Below, in pieces: positions 1-64,000 of a stretch of DNA of 64,000 bases. The notes beneath the pieces are model-generated. The model saw only the letters and a list, made by a program, of their open reading frames with translations, was not told the DNA's origin and searched no databases. The DNA is from Manis javanica (lineage: Eukaryota; Chordata; Mammalia; Pholidota; Manidae). The DNA is taken from contig NC_133159.1 in NCBI RefSeq assembly GCF_040802235.1, forward strand, positions 75,132,501 through 75,196,500, in the 5' to 3' direction. The position numbers were made by a program, and so were the translations under genes. Numbering within the stretch: the first letter of the stretch is position 1; the number at the start of each line of letters is the position of its first letter.

Positions 1-2926
1 ACGCCCAGACCAGCCAGTTAATAGGTTCCCTGATCAGCTAAAAACTGGGTTGCTATTAACTGCATCCATTAACTGTAACTACTGCTGGCTGGCTCCCCAT
101 TTAGTACATACGATTCAACTCGTACTCACTCTTCCCGCTCTCTATGATGAGCTTGACCATGTGACTTTGTTTGCAAATTGAAAGTGAGTGGAAGGGACAC
201 TGTGTCATTCCTGAGTAGAGTTTTTAAAAGATATTACAGGTTCCCATGAGCCCTATTGTGCACCAAATGCACTCCACAATGAGGACAGCAGGTCCCAGGA
301 AGGAAATGCTCCTTCGGGTCAGTCACAGATGAAAAGGACACAAGCACTGGCCCTGAATCTAGCCCCGGAGGAAAATTTCTGTAGCCAATATGAGTTACAG
401 ACAATAAATATTTGTTTTTATAAACCCCTCACATTTTGGGTATTATGTTACGCAATGTTATTACAGTAAAAGCTAAGAAAATGTTCCGCCCCGCCCCTCA
501 CCACCGTAATCGTGCTACGTGACTGACTTCTCCTTTCTGCGCTGCCTTGGCACGTCTCCAGGACATCAGGGGGAAGTGTACATAGGAAGTGCTGGTTCAT
601 AAGCTCCTTGGGAGTTTTCTGCATCTAATCTGAAATGGGCCCCCATACTCGGAGGGCGGGAAGAGACTGCAGAGAGAGGCAGGCCACTCCACATTGGTAG
701 GTGGCAGGTGCACTAAGCAGAGGAAGCTTACATACGAGGCTCGTCTTGGAAAGCTGCAAGACGAGTAGTTCTCCAACATGCTGCCAAATCTTAACTTTAT
801 TCAGAGGCCTTAACTAGATTCAGTCATGTATATGGTACAGATGTTCTCAACACATCTCTATCCCAGAACCATGTCCTTTGGGGCAGCCTCTGGCAGTGGG
901 GAAGGCAAGTAGAACCCACACTCCAAAGACAGGGAAGGGGATGAAGAGCCTCCGATGCTGACATCCAGCTCATGATTCAACCAGCAATCACGTCTCCTCA
1001 GTTACCTTTCCCAACATGAGGTTAAGTCAGATGCAGGTGGAGAACTTCTCTGAGTACTAGTAAATGTGGTGCTATCTGTTGACAAGGAAGAAATCCTGAT
1101 TAGATGCCAAACAAAAGGATTTCTAGAAAGGCTGACTGCAGGGAGTGGATGAGTGAAGCACGGCTGCTGTGTGTACAGCAAAGCCGTTCGGGTCGATCCT
1201 GCCTAAGCTTTGGGCACAGGAGTCACACTGTGACTGCCATTACACGGCTTCTTTCTTTTCTTTCCTGGGGATACAGAGTTAAATAGGATATGATCTCTGC
1301 CTTCGAAGTGCCTTAGCAATAACAACAACTAGAATTAGTTTTATTTGTTAGTAACAGAAAAGAAAACAAGTAAATCATAGCATAAGGAAGATGAAAATTG
1401 CTTTTTTGCTTGTATGTTTTCTTGTTTTCATTTTTAACTCTCACAACATAAGTCTGCAAAGTCTGAAGGTAATTAATCCAGAACTAGTATTGAGGCTTTG
1501 CTCTCCAAAGTCAATATGGCACAATATTCTTGAAACATGGCTGATGGTAGACATTAGAGTCACCCATGCAGTGACCCTGAGGAAGACAGCAAAATCAAAA
1601 TCAAAAGTAATTTTTGGTGTTCTCAGCTACTTAGGACAACTACACCTATGTCAGTGGATTGACGAATGTATGCGAGGGAAGGGAGTTTGGAAGGTCCATG
1701 TTTTCTTCAGGAATCCAAAGATACCTGCTTCCTCATTTTCCCCAGCTCCAACCCTGGAAGGATTTCACATGAAGGGCCCTTAGCACATGCAAAATCTGTT
1801 CAGACCTTCTGTAGGGGGTCAAGGGACGTGGGGCCTGATCAAAGAAAAAGATACAACCATGAGGTGGCAGCTTTTGATGCTTTGAGAGGATTGCAGGTGG
1901 GGAAAGTCCCTCCCAACAGGAGTCTCTCCAGAGGCTAAGTCATAGGAGTCACTACTCAGAAGAGGGCCAGGGAACTCCTGGGGAGGAGAGACAGAGGAGA
2001 AACTTATATGTCCAGGTGATAGTGATGTCACTTAGCAGCACAGAGTGGGGTGTGGGGCCTCTGTGTCAGAGGACTCTGAAGGGCAGCAGTGGCTTGGTGT
2101 CTTTATACCCAAGGTTTATCTATTGCTAGCTGATAGGCAGAATTTCATGGGGGGTATTCAAGGCAGACAGGCTTAAAAATCTACTTATTAGGCCTATATT
2201 TAAAACAATTAGATGTATAGAACAACTTTGGTGCCAGCCAGCTTTTGAGCTAACAAGTCTCAGCCTGCAGTAAAGAAAGAAACAACTTAGGGGCCAATAC
2301 ACAGAAGCCATCCTGACTCATTTAATAGCACTTTCTTTCTAAAGGCATGGCCATCCAGATGGAGAATGCAATGCTGCTCCACAGGCTTGGAAAATTTGTA
2401 CCATCCCATGAAATGATCTGAATTTCTAAGTTATTTGACTTTGGCTCCTGTTTTTAAAGAGAACTTTGGGGTCTCTTTTTAAAACAGCATAGACATCACC
2501 CAGATTAATACCAAAGACATTCAAGAAGAGTATGTATTTAAATTTCCTTTAGAAAACTCAAGAGAGACAGAGTGAAATAAAGGAAACTCTTCACTGAATA
2601 TTGAGTTACAAGGAATAATTCCTTTATTTTGGGAAGGAATATAAAGGAACCATTTAAGAAAATGTATTATTGTTTCTAAGATTTCAAGCCAGTTATTTCT
2701 TGCTTTAATGCTGTTTGTTTTTACACAGAGAATAAGCACAGCATCAATTCTTGAGGAGCTCTAACTATATCAGTCCTAGCGACATTTGAAATGAAGTTCA
2801 TTCAACCCTGTTTCTGCCTTTTCTTGAAAAGAAGGCTGACTTTAGAGGCAGATTTGGTCAACTCCCACAATCACTACAATTTAGAGAGCAAAAGGACTTC
2901 ATATCCCAATGTCCAAACTGCATATC
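1..2926. other. Intergenic stretch without a recognisable gene
   Basis: Both strands hold only short open frames (60-130 codons) with no family resemblance and no paired splice sites that I could follow. An old interspersed repeat lies at about 148-478. The rest, including 1391-1783 with a hydrophobic N-terminal reading, looks like neutral intergenic DNA. A degraded LTR or DNA transposon between 1800 and 2330 cannot be excluded by eye. Confidence 0.5.
148..478 (+). repeat. Old mammalian interspersed repeat, family not named
   Basis: The stretch has the run of motifs of a dispersed mammalian repeat: a 'gagcttgaccatgtgactt' start, a 'gtgagtggaag' segment, and an 'aataaatatttgtt' near the end followed by a 'cacattttggg' tail. 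I recognise the pattern but not its family name. It is diverged and probably older than the placental radiation. Confidence 0.4.
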
Positions 2927-5900
2927 CTTTTTTTCTTTGGTATCATTAATGTACAATTATGTGAACATTATGGTTATTAGACTTGCCCCATTTTCATGTC
3001 CCCACCACATACCCCATTACAGTCACCGTCCATCAGTGTAGTAAGATGCTATAGAATCACTACTTGTCTTCTCTGTGTTATACAGCCCTCCCCGGGCCCC
3101 CCATCCATTATATTATGTCTGTTAATCATAGTGTCCCTTTTCCAGCTCTTGTCCCTTCCTTCCCACCCATTCTCCCCAGTCCCTTTTCCTCTCGTAACTG
3201 TTAGTCCCTTCTTGGGTTCTGTGAGTCTACTGCTGTTTTGTTCCTTCAGTTTTTTCTTTGTTCTTAAACTCCACAGATGAATGAAATCATTTGATACTTG
3301 TCTTTCTCCGCCTGGATTATTTCACTGAGCATAATACCCTCTAGCTCCATCCATGTTGCTGCAAATGGTAGGATTTGTTTTCTTCTTATGGCTGAATAAT
3401 ATTCCATTGTGTATATGTACCACAGCTTCTTTATCCATTCATCTACTGATGGACACTTAGGTTGCTTCCATTTCTTGGCTATTGTAAATAGTGCTGCAAG
3501 AAACAAAGGGGTGCATATGTCTTTTTCAAACTGGGCTGCTGCATTCTTAGGGTAAATTCCTAGGAGTGGAATTCCAAATGTTATTTCTATTTTTAGTTTT
3601 GTGATGAACCTCTATACTGCTTTCCACAATGTTGAACTGATTTACATTCCCACCAGCAGTGTAGGAGGGTTCCCCTTTCTTTACAACCTTGCCAACATTT
3701 GTTGTTGTTTGTCTTTTGGGTGGTGGCCATCCTGACTGGTGTGAGGTGATATCTCATTGTGGTTTTAATTTGCATTTTTCTGATTAGCGATGTGGAGCAT
3801 CTTTTCATGTGTCTGCTGGCCATCTTAATTTCATCTTTCGAGTACTGTCTGTTCAGCTCATCTGCTGATTTTTTAATTGGATTATTTGCTCTTTGTTGAG
3901 GTGCATGAGCTCTTAATATATTTTGGGTGTCAACCCTTTATTGGATATGTCATTTATGAATATCTTCTCCCATACTGTAGGATACCTTTTTGTTCTATTG
4001 ATGGTGTCCTTTGCTGTACAGAAGCTTTTCAGCTTGATATAGTCCCATTTGTTCATTTCTGATTTTGTTTCCCTTGCCCAGGGAGATATGTTAATGAAGA
4101 AGCTGCTCATGTTTATGTCTAAGAGATTTTTGCCTATGATTTTTTCTAAGAGTTTTATGGTTTCATAACTTACATTAAGGTCATTGATCCATTTTGAGTT
4201 TACTTTTGTGAATGGGGTTAGACAATGATCCAGTTTCATTCTCTTACATGTAGCTGTCCAGTTTTGCCAACATCAGCTGTTGAAGAGGCTGTCATTTCCC
4301 AATTGTATATCCATGGCTCCTTTGTCGTATATTAATTGACCATATATGCTTGGGTTAATATCTGGACTCTCTATTCTGTTCCACTGGTCTATGCATCTGG
4401 TCTTGTGCCAGTACCAAATTGTCTTGATTACTGTAGCTTTGTAGTAGAACTTGAAGTTGGGAAGCGAGATCCCCACCCCCCCACTTTATTCTTCCTTCTC
4501 AGGATTGCTTTGGCTATTTGGGGTCTTTTGTGGTTCTATATGAATTTTAGAACTATTTGCTCTAGTTCGTTGAAGAATGCTGTTGGTATTTTGATAGGGA
4601 CTGCATTGAATATGTAGATTGCTTTAGGCAGGATGGCCATTTTGACAATATTAATTCTTCCTAGCCAAGAGCATAGGATGAATTTCCATTTTTTAGTGTC
4701 CTCTTTAGTTTCTTTTAATAGTGTCTTATAGTTTTCAGGGTATAGTTGTTTCACTTTCTTGGTTAGGTTTATTCCTAGGTATTTTATTCTTTTTGATGCA
4801 ATTGTTAATGGAATTGTTTTCCTGATTTCTCTTTCTGCTAGTTTATTGTTAGTGTATAGGCAAGCAACAGATTTCTGTATTAAGTTTGTATTCCTCAACA
4901 TTGCTGAATTCAGATATGAGATCTGGTAGTTTTGAAGTGGATTCTTTAGGGTTTTTATGTACAATATCACATCATCTGAAAATAGTGACAGTTTAGCTTT
5001 TTTCTTATCAACCTGGATGCCTTGTATTTCTTTGTTTTGTCTGATTGCCATGGCTAGGACCTCCAGTACTAAGTTGAATAAAAGTGGGGTGAATGGGCAT
5101 CCGTTTTGTTCCCAATCTTAGGTGAAATGCTTTCAGTTTCTCGCTGTTAAGTACGATGTTGGCTGTAGGGTTTCTCATATATGGCCTTTATTATGTTGAG
5201 GTACTTGCCCTCTATATCCACTTTGTTGAGAGTTTTTATCATGAATGTATGTTGAATTTTGTTGAATGGTTTTTCAGCATCTATGGAGATGATCATGTGG
5301 TTTTTGTCCTTCTTTTTGTTAATGTGGTGGATGATGTTGATGGATTTTCAAATGTTGTACCATCCTTGCATCCCTGAGATGAATCCCACTTGATCATGCT
5401 GTATGATGCTCTTGATGTATTTTTGAATTTGGTTTGCTAATAGTTTGTTGAGTATTTTTGCATCTATGTTCATCAGGGATATTGGTCTGTAATTTCCTTT
5501 TTTGGCAGGGTCTTTGCCTGGTTTTGGTATTAGAGTGATGCTGGCTTCATAGAATGAGTTTTGCTATATTCTCTCCTCTTCTGTTTTTTGGAAACCTTTA
5601 AGGAGAATGGATATTATGTCTTCTCTAAATGTCTGATAAAATTCAGTGGTAAATCCTTCTGGCCCTGGGGTTTTGTTCTTAGGTAGTTTTTTGATTACTG
5701 ATTCAGTTTCGTTGCTGGTAATTGATCTGTTTAGATTTTGTTTCTTCCTTGATCACTCTTGGAAGGTTGTATTTCTCTAGAAAGTTGTCCATTTCTTCTA
5801 GGTTATCCAGTTTGTTAGCATATAGATTTTCATAGTATTCTCTAATAATTTTTTGTAGTTCTGTGTTGTCTGTTGTGATTTTTCCATTCTCATTTCTGAT

Positions 5901-8900
5901 ACTGTTTATGTGTGTAGATTCTCTTTTTTATCTTAATAATTCTGGCTAGGGGTTTATCTATTTTGGTTATTTTCTCAAAGAACAGCTCTTGGTTTCATTG
6001 ATTTTTTTTCTATTGTTTTATTCTTCTCAATTTTATTTATTTCTTCTCTGATCGTTATGTCCCTCCTTCTGCTGACTTTGGGCCTCATTTGTTTTTCTTT
6101 TTCCAGTTTCAATAATTGTGACTTTAGACTGTTCATTTGGGATTGTTGTTCCTTCTTTAAATAGGCCTGGATTGCTATATACTTTCCTCTTAAGACTGCT
6201 TTCGCTGCGTCCCACAGAAGTTGGGGCTTTGTGTTGTTGTTGTCATTTGTTTCCATATATTCCTTGATGTCTATTTTAATTTGTTCATTGATCCATTGAT
6301 TATTTAGGAGCATATTATTAAGCCTCCATGTGTTTGTGAGCCTTTTTGTTTTCTTTGTACAATTTATTTCTAGTTTTATACCTTTGTGATCTGAGAAGTT
6401 GGTTGGTAGAATTTCAATGTTTTTGAATTTGCTGAGGTTGTTTTGTGGCCTATATGTGGTCTATGCCAGAAAATTTTCCATGTGCATTTGAGAAGAATGT
6501 ATATCCTGCTGCCTTTGGGTGTAGTGTTTTGTAGATGTCTGTTAGGTCCATCTGTTCTAGTGTGTTGTTCAGTGCCTCTGTGTCATTACTTATTTTTTGT
6601 CTGGTTCATCTGTCTTTTTGAGTGAGTGGTGTATCGAAGTCTCCTAAAATGAATGCACTGCATTCTATTTCCTCCTTTAATTCTGTTAGTATTTGTTTCA
6701 CATATGTAGGTGCTCCTGTGTTTGGTGCATAGATATTTATAATGGTTATATCCTCTTGTTGGACTAACCCCTTTATCATGATGTAATGTCCTTCTTTATC
6801 TCATTGTTTTCTTTGTTTTGAAGTTATTTTGTCTGGTACAAGGATGGCAACTCCTGCTTTTTTCTCCCTATTGTTTGCATGAAATAACATTTTCCATCCC
6901 TTCACTTTTAGTCTGTGCATGTCTTTGGGTTTGAGGTGAGTGTCTTGAAAGCAGCATACAGATGGGTCTTGATTTTTTATACATTCTATTACTCTGTGTC
7001 TTTTGATTGGTGTATTCAGTCCATTTACATTTAGGTTGATTATCTACAGATATGTACTTATTGCCATTATAGGTTTTGGATTCATGGTTACCAAAGCTTC
7101 AAGCGTAGCTTCTTTTCTATCTAACCATCTAATTTTAACTCACTTATTAGGCTATTATAAACACAGGCTGATGATTCTTTTTTTCTCTCTCTTCTTATTC
7201 TTCCTTCTCCACTCTTTAGATGTTAGGTGTTTTATTCTGTACTCTTTTGTATTTACCTTGACTGCTTTTGTTGATAGCTGGTTTTATTTTTTGTCTTTAG
7301 TTAGTATTTGATTGGTCTGCTTTCTTTGCTGTGATTTGATTTTCTCTGGTGACATCTACTTAGCCTTAGGCATACTTCCACCTAGAGCAGTCCCTTTAAA
7401 ATACACTGTAGAGGTGGTTTGTGGGTGGTAAATTCCCTTAACTTTTGCTTATCTGGGAATTGTTTAATCCCTCCAAATTTAAATGACAATATTTCTGGAT
7501 ACAGTATTCTTGGTTCAAGACTCTTATGTTTCATTGCATTAAATATATCATGCCACTCCCTTCTGGCCTGTAAGGTTTCTCTTGAAAAGTCTGATGATAG
7601 CCTGATGGGTTTTCCTTTGTAGGTGATCTTTTTTCTCTCTCTGACTGTTTTTAATACTCTGTCCTGTCTTTGATCTTCGCCATTTTAATTATTATATGTC
7701 TTGGTGTTGTCCTCCTTGGGTCCCTTGCGCTGGGAGATCTGTGGGCTTCCATGGTCTGAGAGACTATTTCCTTCTCCAGCTTGGGAAAATTTTCAGCATT
7801 TATTTCTTCAAAGATACTTTCAATCCCTTTCTCTCTCTTCTTCTTCTGGTACCCCTGTCATGTGAATATTGTTCCATTTGGATTGGTCACATCGTTCTCT
7901 TAATATTCTTTCATTCCTAGAGATCCTTTTATCTCTCTCTGCTTTGGCTTCTCTGTATTCCTGTTCTGTGATTTCTATTGCATTAACAGGCCCTACACCT
8001 CATCCAGTCTGCTCTTAAATCCTTCCAGTTTGTTTCATTTCAGTTTTCTCCCTCCAGAATTCATCCCTTAGCTCTCATGTATTTCTCCTCAGCTCCATCA
8101 ACATGCTTATGACTTTCATTTTGAATTCTTTTTCAGAAGATTGGTTATATCAGTCTCACCAGGCCCTCTCTCTGGCATTTGAGTGATTTTGGACTGGTCC
8201 AGGTTCTTCTGCCTTTTCATGGTGATAGAAGTGATTGCCTGCAATTGGCGTGTGTGTCAGCTGGGAGAACAAAGTCTCTTCCTGCTTGCTGGTCACCTTG
8301 CCCTTATCTGCTACCTGTGCTGGTTAACTGCACACAGGAGGAGTCTCTGGGTTAATCCTGAGCTGCTGTGGGTGGGGGAGCACTTAGGATAGGGGCACTG
8401 CCTGGGGTCACAGGTGTGTGGCCTATGTTCTCCTGTGAGAATGGTGCCCCTTCGTGCCTTCTGGGCTTTTTGCTGTCTTCCTCTGCCTGTGCCTGGCAGC
8501 TGTGCACAGGGGGCAGCCTCTGGGTCTGGCCTGGTTAGCTGCACACTGGGAGGAGATTGTGTGTGGTTGCTGTGGGCTGAGCTGCTCCCGGGCTGGGCCA
8601 CAGCAATGGCACGTCAGCTGATTTGCTTGCACTGGTGGTGGTGGGGAATGAATGGCAGGCTGCTTATTGCCATGAGGGGCTTCAGAACTGCATTGCCACT
8701 CAGGGGGTTAGGGCACCTGAAGTTCCTTAAAATTCCCAGCGAATGTGCCAGGATGATTTTGTCCACCTGTTAAACCCTTGTCTCTTTAAGACTTTAAAAG
8801 TGCCCGCTTTACTTTTGTCTCAGGGAAGCTGGCTGTGGGGACCTGTTCAGTCTCAGTCTTAGATTTCACTTTTCTGTTTTTCTAATATTCAGTACACCAT

Positions 8901-9226
8901 GCAATGTGTGTCTGTGTTCCCAGTTCAGATTACTAGGGCTGGTTATTTAGCATTCCTGTGTTCCACTCCCTCCCCACTCTGATTCTTTCCCTCCCACCTG
9001 TCAGGCAGGGTGGTGGGGGGAGTGCTTGGGTCCCACTGGGTCACGGCTTTGTCTCTTACCTTTTTCGTGAGATGGTGAGTTCTCGCAGATGTAGATGTAG
9101 CTTGGCTGTTGTACTGTATCTTCTTGTTTCTCTTTTAGGAATAGTTGTCCTTGCTGTATTTTCAAAATATATATGGTTTTGGGAGGAGATTTTCGCTGCC
9201 CTACTCACACTGCCATGTTGAGAAAA
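2927..9226 (-). mobile_element. Near full-length LINE-1, minus strand, decayed
   Basis: The element reads right to left. Its 5' end is near 9225 ('AACATGGCAGTGTGAG' on the minus strand). A GC-richer 5'UTR spans about 8170-9225, ORF1 remains about 7400-8170, ORF2 about 3264-7050, and the 3'UTR ends in a T-run (poly-A on the minus strand) at 2927. ORF2 shows an endonuclease part near 6000-6800, reverse transcriptase near 4500-5100 and the C-terminal 'MEYYSAI' motif near 3400. Frames are broken many times, so it is unlikely to move. At about 6.3 kb the length is close to an intact mammalian L1, which is unusual because most copies are 5'-truncated. Confidence 0.9.
4536..5051 (-). pseudogene. L1 ORF2 reverse transcriptase fragment
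   Basis: This 171-codon open piece of the L1 at 2927-9226 covers the region around the reverse-transcriptase active site. It reads FSDD where L1 normally has FADD, keeping both aspartates that bind metal, followed by VILYI. Downstream it shows the conserved 'KYLGINLTK' and '[10 protein letters not shown]' motifs. It is one frame of a frameshifted ORF2, not a gene of its own. Confidence 0.85.
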
Positions 9227-9483
9227 TCCCCCATATACTTCTATCTTATAGTGCCTTTCCTCAAAGAGAATTTAATAACCAAACATACATTTACAACCAG
9301 AATTTGAAAGCTTGTACACCCTGCTTAGAATAACCTCTACTCTCAACTTTCCACATACTCAGCTCTTTTCATTTGTTCTCAGCTTACATGCCACCTCCAA
9401 AGAGATGAAACAGAGGAAGGAAAAACTCAGTTGGGAGACTTTCTTCTAGCTGCCATGGCTTGTAATTGTAAAGTGAAGTATGA

Positions 9484-9990
9484 TTTTTTTTTGGTATCAT
9501 TTATCTACAATTACATGAGGAACATTATGTTTACTAGGCTCCCCCCTTTACCAAGTCCCCCCCCCATGAACCCCATTACAGTCACTGTCCATCAGCATAG
9601 TGAGATGCTGTAGAGTTACTACTTGTCTTCTCTGTGTTGCACTTCCCTCCTCCTGCCCCCCTGCCACATATACATGCTAATCATAATGCACCCTTTCTTC
9701 CCCCCCATTATTCCTCCCTTCCCACCCATCCTCCCCAGTCCCTTTCCCTTTGGTAACTGTTAGTCTATTCTTGGGTTCTGTGATTCTGCTGCTGTTTTGT
9801 TCCTTCAGGTTTTTCTTTGCTCTTATACTTCACAGGTGAGTGAAATCATTTGGTACTTGTCTTTCTCTGCCTGGCTTATTTCACTGAGCATAGCACCCTC
9901 TAGCTCCATTCATGTTGTTGCAAATGGTAGGATCTATTTTCTTCTTATGGCTGAATAATATTCCATTGTGTATATGTACCACATCTTTTT
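9484..9990 (-). mobile_element. 5'-truncated L1 3' end, minus strand
   Basis: A T-run at 9484-9491 (poly-A tail on the minus strand) is followed by a 3'UTR nearly matching 2927-3290, then the last part of ORF2. The match stops near 9990, where the L1 at 2927 continues but this copy enters unique DNA. Short 'tgattttt' strings on both sides may be the target-site duplication but overlap the T-run. This is a typical truncated insertion of the same young subfamily. Confidence 0.88.
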
Positions 9991-10002
9991 GATCCAAAGG
10001 AT

Positions 10003-11890
10003 GATTTTTAAGCATGTTATTCAATAAGTCTTATTACAGAAGAGTAATGGTATGAGAATTATAATCAAAATGTTTTCCTAAAGCAATAGTGTAATCAGTC
10101 GTCTTGATTGAATTGGAATAACATTCTTTAATGCTCTACACAATTTTTTTTTACAGATTTTATTGTTTTAGGTTTATTTGGCTTCAGAAAAATAAGTAAT
10201 TTCTATATCTTCTAAGCATACCATTTACTGAGTTTCCCCAACTGTTAAAATCTTATTTTAGTTTGATATATTTATGAATGAGTCACTATTAGTGATTATG
10301 ATATTAAAAGTTATTTTTGTATATTCTATGGGATTTCATGACTATATATTGTCATTAAAATGTCATATAGAATAGTCACACTTCACTAAAGTTCCTCTGT
10401 GCTCCACTTATGCATCCCTTTCTTTCTCTGAATCCCTGGCAATCACTTATGTTTTTTTCTCTCTATACTTTTGCCCTTCCATAATATCATATACTTGGAT
10501 GACAGTATATAACCTTTGGAATTAGTTGTTATTTGGTACTTAATATTCTCAGTTTGGGGGCTTCAGTGGACATTATCAGATAGAAAGAGTCCCATTTAAA
10601 CAATATAAAATATAAGAAAAAACACAAGACGTAATAATCTGATCCATATGGTGTTGCTGGAAATGCAGAACTTAAGCAGTTTGAAGTCAGCAATCTGTTT
10701 GGTACATTCTTTAGCTGATATAAATCTGGAGATAAAAGAATAAATATTTTTGAGTCAAGATTTATACCCTTATAGTATTCTTGAACAAGAGGCTGTAGCT
10801 ACTGTGACATACAGTTAAATGCAACAAATACTTTGAATATTGTTGGGATTGGATAAATACATAAAAAGGGACAAGAAATTGTTAGTGCACAAATTTGAGT
10901 AATGAACCAGCTTGGTGAGTTGGCTATAATAAATGTATCCTCTCATTCATAATCAGAGTGTGGACTGAGCCAGCAGAAAGAATGGCTGCCCTTAGTTTAG
11001 CAGTGTTCCTGAGCAGTAATGCTTGTGAGGTTTTTATATCTGCAGGATTGCAAATATATATCAGAGGATTAGATGCTTACTCTATGACATGGGTTCTCAA
11101 TGCTAGCATTAAGTATTTGTGGAAAAGGCAAAAGGATCTCTATTGCCACTCCCTGAGAAGCCCAGATGTCCTGTTCATTTTCCTCAGCAAGGTTCAGCTG
11201 GCTGTTACTTTTCCTTTATTCTACTCCTAACTGAGTATAATTGGTTTCATGCCACATCTCTGATACTGACTACAGGCACTATCAGGATGCACCACCCTAG
11301 CTTCTAGGCCATTCCTCAGCCTGCCCTGATCCTATTACCTCAGGAACAAATTTTGTCTCTTGCAGTGAGACTAACTGGACAGAGCCCCTTCACCCTTGGT
11401 CCAAGGATCGATCTATGAAATTAAAACAATAGTTAGTTTGCCTTCATTTACTATTTATGATATCTGGTCAAGATAGTGCTTATGTATATCATTATTAATC
11501 TCCATTTTTTAATCTATCTCTTAAAAATGTCATCAAACCTTTTTGAGGATAGTTCACTTAAGGTTAAGGAATTTTCAAATTTGTGGCTCTGTCATCAGCC
11601 CACTCAAACTCTGCAGCTGCTTTATGTTTTGCCCACCTTTCATTGCTGTATCTCTAAGGCCTTCAATACTAGTACTTCCATTGTTTTTGTATACTTAAAG
11701 AAAAACAAAGAAAAGTTCTCATTCTTAGCTAATTCGTATTTTGAACATGACAAATAAATTACCATTGAATGAGAAATGATAGTTGTTAAAAGAATGTTAC
11801 ATATAAAGTGTTGGTTATCTATAAAAACCATTAATTATATTCAGAAGGATTTTAGATGGCCTCACCAAGGAGGTGCCATTACTGTTGGAT
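10003..11890. repeat. Low-copy duplicon, copy 1
   Basis: This non-L1 sequence aligns by eye with 54860-56400 in the same orientation. Shared landmarks in order: 'aataagtcttattacagaag', 'tagctactgtgaca', a segment around 'ctgagaag' and 'ttcagctggctg', 'cctaactgagtataa', and 'gatagttcacttaaggtta'. The end segment 11670-11862 also matches 48290-48490. Frames are short and not shared between copies, so I see no protein. It is probably flanking DNA copied along with GBP-cluster duplications. Confidence 0.7.
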
Positions 11891-13559
11891 CTTGAAGGAT
11901 GACTCAGATTATAGCAAAGAGAGATTGGAAGAAATGTATTTTACACCAAAGGAAGGGAATAAGCACATATACAATGGTAGTGAGCAAATGCCAGGAATAA
12001 ACTGGGGTCCCCTATAGCCATAGACTTATTGAAGATGAGGTTGAAAGATCATCTTATTCATAATCATGGGAACTGGGAACTAGGTCATGAAATTTATTCC
12101 AGAGGCAGACAGAGTCTTTAAAGGTTATTGGCATGCTCAGAACAGTACGTGAGTTCCACACTCTGATAACAGAAGGAGAAAGACAATAAAGTAAGGACAT
12201 TGGAGATAGAGATCACCTCAGAGATTGCTGCTACAGTTTAGAAGACACATTATAGACTTATCACTTTAGGTTTGTGTGGAGCATTGCTCCACAGGGTTGT
12301 TTCTTCCACTTTGTTCTGTATCCACTGAGTAACTGTATCATCAGCAAGGCCAAAGCTTGACTGCTGCCAAATCTGATCCAGCAGGAGGGAAAAGAAGGGC
12401 TGGTGGAGTACAGGAGCAAAATTCTGTGACCCAGACCCTCAATAACATATATATACTTCTGTTCATATCTCATGTGTGAATACAATCACATGGCCACTGT
12501 TAGCTGTAAGAGGAGCTAGAAAAAACATAATGTCCAGCTAGGTTGTCATGAGCTCATTTTGGTAACAGAATCTTATAATATTTACAGCTGAAATGCCTGT
12601 TATTACTATAAAAGTTTATGAACAATATTAGAGACAGACTTTTTTTATGGGTTCTGAAATTAAACTTGGCCATTTTGAGAGTTGAACACAAGCTAGGCTG
12701 AGTATAGTGGCCCTGTCCTTCCTGAGACATAAACACTGTGGGAAGAAAAGGGTGGGCACATGACTATAGCCTGAATAGAAAGAGTCCTTCCTCACCAACT
12801 GGATCAAAGAAGCCCCCTCTTGTATCTCTTTTGTTGTTGATGGTGGTGGTTTTCATTTTATTTATGAAGCTACAAAGTTGTGATTCTAGAGAGGAGGAGT
12901 CTAAGGCTAGTTATTTTTAGATGTCTAGCAAGATGCTCTTATTATTATATAGCAGTGAAAACATTTAATTGGTATCTTTCTTTCAGCTTTCATTGCTTGT
13001 AAATTGCAAGGAAAAATAACTTTTTTGTGTATTTTGTTAAGGCTAAGTAATAAGAGTATATTTATGGTAAGGGAAGAATTGTTAAAACAGTTTCCTAAAC
13101 TGAAAGTTAATGAGACTTGATTTAATAGAAATGACTTTTTCATGCTCTATTAACTTAACTCCAAAAATGATGGCATAACATGTTAGAAATTTTGTTTTGA
13201 AGCACTTAGTGCACTCAGCTTTGCAGCATAGCATAAATTCTCAGACAGGAAATATCTCGCTTTAACATCCTGCTACACAAAGTTTGGTGAAAACCACAAA
13301 TTGGCAAATAACCAGATCTTTGAGAAAGACACAAACTTGATGCAGTTTCTGTTCAGAAATCTGGTGAGTACAACTGTTTAGCTACAAAACTGAGTGGAAA
13401 AGAATGATGGCCCTTCAGGGACATAACTCAGAGGCTTAGGGAACACTAGAACTGGGGAGTTTAGCCACTGTGGCATAACAGTAAAAACAGTCCAAAACCA
13501 AAATCACCTTGGATTTGAGTTTACAGAAGTATCTTTCAAGCTATTCTCTAAGAGAGTCC
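11891..13559. other. Intergenic, no gene recognised
   Basis: AT-rich sequence with no coding signal, no identified L1 and no RNA gene. Parts may be further diverged duplicon sequence, but I could not match them. Confidence 0.4.
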
Positions 13560-14060
13560 CTGTGCCCCTTCTTCACAGAGGTTCAGGCCATGGCGCCTCC
13601 CTCCCCTTGTCCACCCTTACATGAGGCAAAAACCTAGTCTTGTGCCACATCTCTGATGGTGATCACAGGTGGAGCCCCAGCCTTTTGCCCATTCTTTTTT
13701 CAGGAGGACCCTTCATAGACTCAGATTGCTCTGACCCACTAGAGAAGAGATTCAAGTGACTCACAAATATACTGATGTGAAGAAACCTCTCATGCTTCTT
13801 CCAGAAACCCAATTAGTGGAATATCTTAACAAGAGTCAGCTGGTATAGCTCCTCTGTAGCCTGTGGATTCCATTTTGGTGTGGGGAAAGCATATGTAAGT
13901 GAACTGAGGTACTGTCTCAAGTGTGGTCCCTTTATACCTTTCCAACACTTGTCAAGGATGGTCCATTTTAAGTTGAGGAATTGTTAAATTTGTGACTTAA
14001 GTGTCAGGTCAGAGTTAAACAGATAACTGTGCATTCAAAAGCCTCTTTGAGTCCCATTTA
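13560..14060. repeat. Low-copy duplicon, copy 3 (partial)
   Basis: Segments around 'tgccacatctctgatggtga' (13640) and 'ggatggtccattttaagttg' (13950) match in order both 11250-11600 and 55800-56270. More diverged than copies 1 and 2 are from each other, so probably an older duplicate. No coding content is seen. Confidence 0.5.
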
Positions 14061-14784
14061 TAGAGGGGAAATCACTATTCTTCAGCTTAATATTTTCTTC
14101 TTACAATTGTTGGGGGTATTGAAGAGTTCACACAATTAAAGTGGACAGACTTCAGTATTTGGGGCATGTATTTTCCATACAAGCTACTCTAGAAAAGAAA
14201 GCAGGATGTAACATAATATCTGAATTCCTAAATGTGTGTGCACTGATCAGTAGGCACCTTAAACCTTTAGCCTTTATACAGTGTTATGTCCCTACAAAGT
14301 TAATATAAAGCTTTGTGAAAAGGAGAGAGAACATGAACTCACCATCACTCACAATGACATCTTTGGGGAATCTGAGCCTCCTTTCTCTGGACACTGGAAA
14401 TTTCAAGTGTCTATTAAAGGAATTTAATCAATGAGATGTTTTTCTATAGTGAAACTTCATGGCTTAGATATTTCAAGCATGATTTCTACAAACATATATG
14501 TAACAATAGTTTCAGATTTACATAAGTTCTTCAAGGACACCAAAAATAGGGTACATTATTCAACTCATTATTTGAGACTTGTAACATTCTTAATACCAAA
14601 TATGACCATGGTTATATAAAGTAATATAAATGTTTATATCAATTATAAATGAAGAGACAAGAATTCTAAACCAGATATTAGCAAACAAAATTCTGCAGTA
14701 TATAGCAAGGTCCCAATAATGCATCACTAATTAAACTATTTTAAAAATCACTCACATTAAAAGGATCTGATTAGACTACTTGGG

Positions 14785-17700
14785 CTTAAAGATGGCGGTG
14801 TGAGAGGTGAGAAAGAAACCTCCTCCCCAAACCACATATAATAAGAAAATAGAGCAAATACAACTAATCCTGAAAGAACAACAGGAAGGAAGGCTGCAAC
14901 AGACTGCCTTACATTTGGGGAAAAGAGCAGACCTCATGGAAAAGGATAAAGTACCAAAGTCTTGATCCGGTGGGACCCAATCCCTTCCCCCACCCCAGCT
15001 CACCAGCAGGAGGAAGAAAAATGGAATGGGGAGGGGGTGGAGGCTTAGGACTGCTGAACACCCAGCCCTGGAGATCTGCTCTGGGAGCATGAACCTACAT
15101 TACATGGTGATCTGGAGATTAGTGGGGTTGGAAAGCTAAGACAGGCAGAATACTTGGAGAGACTGAGATTCCAGCCGCTTGCGGAGAATAGACACCCATA
15201 ACCGGCCACTGTGGGACAAAAGAAAGGCTGGCACTCTGAGAGACCTCCCAACAGCCAGAGGGCTGTTAAAGGGGCAAAGATTACACAGAGCTTGGTGCTC
15301 AGGAGAAAGGACAAGTAAATAAAATTGTCTGAGCACAACCAGCCCGCAGGTTGGGAACTTTCAGGAGCTTCAGGCACTCCATTCCTCTGGCTGGCAATGC
15401 AGCTCTGAGGCCCCCCAACCATGATACACAGCCTGCTGTTCCTTCCTCCCAGCTAGGACTGGCTTACAAACCAGCTGCCTCTGCCATTGGGCCAGGCCAG
15501 TCAGAGGGTGGCCTCAACTACAGCGGCTACAGGGGCATAGCATAGAGATTCCTCCCTGTGTGCTCAGCACAGTGTGCCCTGACAGTGGAGGCAGGAACTG
15601 CAGCCAGGAAGCAGGAAAGAGCTCTTTCCTTCTGGCAGGCACCAGCGCCATTCACCTGGAACCCCACCATTGCTCTAGGGGCTGAGCAATTCCAGAGAGT
15701 AGAGCTTCTGGGCACTAGAGCGCACCTCCCATACCAAGTTATTACAAACATGAAACATCAAAAGAACCTGGTACAAACCAAAATCCCACAAACACCAGAA
15801 AGAGGGTGAAGTGAAACTGAACTCACCAATCTTCCTGAAAAATATTTCAAAATGAAAATAATACATGCTCATGGAGCTATAGAAAAATATTCAAGACCTC
15901 AGGGAGGAATTCAAGAAAGAGACAGAAACTTTGAAAAAATACAGTACCTGAAATAAAACACACAATGGAGGGATTTAAAAGCATATTGGATGAAGTAGAG
16001 GAGATAGTAAATGAAATATAAATTAGAGAACAGGACTACAAAGAGGCTGAGAGGCACAGAGAGAAAAAAGGATCTCTAGGAATGAAAGAATATTGAGAGA
16101 GCAGTGAGACCAATCCAAATGAAACAATAGTCACAATATAGGTATTTCTATCACATAAAGGGAGAGAAAGTGTCTTTGAGGAGGTAACTGCTGAATACTT
16201 CCCCGAACTGGTGAAGGAGATAGTATCTCAGGCCATGGAAGTCTACAGATCTCCCAAAACAAGGGAACCAAGGAAGACAACACCAACACATATAATAATT
16301 AAAATGGCAAAGATCAAGGATAAGGATAGACTATTAAAAGCAGCCAGAAAGAGAAAAAAGATCACATACAAAGGAAAGCCCATTAGGCTACCATCATATT
16401 TCTCAACAGAAACTTTACAGGCCAGAAGGGAGTGGCATAATATATTTAATGCAATGAAACAGAAGGGCCTTGAACCAAGAATACTCTATCTAGAAAGATT
16501 ATCATTTAAATTTGAAGGAGGGATTAAACAATTTCCAGATAAGCAAAAGCTGGGGGAATTTATTCCCACAAACCATCTGTACAGTGACTTTTGGAGGACT
16601 GCTATAGATGGAAGTGTTTGTAAGGCTTAAATAGCTGTCACCAGAGGAAATAAAACCACAGTAAAGGAATTAGATGAATTAATTACTAAGCAAATGTAAA
16701 ATTAAATCAACTACCCCAAAGTCAGTCAGGGAACAGAGAAAGAGTACAGAATGTGATACCTAATATATAAAGAATGGAGGAGGAAGAAAAAGGAAAAAAA
16801 AAGAACCTTTAGATTTTGTTTGTAATAGCATACTGAGTTAAGTCAGACTGTTAGACAGTAATGATGCTACCCGTGACCCTTTGGTAACCATGAATCTAAA
16901 GCCTGCAATGGCAATAAGTACATATCTATCAATAATCACCCAAATATAAATGTTATGAATGCACCAATCAAAATACATATTCCCTGAACGGATAAAAAAA
17001 CAAGACCCAACTATATGCAGTGGACAAGAGACTCACTTAAACTCACAGACATACACAGACTAAAAGTGAAGGGATAGAAAAGATATTTTATGCAACTAAT
17101 AGGGAGAAAAAAGCAGGTGTTGCAGTACTTGTATTAGACAAAACAGACTTCAAAAAAAAAGAGAATAACAGAGATAAAGAAGGACATTACATAATGATAA
17201 AGGGGTCAATCCAACAAGAGGATATAACCATTATAAATATCTATGCACCCAACACAGGAGCACCTACATATATGAAACAAATACAAAGAGAATTAAGAGG
17301 GAAATAGAATGTGATGCATTCATTTTAGGAGACTTCAACACACCACTCACTTCAAAGGACAAATCAACAGAAAATAAGTACAGAGACAAAGGCACCAAAC
17401 AACACATTAGAACAGATGAACCTAATAGACATCTACACAACACTCTACCCAAAGCAGACAGATACACATTTTTCTCAGGTGCACATGGAACATTTTCAAG
17501 AACAGATCATATACTAGGCCACAAAGAGCCTCAGTCAGTTCAGATGGACTGAAATTGTTCCAACTAGCTTCTCAGATCACAAGGGTATGAAGCTAGAAAT
17601 AACTTTTGCAAAGAAAATTTAAAAAATCCCACAAATACATGTAGTCTTAACAACATGCTCCTAAATAAACAATGGATCAATGACCAAATAAAAACAGAGA

Positions 17701-18622
17701 TCAAGCAATATATGGAGACAAATGACAACAATAACTCAGCACCACAAAATCTGTGGGACGCAGTAAAGGCTGTGCTAAGAGTGAAGTATATTGTAATACA
17801 GACTTACCTTAGGAAAGAATAATAATCCAATATGAACAGTCTAAATGCATGAATTTAGAAAAGGAAGTTAATGAAGTTAAAACTAGAAAAGGAAGAACAA
17901 ATGAGGCCCAAAGTCACTAGAAGGAGGGAGATAATAAAGATTGGGGCAGAAATAAATAAAATTAAGAAGAATAAAGCAATAGAACAAATCAATAAGAGCA
18001 AGAGCTGGTTCTTTGAGAAAATTATCAAAATAGATAAACTCCTGGCCAGAATTACAAGAAAAAAAGGGAAGTCTACACACACACACAATCAGAAGAATCA
18101 GAAATGAAAAAGGAAAAATCACTATGGACACCACAGAAATACAAAGAATTGTTAGAGAATACTATGAAAAATTATACACTAACAAATTGCATAATCTAGA
18201 AGAAATGGCCACTTTCTAGAAAAAGAAACTTCCAATGCTGATCTAGGAAGAAACAGAAAATCTGAACAATTAGCAGCAACAAAATTGAATTTGTAATAAA
18301 AAAAACTACCTAAGAACAAAACTCCTGGTGCAGATGGATTCACTGCTGAATTTCATCAAATACTTAGTGAAGACCTAATACCCATCCTCCTTAAAGTTTT
18401 CCAAAAAGTAGAAGAGGAGAAAATACTTCCAAATTCATTCTTTGAAGCCAGCATCACTCTAATACCAATAGCAGGCAAAGACACCACAAAAGAAGAAAAT
18501 TACAGACCAATATCCCTGATGAAAATAAATGCAAAAATACTCAAATATTAGCAAACCAAATTAAAAAATACATCAGAAAGATCATCCATCATTATCAACT
18601 AGGATTAATTCCAGGGATGCAA
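14785..18622 (+). mobile_element. 3'-truncated L1, plus strand, 5' half
   Basis: The L1 5' end 'aaagatggcggtgtgagagg' at 14788 starts a 5'UTR to about 15900. ORF1 remains follow at about 15900-16630, and ORF2 from about 16930. ORF2 breaks off near 18622, just after a 'CCAGGGATGCAAG' landmark of the reverse-transcriptase region. From there the sequence belongs to another L1 in the opposite orientation. Losing the 3' half while keeping the 5' end is the reverse of normal L1 truncation and points to a later deletion or recombination. Confidence 0.9.
16211..16630 (+). pseudogene. L1 ORF1 C-terminal fragment
   Basis: A 139-codon open frame covers the L1 ORF1p C-terminal region, with 'LQARREWHNIFNAMKQKGL' and the following 'RILYLERLSFKFEGG'. 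ORF1p is the RNA-binding, trimeric coiled-coil chaperone of L1. The N-terminal coiled-coil part upstream is out of frame, so the protein is not complete. Confidence 0.85.
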
Positions 18623-21600
18623 GATAGTTGCCCTCCATGCCCATTTTGTTGAGAGTTTTTATCATGAATGGATATTGAATTTTGTCAAATGCTTTTTCTG
18701 CATCTATGGAGATGATCATGTCGTTTTTGTCCTTTTTGTTGATGTAGTGGATGATGGTGATGGATTTTCGAATGTTGTACCATCCTTGCATCCCTGGAAT
18801 AAATTTTACTTGATCCTGATGGATGAACTTTTTGATGTATTTTTGAATTCAGTTTGCTCATATTTTGTTGAGTATATTTGAATCTTTGTTCATCAGGAAT
18901 ATTGGTCTGTAATTTTCTTTTTTTGTAGTGTCTTTGCCTGGTTTTGGTATTAAAGTCATGCTGGCTTCATGGAATGAGTTTGGAAATATTCTTTCATAGT
19001 CTCCTTTTTGGAAAACTTTAAGGACGATGGATATTAGGTCTCCACTAAATGTTTGATAAAATACAGTGTTGAAGCCCTCCAGTTCAGGGATTTTGTTCTC
19101 ACATAGTTTTTTGATTACCAATTCAATTTCGTTGCTGGTAATTGGTCTGTTGATATTTTCTGTTTCTTCCTGGGTCAGCCTTGGAAGGTTGCATTTTTCT
19201 AGAAAGATTTCCATTCCTCCTAGGCTATCCAGTTTGTTAGCATATACTTTTTCATACTATTCTCTAATAATTCTTTGTATTTCTGTGGTGTCCATACTGA
19301 TTTTTCCTTTCTCATTTCTGATTCTGTTTATGTGTGTAGACTCTCTTTTTTTCTTGAAAAGTGTGGCGAGGGGTTTATCTGTTTTGTTTATTTTCTCGAA
19401 GAACCAGCTCCTGCTTTCATTGATTCTATTGTTTTATTATTCTCGATTTTATTTATTTCTGTTCTAATCTTTAATATGTCCTTCCTTCTACTGACTTTGG
19501 GCCTCATTTGTTCTTCTTTTTCTGGTTTCATTAATTGTGAGTTTACACTGTTCATATGGGATTGTTCTTCTTTCCCGAGATAGGCCTGTATTGCAATATA
19601 CTTTCCTCTTAGCACAGCCTTCGCTGCATCCCACAGATTTTGTGGTGTTGAATTATTGTCATTTGTCTCCATATATTGCTTGATCTCTGTTTTTATTTGG
19701 TCATTGATCCACTGATTATTTAGGAGCATGTTATTAAGCATCCATGTGTTTGCGGGCTTTTTCGTTTTCTTTGTGTATTTGATTTCTACTTTTATATCTT
19801 TGTGATCTGAGAATCTGGTTGGTAGAATTTCAATCTTTTTGAATTTACTGAGGCTCTTTTTGTGGACTAGCATATGATCTATACTTGAAAGTGTTCCGTG
19901 TGCACTTGAGAAGAATGTGTATCCTGATGCTTTTGAATGGAGTGTTCTGTGGGTGTCTGTTAGGTCCATCTGTTCTAGTATGTTGTTCAGTGCCTCTGTT
20001 GCTTTACTTATTTTCTGTCTGGTTGATCTGTCCTTTGGAGTGATTGGTTTGTTGAAGTCTCCCAAAATGGATGCATTGCATTCTATTTCCTCTTTTAATT
20101 CTGTTAGTATTTGTTTCACATATGTATGTGATCCTGTGTTGGGTGTATAGATATTTATAATAGTTATATCCTCTTGTTGGAATGACCCCTTTATCATTAT
20201 GTAATGTCCTACTTTGTCTCTTGTGACTTTCTTTGTTTTGAAATCTATTTTGTCTTATACAAGTACTACAACTCCTGCTTTTTTCTCCCTGTTAGTTGCA
20301 TGAAATATCTTTTTCCATCCCTTTACTTTCAGTCTCTGTATGTCTTTGTGTTTGAAGTGAGTCTTTGAAGGCAGCATAAACAGGTCTTGTTCTTTTACCC
20401 ATTCAGTGACTATATGTCTTTTGATTGGTGCATTCAGACCATTTATGTTTAGGGTGATTTTTCAATAGGTATGTACTTATTGCCATTGCAGGCTTTGGAT
20501 TTGTAGTTACCAAAGGTTCAAGGGTAATTCCCTTACTATCTAACAGTCTAATTTAACTCAGTATGTTATTACAAACATGATCTAAAGGTTCCTTTTTTTT
20601 TCTCCTTGTTCTTCCTCCTCCATTCTTTATATATTAGGTGTCATATTCTGTACTTTATCTGTCCATTGATTGACTTTGGGGGTAGTTTATTTGATTTTGC
20701 ATCTGCTTAGTAATTAATTTTTCTACTTTGCTGTGGTTTTATTTCCCCTGGTGACAGCTATTTTGCCTTAGGAATACTTCCATCTATAGCAGTCCCACCA
20801 AAATGCACTGTAGGTGGTTTGTGGGAGGTAAATTCTCTTAGCTTTTGCTCATCTGAAGATTGTTTAATCCCTCCTTCAAGTTTAAATGATAACTTTGCCA
20901 GGTAGAGTATTCTTGGTTTGGGACCCTTCTGTTTCATTGCATTAAATCTATCATGCCACTTCCTTTTGGCCTGTAAGGTTTCTGTTGAGAATCTGATGAT
21001 AGCCTGATGGGTTTTCCTTTTTATGTGATCTTTTTACCCTCTCTAGCTGCTTTTAAAAGTCTGTCTTTATCCTTGATCTTTGCCATTTTAATTATTATAT
21101 GCCTTGCTGTTGTCTTTCTTGAGTCCCTTGTGTTGGGAGATCCGTGCACCTTCATTGCCTGAGAGACTATTTCCTCCCCCAGATTGGAGAAGTTTTCAGC
21201 AATTTCCTCCTCAGTGACACTTTCTTTCTCGTTTTCTCTCTTTTTCTGGTACCCCTATAAGTGAATACTGTTCCATTTGGATTCGTCACACAGTTATCCC
21301 AATATTCTTTCATTCTTAGAGATCCTATTTTCTCTCTGTGCCTCAGCTTCTTTGTATTCCTGTTCTCTAATTTCTATTCCATTGTCTGTCTCTTCTATTA
21401 CATCGAATCTGCTTTTACATCCCTCCCTTGTGTGTTTCATTTCAGATATGGAATTTCTTAATGATTGAATCTGCATCTTAAATTGTTCCTGAGTTCTTGA
21501 TTATTTTTCTGTACCTCTGTGAGCATGTTTATGATTTTTATTTTGATATCTCTTTCAGGAAAATTAGTGAGTTCAGTTTCATTTCACGTTTTTTTTCTGG

Positions 21601-22582
21601 GGTTTGTAAGATTTTGGTCTGAACCAGGTTCCTTTGATGTTTCATAATTCAGTGTGATGCCCTCTAGTGCCCAGAAGCTCTAGTCTCTGGAGCTGCTCAG
21701 CCCCTGGAGTGAGGTTGGGGGTCACAGGGGAGTGGTGCTTGTGCCTGGGGGGAAGAAAGAGCTGCTTCCTGCTTCCCGGCTGCAGTGCCTGTCTCCACTG
21801 GTAGAGCCAGTGGGCCGAGTACACAGTTGTAAGCCCCTGTGCTTTGCATGTGTAGCTGTGGTAGGTGCGGCTTCCCTCTGGCTGGCTTGACGCCAGCGCA
21901 GTGACTGCCAGTTTGCAAGCCTGTGCCAGTAGGTCAGGAGGAAAGTGCAGCAGGTTGCATGTCACAGTGGAGGGCATTGGAGCTGAGTAGCCAGTCAGGG
22001 AGATGGAGTGCCGGAAGCTGCTCAAAGTTCTCAACCTGCCAGGCAGAGTGTGCCCAGTCAACCTTGTCCACCTATCTCTTCTCCTGTGCAGTAAGCTCTG
22101 TGCAATCCCCCGCTTCAGCAGCCCTCTCACTGCTAGGAAGCCTTTCAGACCACCCACTTTTCCTTTGTCCCAGGGCAGTCCAATGTGGATTCCTGTCCTC
22201 CACAAATGGCTGGAATCTCACCTCAGTCTTTCTACTATTCTACCTGTCTTACCTTTCCAATCCCACTAATCTCCAGAGCACCATGCCATGTAGGTTTGTG
22301 CTCCAAAGCACATCTCCAGGGCTGGGTGTTCAGCAGTTCCAGGCTTCCAACCCCTCCCCCCTCTGTTTCTTTTCCTCCCGCTGGTGAGCTGGGGTGGGGG
22401 AAGGGATTGGGTCCCACAGGATCCTGTTTCGTGAGGTCTGCTCTGTCTCCAGGTGTATGCAGTCTGGTGCAGCCTTCTTTCTTGTTGCTCTTTTAGGATT
22501 AGTTGTATTAACTATATTTTCATACTATGTGTGATGTTGGGAGGAGTTCTGTCTCACCTCTCATGCCACTATCTTGAATCTC
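18623..22582 (-). mobile_element. 3'-truncated L1, minus strand, 5' half
   Basis: The 5' end lies near 22580 ('AAGATAGTGGCATGAGAGG' on the minus strand), the 5'UTR to about 21600, ORF1 about 20850-21580, and ORF2 from about 20550 leftwards to the junction at 18623. It covers almost the same part of L1 as the plus-strand copy at 14785, extending only about 150 bp further into ORF2. The two form a large imperfect inverted repeat. Confidence 0.9.
19388..20197 (-). pseudogene. L1 ORF2 endonuclease-domain fragment
   Basis: This 269-codon open frame is the longest in the window and is the apurinic-type endonuclease part of L1 ORF2. Conserved pieces visible are 'INIYTPN' near the start, 'LGDFN', and 'RFSDHKDIKVEI', the last holding the catalytic SDH. 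After it comes the linker with 'LWDAAKAVLRGKYIA'. The upstream end of ORF2 and the whole reverse-transcriptase end are out of frame or absent. Confidence 0.88.
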
Positions 22583-23434
22583 CACTTACCCACTTTTTTA
22601 ATAGGGTTGTTCTTTTTCTCACTGTTGTAAAGGGATCCTTACTACTTAGAAAAATTACATCCTTTTTTGTGATATATATTAAAATATATTCTTCATCTTG
22701 CCATTTGTATTTTTGCTCTACTTGTTTTTCTAGGAAGAAAATGTATTTTCTTTAATTGGATTTATTGATCTTTACTTTTATGCATTTCCATTGTCATACT
22801 TAGAAAGGACCTACCAATATTATTTCTTAAAACTTCCCAGTATTATTTAGTTTTATGGTTTAATTTTTCATGTTTATGTTTTTGAACCATTTGAAATTTT
22901 CTTGGTATAACACACATTTTTTTCAGATAACTACTTGTAGTTCAAGTAGCCATTTGCTGAATATTCCATATTCCTTCACTAATGAAAATGTCAGAATTGC
23001 CATGTACTGAATTTCTACATGACTGCACCAATTTCTAAACTTCCAAGTCTGTTTTATTGCTGTTTCAATATTCAAATGCTAGCAGCACAATGCTAACTGT
23101 CGGGATCTTTGAAAATATGGTTAAAGCAAGTTCCCTCTCATTTGTCTTTTTTCAGAATTGCACTGGATATTTTTGCTTGTGGCTCTTACATCTCAACTTT
23201 ATAATTAATTTGTCTACTTCCTAAAAAATTATGTTTGGCATATATTTTGGATCACATTAAATGTACACATTAATTAAAAAATGTTAACATTTTTATATCT
23301 GTCCATTTTGTAAATTTTTGTATCTTACAAAGCATTTCAAAATTTTATTTATATAGATTTTAGATGATTCATGATAATTTGATTCTGCAGATCTTATTAG
23401 TTTTGATACTACTGCAATTTTGATCTTTTTTCTG
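22583..23434. other. Unassigned spacer between L1 elements
   Basis: AT-rich DNA with no open frame over 100 codons. Phrases such as 'ggacctaccaatatt' suggest a diverged L1 remnant, but I cannot place it firmly. Confidence 0.35.
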
Positions 23435-24545
23435 TTTTTACTGAAGTATAGTTGATGTGCACTTTTACACTGGTTTCAAGTATACAACATATTTATTCAA
23501 CAGTTATATACATTATTAAATTCTCAATCCAACACTGTAGTTACTATCTGTCAACAGAGAAAGATGTTACAGAACTACTGACTATATTCTTTATGCTGTA
23601 TTTTCATCCCTGTGACAAATTTATATTATGACTGAGGTATTTTGCTTCTTTATGCCCTTCATCTATTTCACCAACCCATCCTAAACCCTTCTCCATGGTA
23701 GGGGTTACTTCTGGGTGTCAATGAGTCCACTGCTGTTTTGTTCATAAATTCCATTTATAAGTGAAATCATATGGTATTTTTCTCCTCTTGGCTCATTTCA
23801 CTTAGGATAATACCCTCAAAGCCCATCCAGATTATCACAAATGCCAGGATTTCTTTCTTTTTTATGGTTGAATAAAACTCCATTGTATATATGTACCCCT
23901 TCTTCTTTATCCAGTTATCTACTGAGACACTTTGGTTGCTTCCACATCTTGGCTATTGTAAATAATAATACAGCAATAAACATAGGGTTGTATATATCTT
24001 TTCAAATCAGAGGTTTTGTTTTCTTTAGGTTTAGGTAAATTCCTAGAAGTAGAATTACTGGGTCATATGCTATTTCAATTTTTATTTTTTTGAGGAACCT
24101 CCATTTTGCTTTCCACAGTGGCTGTACCAATTTACATTCCCACCAACAGTGTAGGAGGGTTCCCTTTTCTCCACATCCTCACAAGTACTGTTATTTCCTG
24201 TCTTTTGGATAGTGGCCATTCTGACTGGTATGAGGTGATATCTCATTGTCATTTTGATTTGCATTTCCCTGATGATTAGCAGTGTGGAGCATCACTTCAT
24301 GTGTCTGTTGGCCATCTGTATGCTTTCTTTGGAAAAAGTGTCTGTTCGGGTCCTCTGCCCATTTTTAATCAGGTTATTTGTTTTTTCAGTGTTGAGGCAT
24401 AAGAGTTCTTTATGTATTTTGGATATTAACCCTTTATTGGATGTATCATTTATGAATATATTGTCCCATATTGTAGGTTGCCTTTTTGTTTTATTGATGA
24501 TGTCCTTTGCTGTAATTTGGTCTTTTTTGCCACTGTATCTTCTAG
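23435..24545 (-). mobile_element. Older L1 3' part, minus strand
   Basis: On the minus strand the 3'UTR lies at 23435-23850 and the ORF2 C-terminal region at about 23850-24540. 'MRYHLIPVRMA' is readable at 24082-24264. It is more diverged than the L1s at 2927 and 18623 and is 5'-truncated. It sits directly downstream (minus sense) of the broken GBP exon 11 remnant at 24720. Confidence 0.8.
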
Positions 24546-24719
24546 CTTGTTTCTCGTTTCCTTAATTTATTCAATATTAAGTTTGTCTTTTCTGTGTAAG
24601 GCCCTCATGTATTTAGATAATCACCATGGTTTTAAACTTCTGTTAAATGAAAGTAACATGACACATATACCTCAAAAATGAGTCATAGCATAACACAAGA
24701 ATCTTCATTTTATAATTTC

Positions 24720-24793
24720 CTAACAGGAATTCTGACCCAATTTCATTTGTGATTTCAGAATTTTAAATCCTTTTTTAAGCATTTCTTCTTGGA
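24720..24793 (-). pseudogene. GBP exon 11 remnant, copy C
   Basis: Read with the phase of the intact copies this gives 'VQEEMLKKGF', like the start of GBP exon 11, then departs from the family and reaches a stop at 24720-24722. The base before the first codon's TC is missing ('ATAG|TCC' instead of 'GTAG|GTCC'), so normal splicing shifts frame into a TGA after 12 codons. Its 3' flank matches that of exon 11 copy A ('atatacctcaaaaatgag'), and the intron to its right is homologous to intron 10 of copies A and B. This terminal exon looks dead. Confidence 0.7.
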
Positions 24794-25061
24794 CTATAAA
24801 TAAGAAAGTTCACTTTTGTATTTAACACCATCAATTAAGCAAAGAATATCTGTCTATTTCTCCATCATCATAGTAATCTTTGATGGGTTCAATATTTCCA
24901 GGTATTTGGACCTGTCAGTAACAGTATCCATTGCTTGTAACTTCCTAAGATTTGTTCAGGAACTTCTCACTAAGTGGGGAGATGGTGGGGCTATGTCCAG
25001 CCTGAGAACTATCACAGTTCCAGTGCTAATGCTAATGATGCTTTTTGGGAGGGAATGTAGG

Positions 25062-25432
25062 TTTTGTTTTTTATTACTATTTTTTTTATTGGAATATAAT
25101 TTATATACAATATTACATTGGTTTCAGATGAACAACTTAGTGATTCATCAGTTATAAACACTACTAAATGCTCAGCATGACTAGAACAGTTACTACCCAT
25201 CACCATACAAAGATACCCTAACATTATGAGCTATATTCCCTATGCTATACCTCCAATTCTGGCAACTAAGCTATTTTATAATTTGAAGTTTACATCTCTT
25301 TATCCCACTCACCCTTTCACCCTCCCCCCAATCCACATGGCAACCAATCACCTGTTCTCTGCATTTATGAGTCTGTTTCTGTTTTGTTTGTTTGGCTTTT
25401 CAGATTCTACATATAAGTGAAACCATGTGGTA
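25062..25432 (-). mobile_element. L1 3'UTR fragment, minus strand
   Basis: It begins with a T-rich run at about 25062 and carries L1 3'UTR landmarks such as 'atacaatattacattggttt' and 'tagaacagttactacccatc'. It interrupts the GBP copy-C intron 10, whose sequence resumes at about 25433. Confidence 0.75.
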
Positions 25433-26034
25433 GAGGGAATATAGGTCTGATTCTAACTAATTCTCAGTTCCACTGGAGGTAGCATGACCACATCCACCTA
25501 CAAATAATGGGAACTGCTAATCCTGGATAGAAAACAGGTTATCAAGCTGCAGGAGGGACAAAGGAGACTATTTTTCTGTGTGCTACAGAGTTACTCACAC
25601 AGATCTGGAAACAAATGTAGTCAGTCATTGTGCTCCTAGAATCCTGTATTTCATACCAGGCGTAATCTGACATTTTCCAGACCAGGTAGATCTATTTTAG
25701 ATATATTTGATAGTTGTATTAGACTTTTAAGAATTATAGGACTCAGATTCTACTAATTTGAGACATTCTAAGACCATGCTAAAATCATGACAAAGAGCAG
25801 GAGAGCAAACTGGCAATGTAATTTATTCACTCAATGACTAACACTACACAAAAAGTTGGAGTCTTGCGGATTTAAGGGCCTCAGCAGTAACCAGATGGAT
25901 CTGAAGCATTAGGGAAACATATATATTTTATGTATCCCCCAGGGATCATGGTTTTGGTTAAAATTTTTTTCCTCCCCTTCTGAGGAACCAGGGAACTGTC
26001 CATCAGGCACTACCCAGGCTCTGTGCAGACTTAC

Positions 26035-26228
26035 CTTCAGCTTCTGCTCCAGCATCCTTTCCTGCTCCCTCAGAAGTTCTTCTCTTTCTCTCTCCATCTC
26101 ATCTTTCAGTTGAGCTAAGTTCTCTTGGAAGTGTCTCTCTTCAACTTCCTTGATTTTCTGCAGCTCTTTTTGCATCTGTCTTTGTAGCTCCCATCCTTTC
26201 TCAGTTAGCTCTTTCTTGGCCTGCTCAG
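26035..26228 (-). CDS. GBP4/6-like: GBP exon 10, copy C (orphan terminal-exon cassette)
   Basis: This 194-bp open exon has exactly the length of exon 10 in the intact gene. It is bounded by an AG acceptor on its right and a GTAAG donor on its left, and starts in the same phase (last two bases of an Ala codon). It reads AEQAKKELTEKGW and ends REQERMLEQKLK, a charged helix like the family's C-terminal helical region. Its partner exon 11 (24720-24793) is broken, and no exons 2-9 of its own lie nearby. It could be a fossil of a lost GBP gene or an alternative exon of the gene at 33518-43558. Conserved length and openness favour recent constraint or youth. Confidence 0.65.
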
Positions 26229-26789
26229 CTGCTCCAAAAACATTTTCATGAAGAGAAGAAAACAACAGTCAAGTCTTAAATTAATTCTGTAGTATTTTGT
26301 TTTAATACTACTGTAAATTTGACCTTGTCTTACATTAAATCTAACATGTTTTTTTCCCCATTTCTCTAAATTAATCTGATTAAAATTACGTTTGTGTTTA
26401 GTATGTCAAACACTAATGTTTGGTAATGTTTTTCTCTTGAAATTTTTTTGAAAAAAAACTAAGGAGGGATAACTGCATACTTTTAAGGACACAGCCTGTG
26501 AATTATTGTCTTTTGAAAGATCGAAATCAATGCAGGTCCAGAGGCTGATGTCCAATTCCAAGTCACTGGTATCAAAAAATATTTTAACTCTTACCCTCTC
26601 AAAGGTAGAATGAATTGTGGCCAAATATAGGGCACTGCTTTGTTGGTCTTATACTTCAAGTTAATGTCTAAAAAACTCTAGCTTTGAAAGCAATGTGAAT
26701 GGATTCTGAACTGCAACTTTACTGTTAAGTTCCCACGCCTGGAGAAGTTAATTTCAGCTCATCATGTGATACTCAATTTGTACAATAAA

Positions 26790-27110
26790 TTATGAACCTG
26801 GACGAAACTGACACGACACATACTTTACATAACAGATTGGTGGTTGCCATTGGGGAGGAGAATGTGGGGATAGCTTGAATAGGTGATGGGGACCATGAGG
26901 TACAAAGTTCCAGTTATAAAATAAATGAATCATGGGACAAAAGGTACCAGCATGGGGAATATAGCCAATAATACTGTAGTAACTTGGTGTAGAGATACTA
27001 CACTTATTATGATGTGTATTTTGTAATGTAAATAAATGTTGAATCACTACGTTGTGCACCTATTATAATATGTAGAGTTGTTATATTTAATATTGTATTA
27101 TTATTTAATA
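26790..27110 (+). mobile_element. L1 3' end fragment, plus strand
   Basis: It carries L1 3'UTR phrases such as 'gtacaaagttccagttataa' and 'tagccaataatactgtagta', ending in AT-rich tail near 27110. It stops about 110 bp left of the stop codon of GBP exon 11 copy B, in the antisense direction. Confidence 0.75.
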
Positions 27111-27222
27111 TTATATAAAATTGTATATTAAATAAATAAAAAAGAACCATAGCATCACCAAAAAACTCACTCATTTTAATAATTCTTAAAAGGAATCATG
27201 AGAATACTTCACTTGTGTGAGC

Positions 27223-27426
27223 TCAGAACCTCATCCCTACACCAAAAGACTTACCAGGACTTGGCATCTCTATACCTAAGACACTGCTAATCACATCAAA
27301 GAGCCACGAAGTAAATGAGCGTTCATTTTTTTTATTTGCTGTAATCTCTTTTCTCAGTTGCTGTATCTCTGTACACATCTTCTCAGATTTCTTCTTAAAT
27401 CCTTCATTAAGCAGTTCCTGTTGGAC
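27223..27426 (-). CDS. GBP4/6-like: GBP exon 11, copy B
   Basis: This open terminal exon has 67 codons plus TGA. It begins after the acceptor 'TGTAG' with [17 protein letters not shown], identical to copy A, then diverges after ITANKK and ends [13 protein letters not shown]. The first part lies in the perfectly duplicated tract; the rest differs from copy A but stays in frame, with three more codons. At 27249-27254 it contains a GTAAGT (minus strand) in phase 1, able to act as a donor into the next exon 10 copy. It lacks a CaaX box. Confidence 0.68.
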   Translation of the reverse strand, partial: VQQELLNEGFKKKSEKMCTEIQQLRKEITANKKNERSFTSWLFDVISSVLGIEMPSPGKSFGVGMRF

Positions 27427-28348
27427 CTACACAAGAGGAGTCCATTTTGAAAATACCCAATTATCAAGAGTAAGAATTTTGTTCAGCACCTTCACCATGT
27501 AAGGACAGTGTCTACTTCTCTATCACCTGAGAATGCTCTCTCATGAGTTTACCCAGTATTTCCACACATCTGGTCCTCGATAGTAGGAGTAGCCATGGCT
27601 TCTAACTTCCTAGAATTCCCTCAGCACCATCTCACTAAAAGAGGATGGGGTCAGGCTAGGTCATACCTGAAAACTCTCCTTATATGTGTTCCAGCTCTAA
27701 GGATGCCCCTTGGGAGGGAATGTAGGATGAACTCTAATTACTGCTCAGTTCTACTGAGGTAGCATGCACACACACATCTAACAAATCATGGGAAATGCTG
27801 ACCCGCCATAGAACATTGGTTACCCAGTGTCAGCTTAAGTTAGAGAAAAAATTTTCCTCTGTACTTTGTAGGATGACTCATGCAGACCTAGATACAAAGT
27901 AAATTTTAGAGCTTTTGGAATTCTGTGTTTCATATCAGGTCTAATCTGATACTTAAGATAGGATGGAGTCTTTCAGGTCTGTTTGATGGTTGAGCCAAGA
28001 ATCCTAAGGACTAGGGGACTAAGGCTCTATTTAACTGGGGCTCAAGGAGGCCATCCTGCAATCAACACAAATAGCAGCCCGGCACCCTGTGACGTTACTG
28101 TACACTACAAAGTCTAGTAACTACAGAAGGTGCAAGAGTCTTGTGGATTTAAGGACCTCAGCAGGATCCATACGGATTTGAGGTTTTCATGAATCACAGG
28201 TCTTTCAGGTTTTCCCCTGGGCTCATGATTTTGACTAGTTTGGGTCCTTCCCTTCCTGAGAAACCATCTGTGCTGAACTCTCTTTCAGGCACTACCCCGG
28301 CTCTGTGCAGACTTACCTTCAGCTTGTGCTCCAGAATCCTTTCCTGCT
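27331..28348. repeat. Direct repeat, B arm, reads identical to 33620-34637
   Basis: Comparing the two arms line by line I found no mismatch and no indel over about 1,018 bp; the offset stays 6,289. The left edge falls inside exon 11 and the right edge inside exon 10. Beyond both edges the paralogous sequence is clearly diverged. Confidence 0.88.
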
Positions 28349-28510
28349 TTCTCAGACAGTTTTCTCTTTCTTTTTCCATCTCCTTTTTCAGTTGAGCTAA
28401 GTTTTCCTTGAAGTGTCTCTCCTGAACTTCCATTTTTTGCTGCAGCTCTGTCTGTATCTGTGTTAGCAGCTCCAGTTTCTTCAAATCTGCTTCCTTCTTG
28501 TCCTGCTCAG
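28317..28510 (-). CDS. GBP4/6-like: GBP exon 10, copy B
   Basis: A 194-bp open exon between a 'GGAACAG' acceptor and a GTAAG donor, phase as in the intact gene. It reads AEQDKKEADLKKLELL and ends [11 protein letters not shown]. Its last 32 bp belong to the tract identical to copy A. The rest is closer to copy C ('ERHFKENLAQLKKEME' against 'ERHFQENLAQLKDEME'), and the intron to its right also matches copy C, not copy A. So B and C share a source, and A and B were homogenised later over part of their length. Confidence 0.68.
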
Positions 28511-28764
28511 CTGTTCCACAAACGTTTTAGAGAGACAAGAACAGAAATGTCAGGTCTGCTTATTTTATTCTGCAGTTATTTATTTGTTTTGATACTATTG
28601 TAAATTTGACCTTTTGTTACATTAAATCTTCTAACATCTTGTTTTCCATTTCTTTAAATTACTTTAATCAAAATTAAGTTTGTGTTTTTGTATGTCAAAC
28701 TCTAATAATCTTTGGTAATCACTTTTCAATATTTAAACTTTTGTTAAAAGAAACTAATATGGGG

Positions 28765-31700
28765 GTTCTGGTTTAAGATGGCAATGTATAAAGATCCTGA
28801 ACTCACCTCATCCCATGGATACAACAAATCTACAGCTATATATGGAACAATATCCTTTGAAAGAATCCCCCAAAGTAGCTAAGTGACTCCTATACATTGG
28901 GAAAAAGAGAAAAAACCCACTTTTAAGTGGTTAGGAGAGACTGAGACATAATCTTACCATAAACTCCACCCCTGGCACCAGGTCTCTACAATCAGGAAGG
29001 AACTAAAAAACCTGGAGTTTCTTCCTGAGGAGCAAAGGGTTGGAACCCCACATTGAATACCCCAACTTTAAGACCTGCACCTGAGATGTGAGCCCCCAAA
29101 ACACCTAGCTTTGAAAGTCAATGGGGCTCACATTGACAAGACACACAAGGCTATAGGAAACTGAAAAATAGTTCTTAAAGTGCTTTCATACTTGGACTTG
29201 TCCTGGGGACTAGTGCAGAGGCGGCTGATTGAGAGGCACCCACACTTTATGTGAAAAAGGCTTATTTGGTTATCCTAAAGCAATGGTCTGAGGAGTGAAG
29301 GAATTCTCCTTGGACACTTTGCAATGGTCGCTAAAGGGGTTTGGGTTCCTAGGACTGATAAGACTATAACTGGAGAGCGAGTTCTTGGTAGGCTACCACC
29401 CCTGGGGCACTGCAAAGACAGCAGATGGAAATAAATGGTCAATATTTTTATGAAAGAAGCATCTTTCCATGTCCTGGAGCTTTCACCTCAGGGGCAGGCT
29501 TCAGGTTTGGCACATATCTAGGGGCCTATGGAGGCTTCTGCAGCAATAGAGTTTGGCAGATGTCATCTTTGCACTCTCCCTCTGCCTCACTTCAGTCCAC
29601 TAGTATCTTCATCCTCATTAGTGCCCTGTTTTGAGTGGGTGCCCCAGAGGACACTCCTAGTCACCTGGCTTTGGTAGCCAAAGGGACTTACACTTGTGGT
29701 CCCAAGGACTATATATACTTCTTACTTTAAAGGCTGTTGTCAGAGGTTCTAGCTTCCAATCAACCTGGATCTAGATGCTGACTGAGATCCTTTAAGACAC
29801 TGAGAGGTCTTGGAACATCCTTAAATACTGAGAGCCACTAAAAATAGAATAGGATACTTGTACAATCAAAAAGGTTTGAGGGACAACCAATAGCTAGGGC
29901 AGGGTTGAATGATAAGATTCATTTCCTACATGAAGGCCACTTCAAGATTGGAAAAAGTGGTGGTTTTATCAAATGCATGGAAACCAACATAAGGAGTTGA
30001 GGAAAATGAAGAAACAGGAATATTTTCCAAATGAAAAAGCAAGACCAATGACGTAACAGATATATACAGAACATTCCATCCAAAAGCAACAGAATACTAC
30101 CTTCTTCTCAAGTGCACATTCTCCAGGATAGATCACGTTAGCCCACAGCACAAGTCTCAATAAATTTAAGAAGACTGAAATATTTATAGGAAGGTTCATA
30201 GTGATAGGTGCCTACATCAAGAAATAAGAAAAATCTCACACCATCTAACTTTACACTTCAAGGAACTAGAAAAAGAAGAACAAAGACCAGAGTTAGTAGA
30301 ACAAAGGAAATAACAAAGATCAGATTGTAAATAAATGAAATAGAGACTTAACAATAGAAAAGATTGAAACTGGGAGCTGATTATTTTTGAAAGAAAAAAC
30401 AAAGTTGAAAAACTTTTAGCTAAGGTCACCAAGAAAAAAAGGCAGAGCTCAAATAAATAAATTCAGAAATGAGAAATATTACAGCTGATAGGACAAAAAG
30501 AAAAAGAATAAGAGACTACTGTGAACAATTTATACACCAACAAATTGGACAACCTAGAAGAAATGGATACATTTCTAGAAACATAACAACAGATCAAGAC
30601 TGAATCAGGAAGAACAGAAAATCCAAGCAGATTGAACACTAGAAAGAAAATTGAATTAATAATCAAAAAACTCCCAACAAAAATCCAGAACCAGAGAGTT
30701 TCACCAGTGAATTCTACTAAATATTTAAAGAAAAATTAATACCAATCCTTCTCAAACTCCTTCAAAAAATAGAAGAGGAGGGAATTACTTCCACAGTCAT
30801 TTAACAAGGCCAGTATTACAGTATTACCCTGATTAGGACAGACTAGGACAACACAAGAAAGGAAATTACAGGCCAATATACCTGACGAACACAGATGCAA
30901 AAATTTTGAACAAAATATTAGCAAACTGAATTCAATACAAGTATCATATACCATGATTATGTGGAATTTATTCCAGGTATGCAAAGATGTTTTAACATCC
31001 ACAAATCAATCAATATGATACACCATATTAATAAAATGAAGGATAAAAATCATACAATAATCTCAATAGGTACAGAAAAAGCATTTGACAAAATACAATA
31101 TACAATTATGATAAAAATTTTCAACAAAGTGGGTATAAAGGGAATGTACTTCAACATAATAAAGGCTGTATATAACAAACCCAAAGCTAACATCATATTC
31201 AATGGTGAAAAGCTGAAAGCTTTTTCTCTTAGATTAGGAACAAGATCAGGATACCCACTCTGGTCACTTTTATTCAACATAGTATTGGAAGTCCTAGTAA
31301 AGCAAGAAAAGAGAACTAAAAGTCATCCAAATTGGAAGGGAATAAGTAAAATTATCATTATTTATAGATGACATGACACTATATATAGAAACAACTATAA
31401 AGTCTTCTAAGAAAAATTAAAACTAATGAACAAATTCAATGAAATTGCAAAGTACAAAATCAGTATATAAAAATCTTCTTTGTTTCTGTACACTAATAAC
31501 AAATAACCAGAAAGAGAAATTAAGAAAACAATTCCATTTACAATTGTATCAAAAAGAATAAAATACTTAGGAATAAATTTAACCAAGGAGGTGAAAGATC
31601 TATACACTGAAAATTATGACATTGATGAAAGAAACTGAAGAAAAGACAAATAAATGGAAAGATATACAATATCCATGGATTGGAAGAATATTGTTAAAAT

Positions 31701-33418
31701 GTCCATAGTACCTATAGTGATCCACAGATTCAACGCAATCCTTATCAAAATTCCAATGGCATTTTTTCTCACAGTAGAACAAACCATTCTAAAATTTGCA
31801 TAGAGCCACAAAAGACCCCAAATAGTTACAGCAACCTTGAGAAAGAAGAACAAAGTAAGCATCACACACCCTGATTTCAAACTGTATTACAAAGCTAGAG
31901 TAATCAAAACAGTATGTTACTGACATAAAAACAGACACATATAGATCAATGGAATCAAATTGAGAGTCCAGGAATAAACCCATTCATATATGGTCAATTA
32001 ATTTATGACATAGGGGCCAACAATATACAAAGGGGAAAGGACAGTCTCTTCAATAAATGGTGCTGGGATAACTAATTGGTTACATGCAAAAGAATGAAAC
32101 TGGACTACTATCTTACACCATACACAAAAATTAACTAAAAGTGGATTAAAGACTTGATTGTAGACCTGAAACCATAAAACTCCTAGAAGAAAATACAGGG
32201 CAAGTTCATTGACATTGGTCTGGGAAATGAGTTTTTAGATTTGACACCCAAAGCAAAGACTGCAAAAGCATAAGTAAATAAATGGGGCTATATCAAACTA
32301 AAAAGCTTCTGCACAGCAAAGGAAACCATCAACAAATTTAAAAGTCCAAATAGGAGAAGATATTTGCAAATCATATATCCAATAAGAGGCTAATATCCCA
32401 AATATATAAAGAACTCGTACAACTCAATAGCAAAAAAACAAACAATCCAAATAAAATAAGAGCCAAGGATCTGAATAGATATTTTTTCAAAGCAGCCATA
32501 TGAATGGCCAAGGGTTACGTGTTCTCAGTATCACTAATCATCAGGAAATGCAAATCAAAACCACAATGAGATAATACCTCAAGTTACAATGGCTATTATG
32601 AAAAAGACAAGAAATAATAAGTGCTGGCAAAAGTGTGGAGAAAAGTGAATTCTTGTGCACTTTTGTGGGAATGTAAAGTGTTCCAGCCATTCTGGAAAAC
32701 AGATTCCTCAAAATATTAAAAATATAACTACCATATGATTCGTTAAATGCTACTTCTGGGCACTTATCCAATGAAAACAAAAATACTAACTTGAGAAGAT
32801 AAATACACTCCCACGGTCATTATTTACAATAGCTATGATATGGAAACCACCTAGGTGTCCACTGACGGATGAATGGATAAAGAAAATGTCTGTATGTGTG
32901 TGGTGTGTGTACACACACACATACATACACTTACAAAGAATATTATTCAGCTATAAAAAAGAAGGAAATCTTGCCACTTGCGATAACATGGGTGGACCTT
33001 GAGAGCATTATACTTAGCGAAATAAGAGAAAGACAAATACTGTATGATCTCATTTATATACGGAATCTGAAACACACAAAAAAGAGAAACCAAGCTTATA
33101 GGTTGCCAGAGGTGGGAGGTGAGGGGTGGGCAAGAAATAGGGTCAAAAGTTACAAACTTCCAATTATAATATAAATTCAGTCTTAGGGATGTAATGTATA
33201 GCATGGTGACTCTAGTTAATAATACTGAATTGCATTTTTGAAAGTTGCTAGCAAAGTAGATCTTAAAAGTTCTCATCACAAAAAAACATTTTTTGAAACT
33301 AGGGTGATGAATGTTAACTAGACTTATTAAGGTGATCATTTCACAGTGTATACAAATACTGAATAATTCTCTTGTCCACCTGAAATGTATATGTTTTATG
33401 TGGATTATGCTTCAATGA
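28765..33418 (+). mobile_element. Older L1 with 5' end but ORF1 deleted, plus strand
   Basis: The 5' end 'ggtttaagatggcaatgtat' is followed by a 5'UTR to about 30040. The sequence then jumps into the ORF2 endonuclease region ('acagatatatacagaacatt'), so ORF1 and the start of ORF2 are missing. Reverse transcriptase motifs are readable at 30961-31371 (EKAFDKIQY), and the 3'UTR ends near 33418. It lies between GBP terminal-exon copies A and B, antisense to them, and ends about 100 bp from the copy A stop codon. Confidence 0.82.
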
Positions 33419-33517
33419 ACAGTAAGATGACATATACCTCAAAAATGAGCCACAATTTCACAAAACAAGCTTCATTTTATAATTTTCTAAGGAAATCTGG
33501 GTCTCCTTCATGTGAGC

Positions 33518-33715
33518 TTAGAACCTCATCTGTATACCAAATGACTTACCAGGACTTGGCACATCTACACTTAAGAAACTGCCAATTGTATCAAAAATCC
33601 TTGAACCAAATGAGTATTTTTTATTTGCTGTAATCTCTTTTCTCAGTTGCTGTATCTCTGTACACATCTTCTCAGATTTCTTCTTAAATCCTTCATTAAG
33701 CAGTTCCTGTTGGAC
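33518..33715 (-). CDS. GBP4/6-like: GBP exon 11 (copy A), residues 556-620
   Basis: It starts [10 protein letters not shown] after a 'TGTAG' acceptor and ends at TAA (33518-33520) after [13 protein letters not shown]. It encodes the last helix of the effector region and a short tail with no prenylation motif. A GTAAGT at 33544-33549 (minus strand), inside the PGKS codons and in phase 1, could serve as a donor; the stop is used if it is not spliced. Confidence 0.85.
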   Translation of the reverse strand, partial: VQQELLNEGFKKKSEKMCTEIQQLRKEITANKKYSFGSRIFDTIGSFLSVDVPSPGKSFGIQMRF

Positions 33716-36700
33716 CTACACAAGAGGAGTCCATTTTGAAAATACCCAATTATCAAGAGTAAGAATTTTGTTCAGCACCTTCACCATGTAAGGACAGTGT
33801 CTACTTCTCTATCACCTGAGAATGCTCTCTCATGAGTTTACCCAGTATTTCCACACATCTGGTCCTCGATAGTAGGAGTAGCCATGGCTTCTAACTTCCT
33901 AGAATTCCCTCAGCACCATCTCACTAAAAGAGGATGGGGTCAGGCTAGGTCATACCTGAAAACTCTCCTTATATGTGTTCCAGCTCTAAGGATGCCCCTT
34001 GGGAGGGAATGTAGGATGAACTCTAATTACTGCTCAGTTCTACTGAGGTAGCATGCACACACACATCTAACAAATCATGGGAAATGCTGACCCGCCATAG
34101 AACATTGGTTACCCAGTGTCAGCTTAAGTTAGAGAAAAAATTTTCCTCTGTACTTTGTAGGATGACTCATGCAGACCTAGATACAAAGTAAATTTTAGAG
34201 CTTTTGGAATTCTGTGTTTCATATCAGGTCTAATCTGATACTTAAGATAGGATGGAGTCTTTCAGGTCTGTTTGATGGTTGAGCCAAGAATCCTAAGGAC
34301 TAGGGGACTAAGGCTCTATTTAACTGGGGCTCAAGGAGGCCATCCTGCAATCAACACAAATAGCAGCCCGGCACCCTGTGACGTTACTGTACACTACAAA
34401 GTCTAGTAACTACAGAAGGTGCAAGAGTCTTGTGGATTTAAGGACCTCAGCAGGATCCATACGGATTTGAGGTTTTCATGAATCACAGGTCTTTCAGGTT
34501 TTCCCCTGGGCTCATGATTTTGACTAGTTTGGGTCCTTCCCTTCCTGAGAAACCATCTGTGCTGAACTCTCTTTCAGGCACTACCCCGGCTCTGTGCAGA
34601 CTTACCTTCAGCTTGTGCTCCAGAATCCTTTCCTGCTCCCTCAGAAGGTCTTCTCTTTCTCTCTTCATCTTCTCTCTCAGCTGCACCATATGTTCCTTGA
34701 AGCTTTTCTCTTGAACCTCCAATTTTTGAAGCTGCTCCTGCTGTTTCTGTCTTAGCATCTGCTGTTCCTTCTCAGCAGCCTCCTTCTTCAACTGCTCAGC
34801 TGTTCCACAAATATTTGAGGAGGGAAGAAACACCTCTGAGACTGAGACTATCTTCCTTAGCTCAGATATAAAACTGACTTTGAAAATGTGGCTGGAAAAC
34901 CTCTGAATTCAGTGGGTCACCAAAAGCACATTTCAGAATGACAAAGAGAAGGCTCTGTCTGCCTGCCTGATATAAAAAGTCAGCTCTGATTGTTTTATTT
35001 ATATTTAGCAGGGCTGTTGCATAGAAGGAGAGGAAGCTTTTGGTAACGGGATGTGTTCGCTCTCACCCCTGTCACAAAGCACTGCAGGGAACTACCCACT
35101 CCACTGGGAGCTCAGCCCTGCTGCTGTACCTGCCAGGGCCTTCTGCCCACTCGTGAGGGCTATGTCTCCCTGCAGGATGGATTCTTCTATTGCCATCTGA
35201 GACTGTTGGAAGTGCTGAAGGATGTCATTTGCCTGAGGAAACCAGGAGCAAAGACATGTCATGTAACAAAGCTCTTGTATCTTTTCAGAGAAATTAGTGT
35301 TCTATAAGTCACAAACCTGGCCTTATAAATTTTTCACCTTCTTTATCTCCCATGCTAACTTTCCTTCTATGGCTCCACCTTAAATTCTGAGTTCTTTTGT
35401 GAGCATGAAAACCCCCCATTACAGCCTCCTTCCTAGCACTCCATCCTTCTCTCCAGTGAAGACTTCCCCTACCCACCCAGGTTATAGCCAACCAGACTTA
35501 CATGCATCTATAAACAGGTAACTCTGTTTTTTCAAAATTTCTTAATCTTTCTTTCTGCCGGAAGGTTCGCCTACCCTTTCTGAACTAGGATAACAATTAC
35601 AGATACTTAATCTTGTACCCTGTATTTGCTCTTCCAGGGTGTTTTCCTAAGCTGCCTTTCCAATTTCAAAGAATGACACACATTCTGAGCTGCCATCCCG
35701 CCTCTCCACTTGCTGGCAGCATGACTCTGAGCAACTTATTTACTTCTTTGTGCATCGTCTTTCTCAACTGCTTATCAGTAGTATATAAATCATAATATTC
35801 TGAGTATTGACAATCTAACAAATGTACCTAACTACAGGTGTCTTATTATATGTGTGGTGTAGTAAGGGATAATACTGAGTTTATCAGCCATTATTATTGT
35901 TATCATCATAATAATCAGCATCACGATTTTTAACACCTATTCATGAATAGTATAATCATACAGTTGTCTACTTATTTGTATTTCAGGTAACATCATCATC
36001 TTGTGAACAAAGGTTGGGTCTTTAATCTTTGTATCCTCTATACTTAGCTCAGCAACAATTACCTTGTTTGATAACAAAAATATTCTTTCATCTGGAATTC
36101 CCAATTCTATACCTTTTTTTGGGGAAGGAATATTATGATCTCTTCAAGAATATAAAACTAATTGTGGATATGACAATTAAAAGTGTGGAGATATTGCTAT
36201 GCTCTGCTTTCCCCAAAAATACTGCTATTATTGTAGATTTTCAGAAGGTGCAACAAACATCCTCTGACTGTGGTTCTGGCTACCACCCCTCCTTCCTTGC
36301 TTTTCACCTTAACTCCTTTCCTGAGCACGAGATTATAGTTCCATTCGACCTTGTTCTTTGCTTCCTTGTACAGCTCATGCCCTCCAGGAACAGAATAAAT
36401 TCCTGCTGAAATATTTTCCATTAGAGCCTTTGAAAGCTTATCAAGTATAGCCTGGCAGTATTTCACAGATGCCTCTTCATTCTGAAGCAAGAATTCTTCC
36501 TTCTTTTTCTCTATGGCTTCCTGCCAGGGAAATGAGGAGAAATCCAACAGAAAGAAGTTTTGTTAGAGGGAAAGGTCCCACTTTGATCATATTGGAAGGG
36601 ACAGTCTGATTGCTCGAGTGGACTGGAACATGGAAGGAACCAGGCGTCGGGAGACTTGCTTTAGTTCCAGTTCCAACCAGTTCTCGGTGTGACTTATACA

Positions 36701-39700
36701 CAGTCCCTTAATTGTCGTAGACTCAGGCTCACCATCTGTAAACTGAACTTCAAGCTTCCTTCTGCTGTAATACGAGTACCACTGACCCAACTGACAGCAC
36801 GAGCCAAAGAAAGCTGAATTGTGGCTAGATGTAGTTTCCTCAGAGAACTTGAGTTGTTGTGGAAATGTATACAAAGAAAATCAACTACTCAATAATGACT
36901 GAAATGTACTCTGAACAGTGTTTGGAACTCTTCATGAATTCTTCTACTGAGGATTCAAGTGTGTGAAGATAAAAGAACATAATTTTTTTTCTTGAACTTG
37001 TAAATACAATCCAAGGGACTGGGCACCGTCAACAACCCTAATGAAGTGGAGGCTCCTCAGAGGTCTGGAGATGAGAACTCAACCAGGCTAATACCTTGTT
37101 TTTAGCTTTGCAATATCATAAGCAGAGCACATGGCCACCCTGGGCTGAACTTCTGACCTACAGATTGGTGAGCTTATTCATATTCATTGTTTTAAACTGT
37201 TAAATTCATGGTAATTTTTAATACAGCAATATAATAAAATACCCATGTTATAGTAAAAGCATGAACAGTAGCCCTGTAGAGCCCTGTCACTCACAACAAT
37301 CCATACTCCTTCTATCACGGCAAGGAGAGGATCAAAAAGAGAGACTCTAAGCATCATTCCAGAAAGGCGGGAATCAGGAGTGACAACTGCCAAGACAGTT
37401 ACCATGAGTTTCTGCTGGAACTCCCGTTTGTCATCTTTGAAAGAATGCTCCATGAAGATTGCAACAGCTTCCTGCTCACAGGCCGTGTGCACGTCCAGCA
37501 GCTCCTGGAGCGTATCTGTGGGGAGGCTCACTCGCTGGGCCATCTGCTCACTGTAGTGGTTGGCTGCCTTCTGCACAGCCGCTGAGTTCTCACTCTGGGC
37601 CAAAGTTATCACTGCATTCTCCAAACAAGGAACCATTCCCCTCCTGATGGCATTCACGTAGGTCACCACCAGAGTCCCCAGTCCTGAATGAGCCAGGTAT
37701 TTGTTGATAAATATCAAGTTACAACTCATTGTTTTATAGGATTTAGGGGCCAACGTTCTGAAAATTACTAAAAACCAATTTGGGAAAAACTTATTTTTTT
37801 TTTATCCGACTACATCATTCTAATATTTTCTTCTTCATTCTTTATGATTCTCTAGCTCATAAATTAAAATTTAAATTACTGATTCCCACCAATATGAGTA
37901 GGAGTTTCCTGGAAAAATACGTTCAAATTCAAGAAGAAAACAGGAGTAGATCAGACAGGCAAAGTAAATGTAATAAATGAATCCAACTACGTATTTGTGG
38001 GGCACGATTACAAATGAAAATGTGGGTCCTCTTGTAAAAAAAAATCAAGAATTTTAAGACAGTGACAGAACATTAAACCAAGCACGGACCCATCTCTGCA
38101 CAAGACACCGTATGACCACTGTCCCTGAACCTAATATTAAATTTACTCTCAATGAGCTTGCAGACCCATAATCTACTTTTTATTTCTGGACTGGAATCAA
38201 CTCACAAAGTATCTTCTAAATCCTTTATCTCATAGGATTTCTCAATACACATTTAACTTTAACTCCATTTTCTCTTTATAATTAGTGGATTCAGTACTTA
38301 AGATATATTAGGTTTCAGCAAACTCTCACCCAGGCAGACTTTAATTAATAAACATGTTTGTCTTTTTGTGGCATGAACATTTGCTTCTCTACATTCACAT
38401 ATGATGTAAACAAAATTATTAATAAACCCAGAATATAATCAGAGCTCTACTACACACACTGACATAGAGATAAGCTTTGGGACAAAGGTGACTCACGGTT
38501 CCCGGTGACAATGATTCCCTCTCTCAGAGTCTTGGGCCTTCCATGGGCAAAGATATAGGAACAAAAATTTTTTGATTGCATCCGGAAATTACTATCCAGA
38601 TGCTCTTCTGGCACATTATCAATATGGAATAACATGTATTTGTCATTTGTTGGCCGGTCAAAGACAAAACACTTCCGTTTTGGAAAGAACAGCCTGATAC
38701 ACTCTCTAGGCATGTTGGAGTTGTGGATTTGTTGATTCGTGCCTGCAGAAGTAGAAAAAGAGCAATCCTTCAATGGCCAGCCTTCAGACAAGGTATGATG
38801 TTATAAGAAAGATAACATGAAGGATTGACAATCTTACTGGAAAGATATGTCAACATATCTTTAGACCTTTTAGGGTATAAATATCCTTTCTGTGATTGAT
38901 GTAACTCTACAGGCACTAATAAAATATATTTACTGTTTTACTATTACTACATTACTATTGTTACTGTTTTACATTTTAAAAACAAGATAATTTGATTTCA
39001 CTGTAATTTTGTTTAGCAACTTCCAATCTGTTAAGCTATTTTTTTTTTTCAATGAAGAACAGGAAGAGCACTTAACAGGGTACAAAAGTATGTAGACATC
39101 AGGAAGTTCCAGCATTGATTGCTATCTGGAAAATTTTTTTCATGGTACTAATTAGTCTAAAATCATCTCTTCTAATACTAGGCACTAGTTTCCTTGGTGA
39201 GCTTGAACTCCAATTGCTGGAGGTTTTAAAGTAATAATAACCCCACAAAAACCAATCACCTCTAGCAAGGGCCTAAATCTAAACTCAATTAAACATACAT
39301 GTCAAATTCTGAATGACGAGGCACAGTTGATCCCACCCACCAAATAACTTTCCACACCCAATCCATGCTCTGATACCTGGAATCAGCTTCAAGGCATCCT
39401 CTAGGTACTCATCTTCAGTAATAGGGGAGTCATTTATTTTCATCTCCAGCATGAAATCCCTTAGAGTCCAAATGAAGTCTGGAAAGAAACTCACAAACTC
39501 TACAGAGTCTTCCAGAGTGCCATCAGAACTTGAGGAGGACTTTATCCTGATTAATTCAGCGAGTTCAGTAATAAAGCTGGGAACTTAGCTAAGGAAGAAA
39601 TATTTTACACCACAATTTCAGATATCACATAGAAATAAACTGTATAAGCATGAATTTTGTCCTGTGTCTCACTGCTCCCCAACCATGACAACTGAGACAC

Positions 39701-42700
39701 AGGAAAGGTGATGGCCTCAGTTGCCACTCCCATGTACTCAGTAAAACTCAGTGGTTCAGTTCCTGGAAGGATACTGCAATTGCTCAAGGGCCAGGTGGTT
39801 GATGGTGCCCATGCTGTTGTAGATCAAGATGCTGCTCAGAAGCACAGTTAGAGCAAAGATCCACGAGTCATTCTTAGGATCACCCTAGAAAGCACATCAG
39901 ACAGGGACTTAGAAGGCCACTCTGCATTCATTCTGTTGTTCATTTACTATATTGTGACTATGTATTGCCGAATAGTAGGGCAAAGAAGGCAGGTTTTTAA
40001 GATATCATAAATTCAATCTCATTTTCACTATTAACATAGTCCTCTATCAAGGCTTCAGTTTCACAGCTATTAAAAATGAACAACAGTCAATGTGTACAAA
40101 AATGTTTAATACAGTGTCTAGAACATAGTAGGTGCATAGTAATAAGTGAGCAATTATTCCTTTAGCAAATTTTTTATGACATCTGTATTTGTGACAAAAA
40201 TGTTATTTAGAAACTTCAATAACTATTCTCTGGGCACCCGCAACATGCCAGACACTGCACTTAGTTGCACATCCATGATAGTCCCTGCCCTTTAGATGAC
40301 TTTATGAAGGAGATAAACATGTCACATGTAAATGCAACCAAGATTATAATTTCTTGCACGGGAACAAGTATTGCACAACTTCAGAGCAAGAAGTGACTAC
40401 GTCCAACTGGTCTTACGATGGCAATAAAGTAAAAACTGGTGTATTTTAAAGAATTGACAGAATGTGAACATGTAGATCATCCAGGTAGAAGGATAAGTTA
40501 TTTCTGTTTCCAATGTGGAAAATGAAGCTGGAAACAAGATTCAGGGTAAGACCTGAAGGTCTCTGTAGGCCATAAAATAGAATTAGACACTCTCAAATCA
40601 CTCTATAATTCTAAAATTAACAAGTAGTTTTGCTGCCATCAGCAGTTTATAATATAATATGGCATATTTTGTTCCCTTGTACAAGCACAGCATCTGGATT
40701 CTATGCTTACCAGACTTGATCTGGAAGACTGGAAAACTTTTTCATAATTCTGGGGGAAAAAACATTTTCTCAAGTCCTTATTTTATTATCCCTAGAAGTA
40801 TCCCACTTTGTTTTTTTAAAGCAGGACTTGGACCAAACAACAAACTATTTCAACATCAAGAGTATAATTTGGGTTTTATACTGAAGTTACTGTAGAGAAC
40901 TTTAAAACTGAGCACAGAATCTCTAACTCCTTTTGTCCCTCTACAGTTATGGAAGCCATATAAATGCCTACTGTGGCTACTTTGAACACAGACTGAAAAT
41001 AACATAAAATAAGGAGGAGAAATGATTTTTTGCACTTAATACTATTTTCAGTATGTCCAGGTCATTCTTTTATAGAAGTCAGAGAAGAAGTAATCACCAA
41101 AACCAGACACTTGAGCTAAAACCTTTGTGAATGTTCCTGGTGCAGCTGAAGCTTTTTCTGAAGAGTATTTAAATAAAATATTTCACTGAAATTCTATTTG
41201 ACAGCTTCTACTTTAATTCCATTCTTCCTATATACTTTAATGGTAACTCCTATCAACATCACAGGTTACAGTTCAGATATTATTTCTTCCAGAAAGCTTT
41301 CTCTAAGCCACATGACTGGATTTGTTGCCTACATCTGTGCATGGCACCCTGTACTGATTATACCAGGTTCTTGTCTCCTACAGCAGGCTCTAGGCATTTG
41401 CCCTGTTTACTGCAGTACTGTAATTCTAAGTACAGAGCCCAGGATTCAGCTGTTCAGTAAGTATTTACTGAATTGTATATTTATGTAAGTATTAAAAATA
41501 AGATCTTGCACTAATATACCAAAATATTTGAGCTTACCAAGGAAGAAAGTTCATGGAAAAATAACTTAACCTCATATTTATAATTGGATTTATAGTTTGA
41601 AAGAATAGGTAACAGAATTTGAGTTGATGTAGCAAATCAAAAGACAAGTATAAATATAAGCCAAAGGCAAGTATGTCTGGCTTACCTTCTCCATATCACC
41701 GAGACCTTCTGTATCCAGAAGAACTAGGGTGTGGTTCGGCTTCATGGGGTGGGATACACACCACATCCAGATGCCCCTGGTTTCGCACCTCACTGTAGAG
41801 CCCAGCTGGAAGCCTACAGGAAAAGAAGAGAAAGCAATAAGAATACATGGGGATCCTTAGAGTTTAGTGGACTGAGGTTCAACCCCTAGTGGTGCTGAAT
41901 CAGAGGGGAGGTAATACAGCAGAAAACAAAAAAATGGCTGCATGGTCTGCATAGAGAGAAATGACTAAGGACTAATGGGACCATAGGCGGATTCTCCTGC
42001 AATTCAGTAAGGACTAAACAAGACAGCTGATTAAAAACAAAAAAGGACTTGAACAGACATTTAAAAAAATGGGATATACAAGTGGCAAGTAATATGAGAA
42101 AGGGTGCTCAACCTTATTTAGAGTGAGGCACACGACATATAATAAGTCATCACAACAGTAAAAGTTAAAAATATTTCTAAGAATGTGGCAATTCCTATTT
42201 ACTGCTAATAAACATGTAAACTGAATATAAAGTTGAAAAAGCCATTTGATATTATCTGGAAATCTTTAAGAAACACATACTCTGTGACATGGAAATTCCA
42301 TTCTGGGATATATTATATAAGTGAAGTTTGTATACACGAGCAACAGGACAGAATTACAACAGTATCTTTGACAACCTTGTTCATAAATGGTAAAAATGGA
42401 AATAATATAAATGTTCAATAATAAATGGATAAATAAATTATGGTATCTTCATATGACAGCATATTATAATGCAATGAAATAATGAAATTATAGCTACACA
42501 CTAAACACTGGATTAATCTTATAAATTTCTTGTTGAGCAAAAAAGAAGTAGGATATCAAAGAATACATACAATTTCATTTCATTTATATAAACTTTAAAA
42601 GCAGGCCAAAATAAAGTGCTCTGGAAATGCATAGACTGTAAAGCCATTTTTAAAAAGCAAGGAAGTAAGTACCACAAAATCAAAATAGATGAACACTAAT

Positions 42701-43558
42701 CAAAGTGTTAGACGGTGTTGAAAATGATGAAAAGCCACTAATGTAAGGGCTATTGGGTGTTGGCAATTTTTTATTTCTTAACTCAAGGTAATATTACACA
42801 GGTATTCACTTTATTTTATTGGACACTGTGTTTTAGGTACTCTTCTGTATGTGTTATAGTTCACAAATTTGAAGAGGCAAAAAAAGAGTAAGAAGGGGAT
42901 ATAACTTACGATAATTTTGCTATGAAATGGATCAGAAAGATAAAATGGTAGCTCCATTGAGATATGGGATAAAAAGGGTTTTTCCCTTCCTTCTTCTATT
43001 TTAGTTTTAAAAGCAGGACATATCAAACTACATTTGAAGCTTTTGGAATGACATTACAATTTTGGAAAAGTGATACAGGAGAAAGGAAGGAAATAGTAAC
43101 AGAAGCTGAGCACCTGAGCAGGAGAATGTGGGTGGAATCCAGATGATCAGCACAGCAGAAATTTGAGAGGGCATGGAGAATGGTTAGAGAAAACAGTGAG
43201 GTTTTATGAATAGAGGGGATTGAGGTTATAAATTAGGTGGTAAATATTATGAGTTTTCTTTAGTGGGAGGAGTCAGGCTCTTCCTTAAGATGACCTCAGA
43301 GAAGGTGCGATCAGCCTGCAGTTCTCACTCTTCTCCAGCAAGTGGTCCCTGCTCCAAGCAACACTCACCATGGTTCTGTCCCGCCAGACGGTTCATCAGG
43401 TAGGACTTTCCTGTCCGATACAGCCCTGCAATGGCCACCACCACGACAGGCTGAGATATCTTTTCAAGAATCTGTAATGCTTTCTGGTTCACAGTCAGCT
43501 GCTCTTTCTGGTTTTCCACTAGACAAATGGGTGCTGTCATGGTGGGTCCAGATGCCAT
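33518..43558 (-). CDS. GBP4/6-like: Guanylate-binding protein, GBP4/6/7 type, 10 coding exons
   Basis: This is an interferon-inducible dynamin-superfamily GTPase; GBPs hydrolyse GTP, self-assemble and coat pathogen vacuoles or cytosolic bacteria. Coding joins, minus strand: 43558-43369, 41813-41686, 39884-39775, 39576-39377, 38742-38497, 37683-37403, 36520-36308, 35232-35130, 34799-34606, 33715-33518. Lengths sum to 1,863 bp (620 residues plus stop), within the usual size for this clade. Every junction has AG/GT and matching phase, and several exon lengths (128, 110, 281, 213, 103, 194) equal those I remember for human GBP1. Motifs: P-loop GLYRTGKS at 45-52, DTEG at 97-100, TLRD at 180-183, then the helical middle and C-terminal effector region. 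The C-terminus ends MRF without a CaaX box, unlike GBP1/2/5. Assignment to GBP4, 6 or 7 is uncertain. Confidence 0.92.
33620..34637. repeat. Direct repeat, A arm, reads identical to 27331-28348
   Basis: Counterpart of the B arm: part of exon 11, all of intron 10 and the last 32 bp of exon 10 read identical by eye. Intron sequence under no coding constraint is as identical as the exon parts. Confidence 0.88.
34606..34799 (-). CDS. GBP4/6-like: GBP exon 10 (copy A), residues 491-555
   Basis: A 194-bp exon with GTAAG donor and 'GGAACAG' acceptor. The protein [18 protein letters not shown] to [11 protein letters not shown] is highly charged, the long helix that packs back on the GTPase domain in this family. 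Residue 491 (Ala) is split after its first base between exons 9 and 10. Confidence 0.88.
35130..35232 (-). CDS. GBP4/6-like: GBP exon 9, residues 457-490
   Basis: A 103-bp exon reading [20 protein letters not shown] to GQKALA, with 'CTCAG' acceptor and a GTACAG donor (weaker than GTAAG). It ends in phase 1, compatible with the acceptor of any of the three exon 10 copies at 34799, 28510 and 26228. It is too short to stand out as an open frame, but the family match is clear. Confidence 0.88.
35685..35900 (+). repeat. MIR-type SINE fragment in intron 8
   Basis: It shows the MIR core order: 'actctgagcaacttattta', then 'ctcaactgcttatcagtag' in the place of the 'cctcagtttcctcatctgta' block. Heavily diverged. 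Confidence 0.45.
36308..36520 (-). CDS. GBP4/6-like: GBP exon 8, residues 386-456
   Basis: A 213-bp exon reading [20 protein letters not shown] to [12 protein letters not shown], phase 0 at both ends, GTGAAA donor and 'GGCAG' acceptor. It encodes middle-domain helices; the SVPGGHELY stretch is a strong family signature. Confidence 0.93.
36640..36770 (+). repeat. MIR-like fragment in intron 7
   Basis: 'tcggtgtgacttatacacag' followed by 'caccatctgtaaactgaact' follows the order of the MIR consensus. Short and diverged; the rest of intron 7 (36521-37402) shows nothing recognisable. Confidence 0.4.
37403..37683 (-). CDS. GBP4/6-like: GBP exon 7, residues 292-385
   Basis: A 281-bp exon from [15 protein letters not shown] to KREFQQKLM with GTAACT donor and 'TTCAG' acceptor. 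It holds the [10 protein letters not shown] and [19 protein letters not shown] blocks of the first helices after the GTPase domain. No stop or frameshift. Confidence 0.94.
38497..38742 (-). CDS. GBP4/6-like: GBP exon 6, residues 210-291
   Basis: A 246-bp exon from [16 protein letters not shown] to [14 protein letters not shown] donor and 'CTGCAG' acceptor. It carries the [17 protein letters not shown] block that ends the GTPase domain and contains the guanine-cap and dimer-interface region in the family. Confidence 0.95.
39377..39576 (-). CDS. GBP4/6-like: GBP exon 5, residues 143-209
   Basis: A 200-bp exon with the nucleotide-specificity motif TLRD (residues 180-183) in [14 protein letters not shown]. 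Acceptor 'CCCAG', donor GTATCA. It is one codon longer than I expect for GBP1, in a run of five serines at 156-160, a plausible length-variable loop. Confidence 0.92.
39775..39884 (-). CDS. GBP4/6-like: GBP exon 4, residues 107-142
   Basis: A 110-bp exon reading [20 protein letters not shown] to LALEQL, acceptor 'TCTAG'. The donor is GTATCC, a weak match to consensus, chosen because it gives the family's exon length and restores frame with exon 5 (His codon split CA|C). Confidence 0.88.
40085..40160 (+). repeat. MIR 3' fragment in intron 3
   Basis: The phrase 'agaacatagtaggtgcatag' matches the MIR tail 'cacatagtaggtgctcaata'. Diverged and partial. Confidence 0.5.
41230..41490 (+). repeat. 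L2-like 3' fragment in intron 3
   Basis: 'cagaaagctttctctaagcc' followed at distance by 'cagagcccaggattcagc' and 'agtaagtatttactgaattg' has the order of an L2 3' end. Identification by eye only. Confidence 0.4.
41686..41813 (-). CDS. GBP4/6-like: GBP exon 3, residues 64-106
   Basis: A 128-bp exon with switch I region ([13 protein letters not shown]) and the magnesium-binding DTEG (97-100) in [14 protein letters not shown]. Acceptor 'CTGTAG', donor GTAAG. The HPMKPNHTL stretch between them is typical of the family. Confidence 0.95.
42040..42790 (+). mobile_element. Old L1 (L1M-like) 3' fragment in intron 2
   Basis: It has the diverged ORF2 end pattern 'ggataaataaattatggtat' and 'gttgagcaaaaaagaagtag', characteristic of old L1s. 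No open frame remains. The rest of intron 2 (41814-42039 and 42791-43368) has no recognised element. Confidence 0.6.
43369..43558 (-). CDS. GBP4/6-like: GBP exon 2 with start codon, residues 1-63
   Basis: The ATG at 43558-43556 lies in a strong context (ACCATGG), six bases after the acceptor 'TTACAG' at 43565-43570. The exon encodes [17 protein letters not shown] and the P-loop GLYRTGKS (45-52), ending QNH plus one base before GTGAGT. The frame is open upstream of the acceptor to 43612, but that part reads as intron, so the start at 43558 is preferred. Confidence 0.94.
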
Positions 43559-45539
43559 GGTGACCTGTAACCCAGAAGAGTTCTTCAGCAGAACACAAGA
43601 TCTCAAAGTCATCTCAAATGGTCATTCAAAGAATGTGCATGTCAGCTCCCTGTTTGTGGAACATGTATGTCCATCTCCTACTTTTTGTGTAGTTCCAAGG
43701 GGAAAGTAGACAGCCAAGCACTGGCAGACCACAGGCCTCTTCCTCCATCACACCCAGAATCTCTGGTGGTATCGCTGGTGACACATAGGTATTACTAGTT
43801 CCCTAAAAATAATGTTCTACTTAATGAATCCCTCTGCATGAAAATCCCTAGCAAAAATGTTTTATTTATATTATCTTTTTTTCCTTAAAAAACACTGAAA
43901 GTTAAAGAATTTTATCTTTTCTTACTAGATGAAGCAATGGTAGTACATATGTAAGCTGAAAGATTGGTGAGTGGCTGAAGCAGGAGACGAATACGATCTG
44001 TCTTATTATACTACCTACTACAAAAACTTACCTGTCAAATACCTCAAATATGTATTTAAAAAATGTTTCTTGGTAGAGAAACTGCAAGCATTCATTATTA
44101 ACTAGTGACATACGAAGTCATTATGATACATAGTGCAATCTGAATGGATGCTGTTATTCCTGCATGGAGATCAAACCACCAATATGTTTCCAGACAGACT
44201 CATCTATTTACAGGGTGTGTGTCTGATAGGAGACTTGAGTTCATCTTCATTTTGTAAAAGGCACAACTTTGACATCCAGTCTAATTTATTACCTTCATTT
44301 TTTAAAAATTCAGTATATATTTGATGAGATTTATGCTCAACGCTGAGGAATATTAAAATGAGTTAAGATAGAGTCCCAACCTTCAAAATGCCTTAGAATC
44401 CTTATCAGCTAGGATTTGGTTTATCTATGAGTAACAGAAAACCCTAGAAAACTGTGACTTAAAAAGCCAGAAGTCTATTACTCTTTCTCTCAAGTGTACA
44501 AAAAGCATACAAAGGTAAATATTCTACTTCACAAAGTCACCAGGGGCACTGATTTCTTGTATTTCCTGCTTCCCCATCCTTTAACAATGCCACCTCAAGG
44601 TCCAAGATGGCTCACCATCACATGTACCTCCCACCCAGTTGGAGAAGAAAGGCGAGAAGCTAGGTCATCCTCCTTTAAGGACATCTCCTAAATGAGTGAT
44701 TATGCATACATCACTTCAGCTCAGATTCCAGTTATACCTCTAGGGCTTACAGTAATTGGAGAAGATAGGCAGTACTTCATTGACTGCAGCGTAAGTGGAG
44801 AAATGCCTTGACAGACATATGCACAGTAGGGTGTCCAAGTGAAAAGAAGGGTGATCTAATATAGACTGAAAGAAGAATTGGTTAAAAGATGCTAGTTAGT
44901 AAATATGGTGACAAGAGAGAGTTAAAAATGAGAAGAAACAGCATGGGCAATTAACTGAAAAATTAAAATGAGAGGGAGGCATCTAAAAGGACTCCTAGGA
45001 TTTTAGCTTGGATAGCTAAGTAAATGTCAAAAAGAAAAACAGAAATAGAAGTATGTTTGCAGTGGATATTCAATTTTTGGGGGACATGTTTCAGGATATT
45101 CATAGCCACTGAAATAGTATTGTGTACACCTGAATGTAAGTATCTTCTGCTGATAAGCATTCAACCCACACTTTATCATGCTCATTTGTATCTCTTGACA
45201 GTAATTTCAATGGAGGCAGGGGCTCCACAATTCTCAGCATATACTGGACACAAAATAAACATTTGCTAGGCTGAACTGATGTGCAGCTCAGTAGAAAGGT
45301 CCTCCTGGAAAGTTAGGTATACGAGGCTAGAGTATATGCATCAAAACAGCAAGGATGTCTTTACACCATCTTGCACAGAGGATGCACAAAATACAAAATA
45401 ATACAAGTTTCAGGAGAATATGTGCCTCAGAAGGCTAGGTCAAGTGTGTATCGAGAAGGAGGAAGTGATCAACAGTACCAAATTAATGGAGAGCTCACCT
45501 AAGAGAAGGACCAAATACATTCTTAGGTTTCTCAATGTC

Positions 45540-45680
45540 CATTAATTTAACAAATATACTGTGTATCTACCATGTGCTGGGTATTGGGCATTGTTCTGGG
45601 TGCTCAGTACACACCAGTGAACAAAATGGATACAAAATCCCTGCCTCATGGAGCTCTACTCTACTAGGGAAAGATATGTA
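45540..45680 (+). repeat. Old L2/MIR-type interspersed repeat
   Basis: The phrases 'taccatgtgctgggtattgg', 'cattgttctgggtgctcag' and 'aatccctgcctcatggagct' follow the order of a widespread old mammalian repeat. The exact family name is not certain. Confidence 0.5.
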
Positions 45681-45694
45681 ATGAGCAAAATCAA

Positions 45695-45832
45695 TTATAC
45701 ATACACACATACATACATACATACATATATATATATGATTGTATACATATAATTTTAAAAGTATATATGTGTATATATACTATATATAGTGTGTATATAT
45801 AATGCATATATTATATGTATATATAAAGCAGC
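45695..45832. repeat. AT/CATA microsatellite
   Basis: Tandem CATA units grade into TATA and TATATG dinucleotide-rich DNA; imperfect. Confidence 0.9.
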
Positions 45833-46318
45833 TGTACCATAGGGGAAATTGTAAAGTTCTTAGATTTAATATTTTTAAGAGCTTTGGGGAGGAACAGATG
45901 AGATTACAAAGTCGTTTGTTCTTTTAACTGCAAAGAAGGACTGAGGTATCCAAGCCAAGATGCCTTTAAGTCCAAATTAAACAAGTAGAATGAGATAGCT
46001 CAGTTGGATTTAGTTAGATGGTCAATGGTTTCCAAAAGTTACTGTCCATAAGAATTATCTGGAGTGATGGTTAAGAATACCACCAAACCCATATTTTTGA
46101 CAACTAGCCCAGAATATTCTGCAATAGGCTGTGCATGGAACACACATTTATAAAGAGTGCACGAGAAACACATTTAAACCTCAGGATTTTTAACTGCCGA
46201 TGAGTGAGAATACAACTGAATTATCTTTGTTGCATCTATGAGATTATTAAATGTGCATAGTACAAAAATAAGGAAGAGACAACCTTTCAGGATTTAAATT
46301 TTAAGGTAAACAACATCT

Positions 46319-46328
46319 TTTCTGTTTC
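46319..46328 (-). promoter_or_regulatory. ISRE/IRF-like motif
   Basis: The minus strand reads GAAACAGAAA, matching the GAAANNGAAA core bound by IRF and ISGF3 factors. It lies about 370 bp into the putative intron 1 side of the CpG-island donor. Interferon control of GBPs is well established, but a 10-base match occurs by chance and this one is not in the usual upstream position. Confidence 0.3.
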
Positions 46329-46379
46329 TCCCTTGCCCGAGAGGGGGCAGTCCGTCAGAACTCTCTCATGCAGGGAAGA

Positions 46380-47075
46380 GGCGGTGGGAGGAAGCGACCC
46401 CACCCAGGGCCTCTGAGAGGGGTCGTGCTTTGGTTCCTCAATGTCAGAAATGACTAAAGTCCCCGTTCCCAGGGAGGGGCAGCGCGTCCCGGGGACACGA
46501 CGCCCGGGTTCGCCTCGCAGCCGCCCGGGTCCCCACGGAGGCGCGGGGCCGCCCGGAGCAAAACGCCCGCGGGCCTCGCACGTCGGGCTCCGCGCGGTCC
46601 TCCTGCTCGCTCCGCAACTGCCGGGGTGGGTGCGCAGGGAATCTGGTGTCGGTCAGTTAACGGAAATGTGTGGAAGAGCAAGCGTTGGAGCGAACTTACG
46701 TGGCGCGGGCGCTGCAGCCAGGGGACAAGTCCTCGGCGGCCTCGCTCGGCTGTCGCGCGCAGCTCCGCGTCTGCGGCTCCGGAAGCCCGTTCTCCGTGGG
46801 CTACGGCCGACCGGATATGTCGCCGTCGTTAGTCAGGGGTGGGGGTGAGAATCGAAAGGGGAAAGAGACGCCCTTCTTTTCAGGCTTTCTTTAGCTGTTA
46901 GATTCACACTTTTCAGCGAGGCTGGGGGCCCGAGGTCGTGCGGCCAGGCGCGCCCCTCCGCTGCCCCGAGCCGAGACACCCCGGCGGGCCCCGACCGCAC
47001 AGCAGACGCGGTCCTTGGCCTCCGACCCCCGGACGTCCCGACCGCCTGCCCTCCGGGATGCTGGGCGGGGGAGAG
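46380..47075. promoter_or_regulatory. CpG island, likely promoter and 5' exon of the GBP gene
   Basis: This is the only GC-rich, CpG-dense stretch in the window, with repeated 'cgcg', 'gcgggc' and 'ccgg' strings in otherwise AT-rich DNA. CpG density surviving in mammalian DNA marks an unmethylated promoter. Open frames over 60 codons on several strands are a by-product of few AT-rich stops. It lies 3 kb upstream of the first coding exon in the right orientation. Confidence 0.75.
46694..46760 (-). other. Candidate untranslated exon 1 with splice donor
   Basis: The minus strand reads GCGCCAC|GTAAGT, a perfect donor at 46699-46694, inside the CpG island. It would join the acceptor at 43564, giving a non-coding first exon as in other GBPs. 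The transcription start is not visible, so the right edge given is arbitrary. Confidence 0.5.
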
Positions 47076-47203
47076 GTTTCGGTTTTGTTTGTTTATTTTT
47101 GTGATTATTTATTCGATCGTTTCTTTTCTACCCGCTTTTCAAAGCTAATACTCTTGCCAGTAGCAAAAGTATTATTTCATAACAAAAATAGCAAAATATA
47201 TAC

Positions 47204-47227
47204 ATGGTGTATGTATGTATACATACA

Positions 47228-47258
<31 letters not shown>

Positions 47259-47272
47259 GTATATATATATAT
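47204..47272. repeat. Self-complementary (ATGT)n/(ACAT)n microsatellite
   Basis: 'atgtatgtat' is followed directly by about nine ACAT units and an AT run. The left part is the reverse complement of the right, so the strand can fold on itself. Confidence 0.92.
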
Positions 47273-48289
47273 GCTTCCTTTAATATTAAACACGTTTTGT
47301 TCTAATTCCTGTTTTGTTTTTGGTTCTGCGTCTTCTAGGAGCATGCAGCGTTGGGGTTCGCTTTAAATAAAATAGAACAATATGAATTTGAATATAAAAA
47401 TATGAATAGAAAAATAGAAACAGTGAATTTTTGTTTTAAATGAGTAAAGAAGTCATCACTAACATCACATTTTAAAAAGCTGACAAGTGTTACAAATCTT
47501 TTCAGAATGTCTGGGTGTATTGAAAAGAAATCATTGTTTCAATTCCATGTTCAACATTGCATTTGTGTGAAATTGGCTCTTTGACAGTAACAGTGGTAAA
47601 ACTAAGTACCAACATGTGTTATAGATTCACTTTTTATACACTAAATTTTATAGCATTATCAAAACATTTATAGTGCTAATATGACAACCCAAACTACTAA
47701 ATAGAATAAAATATCAGAAAATAAAATTTCATACTGAAAATGTTAAATCTCCCTTTTTCCTTTCATATGCAATATAATGCTACCAATCCAATTTTTATGG
47801 AAAGTTTATCTTTCATTGCTGTTTTGTTTTGTTTTAAAGAAACTTCACTTTCTATCAACATTATTTCAATTTTAAGAACCTGTGGAAGACGAGCTTAAGA
47901 CCACCCAGTGCTTGTTCCTACCCAGTCAGTGGCTGGTACAGTGAGAGCTACAGACCAGTTTTCACCGGCAGGCTGAGTGGTCCAGTCTTCAGTTAGAAAC
48001 TGCTAGACAAGCAAGTGGGCACCTGTACACACCTTCAGCCTGGTTTGCAACCTTAGGCGAGTAGCAGTGAACTCGGGAGCTGGAGTGGTTCAATCACCTG
48101 GCAAGTGGGAAATTTTATCTTTCAATATGAACTCATATACTGTCCTTCCTAATGTTATGTTAAAATATACTCTTATTTATCCTATCATAGTGAATTGGAT
48201 CCCCTTTTAAAATTGTCTTTACTTGTTGCTATTAAAATTGGATGAAAGAAATTTATTTCCTGCAAAACTTGGCATACATTTTACTGGTA

Positions 48290-48490
48290 CAGGTAATCCG
48301 AATGTAGGTCTCATTGCTATTGGTTTTTTAAAGAGCAAATCAAAGTTCTCATTTTTGGTGGATCTATATCTTGAATGGGGCAAATATTATAAAGTGAGTT
48401 GTGATGGGTATTAAATAATGTTACAAATAAACTGCTTGGTTGTTTACAAAAGCAAGTTAGTTATATTCAGAAGGATTTTAGATGGCTAAT
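48290..48490. repeat. Low-copy duplicon fragment
   Basis: It matches 11670-11862 in order, including 'aaagttctcattttt' and the shared 'attcagaaggattttagatg'. It lies upstream of the GBP CpG island. Confidence 0.5.
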
Positions 48491-48569
48491 TCTTATTTTC
48501 AGGAAGTCATACTATCTGTGAAGCAATATAGTGTTATTCCAAAGTCGACTTCAGTGACTTATAAATGCA

Positions 48570-48960
48570 TATTGTAAACTCTACAGCAACCACTAAAAAA
48601 TGTAAAAAAAAAAATATGCTAAGGGAGGAGAGAAAGTGGAATCACATAAAAAGCTCAGCTAACACCACAAAAGGCAGTAAAAAAGTGAAAACCAAAAATA
48701 GCAACAAAGAACAGAACAAGTAAAAAACAGAAATGAATATGGTAGATACTGATCCAAATATATCAATAATTACTTTGAACATCGATGGTCTACATGAGAG
48801 CAGAGAGGAAAACTACTAAAAATATTTTAATATGTATGTGTATCTGTATGTGTGTTACATAATATACAGGACCATATGAAAAAAATATATTAAGAAAAAA
48901 AGTATCTCTAGAGATGAAGAGAGATGTAGAAAATGATGAAAGTCCCAGTTTCCCAGGAGG
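48570..48960 (+). mobile_element. Old L1 ORF1/ORF2 junction fragment
   Basis: 'atatcaataattactttgaa' followed by 'catcgatggtct' is the diverged start of L1 ORF2. The A-rich stretch before it fits the inter-ORF region. No open frame. Confidence 0.5.
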
Positions 48961-49704
48961 ATTTAATATTGTTAATTTTCATAAACTCTAAACGTAATCC
49001 TAAAATAGGTTATGCAAAAAAAGAGATAACCTCACAGTTTTAAAGCAACATCTATCGTATTTCTCTATTTGATAGATCAAACCCACATCTTAAACAATAC
49101 TGAAAATTTGAGCAACATGATAAACAAAATTGAAGCAATTATTTACTGCATAGATAAACTGTGCTAAAATGTGGTAGAAAGCATATATTCAGACTTAAAA
49201 GAATTTCAACCAAGCAGAGTGTGCTCATTTATCACGATGCAATATTAGTAAATAATAATGACAGGCTGAATAGAAATCCTGATATGTATCTAAATTTACA
49301 TTTTTTCTAAATAATCTGTGGGTCTAAGACTTCAAAAAGAAAACTGTAAATTATTTTAGCCTGAAAAATACCTTATATCAAATTTGTCGGATTGACACCT
49401 TGTATCAAATTTGTAGGATACAGCTAAATCACTTCTTATCATGAAATTAACAATGTTAAACCCATGTATCAAGGAAGAGTTAAGTATCATCAAAGAAATA
49501 GGAGATAAGAGGAGAACTAAGTGGAAATTTTGTAACTAAAAGTACAATCTAAATTTAAAACTCATCAACAGATGTGTTCAGTAGCAGAATGGGGAATACA
49601 GTGGAATGAATCTGTGAACTTGACGGTAGGGCCATAGAAATTATCCAATTTATTCACTTTGTGACTGTGTCACAGTTTGGTAATTTTTGCAGTATTTCTA
49701 ACTT

Positions 49705-49950
49705 TCATTATTATATTGAGTTGCTGCAATTGGATGATGAAACTTTAATGAATGAGGAGTTGCTTCTTATGGATGAGCAAAGCAAGTGGTTTCTTGAGAT
49801 AGAAACTACTTCTAGTGAAGATGCTGTGAATATTCTTGAAATGACAATAAAGGATTTAGAATATTGCATAAAACTAGTTGATAAGCAGCAGATTTTGAGA
49901 GGATTGACTCCAATTTTGAAACAAGTTTTACTGTGGGTAAAGTGCCTCAG
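49705..49950 (+). pseudogene. DNA-transposon-derived coding fossil (Tigger/pogo-like)
   Basis: An open frame within 49661-49966 reads [20 protein letters not shown] and then [20 protein letters not shown] recognise this as a transposon-encoded protein segment seen in many mammalian genomic translations, most likely of the Tigger/pogo group. The start and DDE core are absent. The frame is still open over 80 codons, which may be chance. Confidence 0.5.
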
Positions 49951-50085
49951 TTTTCTCATTGATTAAATCTGTTTGCTGTAATACCTCAAAGGGGTGTTGT
50001 GAGGACTACATTGATATCATTCAAATGGAGCACATTGTATAGAGTCTGTGGTTCCCTAGTAAATGATCAGTAAATATAAGATGTC
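49945..50085 (+). repeat. MIR SINE
   Basis: The order 'tgcctcagttttctcattga', 'ggggtgttgtgaggac' and 'tagtaaatgatcagtaaata' matches the 3' half of MIR well. Confidence 0.7.
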
Positions 50086-50090
50086 ATAAC

Positions 50091-50320
50091 TACCACAGCT
50101 AACATCACCACCTCCAGCAGCAGCAGCATCTACTACTACCACTACCACCACTACCACCATCATGGCCACCTCCATCAATACCACAACCACCTCCATCCAC
50201 ATCTACCACCATCACCACCAAATAACTCACCACCACCACCATCACCACCATAATTACCATCATTACCACCATCTTCTCTACAACCACTACCACCATCACC
50301 ACCTCCACCACCACCACCCT
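50091..50320. repeat. ACC/ATC trinucleotide-rich tandem repeat
   Basis: Imperfect CAC/CAT triplets over about 230 bp, with a short CAG run at 50116. They yield a His/Thr-rich frame on one strand and a Val/Gly/Met-rich frame on the other; neither is a gene. Confidence 0.93.
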
Positions 50321-50889
50321 GTCTCCCAGCACAGGCATGACTATGACACTATCTTGTCACTGTTTACACTGGTCACAGTCTTCTGCTTAGAGGGGAAATT
50401 ATCTAATCTGGAAGACAGAAAGAAAATGGACTGGGAAAAAGTCCCTTAAAGTCTTGTGGGAGTGTAACAAGAGGTGTAGCATCTATGCCATAACAGAAAT
50501 GGAAAGAGAGGAGGAAATGGGAGTAATAATGGGCCAGGTGCAGTTCTAGGTGGTGGTAGATACAGTACTGACCAGGAAAGTGTCCTGCTCTGCATAAAAA
50601 ATGAGGTGAGGAGTGTGATGGTGGGCTCCCTGAGATGCTGTGGGCATGGCCCCACAGAGCCCTGTAAGCTTGGGGTTGGAACCTGGCTTTTTTCTCTAAT
50701 CTCATGTGCTAAGAGCTGCCAGTTTCTGGCCACAAGAATACCTGGAGTTTGTTCTTGGATGACAGGTTATGCATAATGAAGCCATAACCCACTTTGATGA
50801 CCAGATCCTACAGCTGACACATTTGGTCACCCTTCCCCATACCTGGGGTTTCTTGGGGCCTCCAGTCTGTCTGACCCCTGATACCAAAA

Positions 50890-53190
50890 CCAGTCAAAAG
50901 CACTATAAGAAAAGAAAATTACCAGCCAATATACCTGATGAACATAGATGTAACATTTCTCAATGAAATATTAGGAAACTAAATTCACCATGCTTTAAAA
51001 GGATCAAAAATCATGACCAAATGGGATTTATCCCTAGAATGCAAGGATGGCTCAATATGGAAAATCAATTGATACATTTTACAGTAACAAAATAAAAGAA
51101 AAACCTACATAATTATCTTAATAAACATAGAAAAAGCACTTGACAAAGTTCAATATCCATTTGTGACTAAAACACTCAACAAAATAGATATAGAATGAAT
51201 GTACCTCAACATAATAAGGCCATATATGAAAAGTCCACAGTTAATATCACAATCAATAGGGAAAGATGGAAAGCTTTCATGCTAAGATATGATAAAGGCA
51301 AGAATATTCATCTTCACCACTTCTTTCAACCTAGTACTGCAAGTCCTAGCTAGAGTAATTAGACAAGAAAAAGATAAAAAGATATAAAAAGATATTAGGC
51401 ATTCAAATCAGAAAGGAAGAGGTAAAATAACCTGCAGATGAGTGATTGATCATATATTTAGAAAACCTTGAAGATTCAACAAAAAACTGTTAGAATTAGT
51501 GAATTCAGCAAAGTTGCAGGATACAAATCAACATGTGAAAATTAGTTGTTTCAATACACCAACAATGGACTATCTGAAAAGAAAATCAAGAATATAATCT
51601 TATTACAAGGGCAGCAAAAAGAATATAATATGTAAGTGTAAATTTAACAAAAATGTGAAAGACTTGGACACTGAAAATTATAACACATTGATGAAGGAAA
51701 TTAAAGACAGATAAATGGAAAGGCATCCCATGTTCATGGATTGGAAGAATCCATGTTGTTAAAATGTTCATACTACCCAAAGTAATATGCAGATTCAATG
51801 AAATCCTTATCAGATTCATAGTGGGATTCTTTACGGAAGTAAAAAAAAAATTCCTAAAATTCATATTGAGTCACAAAAGGCCCTGAAGAGTCAAAGCAAT
51901 CTTGGGCAAGAAGAATAAACCTGGAGGCATCACATTCCCTGATTTCAAAATATATTATGATGCTACAGTAATCAAAATAGTAAAGTGCTGGCATAAAAGC
52001 AGACATATAGACCAACAGAATGTAATTGTCCAAAATGAAAGCACAAGCAACAAAAGCAAAAATGGATAAATGGAATGACATCAGACTAAATATCTTGTAC
52101 AGAACAAAGTAAACAATCAACAGAGTGAAAAGATAACCTGTGGAATGGAAGAAATGCAAACCATCTATCTGATAAGGGATCAATGCCCAAAATAAATAAG
52201 AAACTCATACAACTCAATAGGAAAATAATAATAATAATCCAATTTAAAAAACAGGCAAGGACCTGAATTGGTATTTTTCCAAAGAAGACTCCAAATGGAC
52301 AAAAAATATGTTAAAAGGTGTTCAGCATCTCTAATAATCAAAGAAATGCAAATTAAAACCATAATGAGGCATTGTCCCACACCTATGAGAAATGGCTACC
52401 ATCAGAAAGTGTTGGTGAGCCATGTGGAGAAAATGGAACCCTTGTACCCTTTTGGTGAGAATATAAGTTGGTTATAGCCATTATGGAAAACAGGAGGTTT
52501 CCAAAAATTCAAAGTAGAACTACTATATGATCCAGCACAGCAACTTCTGGGTATATATCCAAAGGAAATTAAATTAGGATCTTGAATAGATATCTGCATG
52601 CCAATGTTCATTGCAACATTTTCACAATAGCCAAGATATGGAATGTATTTAAATGTCCATGATATAAGAATGGATAGAGAAAATAAGGTATATTCAATAT
52701 CCTTTATCTTTTAAAAAGAAGGAAATTCTGCCATTTGTGACAACATGGATGAAACTGGAAGACATGATGCTAACTGAACTAAACCAGATGCAGAAAGAGA
52801 GACACTGCATGATTGCATTTATATGTGGCATCTAAAGTAATCAAACCCATACAAGCAGAGAGTAGCATAGAAGTTGGCAGCAGATGGTGGAAGGAGGGAA
52901 TGGGGATGCATTGGTCAGCAGTTACAAAGTTTAAGTTACACAATATGAAAAAGTTCTGGAGATATAATGTACAGCAATGTGACTATAGTTAACAATGCTG
53001 TATTATATACTTGAAACTTGCAAAAAGGGTAGGTCTTATGTATTCTTACCCCCAAAATAAAAGGTAACTCTATGAAGTGATGGATATGTTGATTAGCTTA
53101 ATTGTGATGATATTTCAAATGGGTATGTATGTGAAACATTAAGTTGTACACCTTTAATATAAACAACTTTGTCAATTAGAACCTCAATAA
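50890..53190 (+). mobile_element. L1 ORF2 to 3'UTR fragment, plus strand
   Basis: It runs from the reverse-transcriptase region ('ccagccaatatacctgatga') through 'tcatggattggaagaat' to the 3'UTR near 53160, with many stops and a deletion near 52060. It replaces the DNA where exons 3 onward of the broken GBP at 53612 would be expected. Confidence 0.82.
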
Positions 53191-53611
53191 AGAGGAAAAA
53201 AGTAGAAGGAAAAAAAGAAAAAAAGTGCAGTCTTAAGCCCTAATACATCAATAATTACACATTAAAAGAGAGGTTGGCAGAGTAAATATACACAACATGA
53301 ACTAACTGAATGCCTTCTCGTGGAACCTCACTTCAAATAAATGTTAATGAGAATGATATAATAGCATAAAATTGATGGTACAAGAAAAATAGAGGAAATA
53401 TCTGCAGGAGCTGAGCTACTGAGCAGGTAAAAGTAAAAGAGGATTAGAGGACCAGTAAAGTGGCTATTTGATTGTAGTAGGCATAATTCTGCCTCATAGC
53501 AGAGCAGGAAAGAGAGTGGAGAGAGAATGGAAACAGAAACTTTATCAGGAGGAGCTGTGTTGACTTTTCATGTGACTCTAAGGATGATGTGACTGGGTCA
53601 CCAGGACACGT

Positions 53612-53778
53612 CATGGTTCTTCCTGTTAGCTGATTCATTACTTTGGCTTTCCCTGTATGATACATGCCTGCAATGGCTACCACAGCCACAGGCTGAGAAA
53701 TCTTGTAACGATTCTTTAATGCTTCCTGATTTGAGGACAGCTTCTGATTTTTGTTGGATACTTGTGTATGCAGACACC
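53612..53778 (-). pseudogene. GBP exon 2 pseudogene fragment
   Basis: The minus strand reads SNQEALKNRYKISQPVAVVA then IAGMYHTGKAKVMNQLTGRT, clearly GBP exon 2. The P-loop serine is replaced (GKA), the N-terminal part is degraded with no start codon in place, and the donor after ATG is ACGTGT instead of GTGAGT. The flank at 53400-53600 also resembles the start of intron 2 of the intact gene (43080-43368). No further exon is found; an L1 follows at once. It is a remnant of a duplicated GBP gene. Confidence 0.85.
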
Positions 53779-54359
53779 TGATCCAAGTGTCTTACATAAA
53801 AAGATGAAAAAAATTCTTCCAAAAACTTTCAGATTAACTATGTTTATTCCCCCTAGTAGATAGAGTAATTGTAGAAGAAAAGGACTGAACAATTTGTCCA
53901 TTACATAGTGAAACACAAAACAGAGAAGTACAAACAGTTCTCTTTCTCTTGCAACATATCCTGCTGAAAAAAAAATAGCTTGGAATAAACATTCTAACGG
54001 AACATTTAAAATCCCATATCCCCTTTACATAGGAATTGAAAGGAATATATAGGATATTGCATATTGCACATCCATGTACTCAGAAGGTAGGGCAAAACAG
54101 ATTTGAGGGGTGTGGTAAGCAGTACAAAACAGCAAAGCTTACCTCTTTTACCTTTTGCATAATGAACTAACTAGAAAAATTCTGACAAAGAGAACTTAAG
54201 CCGGGAACCCTGAAACCAGAAGTCTACCATGATCTATAAAATTGAATCATAGAATATCCAGTGGGGGACATTGACTAAGGAAGATTAATGCAGCATAGTT
54301 CATAATAGCATAAATTTGAAGCTGATGTGCTTATTTTCAAAGTATATCTTTGCTTTCTA

Positions 54360-54500
54360 TTATGCTGTGACCTTAAGCATTCTACCTAATCCCTTCTGTC
54401 TTAGTTTTCTCATTTATGAAATCAGAAGAATAACATCAATTTTGGAGCATTTTTCTGAGAATTAATGAATTAATAACATTACAGTACTTTGTCTACTAAT
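54360..54500 (+). repeat. MIR-like SINE
   Basis: 'gctgtgaccttaagcattct' followed by 'cttagttttctcatttatga' follows the MIR core closely. Confidence 0.6.
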
Positions 54501-54859
54501 TAGTTTTATATTTTTAGTGGAAAAGCTGAATTTGAATTGGAATGACTAATCACCTCTAGTTTTTTTACTGAACTTGTGTATGCTATGTACTGCCCCACCA
54601 TCTAATTGGGAAGCTAACATCCCCATTCATCAGTGGTGGTTCAAAGGGTGAGTAATCTCAAGCTGAGATAATCACAGTGGCTGCAGCCTGGCCAAGAACA
54701 GATTTGCTTTAGGACAGATGAGCACATGACCCAAGTCAGAATAATCAGAGTGTTTCCCTCATAAGAATATCCTCTTTCTTTTTTTCCCCTTTGATTGTGA
54801 GGATGTAAGTCATTACATGAAACAATGTTAAGAAAAAATTAATTGTGATTCTTTTTCCA

Positions 54860-56400
54860 TGGTGCATAATTGTAATAAGTATAATTTTAAGTATGATATT
54901 AAATAAGTCTTATTACAGAAGGATATATGGGTAAGAGAGAATTATAATCACTATTTTTCTAAATTTATAGAGGTTAATAGAATAATGTTTTTTCCTGCCC
55001 CATAAATCTAATCCAACTCAGGAAAAGCTGGAAAAGTTAGACTAGCATCCTGCTTTTGAATGAATTGTTATTTGGTTGTTAGTGTTCTAAGCTTTGGACC
55101 CTTAGTGCATATTCCTAGACAGGAAGAGTTCCATTTCCACATCCAGCAATATAGGGAGAGGCAGCTGACACTATCCTGATCCTCTTGGTGTTCTTGGAAA
55201 CATGGGCTTTAAGCAGTCTAATGTCAGCTCTATGCTTAGAGCAATTTTTTCTCTGAGATAAATCTGCAAGGAAAAGAAATCCTTTTAGAGTCAATATTTA
55301 CAGGCTTATAGAATTCTTGATCAGCAGCAAAAGGCAATAGCTACTGTGACACAAAGCTAAAAACACCAGATATTGCTGGGCATGGAAAAACATAGAAAGA
55401 ATAGCAAGTTTGTATTACACAAAAATGTGGGGCAGTGACTAGCTCTATATACTAGTTTTATATAATAGCCATATTATATCTGTCACTTTGTTTATAACAT
55501 GAGTGAGGGCTGAGAAACTAGAGAGAAGGTCTGCCCTCAGTTCAGCCTGGGGAGCAGGATACAAATTAGAACTTGGGAGGATTTAATATTTGTATGATGT
55601 ATATCACTAGAAGAAATCAGCATTCTCTAAGACCTAGATACTGGATGCTAGCATCACATATTTGTGAATTTGAAAAAGATGACAGGGTCATAATGCCATG
55701 TCCTGAGAAGACTTGTTGCTCCCCGAACTCACAATGCTCCACACAGGTTCGGCTGACTGTTCCCCTTCTTCCACCCTTAACTGAGTAAAATTTACTTTGG
55801 GTCACATCACTGTTGGTGACTATACGCAGTAGCTGCAGGTACATCCTTAGGCTCTTGGTCATTCTTCAGCTTGCCCTGATCTCATCCCCCAGGAATATGT
55901 TAAGTGTGTTTGTTACAAGAAAGAGCCTTGTTTAAAAGAGCATCTTTGTCATTGTTTCTAAAATCCAGTCTGTGGAATTAATACAACTTTAGTTCCCTCC
56001 ATTGCCTTTTATATCTGGTTGTTATTTTACTGTGTGCCAAATAACCAACAATGAATGGGCCAAAGTAGCTTTTGGGGAACTCTAGAAAGTGTAGCATCCA
56101 AGTGAATGAGTGAATGCCTAACTACGAAAACCATATTCAAAGTGGTGAATATAAATGTTATGAATCTTCACTGTTGAAAGGGCCCTTTACACATGTCTCC
56201 TAAACTTTTTGAAGATAGTTCATTTAGATTAGTGAATTTTAAAATTTATGACTTTGGTATTGATCAGCCTTTGCTGGCAAAAGTAATTGATTTACATTTG
56301 TATTCTTTGTTATTATTATAGCATTGAGGCCTTCAAAGGCAGCATCTGTGAGCCCATGTATCCTGAGCGTCCAAGAACAAACCAGAGTTTGGTCACCACA
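54860..56400. repeat. Low-copy duplicon, copy 2
   Basis: Homologue of 10003-11890 in the same orientation, interrupted by indels. It lies right of the GBP exon 2 remnant at 53612. No conserved frame. Confidence 0.7.
56022..56146. repeat. Direct repeat unit 1 (about 125 bp)
   Basis: Begins 'ttattttactgtgtgccaa' and is nearly identical to 56502-56627, with a handful of differences. The spacing of about 480 bp suggests a short local duplication of the duplicon's own sequence. Confidence 0.88.
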
Positions 56401-56501
56401 GTAAGGTCATCAGGTGGACCAGCTATCCAGGAAAAATCCTTGCAAACCTCCTAGAATGACCCAACAGGAAGAAGGACATCAATTCTATAACTGAGAGAGT
56501 T

Positions 56502-56627
56502 GTCATTTTACTGTGTGCCAAGTAACCAACAATGTATGGGCCAAAGTAGCTTTTTAGGAACTCTAGAAAGTGTAGCATCCAAGTGAATGAGTGAATGCCT
56601 AACTACGAAAACCATATTCAAAATGGT
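56502..56627. repeat. Direct repeat unit 2 (about 125 bp)
   Basis: Partner of 56022-56146; the shared end 'gcctaactacgaaaaccata' is identical in both. Confidence 0.88.
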
Positions 56628-57169
56628 AGCCTATTTTGTGGTGCTTTTTCTCATCTTTGTCTGCTCATTTATCCCTGCAGCATGATGTAGTTGGGAAGAA
56701 TACATTCAATTCTTGGTTCCTGCTTTTGAATGGAAGGAAAAAAGTGGAACTTACTTTCAATGTTCTGGCTTGTGTAAAGGCTGCCAAGGGACTGGTTTCT
56801 GTCTCACCTGACTCAGAACAATGATGAAAATTTTTGAATAGTCTGGATGCCACTGAAAGTTGTGCCAAGTGCTGCAACATGTGAGAGCTGCAGGAAGAAA
56901 ACAGACATGCATGTGCCTGCGAGCAAGAGATCATGGGTAAAGGAACACAATACAATGTCTAAAGCACTGAGAAGAAGCAAGGTTGAGACTCTTGTGAAAG
57001 AGCCTCTCAGAGAAATTAAAAGCAGCCATATATACTAGGAATTTGAATGAAGGCATACACACATGCCAAGGAAATCCATCCCCAGAAAAGGTTTGAGAGA
57101 ACCCATAAGCTTCTACACTGTGCTATTAGCATAAGTCTTTTCTTCCATAAAGCGAGCAGATAAAGACTG
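56628..57169. other. Unassigned stretch
   Basis: Contains a 62-codon plus and a 96-codon minus frame with no recognised relatives. No repeat is identified with confidence. Confidence 0.35.
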
Positions 57170-59855
57170 GGAGAGGTGGTTGTTTTTTCAAATTCCCAAA
57201 TTTCAACAAAAGATCACAGGTATACAAAGACACAGGAAATAGGTCTCATTCAAAGGAACAAAATAAATTTTCAGAGACCAACCCCGCAGAAACAGTCTCT
57301 GACTAACTAAATAAATAATTTAAAGCCATTTTAAAGATGCCCAATGAGCTAAAAGAGAATACAAATGGACTACTAAACAAAACCAGGAACATAATGCACA
57401 AGTAAAATGAGACTATGAACAATGAGATGGAAATGTTAAAGAAATTCTGGAAATTTCTAGAAATGACACTGTAAAAAAAATTGTATTAAAAATACAATAA
57501 CTAAATTTAAAATTTTATTACAGGGGATCAACAGCAGACTTGAAAATGCAAAATAAAAACTCAATGAACTTGAAGACAGGTTATTTGAAATTGACAATCA
57601 AAAGAGCAAAAAGAAAAAAGGATGAAAAAACTGAATAAATCCTAAAGGACTTATGAGACATCATCAAGCAGTCTAATATATACATTATAGGAGTCCCATT
57701 AAAGAGAAAAAAAGGGTCAGAGAATTTTATTAGGAGAAATAACAGCTGAAAACTTAGCAAATGTGAGGAAAGAGATGGATATACAAATACAAGAAGTTTA
57801 GTGATCTCCAAGTTCACTATATCAAAAGAGCACCACACCATGACACATTATAATCAAACCATTGAAAATCAAAGACAAAGAGAAAAAATATTTAAGTGGT
57901 AAGAAAAAAGTTCATCAGGTAGAAGGGAGACTTGATAAGATCAGAAGTGAATTTTTAATAACTGTCAGCTGTGAACACTATTCCCAGCAAAACTGTCTTT
58001 TAAAATTGTGGGTGAAATTAAGACATTTCCAGGTAAACAAAGCTGAGGGAGTTCATTACCAGTAGAACTGCCTACAAAAAGTGCTAAAGTGAGTCTTTCA
58101 AGTTGAAACAAAAGGATGTTAGACAGTAACTCAAAGCCATATGAAACTATATAGTACTAAGTAAAAGGAAATATGTGGACAAATATAAAAAGGTATATTA
58201 TTGTAATTTTGGTTTGTAACTCCACTTTTAATTCTACAGGATTTAAACCAAGAAAAGCAGAAAAATAGGTAAATCTATGATAATGGGCACACAGTATATA
58301 AAGATGTAATTTGTGACATCAATAACATAAAGTGGGGAGGAAGATGGAGTATAAAGGAGCAGATTTTTTGTATATGACTGAAATTAGTTGTTATCAGTTT
58401 AAACTAGATTGTTATAACTTTCACATATTTTGTGTATTGCCCATGATAACAATGAAAAATACATCTACAGAATATACATAAAAGGAAGTGAAAATAAAAT
58501 AAAAACATATCACTTCAAAATATCAATACAGTGTAAGGAATTAATGAAGAAATGAGGGACAAAAAAGCTGTGAGACATACAAAAAAAAGTTAAAATGGTA
58601 ATAATAAGTTCTACCTTATCAATAATTACTTTAAATGTAAATGGATTAAACTTCCCATTCAAAAGAACTAGATTGACAGGAAAGTAAGAAAAAGATGTTT
58701 CAACAATACGCTACATGAGACTCACTTTGAATATGAGAAATACAGGTTTAAAGTGAAAGGATGGAAAAAAATATCCCATGCAAATGCAAGTAGTAACCAA
58801 AAGAGAGCAGAGGTGGATATACCAATATAAGACAAAATAGACTTCTAGTAAAAAACTGCTACAAGGGGAGAAAAAAGGACACTACATAATTATAGAAGGG
58901 TTAATTCACCACAAAGATATTACAATTATAAATATATATGCACCAACCATCAGAGCTCCTAAATATATGAAGCTAATAGTGACAGAATTAAAGGGAGAAA
59001 TAGCTCTACAGTAATGATAGAAGACTTCAATACTCTATGTTCAATAATGGAATGAACAATCATGCAGAAGATCTATAAATAAATAGAGAACTTGAATAAG
59101 ATTACAGTTTCATTGGCCCTATGAGATATATAAAGAACACATCCTTAAAGAGAAGCATAATTCCCCTTTTTTTTTCCACATGCACATGGGACAGTCTTCT
59201 GGATTGATCATGTGTTAGGCCACTAAACCCACCTTAATACATTTTAAAGGACTGAAATCATACAAGAAACCTCTTCTGATCAAAATGGAATGGAACTAAA
59301 ATTCAATAGCCAAAAAAAAAGCTGGAAAATTTGCACGTACATGGAAATGAAACAACATACTCATAAACAACAAGTAGGTCACAGAAGACATCAAAAGGGG
59401 AATTAAAAATTATCTTGAGACAAATGAAACTAAAAGAAAATATACTAAAACTTATGGAATGCAACAAAAATAGTACTCAGAAGGAATTTACAGCTATAAA
59501 GGCTTACATTAAAGAAGAAAAAAATCTCAAATATACAACCTAAATTTAAATCTTGAAGAGCTAGAAAAAGAAGAAACTAACCCCAAATGTATCAGAAAGA
59601 AGGAAACAAAGAATATTACAAAAAACTTTACTAATCATGTATCTAATAAAAGTTTTACATATCCAAAATATGTAAAGTACTCCTACAACTTAACAACAAA
59701 ATACAAATGACTAAAAAATGACCAAGACTTGAATAAAAATATCCCTAAAGAAAATTTATAAATGATCAACAAAAATAGAAACATAATGGGAAATACAAAT
59801 CAAAACCACTTAAGAAACTGCCTCACACCCATTAGAATAGGTACTATCAAGGAAG
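57170..59855 (+). mobile_element. Old L1, ORF1 to ORF2, plus strand
   Basis: It has ORF1-like A-rich sequence at 57300-58080 ('ttgtgggtgaaattaagaca'), the ORF2 start 'atcaataattactttaaatg' at 58618, then the endonuclease region with 'gcaccaaccatcagagctcc'. Beyond 59640 it jumps to the late ORF2 region. All frames are broken. Confidence 0.75.
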
Positions 59856-59862
59856 GCAGAAG

Positions 59863-59887
59863 AAGAGGGAGGGAGGGAGGGAGGAAA
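59863..59887. repeat. Short GGGA simple repeat
   Basis: About five GGGA units between two L1s. Confidence 0.9.
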
Positions 59888-60327
59888 AAAGAAATGGTCT
59901 GAGGTGGCTGAAGATGGCAGTGTAGGAAGACTGAACTCACCTCCTCCCTTGGACATTATCAGATCTACACCTACACGTAGAGCAAATCCTGAAGAAGAAC
60001 TGAGGGCTGATTGAACAGCTTTTTCACAACAAATGATAAGGGACCAAACAGAGAAGGGTAGGAGAGATGGAGACACAGTAATGATAGAAACCCCATCCCC
60101 AATGTGGCAACCTGCAGTAGTGAGGGATATCACTGAAGGACTAGACACAGACTCACCCATCCTGGGACAGTGAATAAACTATGCTTCAAAGGGAAACCAA
60201 ACTATAAGTGAGATAAATCCATGTACTACCTAAAGTGTCCACAAAACAAGTGAAGAATGATTGGAATTCTCTCCAGGGTTAGAGGTGCTGGCAAGCAGCA
60301 TTTATTTATTTTTTATTTTTATTTTTT

Positions 60328-60419
60328 AAATATGGAACACCTCACGAATTTGCGCAGGGGCCATGCTAATCTTCTCTGCATCGTTCCAATTTTAGTATAT
60401 GTGCTGCCAAAGCGAGCAC
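60328..60419 (-). pseudogene. RNU6 pseudogene: U6 snRNA retropseudogene
   Basis: The minus strand starts GTGCTCGCTTTGGCAGCACA and matches U6 snRNA to its 3' end, with about 13 bases missing after 'CCCCTGCGC'. The 3' end runs into an A-rich tail, and the insert is flanked by a 16-bp target-site duplication with one mismatch (60289-60304 and 60420-60435). These are the marks of L1-driven retroposition. Lacking part of the internal region and standing in an L1, it should not act as a spliceosomal RNA. Confidence 0.95.
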
Positions 60420-60549
60420 TGGCAAGCATCATTTAATTTCCCCTTCCACCTTGAGAGCATGGACAGAGGCAAGGTCCAAGCACTCTAGCCAACTTTCTAG
60501 GGCTTCCCAGCATGCCTTCTGTCTGTGCCTACTCCAGCTCCAGCCATCC

Positions 60550-61060
60550 CACCAGGTAAGCATGGCATGGTATGCCCTGTGATGTTCCTGGCCTGCACCT
60601 AGTTCAGCCCTAGCTGTACCACCAAGGCATCCCCAACATAGTGTGCCCTGAGACCCCCTCAGCCTGTACCAAATCCAGCCTTTTCACCAAGGTGGCCTCA
60701 TTGCAGCATGCACTAGGAGACTCCAGACCATACCCACAGCAGCTCCATCCAACCCACCAAGGTGGCCCCCAGAAAGCATTCCCTAGTTTACCTCATAGCC
60801 TTTACCCCCTCCCCTTCCACTCACTCCATTAGGGTGGCCCTGGCACAGAGCACCCTGGGACCCCCAGCCCATGCCCAATATAGATCCAGCCTTCTTGCTG
60901 GGGTGGCAGCAGTATGGAGTACCCTGGGATGCCCCTGGCTTGCACCCACTCCATCTTCAGCCAGTCTGCCAAGGCACCCCTAGCAAAGCACATACTAGTA
61001 TCCCCTGGCCCATGCCTGCTCCTGCTCCAGCCAGCTTGCCAAAGTCACCAGACATGTGCA
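60550..61060 (+). repeat. Tandem array, about eight units of 70 bp, in L1 5'UTR
   Basis: A 'caccaaggtggcc'-like landmark recurs at about 60550, 60620, 60685, 60755, 60827, 60896, 60967 and 61037, so spacing is 65-72 bp. Units share 'cctgggaccccc' and 'ggcccatgcc'-like parts and are diverged from one another. Monomeric 5'UTRs that carry L1 promoter activity are known in some L1 lineages. Confidence 0.7.
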
Positions 61061-63794
61061 GTCTACACAGCAACACTCCAACACAAGTCTACTCCTTCAA
61101 CAGCAGGAAAGGTAGCTATTCCACCTAATTCATAGAAACAAACACAGAAAGCTAAACAAAATGAGGAGACAGAGGAATATGTTCCAAATGAAAGAACATG
61201 ATAAAAGCCAGAAGAAAAAAAAACTAATGAAAGAGAAGTGAATAATCTACCTGATAAAGAGTTCAAGATAATGGCCATAAAGATACTTACTGAACTTGAA
61301 AAAGAATGGAGAAACAGAATGAGAACTTCAATGAAGATTTAGAAAATATGGGAAAGAACCAATCATAGTTGGAGAATACAATAACTGAAATAAAAAATAC
61401 ACTAGAATTAATTAACAGCAGATTAATTGATACAGAAAAGTGGATTCATGTCTGGAAGACAGAATAATGGAAATAACACAAATAGAACAGCAGAAAGAGA
61501 ATGAATTTTAACAAATGAATATAGTAATATTCACATTATAGGCATCTCAGAAGGAGAAGAGAGAAAGGGACAGAAAATTATTTGGAGAAATAATAGCTGA
61601 AACTTCTCCTAGCTGAAGAAGGAAAGAGACATTCAGGAAGCAGAGAGAGTCCTAAATGAGATGAACCCAATGAGATCAACAGCAAGGCATATTCTAATTA
61701 AAATGGCAAAAATTAAAAGTAAAGAGAGAATCTTAAAGGTAACAATGGTGAAAAGCTAAAAGCTTTTCCTCCTAGATCAGGAACAAGTCAAAGATACCCA
61801 CTCTTGCTACTATTGTTCAACAGATTATTGGAAATACTAGCCACAGAAATTAAACAAGGAAAAGGAATAAAAGGTATTCTAATTGGAAAGGAAGTAAAAC
61901 TCTCACTATTTGTAGATGACATGATATTATATATAAGAAACCTTAAAGAATACATCAAACACTATTAGAACTAATAAGTGAATTCAGTGAAGTTGTGGGA
62001 TACAAAATCAACATATACAGAAATTGGTTGCATTTCTATATGCTAATAATGAGCTATCAGAAAGAAAGATTAATAAAACAATCCAATTTACAATTGCACC
62101 AAGAAGAATAAAATTAACTAAGCAGGTGAAAGACCTGTACTATGAAAACTATAAGACACTCAAGAAAGAAATTGAAGGCGACACAAATAAATAGAAAGAT
62201 ATTCCATGATCATGGTTTGGAAGAATTAATATAGTTAAAATGGCTGTATTGCCCAAAGAAATCTACAGATTCAATGCAATTCCTATTAAAATACCAATGT
62301 CATTTTTCACAGAACTAGAACAAATAATCCTAAAGATGGAACCGCAAAAGACTACAATTGTCAAAACAAAGCCAACTGAACAGCTGCATGCAAAGGATTA
62401 AACCTGAATCACTTTCTTATACCATACACAGAAAAAAGTTCAAAATGGACTAAAGCCTTGAATGTAAGACCTGAAACCATAAAATTCCTGGAAAAAATAA
62501 GGCAGTAAGCTCTTTGACATTGGTCTTAGCAATATTTTTTGGCCCAGTCTCCTCAGGCATGGGCAACAGAAGTTAAAATCAACAAATGAATTACATCAAA
62601 CTAAAAAGCTTTTGCACATCAAAGGAAACCGTCATCAAAATGAAAAGGCATTTTATTGAATGGGAGAAGATATTTGCAAATGATGTATCTGGTAAGGGGT
62701 TAATATCCAAAATATATAAAGAACTTAGGCAATTTGAAAAAAACAAACAACTCAATTAAAAAATGGGCAGAGAAATTGAATACACATTTTCCCAAAGATG
62801 ACATACAGATGACCAACAGGTACATGAAAACTTGTTCAACCTCACTAATCACCAGGGAAATACAAATCAAAGCCCTGATAAGATATCACCTCACACCTGT
62901 CAGAATGGCTAATATAAAAAAGATAAGAATAGCAAGTGTTGCAGAGAATGTGGAGAAAAGGGACCACTCATACACTGCTGGTGGGAATGTAAATTGGTGA
63001 AGCCACTATAGAAAATAGTATGGAGGTTCCTCAAAAGATTAAGAATAGAACTACCATATTATCCAGTAGTTCCATTTCTGAGTATTTAACTGCAGAAAAT
63101 GAAGACACCAATTAGAAGAGATATATGTGCCCCTATGTTCATTGCAGCATTATTTACAATAGACAATTTATGAAAGCAACCTAAGTGACCATCAATAGGT
63201 GAATGCATAAAGAAGATGTAGATATATACCCACACACAATGCAATATTACTCAGCCATAAAAAAGAACAAAAACATTGCCATTTGCAATGACATAGATAG
63301 ACCTACAGGGCATTATGCTAAGTGAAATAAGTCAGACAGAGAAAGAGAAATATTATATGAGTTGATTTTTATGAGGAATCTAAAAAAGAAAACAAACAGA
63401 AACAGACTCATAGACATAAGAAACAAACTATTGTTCACCAGGGTAGGGAGTGGGAAAAATAGGTTAAGGGGATTAAGAGGTACAAACTTCCAATTATAAA
63501 ATAAATTAGTTATGGGGATGAAAGTATAGCATAGGGAATATAGTCAATAAAAGTACAATGTTTTTGTATATTGACCGATGGTAACTACACATCATTGTGA
63601 GCATTTTATAATGTATATAATTGTCAAATCACTGTTATACACCTGAAACCAATATAATAGTCTATGTTTGGTGACAGATGGTCACTTAGACTTATCATGG
63701 GGATCATTTCATAAGATATAAAATCAAATTAGTATGATGTACACCTGAAACAAATAGGATATTGTATGGCAATTATACTTCGAGGAAGGAAGCA

Positions 63795-64000
63795 AATGTT
63801 AGTAAGAACATGGAGAAATTGGAATCTTTGTGTACTGTTGGTGAGAATGTAAAATGGAATAGCCAGTATGGAAAACAGTACAGTGGCTCCTCAAAATACT
63901 AAAAATAGAAATAGCATATTATCTATCAATCCATTTGTGGGTACATACCCCCAAAAATTACAAACACAATCTCAAAGAGATATTTGTACACCTATGTTCA
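63795..64000 (+). mobile_element. L1 ORF2 fragment at window edge, plus strand
   Basis: It starts with 'aacatggagaaattggaatc' and 'tactgttggtgagaatgtaa', the same late ORF2 region already passed at about 62950 in the previous element. It is therefore a separate insertion, running out of the window. Confidence 0.78.

Follow-up and report, generated by a model that had tools for sequence, protein, structure and literature searches.

A strong donor-like site in the last coding exon of a Manis javanica guanylate-binding protein gene with tandem terminal exon units

Introduction

Guanylate-binding proteins (GBPs) are interferon-induced, antimicrobial GTPases, and their C-terminal helices and tails help set the location and assembly of these enzymes. 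Two general arrangements serve for comparison. The immunoglobulin mu heavy chain gene has a composite terminal exon that underlies its switch between secreted and membrane forms, and exons duplicated in tandem and used as alternatives form a broader class. Among the GBPs, the CaaX box is described as lost in GBP4, GBP6 and GBP7 (PMC12486975), and in porcine GBP5 a report of splice variants attributes one to a point change that creates an acceptor, with truncation predicted (PMC4446061). Two surveys of the family each state that gene conversion or recombination was not detected in their data sets (PMC10859415, PMC10864436). The IgM switch is mentioned in PMC3826338, where damping of polyadenylation by U1 is described for papillomaviruses. 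A literature search covering titles and abstract openings returned, among the matches listed, no GBP whose terminal exons stand in tandem or whose C-terminal parts are chained, and no paper that combined 'alternative last exon' with guanylate-binding protein.

The sequence analysed here (the window) is a 64,000-nt stretch of the Manis javanica genome (GCF_040802235.1, NC_133159.1, forward strand, 75,132,501-75,196,500). An earlier sequence-only reading had proposed that donors hidden in two copies of a GBP exon 11 could chain two C-terminal modules in series, and the present analysis follows up that proposal.

Gene A and the GBP cluster

The minus strand of the window carries one intact GBP gene, gene A. 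Its exons 2 to 11A, checked for splice sites and open frame, join to 620 codons with a single stop at the end:

43558-43369, minus strand, exon 2
41813-41686, minus strand, exon 3
39884-39775, minus strand, exon 4
39576-39377, minus strand, exon 5
38742-38497, minus strand, exon 6
37683-37403, minus strand, exon 7
36520-36308, minus strand, exon 8
35232-35130, minus strand, exon 9
34606-34799, minus strand, exon 10A, phase 1 acceptor, donor AAG/GTAAGT
33518-33715, minus strand, coding part of exon 11A, 198 bases, protein ending in MRF

The predicted protein matches the Pfam families GBP (4.5e-117) and GBP_C (4.8e-118), covering 263 of the 264 profile positions of the GTPase domain and 297 of 297 of the helical domain. 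Its nearest solved structures are GBPs, headed by GBP1 (query residues 1-586, E 2.6e-197). Gene A appears to be of the GBP4/6/7 type, an assignment for which copies from the same genome were compared.

A genome search placed the window inside a GBP cluster on contig C4, with weaker GBP-domain matches on C1, C8 and C11. Comparison within C4 took in 14 stretches of 10 kb and four other GBP blocks (g1, g3, g4 and g5); g3 and g5 are both full genes of the cluster, with each exon from 2 to 11 matching A. Over exons 2 to 9, dN/dS of gene A is 0.26 against g3 (455 codons) and 0.30 against g5 (489 codons), and for exon 10 it is 0.23-0.27, values which indicate that gene A is under constraint relative to both. 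The exon 4 donor of gene A, GTATCC, is weak, and we considered whether the gene might be a pseudogene on that account. This was rejected because the paralogs share the same donor type (GTATCCT or ATATCCTT at that place) and because of the dN/dS of 0.26-0.30. We take this donor type to be the minor-spliceosome pattern; the exon 4 donor is probably U12-type, and hence its score is not comparable with the others.

Tandem tail units

The terminal exons of gene A recur downstream on the same strand, and the region contains the following features:

28562-33517, minus strand, 3' region of unit A, with TATAAA at 33481, an L1-like element, and the UTR end with AATAAA at 28584 and 28569
about 33.4 to 28.8 kb, strand opposite to gene A, the L1-like element, so labelled by eye from its open frames
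28317-28510, minus strand, exon 10B, frame intact, acceptor AACAG/CTG, donor AAG/GTAAGT
27223-27426, minus strand, coding part of exon 11B, ending in MRF
26229-26462, minus strand, UTR end of unit B and acceptor region of exon 10C, in which the AATAAA pair is lost
26035-26228, minus strand, exon 10C, a third exon 10 absent from the sequence-only reading, frame and splice sites intact
24755-24794, minus strand, exon 11C remnant, mostly deleted, one base missing at the acceptor
34637-33619 (A) and 28348-27330 (B), minus strand, 1,019 bp identical between A and B, spanning the end of exon 10, intron 10 and the start of exon 11

Exon 10 is present in three copies and exon 11 in two plus the remnant, which, read from the AG at 24794, gives 12 out-of-frame codons and then a stop. 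A and B, which both end in MRF, have no C-terminal CaaX box.

The DNA that precedes the downstream copies bears on their origin. Positions 28756-28562, before exon 10B, match the DNA that directly follows the exon 11 UTR match in g3 (72% over 199 columns, E 1.5e-29), and positions 26457-26281, before exon 10C, match the same post-exon-11 place (65% over 192 columns, E 8e-13). Similarity of these stretches to intron 9 of gene A is limited to the last 31-33 bp; the whole of that intron matches g3's own intron 9 at 67% over 344. Because matches to the g3 UTR precede exons 10B and 10C, each unit is read as running from the exon 10 acceptor region to the 3'UTR, joined head to tail, and by these comparisons B and C are tandem copies of gene A's last two exons and 3'UTR. 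It is very improbable that they are instead the 3' remains of separate GBP genes without exons 2 to 9. The copies are old enough for such a history, since exon 10 identity among A, B, C, g3 and g5 (g1 left out) is 63-76% ahead of the A-B identical tract, but it is GBP 3'UTR and not intron 9 that precedes 10B and 10C, and a tblastn search with the whole protein gave no exon 2-9 match between the units.

Ahead of the tract, exon 10A shares 70-73% of its bases with B and C and 71-72% with g3 and g5, values that mark the duplication as old. Exon 10B pairs with 10C, though not strongly (91/92). Between the UTR parts of the units lies repeat DNA that looks L1-like by eye. A candidate fourth unit, D (24660-23372), was rejected, as the same DNA follows exon 11 in g3 and constitutes unit C's own UTR.

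In genome searches, among the best candidates scored, exon 10 had six matches at E <=0.1, all of them in the cluster (A, B, C, g1, g3 and g5), and exon 11 had four there plus a poor match on C9 (E 0.7, 3 stops). No clear terminal-exon retrocopy, which would be a fossil transcript, was among these candidates. A scan of viral contigs for exon 11B gave eight pattern matches with no relative among them. None of 12 probes for short interspersed repeats, used as pointers to the host group, had a close match.

The A-B tract covers the first 97 of the 198 coding bases of exon 11A. Its flanks match at 143 of 192 positions (one gap column) and, at the exon 11 end of the unit, at 111 of 147 aligned bases (six gap columns). 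Either recent gene conversion or an assembly error may account for the identity.

Coding state of units B and C

Exons 10B and 10C contain no stop and no indel. Elsewhere, over 592 bp of intron 10, A and C differ by 9 indels, and over 233 bp of flank B and C differ by 7. Because the exons stayed free of stops and indels while intron 10 and flank gained indels, B and C have probably been coding for much of their history under relaxed constraint, which falls short of proof of present use. Compared with g3 and g5 over the first 54 codons of exon 10, dN/dS is 0.25-0.35 for B and C and 0.20-0.26 for A. The corresponding dN is higher in B and C (0.31-0.39) than in A (0.25-0.27), and over the whole exon the A-B, A-C and B-C ratios are 0.45-0.56, which is relaxed.

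Substitution counts on the exon 10 branches carry no purifying signal for A, B or C. Synonymous changes number 8 of 26 (A), 4 of 16 (B) and 6 of 21 (C) against neutral expectations of 6.9, 4.3 and 5.6, so that selection on B or C is unsupported by these near-neutral counts taken alone. The probability of exon 10 staying stop-free under neutrality is 0.40 for B and 0.31 for C. The B and C branches each include one change that would make a stop if placed alone on the inferred ancestral codon; neither exon has a stop. Exons 10B and 10C (124/163 identical) are no more alike than their flanks (183/233).

The GTAAGT sites in exon 11

Two donor-like sites lie inside the exon 11 coding sequences:

33544-33549, minus strand, donor-like GTAAGT in exon 11A, CTG/GTAAGT, 6.45 bits
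27249-27254, minus strand, donor-like GTAAGT in exon 11B, CTG/GTAAGT

The sequence-only reading had described a minus-strand GTAAGT in each of these exons, and both are present with the same CTG context. It had also held that a cut there leaves a single G which the CT at the start of the next exon 10 completes to an Ala codon; this is so for 10A, 10B and 10C (GCT), all of which share the acceptor phase. The joined exons 9-10A-11A-10B-11B form, as it had stated, an open frame of exactly 742 residues with one terminal stop. The plain isoforms have 620 residues (A) and 622 (B, 9-10B-11B), and the 742-residue chain keeps 610 residues of A, loses 10 and adds 132. The sites do fall in the PGKS codons, but their placement just before the stop needs amending: the cut is in the Gly codon, nine sense codons ahead of the stop, and this accounts for the 10 C-terminal residues of A that are missing from the chain.

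Donor scores were computed with donor weights drawn from the literature. On this scale the score of CTG/GTAAGT is reached by 27 of the 6,466 GT sites on both strands of the window. Of the 575 minus-strand GT sites within the gene A span, just 3 score as high: the exon 11A site itself and the true donors of exons 3 and 10A. Gene A has nine true donors, and by these weights the exon 11A site exceeds seven of them (exons 2 and 4-9); ranked on U1 pairing energy, it falls below those of exons 2, 3 and 10A and above the other six. Internal sites in the scored exons other than 11A and 11B are all at or below 4.0 bits. Downstream of gene A, the score is reached at 5 of 541 minus-strand sites: those of exons 10B and 10C, the exon 11B site, and two sites in non-exon DNA at 28806 (8.2 bits) and 25312. 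GTAAGT is not enriched in the window, where it occurs 24 times against 30.5 expected. When the codons of gene A were exchanged for synonymous ones that the gene itself uses (4,000 trials), exon 11 acquired an equally strong site in 9.6% of trials, and at least one of the ten coding exons did so in 28.8%. The exon 11A donor is strong, yet not beyond chance expectation.

Both sites lie outside the identical tract, 69 and 75 bp from its end, as the sequence-only reading had noted. Its further argument, that their conservation is independent of the tract, is weak: A and B derive from a single unit by copying, and the second GTAAGT therefore need not be a separate event. In addition, that end of the unit matches at 111 of 147 aligned bases, and shuffling gives P 0.058 for the 19-base identical run around GTAAGT in A and B.

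Five exon 11 sequences of the gene A type were read in the genome: A, B, g3, g5 and a decayed orphan (C4:75380414). GTAAGT is present in both exon 11s that have an exon 10 copy behind them (A and B) and in none of the three that do not, and so the idea that it is kept as mere codons in genes with no downstream exon 10 does not describe g3, g5 or the orphan. Their best internal exon 11 donors score 2.3, 0.0 and -0.9 bits, respectively, against 6.4 in A and B. In 11A and 11B the hexamer arises from the codons GGT AAG T, which encode part of a C-terminal PGK. g5 keeps this peptide (FPGKLLG, compared with SPGKSFG in A) with the aligned codons GGC AAA CTT, and g3 has FKL at the aligned position, which is neither PGK nor a donor. 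On the simplest reading, the peptide predates the donor, which is one way of spelling it. Between A and B the exon 11 tail has dN/dS 1.1 over 31 codons, that is, no peptide constraint, an observation that counts against this reading.

The conservation argument for chaining is weak because the site spells PGKS, g5 encodes PGK with other codons, about 10% of recodings yield such a site, and the positive cases are copies. What chaining would need in structure is present, namely the strong donor, the phase, an intact exon 10B with an AG acceptor and a strong donor, and the open frame. The idea seems to stay alive, but GTAAGT would have a dull cause in the PGK codons.

3' ends and the exon 10B acceptor

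Four hexamers were scanned within 400 bp of the gene A stop and gave a single match, the TATAAA, which lies 36 nt past the stop and 62 nt downstream of GTAAGT. The AATAAA pair at 28584 and 28569 aligns with AATAAA 268 and 283 nt after the g3 stop. It lies 59-74 nt upstream of exon 10B and is kept before 10B and lost before 10C. The motif CTGAC, which fits the branch-site consensus, occurs 39-43 nt before exon 10B and is followed by a pyrimidine run. Pyrimidines make up 50% of the 20 bases at the 10B acceptor, compared with 55% at 10A and 55-90% at exons 3-9, and the 10B acceptor is middling. The candidate intron from 11A to 10B spans 5,039 nt and contains a large repeat and the stronger donor-like site at 28806.

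Judged by sequence only, the locus has both a donor inside the last coding exon, upstream of the stop and a polyadenylation signal, and a downstream exon 10B with an acceptor in matching phase. A transcript ending at the AATAAA pair would contain the donor, the repeat and the signals up to 10B, and splicing from 11A to 10B would remove all three. Because the pair lies so shortly before 10B, the layout resembles a composite terminal exon of the immunoglobulin type.

Discussion

The anatomy of the locus, its copies, the strength and frame of the donor and its absence from the paralogs are direct readings of the DNA. The explanation we consider probable is a codon-derived decoy donor beside tandem-duplicated tail exons, with read-through by default. 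Tandem duplication in a gene of the GBP4/6/7 type would have copied its 3' portion, from about 30 bp of intron 9 through exons 10 and 11 and the intron between them to the 3'UTR, to give A, B and C; later repeat insertions would have moved the units apart, and unit C would have lost most of exon 11. A and B would then have become identical over 1,019 bp by recent conversion, unless the assembly is in error. The GGT AAG T spelling of PGK would create a strong, incidental 5' splice site in 11A and 11B, and most transcripts probably read through it to give the 620-residue protein, polyadenylated in the unit A UTR. Unit B could be used as an alternative pair of last exons, and it is plausible that the 11A donor is spliced to 10B at a low level. 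We infer both the read-through default and the manner in which B would be used. Some observations speak against a decoy: the donor ranks in the top 3 of 575 sites of the gene A span, the other two being true donors; A and B, the copies followed by a further exon 10, have it, and g3 and g5 lack it; between A and B the exon 11 tail has a ratio of 1.1; TATAAA is the sole hexamer near the gene A stop; and the B and C exon 10s are intact.

Compatible with the decoy explanation, and possible though well short of probable, is the use of alternative last exons, in which exon 9 would join 10A-11A or 10B-11B (or 10A would join 11B), swapping the C-terminus and leaving GTAAGT idle. In 10B and 11B the frame, the phase and the splice sites are all preserved, 9-10B-11B is open, the 10B and 10C frames have no indels, and the ratios of B and C against g3 and g5 are 0.25-0.35 (0.20-0.26 for A); set against this are their higher dN and relaxed pairwise ratios, and an A-B tract that makes the first half of coding exon 11 the same in both. 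We think it rather unlikely that 11A is a composite terminal exon like that of immunoglobulin mu, which either ends the protein or splices to 10B-11B to give 742 residues; such splicing would take out the stop and the polyadenylation signals along with the final 10 residues. The strong in-phase donor, the CTGAC with its pyrimidine run, the strong 10B donor, the AATAAA pair just before 10B with TATAAA alone near the stop, the 742 open codons and the distribution of GTAAGT (two of two against none of three) would all suit it. However, the PGK codons account for the site, the 10B acceptor is poorer in pyrimidines than 10A and exons 3-9, the exon 10 branches have no synonymous excess over neutrality, and the intron is long, with a large repeat and a stronger donor-like site. 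A hidden donor acting as an immunoglobulin-like switch between 620- and 742-residue GBPs, kept on account of its overlap with PGK, is more unlikely still, and regulated chaining as such is comparably doubtful. Docking of U1 at GTAAGT without splicing, by which polyadenylation at A would be damped in favour of distal signals or unit B, is very unlikely. GTAAGT does lie 62 nt upstream of the proximal TATAAA, and U1 at an upstream 5' splice site is described as inhibiting poly(A) polymerase via U1-70K (PMC3826338), but the same element in B would damp B as well, and TATAAA is perhaps not a used signal.

With its three tail units, gene A has a route by which the business end of a GBP could be altered without copying the whole gene. 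The GTAAGT donor defines one candidate RNA junction (33550-28510) by which the tails would chain; the product would be a GBP of 742 residues in which one C-terminal helix module follows another.

Comparison with known systems

Gene A is like the GBP4/6/7 group in having both Pfam domains near full length, full genes (g3 and g5) beside it in the cluster and no CaaX box; it is unlike that group in its tandem tail units with 3'UTR and in the strong donor within its last exon. Porcine GBP5, as its report describes it (PMC4446061), offers a parallel in that splicing altered at a GBP exon 10 changes the C-terminus, whereas gene A has tandem copies and would possibly yield a longer protein, not a truncation. 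The likeness to the tandem exon duplication class lies in the in-phase copies behind the original. In gene A, however, the unit consists of the two terminal exons and the UTR, and for that reason a donor within the last exon is the one means by which its tail copies could chain. Like immunoglobulin mu, gene A has in its last coding exon a donor that precedes a short tail with stop and signal, and a downstream pair in phase; in gene A, by contrast, the downstream pair copies the upstream pair, the donor is strong, and its use is putative.

Duplicated tail sequence in the GBP cluster

Units A and B, tandem copies of the tail of gene A (exon 10, intron 10, exon 11 and 3'UTR), share a tract over which identity is complete, in surrounding flanks that are 73-78% identical. 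On sequence comparison, this tract may reflect either recent gene conversion or an assembly error.

A 34637-33619, B 28348-27330: A=B identical tract, 1,019 bp
C4:75381080-75380001 (L026), own genome: orphan tail sequence (intron 10, a decayed exon 11, 3'UTR)

The orphan tail lies about 12 kb downstream of g5, another GBP block of C4, the contig carrying the cluster. Intron 10 of A/B matches the orphan intron 10 at 64% over 682 positions, and no match was found when it was compared with g5's own intron 10. Tail units may recur behind further GBP genes.

Other remnants and repeats

53761-53618: GBP exon 2 remnant (56% identity, 48 residues)
C4:75129691-75125960 (L019), own genome: GBP exon 2 and exon 6 matches
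14801-18623 and 18785-22563: two L1-like copies, opposed orientation
49610-49966, plus strand: open frame, 118 aa

The L019 matches, which lie beyond the far end of the array in the window and have internal stop codons in exon 6, probably represent a decayed GBP gene. The two copies, assigned by eye as L1-like, face each other as the arms of a large inverted repeat and share 80% identity across 3.9 kb. The open frame resembles the end of a Tigger-type transposase.

Intron 4 of gene A

39577-39774, minus strand: intron 4

This intron of the intact GBP gene begins with GTATCCTT and carries TTCCTTAGC 12-20 nt upstream of its 3' end. At the matching start position GTATCCT is found in the GBP blocks g1, g4 and g5, and ATATCCTT in g3. 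No paper was found in a literature search for a U12-type intron together with guanylate-binding protein. The start and near-end sequences of intron 4 fit the U12 (minor spliceosome) pattern.
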